The translations under genes and the position numbers were made by a program. From NCBI GenBank assembly GCA_949128115.1, contig OX421968.1, positions 53,027,423-53,091,422 of the forward strand: a stretch of 64,000 nt of DNA, given 5' to 3'. Below are positions 1 through 64,000 of this stretch, one piece after another. The first letter of the stretch is position 1. Each line of letters starts with the position of its first letter. The DNA is from Anaspis maculata. Lineage: Eukaryota; Arthropoda; Insecta; Coleoptera; Scraptiidae. The notes below the pieces were generated by a model. It was given only the letters and a program-made list of their open reading frames with translations. It did no database searches and had not been told where the DNA came from.

Positions 1-454
1 TAATAATAATGATAATAATAATAATAATATGAAGTTCGGAATCTCTGGACCGCTGCTTCTTTCAAATTCAAATCTGTTGTGGCCACAATTTGTTCCCCCA
101 CCATAACGATAACCAGCCCCATCACCATCAGGGTATGAAATGTATAACCGGTGATGAAAATCAAAATTGCGGCACTTCCTTTACCGCTTATAACCAATCC
201 TCGCTCATACGTCAAATTCTATAACCAAGTGTAACCGGTCATGAAAAGTTATTCGCTCGAAAAAGACTAATGTTTTCAGGTTCTCTAGTATATCATAACA
301 GATCGGCCTTCGGGTATTATCGGGACACTTTCTAACAAACGCTACAAGCCAAAATTTCTAACTTACGCTCTTTATAACTAGTGATTTTTCTAACAGAAGG
401 ACTATAGCCTATCAGTTTACAAAGTTTCTAATGAATACAATTGTTGAAAAAAAA
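1..454. repeat. TAA microsatellite, then unassigned DNA
   Basis: The first 30-40 bases are a (TAA)n/(TAATAA) tract. The remainder has loosely repeated words such as TATAACC and ACCGGT but no open frame or element that I recognise. Confidence 0.5.
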
Positions 455-1668
455 CAAGTGAGTATGCCTAATCCGTGGTATGCCTTCATGTGCGTGAGTC
501 TCAGTAGCGCATTTTCTTAGAGAGGCATTTGTGAATGTAAAGAAATTTGGTTGAAGGAGAAAAACCATTCTTTGCCCACTCTCTTCAATCGAAACTCATT
601 GTGATATTTTGTTATCGGAATGGGGTACCTGCCAATGAAATAGATTTGAATGAAAATTCTTTCAATCAACAATATTTTTTGTTTGGGAGCGACAGCTAGG
701 GGGCGGCGACTAATCAACAGTAGCATATTCTTTCCCATTTTTAGTCGGCTATACCTACATACAGGGTGTTGCATGAGGAAACCAACATAGCTTAAGGGCA
801 GGTCCAGTTTTTCTAGGGGAACTAGGATCTCGCTTTGAAATTTTTCTATCCCTTCTAGTTTTGATGTTACAGGGTGAATCATGTATTTTGTCGAAGTTTT
901 TGATGAGCTATATCTTCCGAATGGCTTATTGGATTGGACTGAAATTTGATAGGTATGATCTCCTGATGATAGCTAATACATTGCACCATAAAGTTGTTCA
1001 GAAGTTTCAGGGCCGGACTGATTTTTTTCATTTTCAAAGTTTTTGTTAGAAAAGTCATATCTTTCAATGTTTTTTTGAAAAACCAGTATCAGATTCAGAA
1101 ACACCAGAAAAAATGCTACAAGGAACATCCTTCAATTTCTTCGGCACACCCAAAGTCTTCCCAGAAAAAAATATCTTTTGAGATTTGGGTCGGCTGCGAT
1201 CTAGTGAAAATCAGTCAAGCACGCATTCTTTCACGGATCTTTGAGATGTTTATCCTCTAATTTAATGCTGTCACGGTTTTTTTCACTTTCCCACATTAGT
1301 ATCACTTGGTACGGCAAAAAAGACAAAAGTCCAGGACCGGAATCAAGTCTAGTGAACATTATTTCTAAAAATCCGATTTTTCAGTATTTAGTTGGAAAAT
1401 TACAGCACAAAGTTATGGTGAAGTGACTGAAAAATGCTCTTTTGTCTGCATTTGGAATTGCAACATCATGTTATTTCAAGTTGATCGGGGGCGGTTTATA
1501 CATTTGTTGGCGGCGCGATATAGACATTCAATATAGCCTAGCCACGCTTTGGGGGTGGCAGCTATGTAACAGCGAAAAAATCAGAAAGCTAGGGCGTCTA
1601 GTTTGCGAGGAGTTCGAGGAACGGACGGACGGACAAAGCGGCTGCAATAGCGATTTTCATCAAGATGG
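455..1668 (-). repeat. Family A repeat, inverted decayed copy
   Basis: This is a reverse-orientation relative of the element at 26445-28290. Its left end (455-760) matches the 3' end of that element, including the tail that reads CTGAGACTCAC on the other strand and the TAGCGCATTTT terminus at 505. Its right end (about 1440-1668) matches the 5' end, with the GGACGGACGGAC microsatellite and the ATTTTCATCAAGATGG word. The middle (about 763-1435) is not shared and contains two ACAGGGTG words, which suggests a later insertion. The 5' terminus itself is missing. No coding capacity is visible. Confidence 0.6.
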
Positions 1669-1701
1669 CATTCATTCACAAAGCTCTCACAAGTCGTTCT
1701 A

Positions 1702-4700
1702 TTAGTCCAGGACCGATTTGAAATGAGGTAGACATCTTTGATATAAAGCTGAGTTTTTGCAGAGACATTCGGAAGCATGTTCTTATTCACCAAAAAAAGT
1801 CCCCAAGTGTCCCGTTGGCGCTAGCCGAGTTCTGGGGTGGAAACCGCCCCTAAAAGTGACACGGTGCTGGTTTTTCTCATTTTTCGGCCAAACAGTCACT
1901 TGCACGTAAAATAAGTATAGGACTCAAAATATTCCCCACTAAATTCTGCATCGAGAAGGTTCTATCAACCACATGCCTAGGTCCCACCCAATTCGCGTAA
2001 ACGGCGGTTGAAGTGGGGGGTAGGTTCAAGCGCGTCACGAGAAATTTATGTAACGCTGTGTTTCAAGGTAGATATCTGATTAATGGCTGATCTGACAAAA
2101 AAAACCGTTGTGAACGAAATTCGTCATCATCATGTTCTGCACACGATGCATGAGTTGTCAATTCCTTTGGAATTTTTTTTTTGTTATATCACGAAAAAGT
2201 GCCCTATATGCAATGCAGAAATTTCAAATAAATTGAAATTTCACAATCGCTTTTGGTCCTAAAAGGCCGGTCTTTGACACTGGTCATCACTGATATATTC
2301 TTAGTCAAATAAAAAAAGTCCCCACCCGTCCTTCCCACATTAACCAAGTTTTGAGGGGGTAAACCACCCTTAAAGTGACTTCCAACTGGTTTTTCTCAAT
2401 TTTCGGCTAAACGGTTGCTCAAATGCAAAATTGGTAATTGAACGAAAATATTCCTGAGTAAATTTTGCATCGAAAAGGTCATATACACTATTCAGCTAAC
2501 TTCCACTCAGCTCTTGCAATCACCGTTCGAAGTTCTACAAGTTCGAAGAGCGCGATTTAGACACCCGCTCCGACGCCGCTTAATAGCGGATATCTCAAAA
2601 ACGGCTTGTTGTAGGATAAAAATGGAAGAGGTTCAATTTATAGGGCAAAATATGTTTCATGAGGTGCGTGTTATGATTTTTAGTTTTACGGATGATATGA
2701 ATGAGTTTCAGCGGTTCCTAAATCGTCTCCCAAATAAAAAAAAATGAAAAATTTCTGGTTATGTGCCTGTTAAACACAGATTTTTTTGTAACTGATCAAT
2801 ATATGAATTTTAAATTGCCCATCGCTGAATTGGCAAAGAATTGTGCATCGAATGAAGTTTTGCTCATTTGGCTGGTCTTAACCTAAGCTGTGCAAAACAC
2901 GTACAAAGTTTGGGGTAATTCCGAACACGCAGAGAAAAACTTGTATAACTCCGTCTATAGAAGCGTGTATCTCAAAACTGGCTGGTTTAACAGAAAAATG
3001 CACCAAGAAAGAATTGGTAGACTGGAGTATATTCTACAAGAGGCATATCTTGTTTTTTCTCTAATTCAAAAATTTCATGAGCTACGCTCGTTTTTCATAA
3101 GATTCTCGAAGGAAATAGAGATTTCCTGCTGGGTTTTGCATTCTGCCCTTTTACAATGAATTATATATATTTAAAATGTCTAGAACAATAATTTCCTCTA
3201 AGGGTATCACAAAAATGGTGACAAGCAATGAAATAATAATAATACTAATAACAATAATAATGATAGTAATGGTAACAACACAAATTTAAAAAAAAACTGG
3301 ATTTCTCAAGTCCACCGAGGACAGCATCCATCAAGGCTGTAAAAAACAACATATTCGAATTGTCATATTGTACACTGTTTTATCAAGAATAAGAACAATC
3401 ATATTTGATTCGAAGGATAATGACGTAAACGTGTTATTGGAAAATCAGTGTGGTGTAGGTACATCACTCATTCAGCATTCAGTACAGTGCTGGAAGAGCA
3501 GCACTGTGCTGGATGCTGCCTGGAAATGAAGTTAATTTATTATTATTATAATTATTATTATTATTATTATTAGTATGACAATTCAAAGGCGTCTTTTTCC
3601 ACAGCCTTCGGCTGCTGTACTCGGTGGACTTGAGAAAACCAGTTTTTTTTTTTAATTTGTGTTGTTACCAATACTATCATTATTATTATTAGTATTATTA
3701 TTATTTCATTGCTAGTCACCATTTTTGTGATACCCTTAATGAAAATTATTGTTCTATAGATATTTTAAATATATATATAATTAATTGTAAAAGGGCAGAA
3801 TGCAAAACCCAGCGGGTTTTTTTTTTCCTTTCGAGATTCTTATGAAAAACGAGCGTAGCTCATGAAATTTTTGAATTAAAGAAAAAACAAGACATGCCTC
3901 TTGTAGAGGACACTCCACTCTACCAATTCTTCCTCGGTGCATTTTTCTGTTAAACCAGCCAGTTTCGAGATACACGCTTCTATAGACGGAGTTATACAAG
4001 TTTTTCTCTGCGTGTTCGGAATTACCCTAAACTTTGTACGTGTTTTGCACAGCTTAGGTTGAGACCAGCAAAATGAGCAAAACTTCATTCGATGCACAAT
4101 TCTTTGCCAATTCAGCGATGGGCAATTTAAAATTTATATATTGATCAATTACAAAAAAATATGTGTTTAACAGGCACATAACCAGGAAATTTTTAATTTT
4201 TCTTATTTGGGAGACGATTTAGGAACCGCTGAAACTCATTCATATCATCCGTAAAACTAAAAATCATTACCCGCACCTCATGAAACATATTTTGCCCTAT
4301 AAATTGAACCTCTTCCATTTTTATTCTACAACAAGCCGTTTTTGAAATATCCGCTATTAAGCGGCGTCGGAGCGGGTGTCTAAATCGCGCTCTTCGAACT
4401 TGTAGAACTTCGAACGGTGATTGCAAGAGCTGGGTGGAAGTTAGCTGAATAGTGTATTTGACCTTTTCGATGCAAAATTTATTCAGAAATATTTTCGGTC
4501 ACTTACCAATTTTGCATTTGAGCAACCGCTTAGCCGAAAATTGAGAAAAACCAGTTGGAAGTCACTTTAAGGGTGGTTTACCCCCTCAAAACTTGATTAA
4601 TGTAGGGAGGACGGGCAGGGACTTTTTTAATTTGACTAAGAATATATCAGTGATGACCAGTGTTGAAGAGCGGCCTTTTAGGACCAAAAGCGATTGTGAA

Positions 4701-5253
4701 ATTTCAATTTATTTGAAATTTCTGCATTGCATATAGGGCACTTTTTCGTGATATAACCCAAAAAAAAAATTCCAAAGGGACTGACAACTCATGCATCGTG
4801 TGCAGAACATGATGATGAACAATTTCGTTCGCAACGGTTTTTTTGTCAGATCTGCCATTTATCAGATATCTACCTTGAAACACAGCGTTACATAAATTTC
4901 TCGTGACGCGCTTGAACCTACCCCCCACTTCAACCGCTGTTTACGCGAATTGGGTGGGACTTAGGCATGTGGTTGATAGAACCTTCTCGATGCAGAATTT
5001 AGTGGGGAATATTTTGAGTCCCATATTTATTTTACGTGCAAGTGACCGTTCGGCGGAAAAATGAGAAAAACCAGCACCGTGTCACTTTTAGGGGCGGTTT
5101 TCACCCCATAACTCGGCTAGCGCCAACGGGACACTTGGGGACTTTTTTTTGGTGAATAAGAACATGCTTCCGAATGTCTCTGCAAAAACTCAGCTTTATA
5201 TCAAAGATGTCTACCTCTACCATATAAAATTATCAAACGGACCTGGACTATAT
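1702..5253. repeat. 3.5-kb imperfect palindrome (foldback-like element)
   Basis: The left arm (about 1702-3371) is the reverse complement of the right arm (about 3570-5253) with scattered substitutions and small indels. Anchors: GAGGTAGACATC at 1725 pairs with its complement ending at 5217; the CACTTTTAGGGGCGG block near 1850 pairs with 5080; the block at 2514-2747 pairs with 4193-4426 nearly base for base. The spacer holds a (TTA)n tract around 3540-3570. Open frames in the arms are mirror copies of one another and resemble no protein I know. No transposase is visible, so it is probably a non-autonomous foldback or MITE-like element. Confidence 0.75.
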
Positions 5254-6453
5254 GGGTCCATCCGTCAATTTCACCCCACCGCGCCGTTGGCATAACTCCG
5301 GAATTTGCAATATTTATGGTGTTCACGTTGGTGTTCACTGCAATCCCTTTCTATTTTTAACGCCTTTTCAATTTTAAAAGTCCGCTGAGTCCTGCAATAA
5401 GAAAAGGAGCTTGTCTATTGTTGGCGGTAGGTGCAATTTAAGCGCTTTGGAATTTCCTGTGCGGTTCACGATGCTTAGAAGCTGTGTGGCAGATAGAGCG
5501 CAGTACTAAAAGGCAACTACTGAGGTTTGCGACAGCAACGAAATACTGACGGCGATTGAAGGAGAAAATCTCAAGCGGTCGTAAATTTTTATGTTGAAGC
5601 TTATTGTATGGATTTCATTGAGTTCGTCATACCTACTTTAGACTTTTACCGGCAAGACCTGCTCGCTTTAGCATCATTAAAGTGAATTATTGTCGCAAAA
5701 CGCTTTGAATCCCCAATTAATGAATTCCATTAAAATTGCGACAATAAGCAGCTCTTTCAAGTGGATTAGTTTAGCACAGGTTGAGACTAACAGTAATTAG
5801 ATGAGTAGGGTAGGTACCCAAATTTTAAAACTAATTTTATTCATTCCGATTAGATACGTTTTCTCGCTTTTCCTTCTGTTATTTAGGTATCGATGAACAC
5901 CAAGTTGAAAAGCTGACCTGACAATCAACATAGTAACTGATTTATTTCAGACTTCTAAGAAGTAGGTAAAGTATGTGTTCCATCTCTTGGGCAGAAAAAC
6001 CAAGCATTTTATGATCGCTGGTCTTTGACGTGATTGCGTGCAAAAATTGCATCCACATGACACTTGACGGATCGACGGATCGCTGTTTGTTTCGTTCCAG
6101 GCTATATTTTGGGGTGATTTTATTCAAAAAAATATTCCATCAGGCTTTGTTGGTACATCGGCATGTGATTATTGAGAGGGAAGTGAAGTGGATGACTCAC
6201 ATTTTAAGAAATGCTTGGAGTCTGGGATTGCGAGATGTCAGTTTTGACACTTATTTTCACCAAGCATTTCAGCATGGAACAGGTAGGCCATGACCCCAAC
6301 ATGTGCTGGGCTTCTATTTCCTTAAAGAGAAATCCTTTCTCGTACCGATCGCGACTGTTTTAGGGGAGCTATTAGATTTACCGTAGCTTCTTCGGCCGCT
6401 TGCCGAGACTCAGGAGGCGTAAGATCAAACATTTTTAAGTCTTGTTCATACAT
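5254..6453. other. No gene recognised
   Basis: About 1.2 kb of unique-looking AT-rich sequence. Only short open frames without recognisable motifs are present. Confidence 0.5.
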
Positions 6454-6580
6454 GGGGCCTTATTCTTGAAACGGGGATCAAAGTTCTCATGCGGTGTTGC
6501 TATGCAAGGAGAGCTATGATTGGCCCTTGCCTAGCAACTACACATGTGAACTCAGTTCCCCGTTTCAAGAATAGGGCCCC
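6454..6580 (+). mobile_element. 127-bp MITE, copy 1
   Basis: A short element with near-perfect terminal inverted repeats (GGGGCCTTATTCTTGAAAC at the left, its complement at the right). Two further copies of exactly the same length lie at 8651-8777 and, inverted, at 45981-46107. There is no coding capacity. Confidence 0.85.
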
Positions 6581-6778
6581 TGATCGGTTGTTTTCAAAAG
6601 AAAAATTTGCTATGGCTTGTTTTTATGTCAGATTGTCAATACGACAAAGTGGGAGCCACTAAATCTATCGTGAAGCGCTCACTTGATCAAGACGATTTTC
6701 AACACAATAATAATTATTGTAGCTTATATGCATTGCTAATAATAATATGTATTGAATAATGTTCAGTAAAATAACATA

Positions 6779-6881
6779 CATACCTCGGCGAAAACGGTTA
6801 TTACTGCGTCGGGCTATTGTTGCCGGGGCGCTTAGCAATCCTCGCCCTCCGCAGTAATAACTCGTTTCCCGCCTCGGTATG
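6779..6881. repeat. Small hairpin element (about 103 bp)
   Basis: CATACCTCGGCG at the left end pairs with CGCCTCGGTATG at the right end, and GTTATTACTGCG pairs with CGCAGTAATAAC inside. It is a MITE-sized inverted repeat with a GC-rich centre. Confidence 0.6.
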
Positions 6882-6944
6882 TAATATACTATTACTTTCC
6901 AGCTGAAATTTAGATTACATTACTCGATTTACATACACAAAAGA

Positions 6945-8275
6945 TGTTCCAATGGAAACGAGCCACCCTGAAATTTCCCGAGACCCGTCGATTTTTGTTT
7001 CGAGGGGGACATCTGAAGCATACATTGGCAAATTTATATCTTCAACTCAACTTCAACCTCCACTCACTCCAACTTCGAAATTTTAAATGACACTACCTAC
7101 TTTGCGATACATCAAATTAAAGAGAATTTAAATCTCTCACTAAAAAAATGCTTTTAAATTTTTTTAACCCCACCCTCTACTTCCTACAATTTTCTGAATG
7201 TCCAGTTTGATATTCTTGACCTCTCAATTCTCTTCACGCGACCTCAGTCAACGTCATCTTGCACAGCATGAAAGGAGAAAATTTTCTGTGGGAAAAGTGC
7301 CACCCAAATTTGCCTCTTTGCGTCCCCACCCCAACTCCAAAATCTAAAATGACACTACTTACTTTGTGATATATCAAATTGAAAAGAATTGAATTCTCTC
7401 CGAAAAAAATATTTTTCAAATGTTCAAAAACCTTATTTCCTCCTAAAATACTCCGAATGTCCAATTTAATGGGTGAGGGGTTGAAGAAAATGGTTTTTAG
7501 AGAGAGAATTGAATTCCCTTCAATACGATGTATCACAAGGTAGGTGGTGTCTCGGGTAAATTTTGAAGTTAGGGTGAGGGAGAGCAGAGGGGTGATTTGG
7601 GTAGCACTTTTTCCACCAAAAATTCTCTTCTTCGATTCTATTTAGGATGAAACTGACAAAATTGAAGAGAATTTAGTGGTCAAGAATATTAAATTGGAGA
7701 CTCAAGAGAATTTCAGAGAAAAGAGGGGTGGGGCTAAAAATTTCAAAAATAATTTTTTCAGAAAGAAAATTTAATTTTTCTCAATTTGATGTATCGCAAG
7801 TTAGGTGGTGTCATTTGAAATTTCGAAGTTGGGGTGGGTGGAGGTGAGGGTGTTGAAAAGAGAAATTTGCCTATGTATGCTTTACATGTCCCCTTCGAAA
7901 CAAAATGCGACGGGTCTTGGGAAATTTCCTAAATTTCACCAGGCAAAGATAGTGGAAATTGTTTCCTTTTGCCATGTGATTGTCCTATTCTTTTTTAATC
8001 ACCCAATATCACTATTGCTTTCAGTATTTCGTAATTCCGCGAGTGCGGTAGTATCGACTATATTTCATTTTATTATCAACAGGGTGTTCATGGAAGATCA
8101 GACTTCCACTTGTAGTAGTAATCTCTGCAAGTGGGAGAATTGAATGATCACCCTGAGGTTTACCCTGACAGAATATTTATTTTTCATTCGTATGTATATT
8201 TTATAATTTGGGTCAATAAACATTTATTTATTTATTTATTTTTATTTATTCAGGTTGGCTCGTTTCCATTGAAAC
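6945..8275. repeat. 1.3-kb palindromic repeat with an insertion in its right arm
   Basis: The left arm starting at 6945 (AATGGAAACGAGCCA) is the complement of the end near 8255-8275. Internal blocks match too, for example the GACACTACCTACTTTG.GATACATCAAATT block near 7090 and its complement near 7780. Similar modules recur about every 265-280 bp (7090, 7345), so the arms are built from tandem units. The right arm appears to be interrupted from about 7933 to 8251 by unrelated sequence ending in an (ATTT)n tract at 8222-8250, which looks like a retroposon tail. Confidence 0.6.
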
Positions 8276-8583
8276 ACCCTGTATACAAGTATGAAATTTT
8301 GTGTAAACAGATTCTACTGACACAAGAAACATTTTGGTCCGCAGTTTCTTCTGATTTTTTATTTTTCCTTTCATTTTGATTTTTCTTTGTTATTATAAAT
8401 ATGGCGTGTGACGTGTCTTTTCCGACTAATTCTGGGTCTCTGATTCAGATAAAATAGGTATTGATACTGTAGAAGACATCCAGCACCCAGAACCTAGAAC
8501 CCCCTGAGAAAGCAAATTAAACGAATATCTAGATCTAATAAATTAATTATCAAAAGATATGCATATTGATGATCTCTTTTATT

Positions 8584-8875
8584 CACGGCCCCGTCAAATG
8601 CGGGCCGTTCTGTGGCTGCCTGTTGTGTGGAAATCCCAGGTTCAATTCCCGGGGCCTTATTCTTGAAACGGGGAACAAAGTTCTCATGCGGTGTTGCTAT
8701 GCAAGGAGAGCTATGATTGGCTCTTGCCTAGCAACTACACACGTGAACTCTGTTCCCCGTTTCAAGAATAGGGCCCCCGGTGAGAAGTTTGGGTGTTCTG
8801 TTGTCCAAAATCGCACTTTTCTCGGTATTAAATTGGTGAATTATTAGGTAAACGAGCAATCTCCTATGGCTAAAA
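8584..8875 (+). mobile_element. tRNA-derived SINE interrupted by a MITE
   Basis: The head has a pol III B box (GGTTCAATTCC at 8639-8649). Directly after it the sequence is broken by the 127-bp MITE. It then continues at 8778 with a body that follows the uninterrupted SINE at 28331-28527 in order: GTGAGAAG, a GTTGTCCAA block, a CTCCTATGGC block and a CATTATTTA end. It is more decayed than the 28.3-kb copy; the A box is poor. Confidence 0.7.
8651..8777 (+). mobile_element. 127-bp MITE, copy 2, nested in a SINE
   Basis: Same length and termini as copy 1. The uninterrupted SINE at 28.3 kb gives the empty-site sequence (ATTCCCGGTGA), which shows that the MITE landed in the SINE at CCCGG. The exact target duplication is ambiguous because the MITE ends are themselves G/C runs. 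Confidence 0.85.
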
Positions 8876-10764
8876 ACTGATTAGAAGAACAGCATTATTT
8901 ATTTATGAATTATTCCTATAAATTAACCAGTTGAATAAGGTGAGTTCACAGCACAATACATTATAAAAAAAAGAAGAAAAAAGTCACGAAAAAAAAAGCT
9001 GCCACAAATAGTTTCCGTTACTGCACTGCGCCTGGCGAGGCTTACAAACACCCTCATGTATTACTCGTTTCTCATCCCCTCGATTCTCATGCTTTCTGTT
9101 TGGTTATTGAATTTTGATTCAAGAATAAGTACCTACCTAGCTTTGCTTTTCACGCTACCTACTCTTGATTTTTGTCAGTGCTCGTTGTTGTTGTTGTTCT
9201 TTTTTGTCCTGAACTCTTTCTACTCTTTTTATGTGCTCCCAAAAACTTGATTTTTTTTTGTTCATCTTTTGTGTCTGTCTTGTCCTCGTCTCGTCTATCA
9301 AAGTTACGTTCATTATTAAGTGTTGGAACACACATGGGTTGTGCAAAATTTCCGGTATAGTGGAGGAAAGCTTTCACCGGCGTCGGTGTTAGGCCTCGCT
9401 GCGAAAATGGGTCAACGTTAAATAAACGAATTAAAAAAAAATTATCAAGTGTTGGTTCATATTTTAGTAACTTTTTGTTTTTGTGCCATTTGGTACTTTG
9501 TTGATAGACTAGATTCAGGTAGGTACCTACGTACTGATGACATCCAGGCTTCTCTGGTACATGCCTACTTGAAGAACAACCTCTGCGGAGGGATGTGGGA
9601 TGTGCTTGTTTGCGCGGATGTCCTGAATGGAACCATGTGTGCGTGTGTGAATTTTTCGCGGCAGCTTGAATCCCAATGTAAATCAGCTATGCGTTTTGGA
9701 AGCTCTGCAAACGTGGAAGCTCCGAATAAGTTGCGTGCGATTTCTATTTAGGCTGAAAAATCCACATCACCACAACGAATAAATCGGCCCTTACCTTGGC
9801 TAGAATTAATTAACATATATAGTGAATTCAATTTTCCTCCCGGTTTTCCTTCGAATGCTCTCGTGATCCGAGCAGGCAGAATTTCGGTGTGGCGGGCAAA
9901 CATCGGCGTGGGTGCTATTCGGGATTAGCACCTCAAATATAGCATAAATCCAACATTTGCATCCGCGCTGATGTCTGATTTAGGACTTGCGGTCTAGTTT
10001 CAGGCTAATTACGTATGCAATATGCTTGAAGAGAGAGATATAGTCAGGCGAACTGAGCAATGCGATGTTACGATGTCACTCACTAACATATTACTGCAAT
10101 TTATCACTTAATGACTACTGCTGGTGCCTTCGCATCACGTCTTTCAGTTCGCGCCGATTATTGCAGGACAGGAAACACCCATCTCTCACGCAAACACTTC
10201 CCAAATTCAGGAACTTGACAAATAATGAGCAATCAGCCATCCATCTATCTACCTCTATACGATCTGAAACCAGATCCGATCTGAAATATTGTGGCACAAT
10301 TATAAATCGATGGCGGCTGTTTTCCTCACAGCGTTCTCTCAGTTCTTATTTTCTCATCCCGTCGTCGTCCTCTTTTCGAAATCATCGCGCAAACCGTCCG
10401 GTAGGGCTTATTCGATTTCACCTTTCACTATATCAATTGACGTGTCCACTTTCTTGATTATTTGTCCTCTGTATGCATCAGTTGACCCTTTTACTGACAT
10501 CTTCTTTGCCCCGGACCTCACATCTTTTCGTGTGCTTATTTTAGGTCAATTTTATTTTCCCCATTGAATAGAAATGGGATCCGTTCCTTTATTTTCTACA
10601 TCGTGAACACAAATCATACAGTCCTTTTCGTATGTTAAGCGCATTCTACGTCGCACTTTATAACGTCTCCTGCATTTACCATTCAGACTCAGGTGTACAG
10701 GCCCATCTCAAGCAGACGTGTATACGGCTCGTAATACTGAATTAGGTAAATGGGTATCTATCAG
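8876..10764. other. No gene recognised
   Basis: About 1.9 kb with several short unrelated open frames, a GTTGTTGTTG tract near 9185 and no motif that I can assign. Coding sequence or a mobile-element remnant too decayed to see is possible. Confidence 0.4.
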
Positions 10765-13332
10765 AAGTATAATATACGTACATATTGTATAATATTATAA
10801 TGCACCTCCCAAGAAATGCGTCGCAGGCTGATTTTTCAGAATTTAGGTGGGTCAACGACAAATTGGGCTATACCTGGATCAGATGAAAAAGTCGAAAGTT
10901 GATCGTCTGTATATTGTATATTGTATATTTATTTAACAGCAGCTTTGGATAATTGCATACATTGGTCATACATAATAGGCGTCTAAGTACATAAATAAGT
11001 AGGTACATGATATACAGGTAATTACACACGGATAGTTTGAAGCACAATAACAATCAAAATACAAAGTCAAAATATTCACTGAAAGAATAAAAAGCATTTG
11101 TGACTAGCAACGCTTTCATCCGTTTTTTTACGGTTTTTCAGCAAATAATTAAAAACTTTGTTCAACTTCGTACCTTTGAGGGGCTGTAACTCCCTTAAGA
11201 AGCATTTCAGGGTAAAATGTTACTCCCACTTTTCGACTTATTTTCTTGAGAGGAATCACCTCCCGAAGTATCATGCAAGGTCACTGAAACACCCTGTATG
11301 TATTGTGGTGATCGGCCTAGCCTAAAATCAAAATAGTTAACTTAAGCATAAGAGCGTAGCTGCAGCTGGTGAAATTCAGAGAGTAGGAGGGGAAAGATGC
11401 AGGGCTTGAGGAAGCCGAGAAAATGACGCAAGGGATGATTGGTGTGTGAATGCAACACCGATAAGACGCCTGCTTTGCGCTCCTGCTATGATTGTTATAT
11501 TATTTGTTGATAAAGTTATTTGTGGTTTACTGATTGTGAGTTTTGATGGTGATCGATCGTTGAAGTTAGAAAGGCAAGTAACCACTGATTTGATTTATTT
11601 GACCCTAAATTGAGGTAACAGGTGTTCAAAAGTTTATTAGCACAGATCATTGTGAAATCAAAGTCGTACTTCAATTAACTGGTGTACAATATTCATTATA
11701 AATGTTCAGCTGTTGGAACCCAAGTACAGTCTTGATGTCAGATTTATTCAAATGTAAAGAAGCAAGTTACCTGGGCTTTACCACCTGTAAAGGTGCTTCA
11801 AGTTGACGTGGCTTTTCTTCTCTATGCGGTTAACCCTTTCAGATATAAGCTTTAGTCAGTGCGTTAAAATTCTAAGCTCAGAAGAATTAGAAGTGAGAGT
11901 TAGACGCGAATAAGAAAGGGTTAAAGTCAGGTGCGGCATTGCGGAACGAACCAGCAAACTCCAAGTGATGTCCGGAGCCTACTAAGCTGACGCTATCTTC
12001 ACAAAGAACCGGGTGAGATGTCACCATGAACTAAGGCTAAACAAAAGCAACAATTACCTGACCCAAAGGGTTAATCAACGGGCAGTTAACGTCAGGACGG
12101 GCTTGACGGCGACCTGTCTGGAAAGATGTCGCTTGTCACAGAAAGTCCGGAAACCTGGCTGCCAACCATCGCGAAGCGGTAGAAAATAAGAGCGGAAAAT
12201 TGCGGAAATCAGGAAATGCAAAGCGCGAGAAATTCCCCACACAAAATCTGAAAAGCCAAGTCATTTGAAGCTACCTGATACATGATCGGAAATAAGTTCT
12301 CTCCGAAAAGTCTATTGAAAGGACTGTACCAAACAAAGACCCAACGGGTTAGTTCATGCCCATCATACCTGTAAATAAACCATCAACTAAAGTTCGAGTT
12401 GAAACGTATGGTATTAAACTGACGACATTATGACAATAATTGGGAACCGACAAAACTGGGAATTATTGCAGTTATAAACATTCCAATTTAACCATGGAAA
12501 GTGGGATTTAATTAGGAAGTTGATTGAAAAAGTTCTAGTGAGTTGAGCGTTTAGCGAGCATCCTGCATCCATTGTCGGGCCGACAGAACAAATGACAGGT
12601 TCTTAGGTTTCCAAGGTGATAAAATATTTCGTAATGTATGAAGAACTAGGAAGCTTATTGTTGCGGAATCTGAAGAATGCAATGCAGGTTCCTCATTAAA
12701 ATTTTTGTTTCCACTTCAGACATGATGACGAAATTACACAAACTTGATTGAAAACTTTCTACATCTGTGTGTCAAATTTCAACTCTATTATCTTCAATTT
12801 AGAGCTTGAGCAGACAAGCCCAAACCACAGAATCCCAAACCCAATGTGGCACCTGAGGATTTTCGATCAAAATCATTCACCCAAAGTCTAATCAGGTCAT
12901 TCCAGGCTGAACTTACGCTTTCGTACCTGATTTCGATTTAATCCGATCAACAATTTGGTAGTTATCGTGGCAGAACCGTTGGCAACCAAAGCGTTGCTAG
13001 TCACAAATGCTTTTTATTCTTTCAGTGAATATTTTGACTTTGTATTTTGATTGTTATTGTGCTTCAAACTATCCGTGTGTAATTACCTGTATATCATGTA
13101 CCTACTTATTTATGTACTTAGATGCCTATTATGTATGACCAATGTATGCAATTATCCAAAGCTGCTGTTAAATAAATATACAATATACAGACGATCAACT
13201 TTCGACTTTTTCATCTGATCCAGGTATAGCCCAATTTGTCGTTGACCCACCTAAATTCTGAAAAATCAGCCTGCGACGCATTTCTTGGGAGGTGCATTAT
13301 AATATTATACAATATGTACGTATATTATACTT
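10765..13332. mobile_element. 2.57-kb element with about 345-bp terminal inverted repeats
   Basis: The left TIR (10765-11116) and right TIR (12988-13332) are reverse complements. By eye they are identical except that the left carries one extra 7-bp TATATTG unit in a TGTATATTGTATATT tract. The interior (11117-12987) has no open frame long enough for a transposase, so the copy is non-autonomous. The near identity of the TIRs points to a young insertion or to gene conversion. No target duplication is obvious at the ends. Confidence 0.75.
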
Positions 13333-15179
13333 TCCCGGCCCCCCCGAACTCGGAGGGAAAGTATTGTAATCGTGCAGAAAAAAAGTTTCGGGATTACGCC
13401 GGATATATCCATTTTGAGGTTTTTCAAGACGATTTAGACAATTTCCAGAATGATGTCTGTCCGTGAGTGTGTAATCTTCCACGATAACTGCCGAACCGTT
13501 GAGCTGATCGATTTCAAATTTGGTATGCAGACGTGGTTTCACCCTGGAATGACCGGATTAGTTTTTGGCTGTCATCTGTCGAACAAAAATGTCACTATCA
13601 GAAAATGACAGAAGCTACATCTCACGGAACTCGACTTGCAATATGTCGTTTGAAAGCCCTTGAAAAACTCTATCCAGAACAAACAAAAGTATTTTCCTAA
13701 CTGTTATCTGTCAAATTATAAAAAATATCAAAGTCTGAAACTTTGCCATTTAATTATTCAAAATCTATAGGACAGATGTGAACCAAACCCGGCAGGAAGC
13801 AACATTACCAAAAAATCAAACTAATGCTGAAGTTGGAGTTTCCCACCGTTTTCCGGACAAGCGCTATGAATTTTCAAAGTTTGGCCTGGCCGAATTCAGT
13901 CGGGCTTGCCTGTTCCTCGATTTTTGGCCTATTCAATTTTTTTAGCAACATGGCAACCAAACCGGTAGGTAACTACGTTTTTGTTACGAATTGTATCAAT
14001 GTCAAAGTGACAACATGAACGCTGTTCTTGGCAGGTTTTCGGTGTTTTCTTTTGTATCTTCTTGCATCATTTGAGGCAACAGTGCGAACCGATCCTTTGT
14101 GTTGTTTGGGGCCCCGTGAATCCCCTTGTGTTTTCTGTAGCTTTAGCAACTTCAGTATGCCTATTCCATTGACGTATATGTACAAACTGTAAATGTGTGC
14201 AGTTCCCATATTTGATTCGGTACCAGGGCCCCATCCCCATGGTGTCTGCTGTTCAAGGCCCTGAGGGGGCCCCCTTCTGTGTCTATCAGATTTTGCCGTT
14301 TCAGGCCAAAACTGCGGCCTTGTGTCTTCTTGGGTTCGTTGAAGCCCTTTAAGCTTCTGATGTCTAAGGGTGTCTCTTGAAGCCCCACTGAGCCCCCCTC
14401 TTTTTTTTTTTACTTTTCAGAACGATCGTGCCGTCAGGTGTGGTTCGGACCTAACTTCTTGATGGGCTCGAAGTCTCATTTCACAGGTCACTACTTGAGG
14501 GCCCTGAATTGCAATTAATTAGAACTCTGCCCCAGATTTCCAATCCGCGAACTGATTTTCACCAGATTTTTTTCAAACAATAATTTAGGTTGCATCATTA
14601 AAGGCAACAGTGCGCCCCGATCAATTGTGTCTTCAAGTGTTGTTGGGGCTGCGTAAACCCCCTTGTATGAAACTAGCATTGCATTCTTGAGATATCACAA
14701 CAGTTAACTACCTCTAGTTCTATCTTTAGAATTATATCGTCATCTTGTACCTACTTCATAATGCGATCGCGAACATTAAACGGTTCTGCCACGATAACTA
14801 CCAAATTGTTGATCGGATTAAATCGAAATCAGGTACGAAAGCGTAAGTTCAGCCTGGAATGACCTGATTAGACTTTGGGTGAATGATTTTGATCGAAAGT
14901 CCTCAGGTGCCACATTGGGTTTGGGCTTGTCTGCTCAAGCTTTTAATTGAAGATAATAGAGTTGAAGTTTGACACACAGATGCAGAAAGTTTTTGATCAA
15001 GTTTGTGTAATTTCGTCATCATGTCTGAAGTAGAAACAAAAATTTTAATGAGGAACCTGCATTTCATTCTTCAGATTCCGCAACAATTAGCTTCCTAGTT
15101 CTTCATACATAACAAAATATTTTATCACCTTGGAAACCTAAGAACCCGTCACTTGTTCTGTCGGCCCGACAATGGATGC
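12565..15179. repeat. Second, overlapping inverted repeat pair (about 0.4-kb arms)
   Basis: 12565-12980, just inside the right TIR of the previous element, is the complement of 14780-15179 with modest divergence (blocks GTCGGGCCGACAGAACAA, GATGACGAAATTACACAAAC and GTTATCGTGGCAGAACCG all pair). The spacer 13333-14779 has a CCCGGCCCCCCCGAACTCGG start, a partial third version of the ACGATAACTGCC module at 13481-13561, and short frames only. The overlap with the 10.8-13.3 kb element implies nested insertions or shared family sequence. Confidence 0.6.
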
Positions 15180-16039
15180 TGTTCGAAATGTGATTAAAAT
15201 TGTGTAAACTATTGCTAAAGAAGGCAATGACGTATTCCAGGAATTAAATTGTATTGGTTACGAATCTAGTTTAATTAAGCAGTGAAATGAAGAATCAGAC
15301 AATGAGATTCAGTAAAAGCAAAAGGCTTATGTTTGTTCAAATTTAATCAAATAAAATAAAGGAACGTGTGATTTGAATTGTTTGTTTCTATGTAGGAAAT
15401 AGAATAATTTGGTCTTCTCGTAGGTAGAACCAAGGTTTGTCAACAAAAGAAAGGGGTGAACTGATTCACGGGAAACGAAGGGTTAAAATACACAACGTAG
15501 ATGGGTTGAAAAGGGGGGTGAGCGTTACAGTATATATACAGTGTCTCAAAAGTCACGCATTCCGACAGTACCACGGTATATGGAAACTTCTATGAAGTCT
15601 ACAAAAAATGATGAAAAAAATCTTCGACTTTTATTTTTGAAGTTATGAAGGGTCAAAGGGTGGTCCTTCGATCTCTTCTGGCTTCGTTATTTCGGAATAT
15701 TTTAGTAAACTGCTTATGGCAGATTCATTACTCAAAAATATCAACCACTGGATATGTACTAAATTCTTACTTTCTATACAGGGTAAGCCATAAACCTCGA
15801 AAAAAGTTTAAAACCATTTTTTTGCCACGATTTGTTTTCTGTATGACATAGGGTGAGTTGTAAAAACATAAATTTTTGAACAAACTGACCTCAAATTTTC
15901 AAAAAATTGAAGTAAAATTCGTCTGTTATAATTAACTTCATTGTGGATGACAAGACAAGTAAGTGTCAAAAGGTTCAAGGTAAGTCTCAAACATAAATTG
16001 GAAAAAACCGTGCCACTTCGAAATCCACCTTGAATACTC
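15180..16039. other. No gene recognised
   Basis: AT-rich sequence with short open frames only. Nothing identifiable. Confidence 0.45.
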
Positions 16040-16205
16040 GAGACGTCTCGTCTCGTCTCGAAATTTCGAGACGAGACAGGCAGTGAGTCTCGTCTCGGTC
16101 GAGACGAGACGAGACACGAGGCCAGTCTCGTCTCGAAATTTCAGTCTTGTCTCGAAATTTCGAGACGAGACGAGACGAGACAAGTCTCGGTCTCGACGGC
16201 ATCAC
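16040..16205. repeat. GAGAC/GTCTC-rich simple array
   Basis: About 165 bp built from the pentamer GAGAC and its complement in alternating blocks (CGAGACGAGACGAGAC, GTCTCGTCTCGAAATTTCGAGAC). It is strongly self-complementary and could fold into several hairpins. Confidence 0.8.
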
Positions 16206-16209
16206 TAAC

Positions 16210-18413
16210 CGTTATGAAAATGATTTTGATATTGAGGTAAGATGGTCTCCTGAGTTGCATGATTTTATAATACAGGGTGGCGGTGTGAAGAAATCTCTCA
16301 TTCATTCTGAGTAATCCCAATTCTACAAATTTATGCGAAATATGGTCAAATTTTCTAATTGCACAAATCAGTCTGACGCAAGAATTCTGAGTCTTCTGTA
16401 TCCGACCCTGAACAAGCCCGGTCAAAAACATACACAACATCAGCAAAATTAAATTGTGACAAAACAAATGGCTCACATTGAATTTGTTTGTTTCTGACTG
16501 AAAGATAGTCTTTATGTTGGTAAATCATCTTCAAATTGTTGAACGCTCTCCCCATACATTTGTTCACATGAAATTGAAATCTAAAATCCGTATCAATTTC
16601 CAAACCTAAATTTCGAGCTGTCTAGGTGAGTTCCAATTGAGTCCCACCCATAAAGATTCTAATCTGCTGCCTGATTCTATCTCTCTGACACTTGGGTCCA
16701 AAAAGCATTACCTTCGACTTCGAAGGATTCATGATCAAACAGTATTTTGAAAAAAGTTGAGCGAGTCTGTCCAAGTCCTCACTTATATCCCTGTAAGCAC
16801 TATCCACGTCATTCACGCCAAAACTCAAATAGACCAGAGTGTCATAGCATAATAATGAGTATGGCAGTACCTAAAAGCCTCATTCAATCTCGACTTCAAC
16901 ATTGCAAGTAATAACTCATGATTAACTCTATCAAATGCCTTAGAGAAATCGAACGAGATCAATACCATAACCCTGTCCTCATTGGTCGCCCTCAGAATGT
17001 TATCTGCAACCTGCAAAAGGGCGGTACAGCAACTATAATTCTTCCTAAAGCCCGACTGGTTATCCGGTAAAATCCTATATGAATCTAAAAACTCCTTCAG
17101 CTGATTATCTACAATCTTCTCAGTCAATTTTGATGACAGACAGAAAACCGAAATCGGTCTCAAATCATTAAGAGACAATGGGGTTCTACATTTGGGTACA
17201 GCAGCCACCTGTGCTATCTTCCACAAGCCAGGAAGCACCTGATTATCAAGACTACAATTTATAATATGAGTAACAACGACAGAATATGTGGACAACCATA
17301 CAAAAGAAACTTCAACGAAATCTGATCAATCCCAGCCGCCACAATCCACATGCGACTTATTAGTCAATAGTTCTTATAAACCTCCTCTTCTGTCACATTT
17401 TGCAACTCAAATGAGACTGATTCATTGAATTTGTATTTATTATAAAAATGAAGGAGGTCACTATCAGCTTGACAAGTAGTTTGGAAGTTGCTAATAAAGT
17501 GATTAATAATAGAATCTATATTTTGTAGTGCTTGCGGAATTTCATATTTTTGTTTTCCACCTCTAATACCCAAGACTCTAAAGGCCTTCCACACATCACG
17601 AGATCCACCACCACTCAGAATTCGATCCTGTAGATATTTTGTCTTTCAGCCTTTACAGCCCTATTTACCCGGTTTCGCAAACTTCTGTACAAAGAGAGAT
17701 GGGTCGCATTGTCATTTTTGCCAGTCCGTCTACACCTAGTGAGAGCCTTGTTCCTGAGTGACATCATCTTTTTAATAGCTGTAGTCATCCAAGGTGCATA
17801 TTGTCTAGGAACTTTGACCGTTTTCATTGGTGCATGGGATATTGAATAACAATAACAAATATTCATTAAAAGTTTTGACTTTTATCATCAATTGATTCCA
17901 TTTCAAAAATATTATTAAAAGGAGTTTGCATGAAATGCTCTGTGAGTTTATCTTGGTCAAAATCACGGAAAGCTCTGAATGTTATAATTGTTTTCCAATT
18001 TGGTAGGTTTAATATTACTCAAATGACATATCACCATTCATCATGGTCTGAAATTTCAGGAGTATGAATTGCTGAATATTCATAATCAACATCATTACAT
18101 ATAAAAATTAAATCTGAATGATGGTCTAATCTGGTAGGCTCTGTAACTATATTTGAGAAATGATATAACTTATAACTTTGACAAAAGATCAATAATTTTT
18201 CAGTCCTAGAATCATTCTCATCTAAATTATCAATATTGAAATCTCCAAGGCAAATAATGGCATCAAACTCAGGGGCTAGAAGACTAACACAATCTTCAAA
18301 TTCTTCAAAAAAGACATCACTTGGAAAATCACTTGGCCTGTACCATCATACACCCAGAGCATACTTTTTGTTATGGAGTTGGATTTTTACCCATAGTTGC
18401 TCTGATGAAAGTT
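16210..18413 (-). pseudogene. Decayed Jockey-like LINE ORF2 (endonuclease-RT)
   Basis: Fragments of one protein occur in order but in different frames. About 17900-18413 holds endonuclease remnants (a GDFNID-like and a later ISDHDEW-like motif). 17615-17866 and 17364-17594 are the linker. 16825-17295 is the RT palm (LNDLRPISV, NQSGFRKNYS, FDFSKAFDRVNH). 16622-16828 follows the YADD region (LIMNPSKSKVMLFG), and 16225-16620 is the C-terminal part. The YADD motif itself is lost at a frame break near 16828. The 5' end stops near 18413. It is not closely related to the intact LINE at 20-25 kb. Confidence 0.8.
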
Positions 18414-19339
18414 GAGGGAGATTGTCGTATGCAATACACCGATAGGTGAGGTGTATTATCGCTACATCGAGGATTTTCACGAGGGGATCCGAGTGTAAAT
18501 CGAGATGTAAAGCGATAATATATCGAACCTAGAGGTGTATTTGTTGAGACAATTGACTGAACAACACTGAAAATCTACCTAAAAAAGTGAAAACTACTTG
18601 AATGTTTAAGGTTGGCCATTCTGGAGGGGCGTTTTCACCAATGATCTTGGTGATCAGCTATTAATGTATTACGGGTATAAAGTGCAACTCCTCCACCTCT
18701 CCTTCAGTCCTTCCATCATTACGATCCGCTCTAATCAAGTTATATCCTTCAATGTGTATGTGTATGTATCAAAAATGTTTGAATGTATTGGTTTTATTTT
18801 TCTTCCCTATATCTGTTCCCATTTCCCTTGTCAATTATTGCTTACACGAATTGCGCCCAACAGTTCAGGCAACTACGTTACCTACATTATAATTCTTTTT
18901 TTTTATACATTTTTATCTTTTCCTCTCATTTGCGCCCGTATGATCGAAGTGAGCCAATAGCACGTGGCCCACTTGCCCCCCGAAAGGGGGGCTTTTGATA
19001 CGCCTCGTTATAATGTAACCGTTGAAACTCGAATTAAACCGCGCACTACTCAAGTGTCGCGACCGAGCTATAGCGGCTCATTTTTTCCTTCTATTCTATT
19101 CGCATTGAATGCCTGAATCTTTTTGAAAGGGTTTTTTCTCTTTGTGTTCCTTTTTCCCTTTGGTTTTTAAAATTATAGATACCTATTGGTTCCAAGTGTC
19201 AAAGTAGAATATTTTGTCCTGTCATTATTAATAAGTGATTCACCGGCCAAATGAAGTTTTTAAAGATGAACAAGGGCCATTCTGCGCCGCTGGGAATTTA
19301 GGGATGAAATTAAATTGATCAAATAAGACGTTGCGGTAT
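18414..19339. other. No gene recognised
   Basis: Contains a perfect GC hairpin (CCCCCCGAAAGGGGGG near 18977-18992) but no gene. The hairpin is noted only; intrinsic terminators of this form are bacterial. Confidence 0.45.
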
Positions 19340-19571
19340 TAATCGCTGCGCGCTGTAGGCTATTCCTTGACAGAAATTTACGATTCAGGTCTCTTTGAAA
19401 ATCTACAATAAGAGGTACTTTGGTTTGAGCCTATAGACATTTCCAAAATCCAAAATAATTTGAACTGATTTTTTTTTTGGATTCTCGAAATGTTTATAGG
19501 CTTAAAGCTCAAACCAAAGTACCACCAAAGTGAATGGTAAATTTCTGTCAAGGAATAAGCCCACAGCGATT
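19340..19571. repeat. Imperfect hairpin element
   Basis: ATTCCTTGACAGAAATTTA near 19362 pairs with its complement near 19540, and GGTACTTTGGTTTGAGC pairs with GCTCAAACCAAAGTACC near 19505. The second arm lies inside the 603-bp direct repeat, so only half of this hairpin is duplicated at 25.5 kb. Confidence 0.65.
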
Positions 19572-20069
19572 GATTCAGCAATGCCCTCTTTCACCAATTT
19601 AACTCCATCCGTAAGTTTAATATCCAATCGTCAATCCATTCCTTCCGGTTTTTTGCAGCCTTTATCATTTTTATTTAAATTTCCGTATGGGTGAATCTTG
19701 AATATTTTACAGTCGATCCACTAAATTTTTTATCTGGAGTTTTTTATGACCTTCATTAACTGGTGTTATATTGCAAATAGTCGCGCAGCGAACGCAACCT
19801 GATGCAAACATAAAAATCACCAGCAAATTTTGATTATTCTACAGGGTGTTGCAGAAATAGCATTTATTTCAAAGGAAGCCTAATTCCTCTATGCATATTG
19901 TTATTTTTTTTTATTTGTAATTCGTATAGCTGCAATGAGAGAAGAGGAGAGATAAATAGGTACAGCTTTGGGAGATGGTAAGGTCACCTAGAAGTTTAAT
20001 AAGAGTGGTCCAGGTTGAACGTCATTAATTTGGGAAGGTGAGCATAAAAAAATAAGCAGACTTTCATTA
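19467..20069 (+). repeat. 603-bp direct repeat, left copy
   Basis: Begins with GA plus ten T and ends with CATTA. The same 603 bp recur at 25461-26063. The copies have equal length and look identical by eye. This copy ends exactly where the 3' tail of the LINE begins (20070). Confidence 0.85.
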
Positions 20070-20216
20070 CAAATACAAAATACAAATACAAAATACAAAT
20101 AATTTATTGTCTTTCAAACTTTTAACAAATTTATGACAAAAGAACAAAAGCAAGACATAAAACATAGATAATAAAATATGGAAACACAATTAAAAATATG
20201 ACCAAGTGTATCAATG

Positions 20217-23200
20217 TCATTCGTTCCTACAAAAAGCTCGGATCCTTAGTGCATTCATAACAAAATTACAAATATCTTTCACTACTTTACCCCGCACATT
20301 TTCATCTAAAAATACAAACAAATCATCGGTGTTACTAAGATTTTTGGATATGTATGCAGATCTTATGTTGGAGTAGAGAGGACATTTGAACAAAAAATGA
20401 TTCAGATCTTCATTTTGGTTGAGATTGCAAATGGAGCATATCTCATCAGCAGCTATTCTGTAACATGTGCCCTTGAACGATAGTTTTATGTATTTGTCGC
20501 TAGCAAGTCTCATTTGAGCGATCAGTCTAGTGTAGTGAATGGGCAACCTCAACCGCAGATAATCTTTGGGATTTCCGTCAAAGTTAAAAGTGACAAACCG
20601 ACCCGAAAAGCTGGAGGACCGAGCCCTCTCAATGTCTTCCCTTAGGTACTTATCTCTATAGAATGAGAGGATGTCACCCCTGCACAAGTCAAAACTTCCG
20701 CTTTCCAAATTCAACCACGACTGTCCATGACCCGCCCCAACAAAGTACTCTTTGACTTGCGAAGCCCAGTTGTACCTTGACTCACCCGATTCAATCGCGG
20801 CCAACCTATCAAAGCATAATCTCGGAAAGCGTCTGTTATTCATTCTAAGAATTCTTTCTATCCAGTTGAGCGCCATCTCCAAAATGTACAAGGACAATCT
20901 GGGTAGTCCCATTTCCAGACGCACAATATAATCAGGCGTGTTTCCAGCCAATGAGAGTAGCCTTTTGAAAAAATGAACTTGTATCCTTTCTATGAGTTCT
21001 ACATATCTTAGACCATAAACCGCTATGCAATGTGAGATGGAGCTTATAACTATTGCTTGATATAACCGGATACGCGAATCCCAGCAGTCAACCTTAGCTC
21101 GAGACATCAAAGACATCACCCCCCCAGTGGCCGTTTTAGCTTTTGTCACTGCAGCCTTGGACGCTTGTAGGAATACCGAGGAGGAGCAAAACTGGATTCC
21201 CAGGTAAGTATAGCTGTTTGCCGTTTTTATTTTCTGCTCACCATAAAGAAATGTTAAACCCCTGTCCCACCCAGAACAACCTCTACCAAAACAAAGGACG
21301 CTACACTTTTCAACATTGACTGTCAATCGATTGTTCCGACAGTAAGACTGGAGAACTCGGAGTTTGCGGTTGATATCAGCAGGCGAATCACCCAGGATGA
21401 CCAAATCATCGGCATACAGCAGCAGTACAATATCGGTATAGTTGTTGATGTTCAAACCTATAACACCCGACTCCCGGAAGAATCCTTCCATATCCGAAAT
21501 GAAGAGAGAAAACAGAAGTGGGCTCAAAGTCTCTCCCTGTAGAACGCCGGACGTTACACCAAAACTTCTTGTGTATTCACCGCCAACCCTGACACGCATA
21601 GTAGCACAATCATACAGTTTTTTCAAAATCCGGATGATCTTGGCACTCAGACCCAGACTGTACAATTTGTGCCACAAAATTGAATGGTCTAGAGAGTCGA
21701 AAGCTCTTTTAAAATCAATAAATGCAGCATAGACTCGTCTTCTCTTTAGCCTCAGCTGAATCTGAATCAGCGCATTCAAAACAAATACGCCATCCAGGCA
21801 TCCGCGTCCCTCTCTGAATCCTGACTGACATTCAGGAATGACTCCAGTCATGTCAGTCCACGCGACTAGCCTCTCTAGAAGAATCTGAGTGAAGATCTTA
21901 GTGCAGCAGTTGGTTAATGCAATACCCCTGTAATTGAGAGGATCATCTACGGGTCCCTTTTTGTGCAACATCACAATGGATATATTACTCCATTGTCTTG
22001 GCAGTACCTCGGATGACAGCACCGCGTTGAACATGCTCTGTAAATAAAGTAACCAATTCTGCGGTAAACCTTTAAAAAACTCAAAAGCAAACCCATCAGG
22101 ACCGGGCGATTTTCTTGATTTACATTTACTCAAAGCACCCGAAAGCTGTTCAAAAGTGATAGGGGAGTCCAAGATTTCACTTCCAGCATCAAAAAAGCTG
22201 ACTCCCAGAGAAACCCTCGGGGTGTAAAGGTCTCTGTAAAATTCTTCCCACTGTTCAACTGTGAGATTGACCTTCGCGTTAGTAGGTGAACTTCGAAGTC
22301 CCCTCAGGGATCTCCAGAATGTCGCTGAGTCCTTTGCATTACCAACCGCCTCCACGCACGCTTCATCATAATTACTCTTTTTTGATCTAAGTAACTTACC
22401 GTACTGCTTTTTCGAATTCAAATAAATGTGCACGTGTTGCGCTGAAAAATTATTTTGTTTACATTCTTTCAGACTATCTTTTAAAATTCTTTTTGCTTCC
22501 CTACACTCCATATCAAACCATTTCTTGCTGGCAAATCTTTTTGTCGCGAACCCAAACACTTTTTGCCTCCTGAGGCCAAGATAACCAGACACCTGCCGCA
22601 TCACGTTACACAAATTGTCGAAAGATTCCTGAACCCCACCCCTTAACGCGATTCCAGGAGAATATTGCATTGCGGATGCATAGTTCAAACTTAGATCTTC
22701 TCTCCATGTTATATATGTTTCGCTGGTTATCAGTCGCGTGTGCATTACGGGAATTTCACGGTTAAAAAAATCATGCAGTTCTAATTTCGCAGGGAAATGA
22801 TCAGATTCAATAACATCATCCATTATCCGTAAGTCACTAACCTGACTCAAGCCCAGTGCCGAGCAGAAAACATAGTCTACGGTGCTCCTCCCTCCCGGGC
22901 CACAATAGGTATACCCTCCCGGACAGTCGTGTCGAGTCCTGCCATTGAGGAGAAAAAATGAATTGTCTGTCATAAACTCAAGCAAGGTGCGACCCCTCCC
23001 GTTCACGTTCTCATCCCGAGATTTTCTTGATTCAAAAAGATCGCAGCCCTCCAGCACCTCAGGCGGAATCTCCCCTCCAGAACCCGTTCTGCAGTTGAAG
23101 TCACCACCAATCACACACATGATGTCTGGGTAATCCGAGACCACATCGTCTAGCACAGAATGAAAGAGCTCTAATACTGATTTGATCTCAAAAAGCGGTC

Positions 23201-23690
23201 TAAAATACACAGAACATATAATAACGCTAGAATCCTGGTAACCAACTCTGCACACTATCCAATGTGGAGATACATGAATGGTCTCGACCGAATATTGCTT
23301 TTCACAAAAAAACAGCAAGCCGCCACTCGCCCTGCCGCGTGAAAACTCTCGCAGTGCAGGTGAAGAAACTACCCGATAATCAGCTAAATACTCAGGAGGA
23401 GCCGACAATTCACTTGTGAGCCAAGTTTCGCTAATACACAAAATGTCAAACTCTCGATTATCGCTCACAAATGTTTCCAAATTTTTAAAGCCTTGAACAT
23501 TCCAAAAAACAATGGACACATTTTTTCTTTCAAAACCGACTCTCGCACATAAGTCCACTTTTTGCTGTTCACGTGCTGCCTTTTCATGTCCAGCAATTTC
23601 TTGCCGATCTTCATTCACTCTTTGGAAACTAACACTTTCTTCTTGCGAGTCCTGTCTCGTCTCTTTCAAAACACTAGCACCCTCACACAT
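20217..23690 (-). CDS. LINE ORF2: AP endonuclease-reverse transcriptase
   Basis: A 1157-residue intact frame. It would nick the target DNA and reverse-transcribe the element RNA there (target-primed reverse transcription). Endonuclease motifs: NVQGF near residue 64, SETWL near 87-91, GGDFNC at 195-200 and SDH near 296-298. Linker 310-520. RT motifs: KSPGPDG near 527, FIDFKRAFDSLDH near 657-669, SGVLQGETLSPLLF near 714 and YADD at 759-762. The C terminus has a cysteine-histidine cluster (CSIC...H....C) near residue 1090. No RNase H domain is apparent. The start codon lies in the same frame as the preceding ORF1b, separated from it only by a UAG and two codons. Confidence 0.92.
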   Translation of the reverse strand: MCEGASVLKETRQDSQEESVSFQRVNEDRQEIAGHEKAAREQQKVDLCARVGFERKNVSIVFWNVQGFKNLETFVSDNREFDILCISETWLTSELSAPPEYLADYRVVSSPALREFSRGRASGGLLFFCEKQYSVETIHVSPHWIVCRVGYQDSSVIICSVYFRPLFEIKSVLELFHSVLDDVVSDYPDIMCVIGGDFNCRTGSGGEIPPEVLEGCDLFESRKSRDENVNGRGRTLLEFMTDNSFFLLNGRTRHDCPGGYTYCGPGGRSTVDYVFCSALGLSQVSDLRIMDDVIESDHFPAKLELHDFFNREIPVMHTRLITSETYITWREDLSLNYASAMQYSPGIALRGGVQESFDNLCNVMRQVSGYLGLRRQKVFGFATKRFASKKWFDMECREAKRILKDSLKECKQNNFSAQHVHIYLNSKKQYGKLLRSKKSNYDEACVEAVGNAKDSATFWRSLRGLRSSPTNAKVNLTVEQWEEFYRDLYTPRVSLGVSFFDAGSEILDSPITFEQLSGALSKCKSRKSPGPDGFAFEFFKGLPQNWLLYLQSMFNAVLSSEVLPRQWSNISIVMLHKKGPVDDPLNYRGIALTNCCTKIFTQILLERLVAWTDMTGVIPECQSGFREGRGCLDGVFVLNALIQIQLRLKRRRVYAAFIDFKRAFDSLDHSILWHKLYSLGLSAKIIRILKKLYDCATMRVRVGGEYTRSFGVTSGVLQGETLSPLLFSLFISDMEGFFRESGVIGLNINNYTDIVLLLYADDLVILGDSPADINRKLRVLQSYCRNNRLTVNVEKCSVLCFGRGCSGWDRGLTFLYGEQKIKTANSYTYLGIQFCSSSVFLQASKAAVTKAKTATGGVMSLMSRAKVDCWDSRIRLYQAIVISSISHCIAVYGLRYVELIERIQVHFFKRLLSLAGNTPDYIVRLEMGLPRLSLYILEMALNWIERILRMNNRRFPRLCFDRLAAIESGESRYNWASQVKEYFVGAGHGQSWLNLESGSFDLCRGDILSFYRDKYLREDIERARSSSFSGRFVTFNFDGNPKDYLRLRLPIHYTRLIAQMRLASDKYIKLSFKGTCYRIAADEICSICNLNQNEDLNHFLFKCPLYSNIRSAYISKNLSNTDDLFVFLDENVRGKVVKDICNFVMNALRIRAFCRNE

Positions 23691-23696
23691 TCTCTG

Positions 23697-24389
23697 CTAT
23701 GCACTACCATTTTCACTGGTATTGTAGTTGACTTGTTTTCTAACTTGTTCCAACTTCCTTTTGTAGCCTGGACAGTTTATATCACGGGCAGAATGACATC
23801 TTGTCGAGATTCCCAGCTTCTTACAGTTTGGACAGTTTAGCTCTTGCGCTGTGCAGTTTTGCCCGTCGTGCCTTCCACCGCATCTGTGACAGCAGGATTC
23901 TGAGGAGCAGTTTTTTGCGACATGACCGAATCCAGAGCACTTAAAACATATCGCCAGATTAATGTACTCTCTGATATGTATTCTAGTCAAGTCAAAGTTG
24001 ATTTGTTCGCTTCTTATCAGTGCCTTGAAGATTCTTGGACAAAGTTGCAGAATGAGGTTTTCTTTTTTGACATTTCTACACTTCTTCCTAGCTATCAGCC
24101 TGATGATGGTCTCCCTGGATTCTTCTTTCTGGTCGATTTCTTCATTTTCGTTGATCAGCATGTCTCTGATTTCCTCCTCAGTATACCCTGCTTCAACTCC
24201 TGTTAGCATCAACATGGGATCAGTGTTTTTCACATCTTGATAAGAAATTTCTTTGTTCTTCTTGAGTATTTCGTGTAATTTTACTCTCTGTTGCTCGCTG
24301 TGACTTTCTAGGATGATTGTTCCGTCGTTTCTGGTTCTAATGCTCTTCAGTGCGCCTTGTAAATCTTCTTTCGTTATTTCTTTCTTCAT
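23697..24389 (-). CDS. LINE ORF1, C-terminal half (zinc-knuckle nucleic-acid binding)
   Basis: A 230-residue frame. The second half has three clustered CCHC/CCHC-like knuckles (CFKCSGFGHVAKNC, CCHRCGGRHDGQNC, then CPNC...C), typical of Gag-like ORF1 proteins of Jockey/I-type LINEs, which coat the element RNA. It begins 5 nt after the stop of the upstream half, in the -1 frame. It ends in UAG, and ORF2 starts two codons later in the same frame. Either a mutation has split ORF1, or the element uses frameshifting or reinitiation. Confidence 0.85.
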   Translation of the reverse strand: MKKEITKEDLQGALKSIRTRNDGTIILESHSEQQRVKLHEILKKNKEISYQDVKNTDPMLMLTGVEAGYTEEEIRDMLINENEEIDQKEESRETIIRLIARKKCRNVKKENLILQLCPRIFKALIRSEQINFDLTRIHIREYINLAICFKCSGFGHVAKNCSSESCCHRCGGRHDGQNCTAQELNCPNCKKLGISTRCHSARDINCPGYKRKLEQVRKQVNYNTSENGSA

Positions 24390-24394
24390 TTCTT

Positions 24395-25108
24395 TCAGTG
24401 TTTTCTTGTTTCTTCAACTTTTCCAGCCTTCAGCATTGTTTCAAATCTCTTTGCTTGTGGTGGAGTTGTCCACTCTTGATGTTCCAAGTTCTCTTCTTCA
24501 CGGTGCCTTGGTTGTAGACGTCCATAGGTTTTTTCACTGCTGTCCGTTCTAAGAGGTGTCGTTTGTTTCCTTCTTGTGTCGCTCTGAACTACCCGGGCGT
24601 AAGTGTCTCCTTTGGAGTCTGCATGTTTGTCGTTGACTCCATCTAATTGGCTCTCCAATTCTTTGATCCTGTTTTTCAGTTTGTAGTTTTCAAACTTCAA
24701 TTTGATGTTGTCTGTCTCTATATTACCACTTTTCCTTGTAATTCTGAGTAGATTTTGTGTTATGTGGTCCACAGCGAAAAATATCGTGCGAATATGGGGG
24801 TTTCCCTCTAGTGGAACAGACTTTTTAATCTCGTCCGTAGCGTAGAAAATTTCCTGAACGTAACGGCCTGTCTCATCTTCATTCTGGGAGTCTTTGTAGT
24901 CCGTTTCCTCACAGTCTGCACCGCCTTCATGATTGGGTGCATTTTGGAATTCAGTGTGGTTGTCCTGCGGCGGAGGTTCTACCTGTAGATCCCCTGGAGC
25001 CTGGTTATCATCATCATGAACTCGAGGTTTCTTTGATTTTTTCTCTCCTTCGGGCGGCGTCCTCGTCATTTTGATCGAGCGGTTGAATGGGTTTTCAGGA
25101 CTGTTCAT
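24395..25108 (-). CDS. LINE ORF1, N-terminal half
   Basis: A 237-residue frame, charged and probably partly disordered at the N terminus (KKSKKPRVHDDD). A likely coiled coil sits around residues 125-165 (FENYKLKNRIKELESQL). This matches the N-terminal multimerisation half of LINE Gag-like proteins. It stops at UGA (24395-24397). The downstream half overlaps it by about eight codons in the -1 frame, so the two could be joined by a slip, but no canonical X XXY YYZ site is visible there. Confidence 0.75.
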   Translation of the reverse strand: MNSPENPFNRSIKMTRTPPEGEKKSKKPRVHDDDNQAPGDLQVEPPPQDNHTEFQNAPNHEGGADCEETDYKDSQNEDETGRYVQEIFYATDEIKKSVPLEGNPHIRTIFFAVDHITQNLLRITRKSGNIETDNIKLKFENYKLKNRIKELESQLDGVNDKHADSKGDTYARVVQSDTRRKQTTPLRTDSSEKTYGRLQPRHREEENLEHQEWTTPPQAKRFETMLKAGKVEETRKH

Positions 25109-25460
25109 CCGCTTCTACTTAGTACCTACCCGAAAGCTCTGCAATAGAGCATTCCGGGTCACGAGGTAAGCCCCTTTCAGTGATACGCCGCTGCTGCTCA
25201 CTATCACCACATGCGACTGTCCAAAAAACAAGGCTGATAATGTTTATTTAATGTTAATTTGACAGCTGCTGCACTAAGCAAGTCCCGCGGGCCGTCTTAG
25301 CGCGCACTTTGAGCTCGGCAAACAATCTGTGTACCGCACTATATCTTCAACTGTCTATCGTACAACATTTCAGAGCTTTCCGACGCACCAAAACCGCAAC
25401 AATTCGCGAATTTTCCGGGAGTACAAAACATGCGCTTGAACGATCTCAGTGGCGTACCTA

Positions 25461-26063
25461 GATTTTTTTTTTGGATTCTCGAAATGTTTATAGGCTTAAA
25501 GCTCAAACCAAAGTACCACCAAAGTGAATGGTAAATTTCTGTCAAGGAATAAGCCCACAGCGATTGATTCAGCAATGCCCTCTTTCACCAATTTAACTCC
25601 ATCCGTAAGTTTAATATCCAATCGTCAATCCATTCCTTCCGGTTTTTTGCAGCCTTTATCATTTTTATTTAAATTTCCGTATGGGTGAATCTTGAATATT
25701 TTACAGTCGATCCACTAAATTTTTTATCTGGAGTTTTTTATGACCTTCATTAACTGGTGTTATATTGCAAATAGTCGCGCAGCGAACGCAACCTGATGCA
25801 AACATAAAAATCACCAGCAAATTTTGATTATTCTACAGGGTGTTGCAGAAATAGCATTTATTTCAAAGGAAGCCTAATTCCTCTATGCATATTGTTATTT
25901 TTTTTTATTTGTAATTCGTATAGCTGCAATGAGAGAAGAGGAGAGATAAATAGGTACAGCTTTGGGAGATGGTAAGGTCACCTAGAAGTTTAATAAGAGT
26001 GGTCCAGGTTGAACGTCATTAATTTGGGAAGGTGAGCATAAAAAAATAAGCAGACTTTCATTA
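25461..26063 (+). repeat. 603-bp direct repeat, right copy
   Basis: Same sequence as 19467-20069, abutting the 5' end of the LINE. Together they look like a target duplication of extraordinary length, or a segmental duplication associated with the insertion. Confidence 0.85.
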
Positions 26064-26444
26064 GAAATTCTTGCTCAAAAACGTTTCCCAACAAAGATTC
26101 AGGGTGTCAAAGCTTAAGACAAATTTAGCGTTTGATTCAAGGCTTCGTTTTGGAGTTTGAAAAATATCTGGAGAACGCCACTTTCATGGGGCCTCCTAAA
26201 AATTTTATATTCCAAAAACTGTTTGTTTCTCAGCCAGAATTATGGCTTCTTAACAGGTCTAGAAAGTCCGATTTGGTTTTTGCGCCCAGCTTCTGATGGC
26301 AAAACTGTATTTTTCCCTCATCCTCTCTCATCAGTAAATTAATACAGAGTAAGTTCGCGAGTCACATAAAGACAGCTTAATATCATTTTTTCAAATTTTA
26401 AATGTCTTGTTCCAAAAATCATTGAAATATTAGGCTATCGTTTT
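26064..26444. other. No gene recognised
   Basis: AT-rich DNA without motifs. Confidence 0.45.
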
Positions 26445-28290
26445 TAGCGCATTTTCCATCTTGATGAAAATCGCTATTGCAACCGCTTTGTCCGTCCGTC
26501 CGTTCGTCCGTCCGTCCGTTCGTCCGTCCGTCCGTTCGTCCGTCCGTCCGTTCGTCCGTCCGTCCGTCCGTCCGTCCGTCCGTTCCTCGAACTCCTCCCA
26601 AACTAGACGACCTAGCTTTCTAATTTTTTCGCTGTTACATAGCTGCCACTCCCAAAGGAGGGCTAGGCTATATTGGATGTCTATATTGCGCCGCCAACAT
26701 AGAGAAAACCGCCCCCGATAAACTTGGAATAACATAATATTGCACTTTCTACCAGACCTGATGCTCTGGTGTTCTCATTTTTTGAATAATACATAGTTGC
26801 CACTTATAAACGTAAGCCAAGAAACATTCCGTCTTCAATATGCGCCGCCGACATGAAAAAACTGCTAAAAACCGCCCCCAATCACTTTAAAATGAAAAAC
26901 ATAAACCCGAAGACATAGCGATCTGATTCTTTCGGTATATGAATAGCTGACTAAAAATGGGAAAGGATATGCTACTTTTGGTTAGTCGCCGCCCCCAGAT
27001 TCCGCCCCCAAACGATAAATAAAAAGTGCAACTTTCACAAATGTTACTGATTGAGATGTTCCCTTAAACATTTAGGAACTGCCAACTCAAATTGTGCAAC
27101 ATTTGCTCAGCCGAACGCTGCCGCTCCCACACGCCGCCCCCAAAGTAAGAGATATAAATGAAAAACATGAACCCAAAGACATAGCGATCTAAGTTTTTCG
27201 CTATATGGATAGCTGACTAAAAATGGAAAAGGATAGGCTACTTTTGATATGGCGCCGCCTCCAGCTTCCGCCCCCAAAAGAAAAAAAGTGCAACTTTCAA
27301 CAATTTTCACTGATTTAGCTGATAATGTTACCTCGAACATTTAGAAGCTCTTGACTCAAACTGTGCAAGAATTTCTTTGGCAAGCTCTGCCGCTCCCACA
27401 CGCCGCCCCCAAAGTGAGAGATAAATGTAAAACATGAACCTGAAGACATAGCGATCTAATTCTTTCACTATATTGATAGCTGACTGAAATTGGAAAAAGA
27501 TAGGCCACTTTTAATTAGCCGCCGCCTCCAGCTGCCGCCTCCAAACAAAAAATGCAACTTTCACAATTTTCACCGATCGTCATATTTCCCTCACATTTAG
27601 AAACTCCCAACTCAAACTGTGCAACAGTTACTTTGCCGAATGCTGCCACCCTCACACGCTGCCCTCAAAGTGAAAGATGAATGAAAAACATAAACCCGAA
27701 GACATAACGATCTAATTCTTCCGCTATATGGATAGCTAACTAAAAATGGGAAAGAATAGGCTACCTTTGACATGGCGCCGCCTCCAACTTCCACCCCCAA
27801 AAGAATAAAGTGCAACTTTCAATAATTTCCACTGAATTACATTTTAATGTTACCTCAAACATTCAGAAACTCCCAACTCAAACTGTGGAAGAATTTCTTT
27901 GCCAAACTCTGCCGCTCCCACACGCCGCCCCCAAAGTAAGAGATAAATGTAAAACATAACCCTGAAGACATAGCGATCTAATTCTTTCGCTATATGGATA
28001 GCCGACTAAAAATGGGAAAGAATAGACTACTGTTGATTAGTCGCCGCTCCCAGCTCCCGCCCTCAAACAAAAAAATATATTGATGAGTGAAAGAATTTTC
28101 ATTCAAATCTATTTCATTGGCAAGTACCCCATTCTGATAATACAATATCACAATGAGTTTCGAATGAAGAAAGTGGGCAAGGAATGGTGTTTCTCCTTCA
28201 ACCACATTTCTTTACGTTCAGAATATGCCTCGTTGAGAAAATGCGCTACTGAGACTCACACGTGAAGGCATACTCACTTGTTTAACTTGC
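26445..28290 (+). mobile_element. Family A repeat element (TAGCGCATTTT terminus, internal tandem array)
   Basis: The left end is TAGCGCATTTTCC and the right end has the complement AAAATGCGCTA (28238-28248). This is followed by a tail of about 40 bp, CTGAGACTCACACGTGAAGG and on, that is conserved in the other copies. A (GTCC)n microsatellite follows the left end (26488-26583). The body (about 26780-28060) is a tandem array of about five diverged units of roughly 265 bp, each with GACATAGCGATCTAATTCTT and CGCCGCC...CCGCCCCCAAA words. No coding sequence. Subterminal inverted repeats plus a 3' stem tail resemble non-autonomous Helitron2-like elements, but this is a guess. Confidence 0.65.
26488..26583 (+). 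repeat. (GTCC)n/(GTTCGTCC)n microsatellite
   Basis: An uninterrupted tetranucleotide tract with regular GTTC variants. It creates spurious Arg/Pro/Ser- and Asp/Gly/Arg-rich open frames on the two strands. Confidence 0.9.
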
Positions 28291-28330
28291 GTCCCACTGT
28301 AGGTATGTGATTCAATGCGAGTATCAATGC

Positions 28331-28527
28331 GACGGTCCCGTGGCGCAGGTGGTTGAGTGGCTGCCTGCAGCCATGGAGGCTCTGGGTTCGATTCCCGGTG
28401 ATGTCTGGTTGTTTGTGTTGTCCAATTTGCAATTTTTCTGGATGGAACAGTGTCAATAATACAGGGCAAAACTCCTATGGCCAGTGCAGGCCGAGAAGGA
28501 GAAAAACATTATTTAAAAAAAAAAATT
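28331..28527 (+). mobile_element. tRNA-derived SINE
   Basis: The pol III A box TGGCGCAGGTGG (28341-28352) and B box GGTTCGATTCC (28385-28395) are 33 nt apart, as in tRNA genes. They are followed by a non-tRNA body and a poly-A tail (28515-28525). The head does not close into a tRNA acceptor stem, so it is a SINE and not a tRNA gene. It lies directly after family A element 26445-28290. Confidence 0.88.
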
Positions 28528-28638
28528 CTTTAAAATTTTTATTTAATTAATTGCGAGAATTTAGGTTTTAGTCACAAGGACAAAAGCATACCCCAGCCAG
28601 TAGATCACTTCTTCAAATGAATTCCTCTTTTTCTTTAC

Positions 28639-29435
28639 ATACAGGGCTTTCATTCTAAAACGTCTCCCCCCCCCCATTTTTCCTCTAAAGAAAAAATCGC
28701 GAGACAGCTTATAAAATCGACCTTTAGGGGGACACATAATTATTAGCATAATTCCAATCTTCTTGCTCCATCCCCTAGGTGACTAGCCTTTTAAAAATTT
28801 CAAATGGGAATAGCGGTCGAGTAATAACATCATTATGAAGGCCATTTAAATCTCTTTATTTCAGTGCAAAGAAAAATCAAATCGAACCACCTGTTTCCAA
28901 AATCCCTTGTCAGGGTGTCCACCACCCTTGTAAAGATTTAAATGAGAAAAGAGGTTGAGTAAAGCATTATTTTGAATCGCCTGTTACAAGGTACGATTTT
29001 TTTTTTAATTGAAATATGTAAGATGAGTTTTTGAATTAAAAAAAAACGTAACTTGAAAACGGATGGTTCGATTTGTTTATTTCAACACCAAAAGAAAGAG
29101 AGCTGGAAAGCCTTCAAAATGAATGATGTGTTACTGGATTCCTGTTGCTCCTGTTTGAATTTTTTCAAGGGTGGTGCCCTTGGCTTAGGGCTTAGGGGAT
29201 CTTGAACTACCGGTGAAACCGGTGGTTCGATTCGATTCTTTCTACACTAAAATAAAAAGGTTTGAAAATTCTTCAAAATTATTATTGCTTGACCCCATTC
29301 CCTTTTGAAATTTTTGAAAGGGAATAAGCAAAAAAAACTAAAACTATGTTAATCGACTTATCTCAGGAATTTTGGAGGGATAAAATTTTAGAGGAAAAAT
29401 CGAGGGTGGGGCATTTTGAAATGAAAGCTCTGTAT
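28639..29435. repeat. 0.8-kb foldback repeat
   Basis: ATACAGGGCTTTCAT at the left pairs with ATGAAAGCTCTGTAT at the right. A C-run/ATTTTTCCTCTAAA block pairs with TTTTAGAGGAAAAATCGAGGG. Matches continue inward (AAGGGTGTCC/GGTGGTGCCC region). The arms are about 390 bp, diverged and non-coding. Confidence 0.6.
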
Positions 29436-31965
29436 ATTCTGTACAATTCCTGTCCTATATCGCGTCTCAGCGCGGCGTCTCCACTCTCCAGTCGCCTACC
29501 GACACCAAATAATGTGAAATGATATTCTTACCTTCAAGGCCCGACGCTTAGCTCGAAATGCATATCATTTCATTTCAAGTTTAGGCATAGGTACGTACTA
29601 CCTTCGACGTCTTGCTTGAGCATTTTAAAATGAACGGAGACCAAAGTGAGACGTCCTACGTCGTCAAGTAGGTATCTACCTAGTACCTAGCTAAGTGTAA
29701 GGATTAGGTAGGTAACTAGGTACAGCAGTTGTAGGTCTAAAGTTAATTGCAGTTCTAGTAATGCCGCAGGTGTTGCCAGCAAAGTTTCAGTTTGTTTAGG
29801 GCAACTTGATTTAGAATTGGTGGAGGAGAACTAGAACTGGATAACATCAAGTGCAACCATCCGAATGGGTCTCCTCTTTCCACCTGGCCAGTAAGCCCGC
29901 ACACGCAAAAGAGCTCCACTTTCAGCCGTACGAAACTCCTAGCATTTTTTCCACTCTTGAAAATTGCATTAAACCGACGCATCTAATGATTTACCAGTTA
30001 CAATTTCAAATGGCAGTGAAAGCAGGTCTCCTCGCGTGAAAGCAGGTCTCCTCGCGAAAGCGAAAGCTCGTTAACCCTTTTTAGTGCAAAAGAGTGGCGT
30101 TCAAAATTTTGCAATGAGCTTTGGTGGGGAGTTTACAAATAGGCTCAGATTGATCATGATATATTCATTTTTCTTTTTTTCTATATTCATGTTAGCTTTC
30201 TAGGACCAAAATATGACAAGTACGAGTGATTAGTCACAATTTTATAAAGGAAATTCATCGAACTTGATTCAATTTGTAACACTACACATCTGCCCAATGT
30301 GAAGCACTTTCTGGATTAAAATAGACAAAGGCTTTTTGATATGAAATGTCATAATTGAAAAAATCAACTTTCCTGTGAACATAGGGACAAATACTCCCAC
30401 ATAAGTAGTGTTAATCGCCCGGTATCAAACAACAGTCATATTGACAGCGGCAATTCAGCGGCCGACATCTAAAGTATCCTAATACGCATCTCCTAAAACA
30501 GGTGGGACAACATTTTTTCCAAAAAACTTCTGTCGTAACAGGGGTGGGACGATAACGTCCCAATATCCTATGAAGGGTAAGGTGACCGCAATTTTGATCA
30601 AATAACACGTTTTTCTGACAGTTTTTGACATAGCTGCTTCTTCAAGCTCTGGCAGTATTCATTCGATGATATATATCGGGATAGACTGATAAGACATCAA
30701 TTAGGTCAAGTAAGATACTGATATCTATAAGCCAATTTCAGGAAACGACCACTGTTGGTGTAATCAGTAATCAGTAGTAAAGCGATGTAGTGGAAGACAA
30801 GATGGGGTAACCAGCTGTCATTATACATAGAGTGGTTGGAATAATTCATATAAACAGGTGCTATGAACCGATCCACATGAACCGATTCAATTAGGTCGGT
30901 CTCTGGAGATCGGTTCTAGCTAGCATACACATATAAACGTAGTAACAGATAATTATACTTCTCTCCTTCAGGCAATTTTACTCAAGTTAGAGGTTGTGTG
31001 TGAGGGATCCCAAGAATCAAATACATCAAATAAAATCAGTCCAGTAGGTCCGTCATGTTCTGTTACCGCGCCGAAAATGGCTGGTACTAGTAATATACAT
31101 ATTATTATTCGTAGCCCCGAACTCGTAACTCGCACTGTTGAAAAGAGCAAGTCAAATTAGGGAAGCTTTATTATTTCAGGGCGACTCTTGCAGTCGTAAA
31201 ACTTTACCCTCTAAATTCCCGCGGAAACGACGCTCTCCGGCACTGCGGGGCAAATTTTCTTTTTACTTGCAAATCCAACAATCGTCGACAATTTGGAAGG
31301 CATGAATGCCCCTGCAATCGAACGGATGCATAAAGTGGTGTTAAACTTTAGACAATAAACTACCACCACTTGATGGTGAAGTAATGTTGTATTTTGTTTA
31401 TTGTTTATATGTTGAGTAGATTCAATGTTTCGTTCGAGTTGGATCACTCTAATGAAAAAAAAAAAAAAAGTTCAATATGACGGAGCAACATGACAGTGGT
31501 TCGGGTTCAAAATTGTTGCCTGCCTTCATCTTTAAATAAGTGGGCAAAAGTGGTAATATTTCTTTCCAAAAAAAAGTTGACAACATTTTTCTAGTATGAT
31601 TATGATGATGTGTGGGTCCAACCCAGCATTGACAAAAAAATTACGACGGGCGAATCCATGCACTTTGGCTTCCAAAATGTTTTCGAAATTATTGATATGG
31701 CGCAAGTTTCAAGTCCCATTTACATGAAGCTTAGTGTAGCTTAGAACTTGGAAACTGAAACTTTTGTTAAGCTACATTCACAACCTCCAAATCAACATTA
31801 TTATATAACAGTAACATACGCATCATAATCGTAGAAGTTTGACTTGCGCAATCATATAATGTTGTTCATAAGCGTAGTTTATAGTCGACGCAAGCGGATA
31901 CGGAACCGCATACGGTTACGCAAACGGTAGAGTAAGCAAAACCGCTAGTTTATAGTGAAAGGGTG
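29436..31965. other. No gene recognised
   Basis: 2.5 kb with short frames only. Notable small features are TAGGTAGGTA-type words at 29665-29720, a direct duplication of GTGAAAGCAGGTCTCCTCGCG at 30015-30055 and a poly-A run at 31455. No exon with plausible splice sites and similarity was found. Confidence 0.4.
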
Positions 31966-32045
31966 CTTTCCACCTAGCTCCAAGTTTGGTACCCCTCCAT
32001 TTACGCATGTGCGGGTGCCAAACGGTGCTTTTCATCTCCCTGTTC
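31966..32045 (-). repeat. About 80-bp repeat (GGTGCTTTCCACCTAG type)
   Basis: Related to 34785-34875 and, in the opposite orientation, to 35145-35232. The ends are GGTGCTTTCCACCTAG and GGTGCTTTTCATCT-like. A short mobile repeat of unknown class. Confidence 0.5.
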
Positions 32046-32300
32046 GCTAGTGTAAAGATAGGAAGCGCAGGTAAGAAGTGCATTGGTAATACCGACCAAA
32101 TTTTAGGAAACGTTTACACGCGAGCCGCTAGTGGCGCTGCGATCGGTCCGCCATGTTGTTACGTCACACTTCTCCGGTCCATCAGTAGCTGCCCCCACTC
32201 ATCTTTCACTAGCGGACTCACAAAAACAATGGGGTACTTGCCCATTTTTTTTTTATTGGCTTAGTCGATAGTGTGGTTTAAAATAATGTACCCGTATTTT

Positions 32301-34233
32301 TAGCGCACTTCTCCAAACGGGAAGGCGGTTTTGTCCTCGCTTTGTCCGTCCGTCCGTCCGTCCGTCCGTCACAGCATCTAGTCCTAGACGGAAAGGTTTT
32401 TGCAAAAAAAATTCACTTCAATGGGTAGCTCATGACCTTGTATCCCGAACCAAGAAAAATCTCGACGGAATAATGATAAACAATTACAATAATAACAAAT
32501 TAGTGTGACGCGGCATCGCCGTTGAATGCTGCATTTCAGAAGCCGGCCTGATATCGAAAGTTATCACATGCGATCAAGTACCCGTTCTTATCATTTTACA
32601 ATAATACATATGCGGAGTTATATTCAGAGGAGAATTTGAACTTAATTTCAATGAAAATTCCACATCGGTGCGAAGTACCAGTCAATACTAATGAATTTTT
32701 GAAAATGACTACGAAGCTACGGCTCGGCCGCAAAAGATTATTCGTTGCTTGTTGGTGCTTGATATTCTTTTCTCCGAACAAAACGGAATCCAATACAGAA
32801 AATATTCCAACTTGAATGGGTACCTCATGGCCTTGGTACGCGAACCAAGAAAAATCTTTCCGAAATAATCATAAACAATTGCAATAATAACATTTTGGTG
32901 TAAGGCGGCTTCGCCGATTAAGTGCTGGAATTCGCAGTTAGATGTTGAAAGTTACGATATGCGGGTAGCTACATGTTTTTATGAAAATACATCACTACAT
33001 GGACGGGAATATATTTAGAGAACAATTTGAACTTTCTTTTGACAAAAGCTCCACTTCGATACGACCTTCGGGTCAATTGTTATGAATTTTTGAAAACGAC
33101 CGCAAAACTACGGCTCGGCGCATATACGCGTCCCTACAAATTTAAAATCAGACGTGCCATTAACACTATTCAACATTTTGAAACAGGCATTACTAGGTAC
33201 CTGAAGGATAATGGCACTCAAACTATGAAACATGTTCGCTCAATAACAAAAAAAAAGTAGGTAGGTATCACTAAAAATCATGTGACAGACTACCATTTTT
33301 TTGGTTTTTCGATAAAAAAAGAATTGTTCCAATTCAAAAATAAACCCGATATTCGTGTTCAGGAGGTCGAAATCAGTAGGAAAACATTCTTTTATAAGTA
33401 ACAGAATGACGATTGACGCTTATGTGGCCGGTTCGACTGTATGTCTGTCTGTCCGTGTAGAAACTAGGATGATGTGCTCCTTCTCGAGAATTGAAGCAAG
33501 AGCCTTGGAACTTTTTCCGATGGATAGCTGATGGCTATCCACTAACCCAAGGGTGGCCAATGGGCACTATTTTTTGTTATCCATACATCGTTATCATTAT
33601 TATCAAAAAACAGAGATCTCCTGTGCACTTCGAAGAAGTTGAACTTCTCTTCGGGAAATAAAGCTACAGCCCTCAAAAATTGAACTTTATCCGATGGATA
33701 GCTTAGGTCCTCAAGGACCAAATAGGCAGATTGGCTTTCATAATTCCGCCGCCATCTTGGCTGCCATATTGAAATCTCTTATTAGTGGAACGATTGTGAT
33801 GAAACTTGAAATTTATCCGTGTCTAGTACAATCATTCTTATTTTCAAGCTGAATTTCATGATTCTGCCGCCATCTTGGCTGCCATATTGAAATTTCTTAT
33901 TAGTGTAACAATTTTCATGGAACTTGGAACTGACCTTTGTCTCGTATGATCATTTTTATTTTCAAGCCAAATTTCATTATTTCGCCACCATCTTCGCCGC
34001 CATATTGAAATCTTGTATCAGTGGAAGGATTTTCATGAGACTTGGAACTTACCCTTGTCTAACTAGTACGATCATTCTGATTTTCAAGCCGAATTTCATT
34101 ATTCTGCCGAAATTGTGGCCCAAATAACGGTAGAGTAGAACCCTATAGTTACTTAACATCTTGCGTTCACTAATCCTTCAAAAAGTAAGTGCGCTACTGA
34201 GCCTCATGCCCATGAGGCATATTCGCTTGTTTC
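32301..34233 (+). mobile_element. Family B repeat element (TAGCGCACTT terminus)
   Basis: Begins TAGCGCACTTCTCC and ends with the complement AAGTGCGCTA (34186-34195), followed by a tail with a perfect hairpin (CCTCATGCCCATGAGG, near 34201). The body has a GTCCGTCCGTCC tract at 32344, two diverged copies of a module of roughly 400-500 bp starting AATGGGTAGCTCATGACCTTG (about 32420 and 32816), and three 118-bp tandem units at about 33740-34120 marked by GCCATATTGAAAT. It is non-coding. Copies or fragments recur at 50215-52528. Confidence 0.7.
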
Positions 34234-34448
34234 TTCTTGCTAAACAAACAGCACTGTTCGATTGGAAGCTCAAAAAACTGTTAGAGTGACATTACAATAT
34301 TTGAAAAATACAGACATGAAAATTCCACTGACGTTTCCCTATTGTTACCAACCCTTTGAAAAATAAAAAATGAAAAAAAAATCTTTATAACCAATGGATA
34401 TATTTTCCGGAAATTTTCAGGAAATACTCTTTATTACTCTTGTTGATG

Positions 34449-34500
34449 ATTAAAGATATTTTCAGTCAAATCTGTTTCATTGGCAAGTACCCCATTCTCC
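34449..34500 (+). repeat. Family A 3'-end fragment
   Basis: Shares TCATTGGCAAGTACCCCATTC with the 3' part of family A (28115) and, inverted, with about 630-655. A short remnant. Confidence 0.55.
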
Positions 34501-34784
34501 AATATTAAAATACGAAAACCCACAGACAAAAAACTTCTGCGCATTTAACAAGACCGCTTCCAGAAGGATCGCTTCCAGGAACGCAGGGAGTTTTTGACGC
34601 AGGGAACGGAACGCAGAAGTCCGGGTTCCATCGGACTTTGACCGATGGAACAGGACTCGAACGCGCAAGAGTTATTTTTAGACGACCGCTACTTTAGTGT
34701 TACCGGCACAAAGGAGGCCATTTACACTCGAAGCAATAGATGGCGCCACTGACTGACGTAGTCGGCTCGTTTCCCATCTTTCTA

Positions 34785-34875
34785 CTTGGGTGCTTTCCAC
34801 CTAGACGGTACAAATACCACCAGACGGAACATGTTCCACGATTTGGTACACCTAGATGGGAAGCACCGGCATCGT
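34785..34875 (+). repeat. About 80-bp hairpin repeat
   Basis: GGTGCTTTCCACCTAGACGGTAC at its left end pairs with GGTACACCTAGATGGGAAGCACC at its right end. A small MITE-like element related to 31966 and 35145. Confidence 0.55.
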
Positions 34876-35144
34876 TGACCGACGCGACATCTCTGGTCTG
34901 GAGGCGAAAGATGACTATGACATTCAGAAATGAAGAAATGGCAGCGTAAATCGTAATCGATCGTACGTAATCCCTGCAGAGAACTGAAATTATACATGGA
35001 TGCATGGATGATACGACACAGAGACATATGACAACGGAGTGCTGGATCACAGCTGACGGTAAGTCATTTTTCGCATCCGTTTCCTGTGTGCCTTTGATGG
35101 CACAAAATTTTAGGTGATCCACGGGACGGCACAAAACCAGTTGA

Positions 35145-35232
35145 GAACACGTAGATGGAAAGCACCGTTTGGAACGCGCACATGCGCAAATTCAAGGTGT
35201 ACCAAACTTGGAGCTAGGTGGAAAGCCCCCAT
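35145..35232. repeat. About 80-bp hairpin repeat, third copy
   Basis: AGATGGAAAGCACC at one end and GGAGCTAGGTGGAAAGCCC at the other, with the ACTTGGAGCTAGG block complementary to 31970-31990. Between 34521 and 35752 nothing else is recognised. Confidence 0.5.
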
Positions 35233-35752
35233 TGGATCACCTAAAATTGTGTGCCAAACTATGGAACATGTTTCATCTGGTCGTATTTGTACTGTCTTGG
35301 TGTAAAGCGCCCAATGCTTCCATTTTACCGTGCTGCTGGAAAATTTTGATGAAAATGACCGTATGTCTGAGTATAAATTATTACTTATCAACCACAACTG
35401 TAAGATTTTTTACGTCTTCCCCTAATATCAAATAGTGAGTTTTCCAGGCACGTGCTGTGATGTATGACGAGTACCCCATCGGTTTAGTACCAGGGGCAAT
35501 AAGGTGCACGCCATTCAAATCCGTAATATTCCAGAGCATATCGATTTTTTTTTTCACGGCGCAGACTTCACTTTTCCCACTACCGGCTTATGTAAACGGC
35601 GAATGGCACGATACATTAACAATCTGTACTAAAGTTCCACTGCCGATCCACATTCTACACTAAGCTCTAGGTGAATGTGAATGATACTCTCTGGACCTTC
35701 TCATATAAGCGGTTCCCTTTGCTCGCAGCTCCTGCGCAGGTCTTCAAGTATA

Positions 35753-35943
35753 AATTATATCAATTGGGACCGAACAAACGTTTTTAAAAAATATTTTAAT
35801 TACTAAAGAACGTACATTTAAGCTTCTACGCGTATATAATAAGAATGAATGCTACTACAAAGCGTTTCTATTATAATAAATCTGGAAGTGCTGATTCTGC
35901 AGTGCTGACGTTGCACTAGTGCGGCAGTGGCATTGATGTAACT
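35753..35943 (-). repeat. 3' LTR
   Basis: 191 bp, identical to 43538-43728. Reads AGTTACATCAATGCC at its 5' end and ATATAATT at its 3' end on the minus strand. The stop codon of env lies inside it. Confidence 0.95.
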
Positions 35944-37715
35944 CCTCCCCTCGAAGATTCAGGTTCGGAGGCACGAGGAAGCTGAACAACTCGTGGTGGC
36001 GGCGTTGGTGATGGTAAGGGTTGCCGGGGTTGTTCTTTGATGGTTCTGTAGGACTTCAAGAATCGAAGAATTGGGTTCTTGAAGAAAATGATTACGACTA
36101 TCACGACAATCATGGCATAGATGATGTGGGTGTGATGACCATAATTGGATGAACGTTTAAGCATCGCTTGGGCCTGGAACCATTTAACTTCATTTTTCAA
36201 CTCGGAGATGTTTTCCAAGTTAACAGGGTTGATATGCGTCTTCTTTTGTGATGGGTGTTGGAATTCTTGAATTTCCATGTCCTCGAAGTCAACGAACAGG
36301 GGTCGACCTAGTTCTTCTTCCACTGATGGGCTTAGTTTTTGGTCGTTGATAAAAATGATACACTGTGGTTGCATGTGTATCAGGTAGGTACCCTGGAGAC
36401 GTTGCATTTCTCGTCTTGAAGGGCAGGTAATTTTGAGGTCGGCGTAGTTTGGTGCAATAAGAAGCCAATACTTGGTGTCCTCTATTTCTTGAATTTGGAG
36501 GTCTTGAATTTCGATGGAGTGTCGGTTGCAATCCGATAATTTTTGGTTTCGGATGATGTTGACTTCGCAGTTGTTCTTGGAGAACTCGATCAGTGCAGTT
36601 TTGCAGAAAAAGACTTCGTTGATCTTTTGGCAGTCCTCGGTTTCGTGGGCGAAACGACTCCCCGATAGTAGTAAATATCTGGTATCGGGTAAAACTAATC
36701 GAAAGGACTGAGATTCACGCCAAATGGGAATCGGGTAGAGTTTATATAGGTCGAACGGTTCATTATGATACGGGGGAATTTTCAGAATAAATACAAGTTT
36801 GTCGTTGTAAATGTATGAATCTACTTCAATTAATTTGGAAATATAGATTAGATTTTTCGGCTTTATTTCAAACGGCAATTGTGGCATTTCCACGGTTGAC
36901 TTCAATTTTGAAAGTGCATTGAAAAGATCGTTGGTGGATATGATGCTGGGATGTAAGACTTTTAATTTTGTAAATGATATAGCCAGCAATAATTGATCTA
37001 GAATTTTTGAGATAGTCTGATACATTAACTGGATTTGATTTAACGTATCAGCAAGATTATGGAGGTGTAATTGTTGAACTACTTCGTCTCTTAGGATTAC
37101 TTCAGCTTCCGTTATTCGTGTTTCTAAAATAACCTCATTCTGATAGAGATCCATTATAGATTTGTTGAATTTTTCAATAATTTCTGTGGAAAGAGAGTAC
37201 TGTTTTTTAATATTTTCTTGGAGTGAATTTTGATTTTCGGCTAGTTCCTGAATCATACTCTCGAAGTGAATTCCGTCTTCATCATCCAAATTTCCTGTAA
37301 TACTTTTAAAAACTGAACCAAGTGCATTTATCAATCCGCGTTTTTTCCTGTTCAAATTTGGGTTCTCTCTAACTGTTGTCTTGTTGGGTAGAATTTCAAA
37401 GATACTTTCCTGAATGGCGTTTTTTGTATTGTTTATAACTTTCAAATAATTTCCTATTTCCATTGAGTACGTCAAGTTGTTGAGTTGTTGTGTCTGTCGG
37501 GTCGAGGTTGAATCTTGTGTAATTATTCGTGTGAGAGAATTAAGGTTTCTATTGAGTTTTTCAAAGCGGTTGACCAAAATGGATATGTCATAATAGTAGA
37601 GTAATTTATGGGAATATTGCTGGATTTTTGCAGTACCTAGGTGTACCGGGAGGAGTCCTGGATTATTTTTAAGGTTCCGTATCTCTATCGGACTCGTGGT
37701 CGTTATCAATACCAT
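35916..37715 (-). CDS. env: Errantivirus Env (baculovirus F-like fusion protein)
   Basis: A 599-residue frame. Family role: membrane glycoprotein of errantiviruses, related to baculovirus fusion protein F. Seen here: a furin-type site RKKR at residues 123-126, followed by a hydrophobic glycine-rich fusion-peptide region; a predicted membrane anchor near 529-546; and a cytoplasmic tail of about 54 residues, rich in proline and serine. The frame overlaps the end of pol by 47 nt. The last residues are encoded by the polypurine tract and the 3' LTR. The ATG at 37715 is probably not the true start: the frame is open upstream to a splice acceptor at 37732-37733, and the leader exon would supply the start. 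No stop or frameshift is visible. Confidence 0.9.
35944..35953 (-). promoter_or_regulatory. Polypurine tract
   Basis: CGAGGGGAGG on the minus strand, immediately before the AGTTAC start of the 3' LTR. It would prime plus-strand synthesis and also encodes part of the Env C terminus. Confidence 0.85.
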
Positions 37716-40700
37716 GAGCAGTAGGGCGAACCTGCAACAATTTATTGATCTTTAATGGTCGCTTAATGTTTCTCATGTGATATTTGCGTTGTTTTGTGGC
37801 AATAACATGTTTGTTCCTATCAACTGCAACGGGTTTTATGGGTGGCCTGAATTTATTTTGGGTTTTGGTCACCCGTCTAGTTTCCTTAGGGTAAATAGCT
37901 TGTTCAGCGTCAAGTTCGATTTGTTCTTTGTCTTTGTTAAGTCTTGATAAGGTTTTAGTTTTATTTTCTTGTAGCCTGTCATTGAGTTCACGGTATAACA
38001 GTTTGGTCTTTTCTTTGTGATTCTGAACATAATTACTAGTCAGTAATTTTTGGCAGTTTATGTCAAAAGGGTCGTCTAATTCTAGGTGGCCAGATACAAT
38101 TTCGATAGGTTTTTTGCCAGTTGAGGTGTGTATAGAATGGTTATAGGCAAGAACTGCGAAAAGAGTTTTAGTCTTCAAATCTTCAGCTGGGAATTGTTCG
38201 TTGAGCAGCCGAATGTGTTCTAACAGTGTACTGTGTAACCTTTCTACCATGCCGTTGGATTGTGGATTTTCAGGAGTGATGAAATGAATTTTTATTTTAT
38301 GTAATTCAAGTAGTTCTTTCAAATTTGTGTTTTTGAACTCTGTGCCGTTATCACAAATTATCATCTTTGGAATTCCAAGGTGTGAAAAGAATTTCAGAAG
38401 GCTCTGAATTATATCGATTGAGTTGTGACTTTGTATCTTATAGATTTGAGCGTATTTCGAGAATGCATCTATGATCGTGAGAAATATTCCCTTATCAATC
38501 GTTATCGTATCGATATGTATCGTCTCGAAAGGTTTAGTTGCTGTGGGTGTTAGGTTGATTCCCAGTTTCAAGGGGTTGCGTTCGTATTTTGTACGTTGGC
38601 AGATATCGCAGGTATTTATGTATGTCTGAATTGAACTTTTCATGTTAGGCCAATAATAAAGACTTTTAATTTTTGCCTCTGTTTCATTTATACCGCGATG
38701 GTTGGTCTTGCTCTCGTGATATTTTCGTAGTACTTCAGGTATTTGGTTTTCCTCTACATCTATCAATTTTCGTTTTGTACAAATGAATTTATAGTGGGGC
38801 CACTTGAATGTTTTCCTCACTGTCTCGCAAAATGAATAGTATGCTTCTGGGGGATCAAAGATCATGTGATAAGTTATTTCGGGTACGATGTATTCCCTTA
38901 TAAAGTCAATGATTTCGGTGTCGAAATTATTTTTATCGATTTGGACAAGTAATCTCTGTCTGTTTGGGAACGGCTTTATAATTTTGGTTCGAGCTGGAGA
39001 GTGATTGACCAGTTCGATTTCAATTTGATTTTGACCTTTATTCAATATATCATCAGATATCGGAATTTCAACAATAGGGTTTTCTTGGTCATTAGAATGC
39101 TGAGTACCGTCATCATTTTCAGGCTCTGGTAATGGGTCGTCAGGTTCTGGTAATGGGTCATCAGGTTCTGGTAATGGGTCATCAGGTTCTGGTAATGGGT
39201 CATCAGGTTCTGGTAATGTGTCATCAGGTTCAGGTACCTGCTGGATGTCGTTTTCGTGGTCGCGATCTATAACAACTGGTTCGGGGGTTTGATCATCGGT
39301 TTCGTCTATAGCTATTGTTGGTACGATTTCGGGCTCGGTTTCGTTAAGAATGTAAATACGTATATTGACGGGAGTGTTCCGAAAGGTGGTTTCGATCATT
39401 TGGGATATTCTTTCCCATTTTAGGCCATCAAGCCCACAAGAAATTTTTGGCATAGCAAGATCTTTAACATTATGTCGTAAACAGAGATCTTTTAAATAGG
39501 TGAGTGATTCTTGCAGATTTTCGTAGGTAGGCTTGTCATGGTAACTAGACTTCGTGATCATATAATAAACGTATCTAGAAGGGAGTTTCAAGCAGGCGAC
39601 TTCTCCAACTTCTTTACGTTGTTTTGTTAGAGTCGATATATGATTAAATCTTGTTCGAAACTGAACTGCGATCCCTTTGTTCATTATAAGGTCTTGAGAA
39701 ATACAGTGAGCAAGGGAGAAATGTTCGGGGGCGTCAAAAAGGTTTCCATTCAAAATTTTGATTTGGTTTGATTTTTCTTTTTGTGACGTCGAAGGCATAC
39801 CGATCTCTGATTGTTCGTCTTTGTTGGCGATTAGAGAGGCTTTTTCTAATTCGTCATTGAATTCTCTGATATAATCATGAATATTCTGAGGTATATTGGT
39901 TTCATTGATATTGATTTCTATGCGAGATAGAGCGTCTGCATTGGAATTCAATTTTCCTTTTTTAAAGATGATTTTATAATCATATTCCTCGAGCTTGAGG
40001 CGCCACCTGACCAGTTTGGAGTTAGGCTCCTTGAGGGAGAATAACCATATCAAGGGTTTGTGATCAGTGATAATATTAAACTTACGCCCAAAGAGATAGG
40101 GCCTAAAGTACTTCACGGCGTACACAATTGCCAGAAGTTCCTTTTCGATCGTGGAGTAGTTTTGTTCCGTATCATTGAGAGTTCGTGATGCAAAGGCCAA
40201 GGGCAGGTCATTACCAATGGGCCCTTGAGACAAAACGGCTCCAATGGCTACGTTGCTCGCATCGGTGGTCAGGTTAAACGTTTTAGAAAAATCAGGATAC
40301 TGAAGGATGGGCTCGTTCATCAATACCTTTTTGCATGTGTCGAAACAAGACAAGAATTCTTCATTATGGGTAATTGTGGCATCTTTTTTCAAACATTTAG
40401 TCAATGGCTTGGTGAGTTTCGAGAAGTCTTTGATGAACTTCCTATAGTAGCCCAAGAGCCCTAGAAATCCTTTTAGCTGCTTTGGCGTTTTTGGGATGGG
40501 AAAATTTTGAATAGCCCTAACCTTTTCTGGATTGGGCTTAATGCCATTGGGTGTGACAACATGACCCAAGTAATTTACTTCTTTTCTTAGGAACTCGGAC
40601 TTGTCCAGTTGAATTTTGAAATTCGCTTGTTCTAATCGTTGAAAAACTTGTTTTAGGTTAACCAAATGGTCCTGAAGTGACACACTAAAGATGATTATGT

Positions 40701-41985
40701 CGTCTAGATAGACTAGACAAAGCTCATTCTGTAACCCGCGTAATATATTCTCTACAACGCGCTGGAAGGTCGCCGGAGCGTTCTTTAACCCAAAGGGCAT
40801 GCGTAGGTACTCATAGTGCCCGTTTTCGACCGTAAATGCGGTCTTTTGAATGTCTTCCGGGGCCATTTCAATTTGGTGGAAACCGGAAGCCAGGTCTAAC
40901 AGGGTGAAGTACTGACAACGTCCCAGTTTGTCTAAAATATCTGAGATGTTTGGCAATGGATACCTGTCGTCGATAGTTTTTTCATTTAACTTCCTGTAGT
41001 CGACAACAATACGCCATTTTTGTCTACCACTGGCGTCAGGTTTCTTTGCCACTATCCAGATCGGTGAACTCCATGGCGAACTGCTGGGTCTTATGATTTT
41101 TTGGTCTAACATCTTTTGAATTTGTGTTTTTACTTCATTTTTATGGACGAAAGGGTATCTGTAAGTTTTTGAATATACTGGCATTTCGTCTGATGCTTTA
41201 ATTTGATGTTTGATCGCATTTGTGAAAGTTAAAGGGGTATCTTCATCATAAAAAATATGAGAAAATTCTTTTACAAGGTTTTCAATGGCAATTTTTTCCT
41301 CAGCATTCATGTGTTCAGTTCGAATTTTGGGTTGATTGCATTGTTTGTGTTCAAAGTTATGGAAATTAGAGTATTCCATTGAGTTTTTCTGAAAATCTTC
41401 AGGAGCAATCGGCTCGGATTCGAGAGGTTCTGCATAAAGCGGTTCAGAAAAGTCGAGGTTGACGGGTTGTTCCGTTTTATTCATAACCGTTACGAAGGCT
41501 TCATGGTTTTTTGCAGTAGTCAAGCACTCTGGGATCTCACAGCCATGTGATGATACATGGGAAATGATGATGTCACCATTGGCGATGGTGGTTCTTACCT
41601 TGACAATTTGTTCGCAACGAGGGATTATTGAACAGGTATTAATTTGTTTTTGGGGAATATTTTGAAAATGAATTTTCAGGTTTCCAAACGGAGTCACCAG
41701 TGTTTGACTATTGAAATCCAGAGTCGCATTTAAAAACTGCAAGTTGTCCAAGCCAATTAATCCTTTGAAGATATTATGGAATTTGAATAATCGAAATTTC
41801 ATAAATTCACCTGGGCGATTAAATATGTAGGGAACTTCCATCCATCCGCTATATTTATGCGCCGAGGTTGAAAACATGTTTGATACAATAAATGGATCGA
41901 ATTGAATGGTGTCTGGGAAAATCTGCTCTGCAATATCCGGATCAACAAAGGATTGACTAGCACCTGTGTCTATCAAAAACTTCAA
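37669..41985 (-). CDS. pol: Errantivirus Pol with inserted macro domain
   Basis: 1438 residues from the first possible start; the natural product continues upstream from the gag frameshift. Domain order: aspartic protease (DTGA at 6-9); RT (about 255-480, YLDD at 426-429); RNase H (about 565-690, acidic residues D575, E616, D641, D684); a linker; a macro domain (741-882); an acidic LPEPDDP repeat (about 918-956); then integrase with an HHCC finger (H1090, H1096, C1126, C1129) and a D,D35E core (D1159, D1212, E1248). All catalytic residues are kept. The usual errantivirus pol has no domain between RNase H and integrase, so the insertion adds roughly 350 residues including flanking linkers. Confidence 0.95.
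37732..37733 (-). promoter_or_regulatory. Putative env splice acceptor
   Basis: TTGTTGCAG on the minus strand ends at 37732. The exon from 37731 is in the env frame and adds a hydrophobic Ala/Leu-rich stretch before the first ATG, as expected for a signal peptide. Confidence 0.65.
39121..39235 (-). repeat. 21-bp tandem repeat in pol
   Basis: About five units of 21 bp, each encoding LPEPDDP or close, lie between the macro domain and integrase. Units are almost identical at DNA level, so the array is recent and probably length-variable. It likely forms a flexible acidic linker. Confidence 0.85.
39340..39765 (-). other. Macro domain (TARG1/OARD1-like ADP-ribosyl hydrolase) inside pol
   Basis: Residues 741-882 of Pol. 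Sequence landmarks match the TARG1/OARD1 (C6orf130) branch of the macro fold in order: GNLFDAP at the start, [47 protein letters not shown]. The Lys of YYMITK (residue 812) and the Asp of CGLD (residue 853) fall at the two positions known to be catalytic in human TARG1 (Lys84, Asp125). Family activity: removal of ADP-ribose from acidic residues and nucleic-acid ends, and deacylation of O-acetyl-ADP-ribose. The role here is unknown. It is in frame and undamaged. Confidence 0.92.
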
Positions 41986-42083
41986 GTCTTTAAAATTTGG
42001 GAAGATAACATACGGTAATTGGTTTGTATGCTCTTCGCTATGATTAAGGGTTACTTGTTCAATTCCGTCGCTGAGGCCGGCAT

Positions 42084-42090
42084 TAAAAAA
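42084..42090 (-). promoter_or_regulatory. -1 ribosomal frameshift site for gag-pol
   Basis: TTTTTTA positioned exactly as U UUU UUA in the gag frame, 12 codons before the gag stop. Pol is in the -1 frame, and that frame is open from this heptamer into the protease. The following GC-rich stretch (ATGCCGGCCTCAGCGACGG) could form the stimulatory structure. Confidence 0.85.
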
Positions 42091-43314
42091 TTTTCGTCCT
42101 CCTCTACATATTGATGATTAGGTCCGTTAGTTGGTCCGTTAGTTTCTGGGATATCTTGAGTTTCGTTATGGTGGAACTGAGAGTTGTAATTATTATTAGG
42201 TCTGTAATTTTGGGTAAAATTCGGTGGTCTCTGTTGGGTTTGCCTGGTACTTATACTCATGGGTACCGGCGGCGTAGATGGTCTGTAATTCGGGTTCGGT
42301 TTGAAAACATTCTGGTCCCTGTTTTGATAATTATTTTGGAAATTATTCGGTCTAAAATTTTGCGGTTTAGGGTTTCTGAAAGATTGTGCATTATTTGTGA
42401 AGAATTTGGGTCTCTGTATTTGCCGCGGCTGTACATTGATTGGCTGAGACGGGAAGTTTTGCTTAAATGTATTTGAGTTTGAACTTTGTGGAGTTTGACC
42501 ACCTGAATTTGAAGATTTCTGGTAATATTTCACATTGTTTTCTTCATTAATGTATTGAAGGGCGGTTTGCAAATCTGGAGGCCTCATGGCCCGAATTCCG
42601 CTTCCAAGGGGTTCTCTCAGACCGGCGAGGAACGTCTTCAGCGCTAACTTATTATACAATTCCTTTTTAATAACTTGACCTTCCGCAGTTGGTTCATGCA
42701 TCGTGACATATGAGCAAAGCAAGTTCAACAATCCCACCACTTTATCATAAAAATGCAGGCTGGTTTCGCTGGATTGTTAACTGAGAACTAAATCCCTTAT
42801 TAAGCATATTTCGTCCCGTAAGTCGCTGAAGTTCCGCGATAAAGTATCGCGAAGGTCGTCCCATGTTTCCACGGATGATATATTTATGGCTATCTTTGCA
42901 TTTCCCGTCAACTTATTCATCAACGATTTTAAAATGAATAAATTTTGAAAACATTGCGGGTTGTTTTGGTCAATAAAGGTATCTATTATGGATGCCGCTG
43001 CAGTCAAGAAATTATTCAATTCGTTGGGGTTGCCATCATAAAGGGGTACGCAGTTCAGGTATTCAGGTTTAAACTGCATCGCAACCCCAACTACTTGCTG
43101 CGGAGGCTGTTGCCCGACTCCTTGAGGAGGATTTTGCGCTGGATTCATTATTATTGAAGTATTGTTACTATTATTAGTTGGAATCAAGTGATTATTGGTT
43201 AAACTTGTATTTATATTGAAAATCTCGGGATCAGGGGGGTCGATATTTAGTTGTTGGATTCTTTCGATTAATCCTTCGATTTCAGACATAAACTGTATAT
43301 CAGAAAAATCGCTC

Positions 43315-43316
43315 AC
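43315..43316 (-). promoter_or_regulatory. Putative env splice donor
   Basis: TAGG followed by GTGAGC matches the donor consensus. It follows a short leader ORF starting at ATG 43343-43345 and precedes the gag ATG. 29 nt of the leader ORF plus the exon at 37731 keep the env frame. Confidence 0.65.
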
Positions 43317-43528
43317 CCTAGAAATCCGGAGAACTGGAGTTGCATCTGTGTGTAGTCGGTAGCTCTGGGATGTCTCAAAAGGGCCGGTGGTTATTCGATG
43401 TTTGGAATGCCACTAGAGTCCTTTTTTAACTGCGATTCGCGATGAATCGAGAGAGCACAGGTTTACTGGATTAATTGTTGAAACAAACAATTTTCGCGAT
43501 GAAAAATGTCCAGTAATTCTACCTTGAT

Positions 43529-43538
43529 AACTGCGCCA
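43529..43538 (-). promoter_or_regulatory. Primer-binding site, tRNA-Ser-like
   Basis: TGGCGCAGTT directly after the 5' LTR. The first nine bases complement the 3' end of a typical insect tRNA-Ser; the match weakens after that. 17.6- and 297-type errantiviruses are known to use tRNA-Ser. Confidence 0.65.
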
Positions 43539-43728
43539 ATTATATCAATTGGGACCGAACAAACGTTTTTAAAAAATATTTTAATTACTAAAGAACGTAC
43601 ATTTAAGCTTCTACGCGTATATAATAAGAATGAATGCTACTACAAAGCGTTTCTATTATAATAAATCTGGAAGTGCTGATTCTGCAGTGCTGACGTTGCA
43701 CTAGTGCGGCAGTGGCATTGATGTAACT
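43538..43728 (-). repeat. 5' LTR
   Basis: 191 bp, identical to the 3' LTR. Contains a TATATA-like word (TTATTATATACGCG) upstream of the likely transcription start. Confidence 0.95.
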
Positions 43729-43732
43729 TATA

Positions 43733-45980
43733 CAAGCTAACTGGTTCAATTGGCTGTTTAACCGGGAGCGCTTTATCGATCGGGCTGGTTTGGGTTGAGG
43801 TTGGCGACGGCGACAATATAGGTTGGATATGGCTCTCATGCAGGCTCTCTGCGTATGTTGTTATATTGTTATGCAAACTAATGTTTTGGTTAAACCATGA
43901 AAAATAGTGAGAGGAGTATAATACCTAATAGCAAATTATTCGGTTTTCAATGAACCACCGCGATTTTGCGAAAAATCGATAACCGCTACTCGGTTTTCGG
44001 TTCTGAAACAGAAAAACCGTTTCGGTTCGGATCAGTCGTTTGAAAATTGAAAGTGGTCGTAGAGAACGTGTATGAAGTTAGCACCTTTTGAACGAGAAAA
44101 GGCATACGCAGAGTGCAGACAGACATACAGACGCTTGCAATACTCGCATACAAGCACTCCGCACTCCACCTTCATACTTGCATGTGTACTACACACTTGT
44201 CGATATAATAAAATAGCAGAAGGCAAAGCCAAAGAGTAACAAAAGTTCTCTGTGATTAGAAGTATAAGTAGACGGTGCGGAGCTGTGCGGAGCACATGGA
44301 TCCTGTAGAGGGATCACTCACTGAAGAAGGAGGATAAGAACCGGAATAAGCACGAAAAGTGAAAATGATAAGCGTAAACCAGAGCCTCAATGCGGTGACA
44401 GTAGCGGCATCTACCATCGGGGGGTCGCATCACTTCCAACTTTCGATCGACATGTTGTCGCTTGATGCTACCTGTAGTGTAGCTGTATTCTGTGTTCTCG
44501 GTGCTGTGTTCTCTATGCAACAACTCCTACTCCTGTACTATCATCGTCTGGCAGAAGTTGCTTGCCGACTCCTGTGAAATTTATAGTTTTGTACAATGGT
44601 TTGTTCTCCCATTATGTTGGATATGGTATATGGTTATTTTACCTCGTACCTACGTTGGCGTAAACGGAAAACTCACAGCTTGTGACAAGCTCCAAACCTC
44701 TGTACTTCAAGAACAGCTGTTTCTTAACAAGATGTAGGTACTTACTTATTAATAATTATAACTATATTTCTGACCTATTCAATTTCAATAATATTATGAT
44801 TGTGTTATGTGTTTGCTACGTAAACTGAACCGTTGCTTAATCTAGGTCGTTAGGTACCTGTAGCTCTGGGTGATTGGGTGATGAATCATGGGAGTCGATT
44901 TTATTATGGAATAGAGCATGTGCGGTAACAATTAGTTTGAAAGTTAGTCGTTTGAGGGCGTCACCAGTATCGTTGATGGATTTAAAATTTGACATATGTC
45001 AAGTTTGCCGCGTTTGTCTGGATATTTAATTTTTATTTTATTCATTTTTACCCTACAATGATGACCTTAGCCTGAAGTATTTTACAGTCTTTTAATGTCG
45101 ATGATAGAGAAATTTTGGCAGAAACATTACATCCGCTTCGGGCCGCTGGAAGCCGTGGAACCTGGAACTACTGTATGACCTGCGTTGCTTTCAGTAGTAC
45201 CTTCTAATCACATATATTCTCGTACTCGTACTCCAACGTGAAACAATGTGTGCGGTTTCAAGTTTTCTTGTATTTCGTCTGGAATGGGCACGCGAGGCAC
45301 CGGAATGAATTTGAGCGGGAGCGGGCTGCCACCACTTCGAACCACATACTTCTTCGAACATGTCCAAACTCCAAATCGGTTGATCGTCCGAAAGTAGAGT
45401 CGTTTCAAGTACCTAATCCTTACGCATGCTCTTGAACGAATACTCTCTGCATTTGTGTGTTTGGGTTCCGTGCATCAACAGATTGTATTTTGAATATCAA
45501 GGTACCGTTTTTCGTACGTCCGATACCATCATTCGGTGCAAAAAAGAGCTTTTGTACGAGCTTTCACAAAATTCTCCAAATGTTTTGACAACTTGCAAAT
45601 TTGAACACGTTTTGTCGAAAAACTCCTACTGTTTACATTCGTACAAGTGTTCGTATCCTGAATGGAAACCAATTGATTGTTCCATTCCATCAGTGTGTTT
45701 GTTCCGAGTGCTCATATACGAACAGCGTATTAATCGCATTCGAACACCCCAGCACAAAACAATGAATACCCATACCGAAATCCAGTCGCTGAACAACACA
45801 TGTTTGGTTTGGAGATTTTATGATCTTTGTTTTTAGGTAGGTACGTTGATCAGGAGTGCGATTCCAAATTCTGGAGTGCGGTTCGGATTCCGTAGTGACT
45901 GTTTTGATGGGTGCTAGGGTGGAAACAAATCAATATCGTTCCTGTCTGAATAGTGAATACCGACCAACTCTTGACACCCA
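43733..45980. other. No gene recognised
   Basis: 2.2 kb right of the errantivirus. Short frames on both strands resemble nothing known to me. Possibly regulatory or unannotated non-coding DNA. Confidence 0.4.
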
Positions 45981-46107
45981 GGGGCTCTATTCTTGAAACG
46001 GGGAACAGAGTCCACATGTGTAGTTGCTAGGCAAGGGCCATTCATAGCTTTCCTTGCATAGCAACACCGCATGAGAACTTTGTTCCCCGTTTCAAGAATA
46101 AGGCCCC
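45981..46107 (-). mobile_element. 127-bp MITE, copy 3
   Basis: Inverted relative to copies 1 and 2. Same 127-bp length and GGGGC...GCCCC termini, with a few substitutions. Confidence 0.85.
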
Positions 46108-46600
46108 TGATGACTATCCAAGCCTAAGACAGTTATTTCAAGACGCTCTTGCGTTAAATAAATAACTTTGAAGACAACAACTTTGAAAAAGTCTATTTAT
46201 TAATTTTCATCATGGACTTGTTGCAAAGTTCAACTACAAACTATAACTAATAGGAATGAGCATCAGTCCATATACCTACGTGTTGTCTGTCAGCATCAAT
46301 GCAAAGCATTGAAATAACGAGAAACAAACTCGAGCCTAACTCAATTCACATGAAAAGCCCAATTTTTGAATGGATGAGTTTCCAAAATTTCATCACGCTT
46401 CAAGATTAGGCACAAAAATAGAACACTACAATAAAATTACGTAACACAACCATAAAAATCACAAAAGTGTTTTAGTATCCCCGATCAATAACTTTGGCAT
46501 AAATACAACTGGCATTAAAATTATTATCACGAATTTAGTGATCTTAGTGATCTAGGAAATCTCTTATTTTCAGTGCGCGCCAGCAAGAATCAACAGCTCT

Positions 46601-46606
46601 TTTATT
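46601..46606 (-). terminator. Candidate poly(A) signal of MTMR14
   Basis: AATAAA on the minus strand, about 425 nt after the stop codon. Other AT-rich candidates exist further on, near 46190, so this is only the first good match. Confidence 0.4.
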
Positions 46607-47028
46607 CTTCACAGTAACAAAGGAACATAACTATGACACTAGGACTTGATCCTGAAACTGGCCTCAAGAGGAAAGCTGGCTTGTTCTCAGAACAAGCTCT
46701 CAGTCTAAGAATCAATAACATAAGTACTGGTAATAATAATACAATATCAAAAATACAATAAATTTTGAAAGTTTGAACACACACACAAAAAAATAGAGGG
46801 TGCAATAATTTGAGACCATCATTCAACTGCAAATGGCCTTCTACTGAAGAAAGTGTTTAAATAAATGAAGCAATCCAAATAACAAGATCTTGTTTCCATA
46901 ACAACTTTACTATTAAGGCACTCATCAGACTCAAACTTTGAACATTACTAACAATAATTATTTGAACACATTTGTTACATTAACAAGCCCTAGGAGAAAC
47001 AACAATAGAAAACTATATTATATGGTTA

Positions 47029-47236
47029 CTATTGAGACATTGACTTCATCTCAGAAAAAGCAGCCGCAGCCGTAGAAGTCACAACTCTACCAAATTTACT
47101 TGCGACGTCAGTGACAGTTCTGATATAGCCCTGTTGCCCAGCCTGTGGGCCGTATTCCACAAGCTTACCATCTTGACCCATAGCTCCAAACCATATTGCA
47201 GAAAAAATCGACCTGACTTCGTAGAGCCGCTGCGAC
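47029..47236 (-). CDS. MTMR14: MTMR14 exon 8 (terminal)
   Basis: Acceptor CAACTGCAG. Begins SQRLYEVRSIF, which resembles the conserved C-terminal helix of MTMR14, and ends at TAG 47029-47031 after 68 complete codons. Confidence 0.88.
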
Positions 47237-50200
47237 CTGCAGTTGGACAATAGAAAAAGTGTGTAACTAATAATTTTGAATGCTGAGGCAAACCAGAAAC
47301 AATTTCATCACCTTTGGGTCGGTTCGTTTCCGGCGGTATCAGAGATGCTCAAGTCTAACTCGCTTGGCGTGCCAAGATAGCTTCCTGCATCATTCACAAA
47401 TGCGAAGCTACCATCAGAGTCTCCAGACACGCACCTGTTCCGCTGAGCCGCCTTGGTCTGACCCGTACTCTTTCTTGGTGAAATTTTCCCATTGGGAGAT
47501 AAAGATAACCTTTGCACTTCTCTATAGGAACAAAAAAGCATCAAGAGCGATCACTTGTGGGTAGGCAAGTACACTGCGCACCAATTGAAGTGGACCAACC
47601 AAAAATGTAAGTCACATTCAAAGTGACATAACTCTTGAATGAGTATATTATGAAGCACCCTAGAAATCAGGTTTAGGCAAAGAACTGCGCAAAAATCAAC
47701 TTGCCTTCAAACAGATTATTATTCTTTCCGAACATTTTGAGGTATTTTTCGATTTCACAGATACAGATTTAGAGGATAATATACTGGACCTTGTCGAATG
47801 TTTCCTCCACACTTGAAAGGATAGGCACCAGTACTGATCTCCGTACCCCAGGTTACGTCCATTTTTAGGCGAAAAACGTCCAGTATTCTTCTTTGAAATC
47901 ATCCATTTGTGATTTGAGTTTCTTTCCGACAATTTTCACCCCATACAAATGAGAAAGAAATACCTTGAAGTGTTCAGAAAGAATGTTCTGTTTGAAAACA
48001 AATTGATTTTTGTTTAATACATTTCCTAAAACGGATCTCTAGGAAGTTTGACATTTGAGTCACTTCTGATTCAATCCCTTTTCCAGAATGTTCATCTAAA
48101 GCCAATTCCGATCCTCGATCCTTTTGACCTGAGCCATAAGCTCAGTTACACCATTTTACATTAATTCTTAGTTGGGATAGCAAGACATGAATTCTACCTG
48201 GGGGGATTTATCGACTTTCCCGTTGTTTACGCCACTGGTAGCTTGTTACTAAAACTGAAATTCCGTAAATTGTAGACATTGACTTCAGAAAAACGCCTGT
48301 TCGAAATTTGAGCAAAATTGATCGAAAAATGTCTAAGCTATGCTAAAAACCAGTTCTTTCCCAAAATCAACGTTGAAGGGTTGTATCTCTTTATAAGAGC
48401 GTCGCCTAATAAATAGCCAAGAACTAATCTAGTGATATGTCATCTTTGTGATTGTAATCTTCTCCATAAAAGTAAATGTTTTGAAAGGGAAATAGAACAA
48501 ATATCTCATTTGTTACGCCACTGGTTCAAAATCATCAAACACTACCCAGCCAGTCCCACAACATTTTCGACAGCTTTCCTAGGTCAACTTGATTTATGGG
48601 TATTGATGTCAAAAAAATCATCATTAGATGTGGCAACAATGGTTAGGCTTCCAACCCTTTATCATTGAATCATGATTGAAGTATTCTTGGAAATGACGTG
48701 AGCTTCATCAAAAAAAAACTGAGCAAATGAAAAATGCAGTACATTTGCAATAGAAAAAAAATCCCCTCCAATTTCTACACCACTGATTTAATTTTACTGA
48801 GACTTCGTCAAACATGTGAGCAATAATGTGCGTGTAGGTAGGTACTACAGTTTACACTACTCAGCTCAAATGATTTCTGAGATAATAATTAAAAACTGCC
48901 CTCAGATAGTCGAGAAAAGCAGCGTCAATCGACTAGGTACATTTAAGCCAAGGAATCTAGGAATCTAGGCCCAGACTTCACAGTTGCTATTGTTGCCCTG
49001 TTATGAATATCACTTACTCGTTATCGTCACGCTGGTTATTATGCTCTTCTGAAATGGAAACCAGCGGTACGGACAACTGGTAATTCCCATTTGCATTGTC
49101 CTCGCTTGTCCTGCAAAGAATCGGATTGTTTTAGAATACCGCACTAACTTTGAATCATGTTAGGATTAGAGGGATGCCTTCTTGGACACTGTTTTTGGTT
49201 CGTTCCTACTTTTACAATTTTTCAAATCGAGTCGACCGCCAAAAATATACTGCGTGGTTCCATAACTTTAATAATTTTCTCCTTGAAAACTAGTGGATAA
49301 TCAGCAAATTTTCTTTCGCAGAACTTTATTGGAAATTGTTTTTAGTCTATCCCTACTTTTGGAATGGAGTATTATACTAAAAAAAATTTTTGATTGAAAT
49401 GGAAACTGCATTGAAAAATAATTGACCCGTGTTTTTTTATTCAGTCAAAAACTGTATCGTTTGGGCGCAATGAATAAATAACATCAACTAGTTCTGCACA
49501 GCGAGTCACTGCCTATACTGCCTGTGTAAGTGACGTCAGAAATAGGCAGAATATAGGAATTTCGTTTATTTATTGAGGCCGGCGCAACGTCTACTGATGA
49601 CCTGAACACTACAGCATGCACCTGTAAATGAAAATAGCCTAAATTATTGAAGAAATAATGACTCATCTCTGAGAATGCAAGGATCTGTGCAGAATTGAAT
49701 TCCCTATAAGATTCGCCGTGAATCTCACCACAGGGTTTTGAGTTATATGAGGGAAGAGGTAACAGTTCCCATTATACGATTTTTGGCCGAATAAAAAAAT
49801 ACGCACGGGTCAGTTATTTTTCAATATAAATAGTTTCTGATTCCATCGAAAAAAAATTTTTTTTCAAAAGTATAATGCTCTATATTATCAAAATCGCGTG
49901 GCCCTTTATGACACTGGACCTTATCTGCCAAACTTTCTTGTCAAGATACCCCGCGAACGTTCACATCCCAGACCAGGGTTGAGAAGTTCTGAGACTTTCT
50001 AATATTGGCACATTCCGAACATCTTTTAATTACAACTCTCCTCTCAACGGGGTTTGCCTCAGCTACAACAGGGATGGCTTCGATATTTTTCATGATGAAA
50101 TCTCCAAATCGAGAATTATTTCCTCTGTAAATACGTGATTTTGATGTTGACCTATTACAGGACCTATTGGTCAATGAATTAATAATAATAATATCTTCCC

Positions 50201-53200
50201 TTTTTAGCGCACTTCTCCAAACGGGAAGGCGCTTTTGTCCTCGCTTTGTCCGTCCGTCCGTCTGTCCGTCACAGCATCTAGTCCTAGACGAAAAGGTTTT
50301 TGCGAAAAAAATTTACTCCAATGGGTAGCTCATGACCTTGTATCCCGGAGCAAGAAAAATCTCGACAAAATAATGATAAACAATTACAATAATAACAAAT
50401 TAGTGTGACGCGGCATCGCCGTTGAATGCTGGATTTCAGAAGCCGGCCTGATCTCGAAAGTTATCACATGCGATCAAGTACCCGTTCTCATCATTTTACA
50501 ATAATACATATGCGGAGTTATATTTAGAGGAGAATTTGAACCTAATTTTAATGAAAATTCCACATCGGTGCGAGGTACCAGTCAATAGTTATAATTTTTT
50601 TAAAATGACTCCGAAGATACGGCTCGGCCGCAAAAGATTATTCGTTGCTCGCTGGTGCTTGATATCCTTTTCTCCGAACAAAACGGAATCCAATACAGAA
50701 AATATTTCAACTTGATAACATGGATAACAAAAATAGTGTCCATTGGCCACCCTTGGGGGACATCAGCTATCCATCGGAAAAAGTTCTAAGGCTCTTGCTT
50801 CAATTCTCGAGAAGGAGTACATCATCCTAGTTTCTACACGGACAGACAGACAGACGAACCGGCCACATAAGCGTCATTCTGTTACTTATAAAAGAATGTT
50901 TTCCTACTGATTTCGACCTCCTGAACACGAATATCGGGTTTATTTTTGAATTGGAACAATGGTAGTCTGTCACATGATTTTTAGTGATACCTACCTACTT
51001 TTTTTTTGTTATTGAGCAAACATGTTTCATAGTTTGAGTGCCATTATCCTTCAGGTACCTAGTAATGCCTATTTCAAAATGTTAAATAGTGTTAATGGCA
51101 CTATTTATCCTGTCTGATTTTAAATTTGTAGGGACGCGTATAGGCGCCGAGCCGTAGTTTTGCGGTCGTTTTCAAAAATTCATAACAATTGACCCCAAGG
51201 TCGTATCGAGGTGAAGTTTTTGTCAAAAGAAAGTTCAAATTGTTCTCTAAATATATTCCCGTACATGTAGAGATGTATTTTCATAAAAACATGTAGCTAC
51301 CCGCATATCGTAACTTTCAACATCTAACTGCGAATTCCAACACTTAATCGGCGAAGCCGCCTTACACCAAAATGTTATTATTGTAATTGTTTATGATTAT
51401 TTCGGAAAGATTTTTCTTGGTTCGCATACCAAGGTCATGAGCTACCCATTCAAGTTGAAATATTTTCTGTATTGGAGTCCGTTTTGTTCGGAAAAAAGGT
51501 TATCAAGCACCAGCAAGCAACTAATTTCTTATTATTGTAATTGTTTATCATTATTCCGTCGAGATTTTTCTTGGTTCGGGATACAAGGTCATAAGCTACC
51601 CATTGGAGTAAAATTTTTTCGCAAAAACCTTTTCGTCTAGGACTAGATGCTGTGACGGACGGACGGACGGACGGACAAAGCGAGGACAAAACCGCCTTCC
51701 CGTTTGGAGAAGTGCGCTAATCAGACGTGCTATTAACACTATTTAACATTTTGAAATAGGCATTACTAGGTACCTGAAGGATAATGGCACTCAAACTATG
51801 GAACATGTTCGCTCAATAACAAAAAAAGTAGGTAGGTATCACTAAAAGTCATGAGACAGACGACCATTTTTTCGATTTTTCGATAAAAAAAGAATTGTTC
51901 CGATTAAAAAATAAACCTGATATTCGTGTTCAGGAGGTCGAAATCAGTTGGAAAACATTCTTAAGTAACAGAACGACACGCTTATGTGGCAGGTTCGTCT
52001 GTCTGTCGGTCTGTCTGTCTGTCCGTGTAGAAACTAGGATGCTGTACTCCTTCTCGAGAATTGAAGCAAGAGCCTTGGAACTTTTTCCGATGGATAGCTG
52101 ATGTCCCCAAGGGTGGCCAATGGGCACTATTTTTGTTATCCATACATCGTTATCATTATTATCAAAAAACAATGATCTCCTGTGCACTTCGAAGAAATTG
52201 AACTTCTCTTCGGGAAATAAAGCTACAGCCCTTAAAAATTGAACTTTATCCGATGGATATTAGGTTAGGTCCTTAAGGACCAAATAGGCAGATTGGCTAT
52301 GAGTGGAAGGATTTTCATGAAACTTGAAAGTTACCCTTGTCTAGTACGATCATTCTGATTTTCAAGCCGAATTTCATTATTCTGCCGAAATTTTGGCCGC
52401 CATATTGAAATTGTTTGCTCAAATAACTGTAGAGTAGAACCCTAGTTACTTAACATCTTGCGTTCACTAATCCTTCAGAAAGAAAGTGCGCTACTGAGCC
52501 TCATGCCCATGAGACATATTTGCTTGTTTTTTGTTGGTTACCTAAATCTACGCGTATTGTTTTTTTTTCAAATTTGCATGTAAAACAGTTGACTCAACTG
52601 TACTGGTTTATACTGATCTGATCAGTATATCATCTGGTATCGTGGTATCAACTGATCTATACTGGGAAAACGTATAGGGAATCACGCGGATCCTGGTTGA
52701 TACAGTATGCATATTACTTACAATAAATAGTGTTTAATACAAACCCTAGTAATGAGCCGGAAGTATACATATGCTGATTGCGATTGATGGACTCGGTGGC
52801 TGCCATTTTCTTTTCTTCGCGCCTGAAAAAAACAAAAACAAAAAATCACTTACAGGACTAGGTGGAATCAACAGTTGTTTTTTGTTTTGTTTTGGCATAC
52901 TTTTTTTGCATATGCTGGATGCTGAAGTCCTCGGTCGTGAGGTAGGTCAGGACTGCGTAACAAAAGAAGAAGATATCTTCTCCCTTGGCTTGCCTGTCGG
53001 TCCAGTGATGCCCGAACAGCAGCCAATCATAAACGACGGTGAGGTACACCATGTCGTGGGAGTCCAACGAAGTGTGGATCAGTCCATCGGCCCACAAGCT
53101 CAGACGGAGAATTGCGATGAACAGGGGGGTGCGATCCCAACCGCTGATGCAGTGGACGAGTATGCCGTTCGTCCCTTTCTGTGAAATGCGACACCACATG

Positions 53201-56200
53201 TTGAAAGCTTGTTGATTAAAACCTCCGTTTATTCTTGATAGCGCCATCACCGTATGAATTGAAAAAATTAAGTGAAAGGTTATTTGGTTTTAAAATAGGG
53301 TACGGTACGGTTAACGGCCACACGCAAATCAAAACCAAAAAATTGGCAAATCATTCAGAACAGTGTGTATATAATGATATTCTAAAATAGAATTTGCGGA
53401 TTATCCAGAAATTTTTACAAAAAAAAATTAGGAAGGGTTAAAATTTCTGAATGTTGTACTGTTGGTTGCCTACATCACTTCAGTGGAAAATAAGAGCAGG
53501 TAGGCTATTGGCGAGTTTCAAGATCGAATACGCCATCTGACGGCCAACGTGTAAACGACGTTTGTGCACGGATCAACCGCAGATTTGTGTGGGCTCTTAT
53601 GAGCGTTGCGGTGTTTGGTGACTTTAATTGATTCCATCTGACTTAACGCGGCGTTGATTTTTTCCAACAAAGTACGTGAGCCACGCATGTTTTATTATCT
53701 TGAATATACTAGGTGTCGTCGGTTGCAAAAGCATTGCATTTTTAAATTAGAGTGGCACGTGTACGACGACTGGCAAGCAAAAGTGGCATCAGAATGGAAG
53801 GTGGTAAGATTTGTGATTTTGTCATAGTGACAAAAAGTGGCGAAGAATTTGTTGCGTTCCCGAGTGCGAGTCGCGCTGTGGAAACCGGAAAAAGGAAGAG
53901 TTACATTTTCACCGTTTTCCGTCGAAAGCGAAAGACGCAAGTTGGGTAGTCAAGATGACAAACAAACTCGGCACTGTGGAAAATATGACTACGAGAAAAG
54001 CCTGGGAAGTGTCGCTGAAAATAGGAACTTTAAATGGCTGCATCGAAGAGGCACAGCTGCGATATGTTTGCATGTCCCGGAGTGGCCTGCTTTGCAAGTG
54101 CATTTAAACGTTCCAATTTCACAGGAACTCTCGCGAGAACTGCTACTACTATTTCTTTTAATTACAATCTCAGTTGCCTCGTGAGGAGATTCATAGAATG
54201 CGCTTGTTTGTAAACACAATCCAAATATGTCTATGTTTGAACTGAAGCTTGATTCGGTTCGCTTTCGACCACACAACACAAGAAATTGTGACTTCAGAAT
54301 TTCCTATCCGTTGAGGTTTGAGGCCATCCAGTGATTGAAAACCTTCATAACACTCAATTCGCTTTTGCCATTTTCGAGTTCCACCGTAATAGGTACTAAT
54401 TAACCACGTTTCACGTCTGGAGGACATTAAAAACCGCTTACTACTGATAAGATTTTTGAACGCGCGGGCAACAATCCGTGCCCTATCCGACATGTTTGTT
54501 TACATGCGAAGCGCATCAGCAGCGCCACCATCGGTAATGTTACTCGCCAATACTGACTCATGACTTATCAACAAAACAATGTTGCGCGTGGGCTTGAGGA
54601 GGGCACCGCAAAAAAGTAGTATACGACTTGAACAATTCAACTGCAAAGAAACTAAAAGTGCGATCGTGATTTCCCCCTGCGACTAATAATCATTAATAGA
54701 AGGCAACAGAGTTGGTTTTGTGGTTGTATAAAATAAAGCCGTTATCCGCACTGTACCCTTAAAATATTCAGTATATTAGGAGATGGTAGAGCATCAAAAA
54801 ATAAGTAGACTGTCTCGAAAAAATGTATATGGGCAACGCATTATAACGGAGATAAAGACTTTCGAAGTTGAGTTTTAAACGAGGTTTTTGTGTTGTAATT
54901 CCAAATTGAATTACTGGATTTTGACCAAATTTGGTACACAAAGTAAGTTGATGCATACCTACCTACAAGCTGGTCACATTGACCTCTGTCAAATGTATAA
55001 GAAAAAACATTTTTCAATTTCTCATCGATTTTTTAAAAGAACTCATTTTTCGTTTTTTTTTTACGGCGAAAGTACTTATTTTTCAATGCTCCTGAATATC
55101 CTAAAATATTGACAAAATATGTGTAACAGATTTTGATTCTGTTTGAAATGTTTGATGCCCCAAGTTTTCGGTTATCCATCTACATTAGTGAAAAATACTA
55201 ACATCTTCAGTTTCTACAGAGTGATAAGTAAGAACACTGCAAAATCCGTGATAGCTCAGCCAACCTTGAAGGAAAAATGCTTTTCAGGTTCTAACATCAT
55301 GGGTAGTACATATTGATAAAAAATAAGCGAGTGACGGAAAAAAGAACGAAAAACAAAAGGTCGAAAACAAAACATCGAATGCATGAGGTCGAAAAAGAAA
55401 AGGTCGAATTTACAATATATCGAAAGTGATAGGGATCGAAATACATATGGTCGAAAATACATAATAACGAATAACAGAATGTCGAAAAACAATAGGCCGA
55501 AAAACAGAACGTCGAAAAGCAATAGGTCGAAAAACAAGATCGACAAGCAAAAGGTCGAGAAAGAAACCCCCCCCCAAAAAAAACGTAAAAATCAAAAAGC
55601 ACAAGGTGTATGTACGATTGTTGTAAAGATAAATAATTATAAAGTTTGGGACGAGAGAAAGAAGAACCTTGGGTTGGGGAAGGTCTTAAAACCTAATCAG
55701 GTCTGCACAAAATTACTGAACCTGACGAGGTTCATGTACACAGCTTTATGCTCCCAAGTTAATTTGCGTCAAAAAACTAAATCAGGTCTTCAAAAAAAAA
55801 CTGAACCTGAGGAGGTTCATGTACACAGATCATGTGTCCAAGTTAACTTTGCGTCAAAGACGCTGATCAGATTTAAAAAAATATATAATACTTCGGGAGG
55901 TGATTTCTCTCAGAAAAATAAGTCAAAAAGTGAGTAAATTTTCTCCTCAAGTGCTCTCTGAGGGAGTCACAGCCCCTCAATCGATTCGAATTGTAATCAC
56001 ATTTAAAACAGGATTTCTAGTTCGACATTGTGTCATTCGACATTTTATTATTCGATGTTTTGTTTCTTGATCTTTTGTTTTTCGACCTTTTGGTTTTTCT
56101 ATGTTAGGTTGGTCGCTCAATTGCATTTCGATCTTTCTTAATTTCGACATTTTGATTTTCGACCTTTTGTAGTTTCGACAATAGTGCTTTCGATGTTTTG

Positions 56201-56742
56201 TGGTTCCGTTATTTTGTTTTTCGACTTTACGCTTTCGATGTTTTGTTTTCGACCTTTTGTATTTCGATCTCTTTTCCGTCACCCAAAATGGAGTATAAGC
56301 AGTATTGATTTCATAGGCGTTGCACGGGAAAGTTTGCTTAGCAACTCCTTAAAAATCTAAGCAAATGCTTATACTTATTTTTTATTAATACTACCCAATG
56401 GCTATATGGATCTTTTATCTTGAAACGATTTTTCGAAGTTTCGGGATGGGAAAAAACATTCTCGTCCTAAAAATGCATTTTATTCCTTTTGCAAAATGAA
56501 CGAATATTTGACGTGAAACGTGAGTATAAGCTAATCATTAGATTAGCATTGTTCCTTGAATAAAAGGTTCCTGGACACTGGTACGCCATTATGAGACATA
56601 AGGTGTTGCTGAATCAATTCCACTGGGTGAATTGCTTCACACTTCACCAGTCAAGGTTTCTTTCGAAAGCTGCAGGGAGGTACCTACCTATGAATAATAA
56701 TTGATTATCGATAAGTTTCAACTTCAAGACAATAAACAGTAT

Positions 56743-56777
<35 letters not shown>

Positions 56778-58832
56778 TTATGAATCATTTTCAAAATCCA
56801 AAAAATTGGCATTTCTAAAGAAAATATTTTTGAATTTAAAGAATGTTTTATGATCAATTAATAGTACGACCCTGTCCCTGTAGCTTTTGAAACAGACCTG
56901 AATGCCATAAGCGCTGCGCGCGAAACAAACAGTCACAGTCAAATACAGCATGCGAGTGTCGCGGTGAGAAAAGTAGGAATGGAGATATGATGCGGTAGTG
57001 ACGTCACCAGCGGTCTATTTAAAAAATTTTTAAGGCACTTAGAAGTGAGATATTACAGTTCGGTTTTCGCCAAAATGGTATTAAAAAATGTAGTTGTAGT
57101 AATTGAAAAAAATCTAATAGAATTGGCCAGTAGCCTATTCTGAGAAACATACGCCTGTTGTCCTTTGTGGAGCCAGAGTAGTGTCAAAACAACAGCCTCG
57201 CCTATGGATATTGTTCGTTATGAGGTTGACGTTTTCTATTTTTAAAAACATGACTCCTCTCATAATGATTACTTAATCGCCCAAGCTTAAAATGGACCTC
57301 ACACCTTTTTTGATGGGCGTAAACTAATGTCTCGAGATCATGAATATCAGGCTAATAAATGTGTTTCAAGAAAGGAAAAATCATGCATTGTTTCAAATCC
57401 TGGAAATTTAAGTACCGTTTCAAAGTACAAGGTCTGTGGTCCATCTATCTCTATCACTATGGTGTTGGAACCCGGAAATTTGTTGTTGCTTTTAAATCTT
57501 TTAATGCTTATCTTACCACCATGTAGAAGCTTGAATATGGAGATGCTTGTATTTCTCAAAAATATGGATATGGTCGAACGCTTCAAATAGAATCAAAATC
57601 GGTAACGACAAAAAAGTTATCTTGTTTAAAAAATAGGATAAAATTTGGACTCGTGACATTTATTTAAGAAGTTGAGTTGCCCAACAAAAATGTTTTCAAT
57701 AGAACTCACCTCAAGCAAGTTCAAAATCAGCTTTATGTAATTCTGTGTCATATGGACCAGACTCCACTCCTTATAGTCGCTCCACTCAATGCCCATGTCC
57801 AAAAAGTCCATCCCATTTTTGGGTAGGGTTAATTTGGCATCATTTGCTGGGTCACTCCAGTTAAAATACAGCTCGTCCTTGAGTTGATAATGATTCAACC
57901 GGAGCTGCTTGAAGAATTCACAGCCTGGATAAGGGGTGCTGTATATATCAAAATCTTTGTGGAGCGAACTTCCGGCTTTCTCTAAATCTTTCTCTGACGT
58001 ACTGACACTGGAAGAAGTAAGGACCTATTTTATCACTCGACTGTCGAGAACAGAAAACTCCATCGACTTACGGCAACTGGTATTTGATTTTCTGGAATTC
58101 CACCATCAAATCAATGATGCTCTTGACTTTAAAATGGCGTAGAAGGTCAGCGTCGGCTTCCCTGATTTTAGTGACTGTCCCAAATTCCTTTTCACTGACG
58201 GTCCAGTTCCAAGTATTCATGATATTAGCTAACAGGGAGTCGGATGCATGGTCACTGTAGTCAGTTCCCATTAACAAATCAGCCGTGAGACGTCCCAAGG
58301 CTTCCACGTTACTAGCAGTAGTGGAGGAACGACATACGTAATTGCCATTGAACAAAATTACTGGAACCGGGAAACGTCTCCTGCATCTGTAAGTATGCAA
58401 TATAGGTACTGTTAAGTTAGCAAGTTTTCAGGCACTAGTGTGAAATATTAACCGAGCAATGTGAGCTTTTTCAGCCAAGTTCTTCATTTGTTCGACATCA
58501 ATGGGCGTACCCAAGGACTTGTTCTTGACGTCCAACGGGATAAATATTTTTGCCGGGTAATGGGTACACAGCTCATTTTTGAAAACGTGAATCTGGTAGT
58601 CTTTTTCCCACAAAGCTTGACACTTGGCACTTGCTTTCACTACCTAGAACGAAATCACATTTTCAAATTACGGTCATTACATTCACAACCCAGTACTGCA
58701 ATGACTTACGATTTTGTCAGTACATTGATAATTGTAAGTGTTGTCGGCAAAGTAGTTCATTATTTCCTTGATTTCTAGTCGCTTCTTATTATCCACAGGA
58801 ATCGGTAAATGAATCTCCCTTTTCTTATCCAT
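47029..58832 (-). CDS. MTMR14: MTMR14 (EDTP/hJUMPY), myotubularin-related PI3P phosphatase, 8 exons
   Basis: Eight coding exons on the minus strand: 58710-58832, 58453-58643, 58072-58386, 57710-58007, 52901-53178, 49018-49110, 47312-47521, 47029-47236. Each is bounded by AG/GT, every junction phase agrees, and the sum is 1716 nt = 571 codons plus stop. The signature HCISGWDRT (Cys319, Arg325; CX5R catalytic loop) and its flanks identify MTMR14, known in Drosophila as EDTP. The family removes the 3-phosphate of PI3P and PI(3,5)P2 and restrains autophagy; it is cytosolic and lacks the PH-GRAM domain of other myotubularins. The C-terminal region (exons 6-8) is Ser-rich and poorly conserved, as in the family. 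Introns 1-3 and 7 are 64-75 nt; introns 4-6 are 4.5, 3.8 and 1.5 kb, and introns 4 and 5 are loaded with repeats. Confidence 0.93.
47312..47521 (-). CDS. MTMR14: MTMR14 exon 7
   Basis: Acceptor TTCCTATAG, donor GTGATG. A Ser/Arg-rich segment with SPNGKISPRKS and a SELDLSISDTAG stretch. Phase 2 in and out. Confidence 0.82.
47522..49017 (-). other. MTMR14 intron 6
   Basis: 1.5 kb, no repeat family of this window and no further exon recognised. Confidence 0.7.
49018..49110 (-). CDS. MTMR14: MTMR14 exon 6
   Basis: 93 nt between CTTTGCAG and GTAAGT. Encodes TSEDNANGNYQLSVPLVSI and on, an acidic polar segment. No similarity can be claimed; the call rests on splice sites and phase (2 in, 2 out). 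Confidence 0.8.
49111..50214 (-). other. MTMR14 intron 5, repeat-free part
   Basis: No coding or repeat feature recognised. The intron continues to 52900, mostly occupied by family B sequence. Confidence 0.65.
50215..52528. repeat. Rearranged family B element in MTMR14 intron 5
   Basis: Three blocks: a forward copy of the 5' part (50215-50715, matching 32301-32813); an inverted copy (50716-51719) that runs from the middle of the element (near 33585) back to its TAGCGCACTT start with an internal deletion near 51490-51520; and a forward copy of the 3' part (51720-52528, matching about 33148-34233, with one of the 118-bp units largely missing). 50215-51719 therefore begins and ends with the same inverted terminus. 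Confidence 0.7.
52901..53178 (-). CDS. MTMR14: MTMR14 exon 5 (catalytic loop)
   Basis: Acceptor CATTTCACAG. Encodes GILVHCISGWDRTPLF, then the conserved LRLSLWADGLIH and YDWLLFGH blocks. The donor GTATGC at 52899-52900 was chosen because it keeps phase with exon 6; a stronger GTAAGT at 52852-52853 lies beyond an in-frame stop. Confidence 0.93.
53179..53908 (-). other. MTMR14 intron 4, proximal part
   Basis: No feature recognised apart from short frames. Confidence 0.5.
53909..54493 (-). pseudogene. SWIM zinc-finger ORF remnant in MTMR14 intron 4
   Basis: Three overlapping minus-strand frames form what looks like one broken protein. The middle frame (53989-54279) has CTCKAGHSGTCKH (54064-54102), a CxCx7CxH pattern that fits the SWIM zinc finger, with a preceding Ser-rich stretch. 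The upstream frame (54191-54493) starts MSDRARIVARAFKNL and changes frame near 54200-54270. The downstream frame (53909-54103) ends SFAFDGKR. SWIM-domain proteins of unknown role are multiplied in insect genomes. It could be a frameshifted retrocopy or a gene with a small unrecognised intron. Confidence 0.5.
54494..55330 (-). other. MTMR14 intron 4, no feature recognised
   Basis: AT-rich, non-coding by inspection. Confidence 0.5.
55331..56282. mobile_element. Foldback element with minisatellite arms (MTMR14 intron 4)
   Basis: Ends GTGACGGAAAA and the complement TTTTCCGTCAC. The left arm (55331-55570) is a run of roughly 14-17-bp units of the form GGTCGAAAAACAAAA. The right arm (about 56010-56282) is the same array in reverse (TTTTGTTTTTCGACC). 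The spacer (55571-56009) includes a direct duplication of about 100 bp (around 55690 and 55800, ACCTGA.GAGGTTCATGTACACAG). Drosophila FB elements have arms of tandem short units of this kind; relatedness is not shown. Confidence 0.7.
56283..57709 (-). other. MTMR14 intron 4, distal part with (ATTT)n tract
   Basis: Holds an (ATTT)n run at 56736-56779 after CAATAAACAG, similar to the tail at 8215-8250, and so probably the end of a retroposon. Otherwise nothing recognised. Confidence 0.55.
57710..58007 (-). CDS. MTMR14: MTMR14 exon 4
   Basis: Acceptor TTCTTCCAG, donor GTGAGT. Contains the family motif YSTPYPGCEFFK and the MTQNYIKLILNLLE helix that leads into the catalytic loop of exon 5. Ends in phase 0. 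Confidence 0.92.
58072..58386 (-). CDS. MTMR14: MTMR14 exon 3
   Basis: Acceptor CTTACAG, donor GTAAGT. Contains CRRRFPVPVILFNGNYVCRS and TKIREADADLL, segments conserved in MTMR14 proteins. Phase 2 at both ends. Confidence 0.92.
58453..58643 (-). CDS. MTMR14: MTMR14 exon 2
   Basis: Follows a TTCTAG acceptor. Encodes ...KCQALWEKDYQIHVF to AHIAR, and ends after two bases of the Arg codon at a GTTAAT donor. Intron 1 is 66 nt. Confidence 0.9.
58710..58832 (-). CDS. MTMR14: MTMR14 exon 1 (coding)
   Basis: Starts at ATG 58830-58832 (context TGAAAAATGG) and encodes 41 residues (MDKKREIHLPIPVDNKK...). Ends ATC followed by GTAAGT; phase 0. Confidence 0.9.
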
Positions 58833-60317
58833 TTTTCACGAAGGCTTCAATAACTATCAAACAAGAACAAAAAAACTCATCAGTGATTTGACGAAATTGA
58901 AGCAACACTCTGTCAAAATTACGGAAATGTATTCAAGTTTACTAATGAGTACTAGTACAATATGGTACTAAAGGGTAAAACATGCCGAGTACCCGCTCCA
59001 GATATATCAATTATCCATCATGATATTATTAGTGAGTAACGGTCTTCTATCGTAAAAATCTGCGACTCCGGGCCTGTGCTGGCATCGAAGGAGAACACGC
59101 GCAGGATACCAATTCAGCACAGTCCTCAGTACTAAGGGAGAAAACACGCAAAGTTTTTATCATCAAAATCATCTGGCGGAAAAGCACGCAGGATATCCAT
59201 CCACAGCTATCTACAGAAGGACAAACAATCTCTTCAGAAACAAGGCAGAAGCATGGCTTATAGAATCCTCATTAAACAATTGAGAAATAATGCCCAGTGA
59301 ATGGGACTGACCCTGTCAATTTCATTCTCGAAAAGCTCGGCTCGATTTTAGATTCACTACTGTTTCGCACTGGCATGACCTGTGGCACGGGAGCTTCTTG
59401 AGAAAAGAGCGGGCATGTGGTTTGGTGTTTGGTTCTGTCGCTAATGCGGGATGACCACCCCCTCTTACATCGTACAAAGCAGGTACCCTTAGGTCGGTCT
59501 AATGCAATATACCCCTCCTAAATATACCCATAGATGATATACCCCTCAACGGGCCAAATCCGTCCACCCGCAACCCAACCAATTTGTGTGCCAATTCGCC
59601 GAATTTCATGTATTATTGGTTGATAGGTACATGAAATTCGGTTTTTACCCATGAGTGGTTGTTTTTGTTCATTCAAATAATTCGACCCGCACAAATCACA
59701 GAGAGTTAGGAAGAAACAAGTGACTGATTTTCCAAAATCGAGTTGGTCTTCAAGCGCTATTTATGATTACGGCAAATCCAACGTGTGAAATACGCTCAAA
59801 AAATGTTGGAAACTGTCAAGATAACCACGCTTTATCGAACTCCAGGCGCAAGTGCGAAACTGCAAATTGACGTTGGCAGGTAGCAGACAGCAGCTGGAAG
59901 CTGCAGCTGTCAGAGCTGGAAGGAATTCAATAAAGACTGATGCGTCTCTCGGGCAAAATCTAAAAATTGCAAGCAACAAGTCTCCCTCAATGACTTGACG
60001 ATAACTACAAAATACGAGCTTACCAAAATCTGCAACGCACACTGAAAGTGGATAACAAAATGGCAGTTTTTGCTTTTGGTTGGGCTGGAAGCAAAAAACC
60101 AGCAAAAAAACCCTTAATTTAAAACGATTAAACGGACGTGATCGATCGGCCGACCAATCAGCGCGTTCGTTGAACCTGACAGCTGTATGGTATCCCTACC
60201 TAAATTTACGCGCGGAACCGGCAAACTTGGAAGATTTTCAATTGAGCAATGAATCAATAATAATTATCAAGATTAGGTACGTAATGCATATATTTTATAT
60301 AAATATATACTCACAAA
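58833..60317. other. Upstream region of MTMR14
   Basis: Should include the MTMR14 5' UTR and promoter, but no core promoter element can be fixed from sequence alone. The open frame on the minus strand near 59767-60105 has no supporting motif. Confidence 0.4.
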
Positions 60318-60684
60318 TACCGAGCGTTCATAAATTAAATGGGTCAAGGGTGGCTGTGAGTTTGAAAACATCTGTCGGGACTAGCATCGTTTATTTGATG
60401 TCTGTAATTTTTTGGTTATTGTAATCTGTCAAACCAGCCACAGTTTTCGTTTTCGGAACATTTTAAATGTGGTTTTCACGGCAGGGCACGAAACCTACAT
60501 GATCGAGGAGTATTTTCCTACTTGAAGTATTCTCGTGCACTTATGGCAGATCAGAGATCAATAATATGGGACGTAACTTGTCAAAGTTTGACAAATTTAT
60601 TACAAAAGGATCACGCTAGTTTAGACAGACGTTTTTAAATTCGCAGGCACCCTTGACCCATTTAATTTATGAACTCTCGGTAGA
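60318..60684. repeat. 0.37-kb element with about 68-bp inverted ends
   Basis: ACCGAGCGTTCATAAATTAA at 60318 pairs with its complement near 60665-60684, and GGGTCAAGGGTGGC pairs with GCACCCTTGACCC. Looks like a MITE. Confidence 0.6.
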
Positions 60685-60886
60685 AGAAGAAAAATATTCC
60701 GAGAACACAAGTAGGTACTTCTTATGAGGCGCCGTTTCGGCCAAAATGTTGATAAATAAGGTAAGTACAGGTACTTGGAGGAGTTACCTTGTATTGTAAA
60801 AGTGGAAAATATAACAGAGGAAACACTCCCGATAATAACTGTTTTTTCCAGGTGACAAATCTTTGCATTGAAATTGAACAAGAAGT

Positions 60887-62125
60887 AGTATATTGGAAAT
60901 AGAAAAAAATAGGTGCTTTGCTGGAATTAATTCAAACAAAAACGATTTTTCTACCATGGCAAGCTTACAGTCCCTTCTTCAACATATCAAAAGTCCCCAA
61001 CTCTGGGACTGCTACAAATCAGTATACAGGGTGAAAGTTTATTATTTTTCTTCACTTTCTTTTTTTCTTGAAAAACTGATGACCGAAAAAAACGATTTCA
61101 GGCTAGTTTGATAGGCCATAGTCTTCCAATAATTATATAACAAATATACCACCCAGCAACTGCTGCGTATCAAATTACAGGGTGAAAACTATTTTTCATC
61201 CTCAATTTTTTTTCTTGATGGAACTGATCTAGATTGAAGCCGGTTCCAGTTCTTTGCAAGCTTATAATGTCATACTGAACATAATGAAAAGGACACATCC
61301 CTGCATCTGCTGCTTTTCAATTTACAGGGTGAAAAGTCATTTTCACGTTTCAATTTTTTTCTTGATGAAATCGGCTCACACAACGATTGCGACTGGTTTT
61401 TCTGTAAATTCGAGGTTTCTAGTCAAACATATCAAAATACTACATTCCTGCTACAGCTGCGTTTTTATTTACAAATTTAAAAGTTTGGTTGCGTTCCAAG
61501 ATTTTTTGAATTTTTGATGCGATATACCTGAATATACCCAAACATTTAAATTTGTGAAAAAAAACGTAGCTGTAGCAGAAATGTATTATTTTGATATGTT
61601 TGACTAGAAACTTCAAGTTTACAGAATAATCAGTCGAAATTGATGTGTGAGCCAACTTCACCAAGAAAAAAATTGAAACGTGAAAATGACTTTTCACCTT
61701 GTAAATTGAAAAGCAGCAGTTGCAGAAATGTATCCTTTTTATATGTTCAGTATGACATTATAAGCTTGCAAAAGAACTGGAACCGGCTCCAATCTAGATC
61801 AGTTCCACTAAGAAAAAAAAGATGAAAAATAGTTTTCACCCTGTAACTTGATACACAGCAGTTGCTGAGTGGTATATTTTTTATATGTTTATTGGAAGAC
61901 TATGGCCTATCAAACTAGCCTAAAACCGTTTTTTTTCAGTCATCAGTTTTTTGAGAAAGGAAGGAAATAAAGAAAAATAATAAACTTTCACCCTGTATAC
62001 TAATTTGTAGCAGTCCCAGAGTTGAGGACTTTTGATATGTTGAAGAGGGAACTGAAAGCTAGCCATGGTAAAAAAATTGTTTTTGTTTGAATTAATTCCA
62101 GCAGATATTCTATTTCCAATATACT
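60887..62125. repeat. 1.24-kb palindrome made of about 147-bp modules
   Basis: The arms 60887-61500 and 61510-62125 are reverse complements with about 10% mismatch, starting and ending AGTATATTGGAAATAGAA. Each arm holds several diverged modules, marked by TACAGGGTGAAAA followed by TTTTTTTCTTGATGAA (61022, 61172, 61319, with a weak fourth at 61455). No coding sequence. Confidence 0.75.
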
Positions 62126-62322
62126 AAAGTGTGAAGGGTAACGATATCTTATTTACTTCCGATGAAAGCAATGTACACGGCATTTTTTTATATAGACAAT
62201 ATTCAATCGTGCGAGTGCCCTTCGTGCCTTTGCTGGGTGGTGGACATAAGAAAGGGTCTAATTTTTGGTAACTTTCTGGTAAACTGTTATAAGGATAAGG
62301 ATAACAATATGCATAATTCACT

Positions 62323-62469
62323 ACCATATTTTTTCCAAAAAAAAACCGCTCGAACAGGTCGATTTTTAAAAACAGTAAGTCGTTCCTCCGTGCTACGTGT
62401 CATGGAAAAACGGCTTGCCCTTTTTAAAAATTGACCTGTTCGAGCGTTTTTCCCGAGCAAAATATGGTC
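62323..62469. repeat. 147-bp hairpin element
   Basis: ACCATATTTT..CCGCTCGAACAGGTC at the left pairs with GACCTGTTCGAGCG..AAATATGGT at the right, with a loop of about 40 bp. MITE-sized. Confidence 0.65.
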
Positions 62470-62539
62470 AAAAATTATGAATTTTATTCCGGACTTTTGA
62501 ATAACCCTGTACATACAGGGTGGCCCAACGAAAACAGAA

Positions 62540-63673
62540 CAGAGGGATTTCAAGGCATTTCACGATATGAGATCTAGCAAAGTTTTTGGTGCGGACTATA
62601 CCCTCGTGTGTTGAGTGAAGCTCTTTTAAAACTACGTCCTGTAAAGATTTTGGTATGATTAATCTGTATCCGTAATAAAGACAGTCATTTACGATTTCTA
62701 GCTCGTATTGTCTAACATGAAATGGTTTCAATTCTTATGGAATTTTATGTGGCCATGAAGTTTTCAAATAACGTTTTACTGCTGACAATTGTGGATCTTT
62801 TTCAGTCTGCAAAGCCAATGTACGCTTTTCTAGCGGAAACTCTACTTGCGAAAAGAAAATGTCAAGTTCCTGCTGTTCGGATTGAATTTCCCTGGACTGC
62901 CGGATCGGCAAACGCGATAGACGGTCTGCGATGACGTTGTCCTTGCCCTTTATATGAACGATGTCAAAGTCGTAACTTGCAAAAAACAAAGCATATCTCT
63001 TGATCCTATTCGCGTACATCTGGTTTATTTCTTTTTACTCCCGAAAATGGATACCAACGCCTTTTGATCAGTCTTTAATGTGAATTTTTGCCCGTATACG
63101 TATTCGTGAAATTTTCTTACCCCGTAAAAACACGCCAAACTTTCTTTGTGTACGGTAGAATAACCTGCCTCGGCCTTTGAATACGTACGCGACGAACATG
63201 CTACGATTCTCTGTTTTATCAGGCATAGTGTGGGATAAAACTGCGGCGATTCCTGTTTCTGATGCGTCACACGTGATTACAATTGGCAATTTCGGATCAA
63301 AATAAGCTAAAATTCTTTCAGACAAAATTTCGGATTTGATTTTGATAAAAGCTTTCTGACATTCTTCTGACCAATCGTACTTTATACCCTTTTTCAATAA
63401 ATTGTACATAGGAGCTAAAATTTGCGCTATACCTGGAATAAATCTAGAATAGTAATTTGACATGCCAATAAAAGATCTCAATTGCGTCAAATTTGTTGGT
63501 GCCGGTGCACGTGCTATAGCTTCTACTTTATCTCTATTCTTTGATATACCTTTTTCTGTCAATTGAAAACCGAGATATGACACGCTGTCCTGCACGAATT
63601 TACATTTGTCCAAATTTACAACCAAACCGGATGTCTCCAAAACTTTCAATACCTTTTTCAGATCCTCAATATG
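62540..63673 (-). pseudogene. Ty3/gypsy pol fragment (RT thumb, RNase H, integrase finger)
   Basis: From about 63673 downward: RT thumb (DHIEDLKKVL, LVVNLDKCKF, VSYLGFQLTEKGI), the RT-RNase H connection (LRSFIGMSNYYSRFIP), RNase H (ITCDASETGIAAVLSH, then a frameshift near 63200, then KESLACFYGVRKFHEYVYG and LKTDQKALVS), a further frame change near 63020 (HIKGKDNVIADRLSRLP), and another before 62731 (integrase zinc-binding H-H part, LKELHSTHEGIVRTKNF). It ends near 62560 where another repeat begins. Clearly dead, and not closely related to the errantivirus. Confidence 0.85.
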
Positions 63674-63691
63674 ATCCCATCCTCATCGCCA
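63674..63691 (-). promoter_or_regulatory. Primer-binding site, tRNA-Ser(GCU)-like
   Basis: TGGCGATGAGGATGGGAT differs at one position from the complement of a typical tRNA-Ser(GCU) 3' end. It lies directly after the LTR end (TTTCACA). Pol sequence starts immediately after it, sharing GAT. Confidence 0.7.
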
Positions 63692-64000
63692 TGTGAAATA
63701 TACTATGTAACGGGATCTAGGTACTTTATACACGTAGATTCAGGTGTACATCTTTATTGCTAATTACTGCTCAATACATGTGGCTGGGACAGAAGAGAGC
63801 CGCGCGTCTCCCGACGCTCGCTTATATACATGCGTTATCACTGCGCCATGCGCATTGACTATACATACACTGCAATGTTCATGTCATTCTTTTTTATTTC
63901 GTTGTTTTATGTTTTCTGTTTTACTATGTGGATATATTGTATTGACATATCCTATCCTATTGACGTATCCTATTTGTACGACTTGTACTGCGCTAAGGAT
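63692..64000 (-). repeat. 5' LTR of the deleted gypsy element (partial, runs off the window)
   Basis: Starts TGTGAAATATAC on the plus strand, the complement of a ...CACA LTR end. On the minus strand it contains TATATAAGCG (near 63822-63831) and AATAAAG (near 63751), in LTR order. Its far end is not within the window, or not recognisable. Confidence 0.65.

What the first reader, a model, noticed from the sequence alone, without database searches (positions are those of the whole stretch)
39340..39765. ADP-ribosyl hydrolase (macro) domain built into errantivirus Pol between RNase H and integrase
Seen: an intact frame with the ordered TARG1/OARD1 landmarks and both known catalytic positions (Lys812, Asp853 of Pol). 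Known: standard errantivirus pol goes straight from RNase H to integrase, while non-primate lentiviruses carry a captured dUTPase in this slot. Alphaviruses, coronaviruses and others use macro domains to counter host ADP-ribosylation. Inference: a host-derived eraser of ADP-ribose was captured and kept by this element, perhaps to remove PARP marks from virion proteins, integrase complexes or DNA/RNA ends. I do not know whether it has been reported before.
Basis: partly seen in the sequence, partly recalled or inferred. Interest (0 to 1): 0.95.

Follow-up and report, generated by a model that had tools for sequence, protein, structure and literature searches.

The report
ADP-ribose eraser inside retroelement Pol
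An insect-type endogenous retrovirus carries, inside its replication polyprotein, a complete copy of an enzyme domain that cells use to remove ADP-ribose tags, with its catalytic residues kept, which suggests that this kind of genetic parasite may fight or repair host ADP-ribosylation.

The parts
39340..39765 (-). TARG1-class macro domain, Pol residues 741-882 (nominal); catalytic Lys codon 39550-39552, Asp codon 39427-39429
37669..41985 (-). pol ORF (listed from a TTG; open from 42117): protease DTG, RT YLDD, RNase H and integrase catalytic letters present by eye in translated pieces
40558..41046 (-). reverse transcriptase (RVT_1)
39982..40293 (-). RNase H (RT_RNaseH)
39119..39236 (-). 21-bp tandem repeat, 5.6 copies, read as an acidic proline-rich linker (LPEPDDP units) between macro and integrase
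   Evidence: low pLDDT
38809..39027 (-). small unannotated alpha/beta segment before the integrase zinc domain, modelled without relatives; pLDDT blocks 53, 49, 59 in its first 30 residues, then 73-79 over 40 residues
38584..38754 (-). integrase H2C2 zinc-binding domain
38263..38538 (-). integrase core (rve)
35916..37715 (-). env ORF, 599 aa, Baculo_F fusion protein
42051..43412 (-). gag region (no Pfam family on either half), interrupted by an in-frame stop at 42777-42779 in this copy; called gag from its place and from recall
42084..42090 (-). T TTT TTA heptamer in the gag/pol overlap; pol lies in the -1 frame of gag
43538..43728 (-). 5' LTR, 191 nt
35753..35943 (-). 3' LTR, 191 nt, 100% identical to the 5' LTR; purine tract just upstream at 35944-35952
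43729..43732 (.). target site duplication TATA, 5' side
35749..35752 (.). target site duplication TATA, 3' side
43522..43538 (-). putative primer-binding site TGGCGCAGTT... (assignment from recall)

Best explanation
The element's Pol carries an extra, independently folded ADP-ribosyl hydrolase of the TARG1 type. In a coding-competent relative it would be made as part of Gag-Pol by -1 frameshifting and packaged next to reverse transcriptase and integrase. There it most likely removes mono-ADP-ribose, placed by host PARPs, from the Pol/integrase complex or from the single-stranded parts and ends of the nascent cDNA, so that reverse transcription and integration are not blocked. Shown: the domain, its class, its catalytic residues, its in-frame place, and linkers that model as flexible. 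Inferred: frameshifting, packaging, catalysis, substrate and benefit.
For: Sequence and fold match to TARG1; Lys and Asp dyad kept, the dyad being described for TARG1 in PMC9411070 (passages); 36 of 39 conserved positions kept; domain a high-confidence island between low-confidence linkers; slippery heptamer and pol frame. TARG1 reverses thymidine-linked ADP-ribosylation, the mark that DarT puts on single-stranded DNA (PMC8501950, passages), and removes PARP1-made DNA-ADP-ribose at single-stranded telomere DNA (PMC11102865, passages); it also acts on phosphate esters at nucleic acid ends and on protein Asp/Glu (PMC7050489, passages). In flies without PARP-1, 5 of 8 mobile elements among the significantly changed genes go up, gypsy-clade springer by 2505.47 (PMC7712786, passages), so PARP-1 may oppose such elements. 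dUTPase in vertebrate retroviruses can lie between RT and IN (PMC5408684, passages).
Against: No activity, expression or packaging data. One copy only; siblings could not be looked for, the genome search having did not complete (17 tries). The gag of this copy has an in-frame stop. In PMC7712786 3 of 8 elements go down, ten further rises have FDR above 15% or p above 0.05, and the authors cannot exclude an indirect effect. Three near-invariant positions differ, one Gly to Ser four residues before the catalytic Asp. ADP-ribosylation of retroelement cDNA was not shown in any passage that I saw.
Confidence: 0.5

Rival explanations
1. Same enzyme, different target: it acts on host proteins (chromatin, stress or immune factors) after entry or during particle assembly, as macro domains of RNA viruses are said to do, rather than on the element's own complex or cDNA.
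For: Macrodomains of RNA viruses are reported to counter innate responses (PMC7232374, start of abstract in a listing); PARP-1 loss raises several gypsy-superfamily elements (PMC7712786, passages); macro domains in other arthropod viruses.
Against: Gag-Pol made by frameshifting is scarce and stays in particles, which suits a local role better (inference from general knowledge).
Confidence: 0.25
2. A reader rather than an eraser: the domain tethers integrase to ADP-ribosylated chromatin or DNA breaks and so steers integration, in the way chromodomains are thought to act in chromoviruses.
For: Chromodomain precedent at the C terminus of Pol (PMC12440569, passage); flexible linker to integrase.
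Against: Both catalytic residues are kept, which a pure reader does not need; the domain is N-terminal of integrase.
Confidence: 0.12
3. A recent passenger: a host or viral TARG1 coding sequence captured by chance in this copy or a small subfamily, with no benefit.
For: No second copy in the window and none found elsewhere; conservation could have been kept in the donor before capture.
Against: Open through both junctions in frame; base composition near that of pol (A 0.338 against mean 0.359, sd 0.034; GC3 0.352 against 0.399, sd 0.065, in 130 overlapping pol windows that include the domain; third-position T, 0.35, is the highest of the eight segments); the long branch fits long residence in a fast-evolving element, though a fast-evolving donor would do as well.
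Confidence: 0.11
4. Assembly chimera.
For: Raw reads were not available.
Against: Whole domain in frame on both sides, pol-like composition, an identical 191-nt LTR pair and a matching target duplication.
Confidence: 0.02

Closest known systems
TARG1 / OARD1 / C6orf130 (ALC1-like macrodomain hydrolase)
   Different: TARG1 is a free cellular protein; here the domain is built into a retroelement polyprotein and sits on a long branch
DarG macrodomain (bacterial antitoxin)
   Different: Much weaker sequence match (35.7 against 147 bits); DarG keeps only the Lys of the dyad (PMC7050489, passage)
Macro domains of arthropod viruses, above all Kadipiro virus VP8
   Same: Same fold; Kadipiro VP8 45% identity, TM 0.96
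   Different: Not reverse-transcribing; the other named arthropod-virus rows (thrips flavi-like and virga-like viruses, an entomopoxvirus, iridescent viruses) have only about 21-34% identity; sequences could not be fetched for a tree
dUTPase domains in retroviral and rotifer LTR-element Pol
   Same: A cellular type of enzyme inserted in Pol (PMC5408684, passages)
   Different: Unrelated fold and reaction (general knowledge); in the rotifer elements it lies between protease and RT
Errantivirus / Ty3-gypsy elements; Ty3 as solved yardstick
   Same: RT-RNase H-integrase order, LTRs, Baculo_F env, TATA target duplication, pol in the -1 frame of gag
   Different: 343 residues from the end of the RNase H match to the start of the integrase match against 38 in Ty3, 142 of them the macro domain

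Membership tests
TARG1-type macrodomain hydrolase | macro fold closest to TARG1 | tested here: met
TARG1-type macrodomain hydrolase | catalytic Lys (human Lys84) and Asp (human Asp125) | tested here: met
   83 of 83 rows of A2; roles from PMC9411070, (PMC7050489 writes Glu125 for the second residue)
TARG1-type macrodomain hydrolase | de-ADP-ribosylating activity | not testable with these tools
   needs an assay
TARG1-type macrodomain hydrolase | descent from an insect host TARG1 | tested here: inconclusive
   AU p 0.218 (with two flies), 0.105 (with eight arthropods)
Errantivirus-like Ty3/gypsy element | LTR pair with short target duplication | tested here: met
Errantivirus-like Ty3/gypsy element | Pol order RT, RNase H, integrase, with Ty3 as best match among solved structures | tested here: met
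Errantivirus-like Ty3/gypsy element | baculovirus-F-like env | tested here: met
   PF12259, E 2.2e-34
Errantivirus-like Ty3/gypsy element | RT phylogeny inside Errantivirus | not tested
   no errantivirus sequences could be fetched
Complete coding-competent provirus | all ORFs open | tested here: not met
   in-frame stop in gag; pol and env open
Domain kept by selection in the element | sibling copies with the domain under constraint | tested here: inconclusive
   The genome search unanswered 17 times; one search found 0 of 47 candidates among long proteins

The most novel reading that the evidence does not exclude
The element uses a Pol-borne DNA de-ADP-ribosylase to clean its single-stranded cDNA, which would mean that the animal host marks retroelement cDNA with ADP-ribose as a defence, parallel to bacterial DarT and to dUTPase against uracil in retroviral cDNA.
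Probability: 0.2. Interest if true: 0.96.

Novelty: new variant of a known kind. Interest (0 to 1): 0.82.

Why it matters
Macro domains are known tools of RNA viruses against host ADP-ribosylation. None of the papers that I saw describes one in the Pol of a reverse-transcribing element. If the domain is active and shared by siblings, it shows that ADP-ribosylation acts against retroelements strongly enough for a parasite to keep an eraser in its replication machine, and it gives a direct handle on whether proteins or cDNA are the target.

Tried and rejected
Chance match: rejected. Plus-strand reading: stops.

Sibling elements: one search searched residues 241-382 of a 938-residue Pol piece against proteins of matching length, 47 candidates, none at E 0.001 or better (the tool reaches only relatives that share exact 5-residue words). 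Scans of viral contigs with P0001, an RT piece and an integrase piece gave 3, 4 and 7 pattern stretches and no relative. The two-row profile A1 gave 72 viral loci out of 127 stretches and one bacterial locus out of 49; none of these 73 loci matches the RT, RNase H or integrase pieces by tblastn at 1e-3. P0001 alone found one protein; the profile then found 460, of which 120 were listed.

Donor: trees of 90 of the 120 listed hits (the 30 left out by hand were mostly vertebrate rows, some partial) and of 36 of 120. In the quick tree the domain joined two unnamed proteins of source 'lgn' (SH-aLRT 87 and 92, neither starred); in the careful tree, which held both, it lay in an unresolved group (25/66).

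A first motif count by regular expression missed Lys in 5 and Asp in 2 of 120 rows; all seven rows are in A2, where the residues align. RNA families at the gathering score and tRNA genes: none in the window, so they do not name the host; that the host is an insect is an inference. In the model the RNase H part is poor because no relatives covered it; only the macro island, the linkers and, weakly, the next segment are used.

Papers: ten searches. Six paired macro-domain terms with retroelement terms; shown were 20 of 30 papers (13), 20 of 100 (16), 12 of 598 (21), 12 of 633 (57), 12 of 416 (58) and 12 of 529 (78), and no title or abstract start shown reports a macro domain in an LTR element. 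Term searches in the main text of PMC9503650, PMC13172572, PMC5408684, PMC12992720 and PMC12440569 found none. The most relevant survey, Chary and Hayashi 2025, eLife 108449 (known from a reference list), is not held, so a report there is not excluded.

Full report
What is there. On the minus strand between 35753 and 43728 lies one LTR element. Its two 191-nt LTRs are identical and are flanked by TATA on both sides. A sequence TGGCGCAGTT follows the 5' LTR and a purine tract precedes the 3' LTR (their naming as primer site and polypurine tract is from recall). ORFs: a gag region, pol 37669-41985 and env 35916-37715. Env is Baculo_F, E 2.2e-34; the two gag-region ORFs hit no Pfam family. Pol lies in the -1 frame of gag, and the overlap holds T TTT TTA in the gag frame at 42090-42084 (that such heptamers serve frameshifting is established knowledge). 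Protease DTG, RT YLDD, RNase H and integrase catalytic letters are present by eye in the translated pieces. Gag has an in-frame stop at 42777-42779, so this copy as assembled does not encode a full Gag; I do not know whether that is a mutation or an error.

The domain. Residues 741-882 of the nominal Pol, at 39340-39765, are a macro domain by Pfam (E 8e-8, 32.7 bits, cut-off 22) and a TARG1 by sequence (human OARD1 E 2.9e-42; best DarG 7.2e-8; MACROD1 0.0053). NCBIfam's best family is DarG at 52.9 bits, far below that model's 250-bit cut-off. The profile search found 460 proteins at E 1e-5 or better among 685 candidates; the 120 listed are animal OARD1s and many unnamed proteins, with BLASTP identities to the element's domain of up to 53%. 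In the alignment of 82 of these 120 with the domain (A2), Lys72 and Asp113, the counterparts of human Lys84 and Asp125, are invariant in 83 of 83 rows. 36 of 39 columns at least 90% conserved in the others are kept; the changes are L69M, G109S and V120I. Unconstrained change simulated from the domain's own DNA to 51% identity keeps 18.0 of those 36 positions on average, at most 26 in 1000 runs, and leaves no stop in 23 of 1000. So the path that separates this domain from its relatives was constrained. How much of it lay in the donor and how much in the element is unknown.

How unusual is the slot? Against Ty3 Gag-Pol (PDB 7q5b) the RNase H match ends at Ty3 residue 1029 and the integrase match begins at 1067; the same points in this Pol are nominal residues 708 and 1051. 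So a distance of 38 in Ty3 corresponds to 343 here. I could not fetch other errantiviruses; from memory they have a linker here too, without a macro domain.

Origin. The domain has an end branch of 1.75 or 2.03 against medians of 0.44 and 0.55, and no supported sister in the careful tree. Union with the two fly TARG1s, or with the eight arthropod rows, is not rejected (AU p 0.218 and 0.105). Identity in A2 is 43% to each of the two fly rows and at most 49% to any row (A2 left out most vertebrate rows); in the BLASTP figures it is 45-46% to the flies and 51-53% to the best mammals. On so long a branch this tells little. The viral structure library ranks Kadipiro virus VP8 first (45% identity, TM 0.96), then a nameless row and a thrips flavi-like virus (34% each); thrips virga-like viruses, an entomopoxvirus and iridescent viruses stand lower. 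Errantiviruses took their env likely from a baculovirus (PMC12440569, passage), so capture of a TARG1 from another insect virus is as open as capture from the host. The base composition of the domain is near that of pol, which argues weakly against a very recent capture.

How it may work. TARG1 breaks ester links of ADP-ribose to Asp/Glu, to O-acetyl and to phosphate at nucleic acid ends (PMC7050489, passages). It reverses thymidine-linked ADP-ribosylation, the mark that DarT puts on single-stranded DNA, and in bacterial rescue needs Lys84 (PMC8501950, passages). At telomeres PARP1 places, and TARG1 removes, ADP-ribose on single-stranded DNA and overhangs (PMC11102865, passages). Reverse transcription makes just such single-stranded DNA and ends, in a particle in which this domain would sit beside RT and integrase (inference). 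In Drosophila without PARP-1, 5 of 8 mobile elements among the significantly changed genes rise, springer of the gypsy clade by 2505.47, and 3 fall; ten more rises, nine of them gypsy-superfamily LTR elements, miss the paper's thresholds; its authors cannot exclude an indirect effect (PMC7712786, passages). I therefore commit to a local eraser that keeps the Pol complex or its cDNA free of ADP-ribose, at 0.5, with action on host proteins (0.25), a reader role (0.12), a passenger (0.11) and a chimera (0.02) as rivals. Frameshifting, packaging, processing and activity are inferred.

Novelty. Six paper searches that paired macro-domain terms with retroelement terms (only part of each result was listed) and term searches in five papers gave no report of a macro domain in the Pol of an LTR element. 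The survey of NAD-ADP-ribose systems in viruses has no mention of retrotransposons, Errantivirus or Metaviridae (PMC9503650, term search). The main survey of metazoan errantiviruses was not held. The parts are known; the combination appears new. I file it as a new variant of a known kind.

Limits. One copy, no sibling, no species name, no reads, no assay. The genome search that would give siblings was requested 17 times and never answered.

Noticed in passing
window 19467-26068: A LINE (endonuclease and RT ORF 20217-23696, ORF 23697-24413 with a weak CCHC match, further ORF to 25114) lies between two 608-bp direct repeats of 99.8% identity (19467-20074 and 25461-26068). From memory this recalls the non-terminal repeats of Drosophila TART elements.
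   Followed up: partly
window 42777-42779: In-frame stop in the gag region of an element whose pol and env are open and whose LTRs are identical.
   Followed up: partly
window 38809-39027: A small alpha/beta segment of Pol before the integrase zinc domain, modelled without relatives (pLDDT 73-79 over 40 residues, lower before); only a chance-level NCBIfam match, E 0.3.
   Followed up: no
window 1725-5217 and 60919-62103: Large inverted repeat pair (1656 bp, 94%) and a long self-complementary stretch (1195 bp, 88%).
   Followed up: no
window 32297-34239 and 50201-52536: A 118-bp tandem array (33736-34089) and a block of segments 84-94% alike, in mixed orientation, repeated some 18 kb away.
   Followed up: no
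BFVD rows: Kadipiro virus VP8 models with a TARG1-like macro domain (45% identity to the element's); none of the ten papers listed of 363 in a search with Kadipiro and macro-domain terms named Kadipiro virus.
   Followed up: partly
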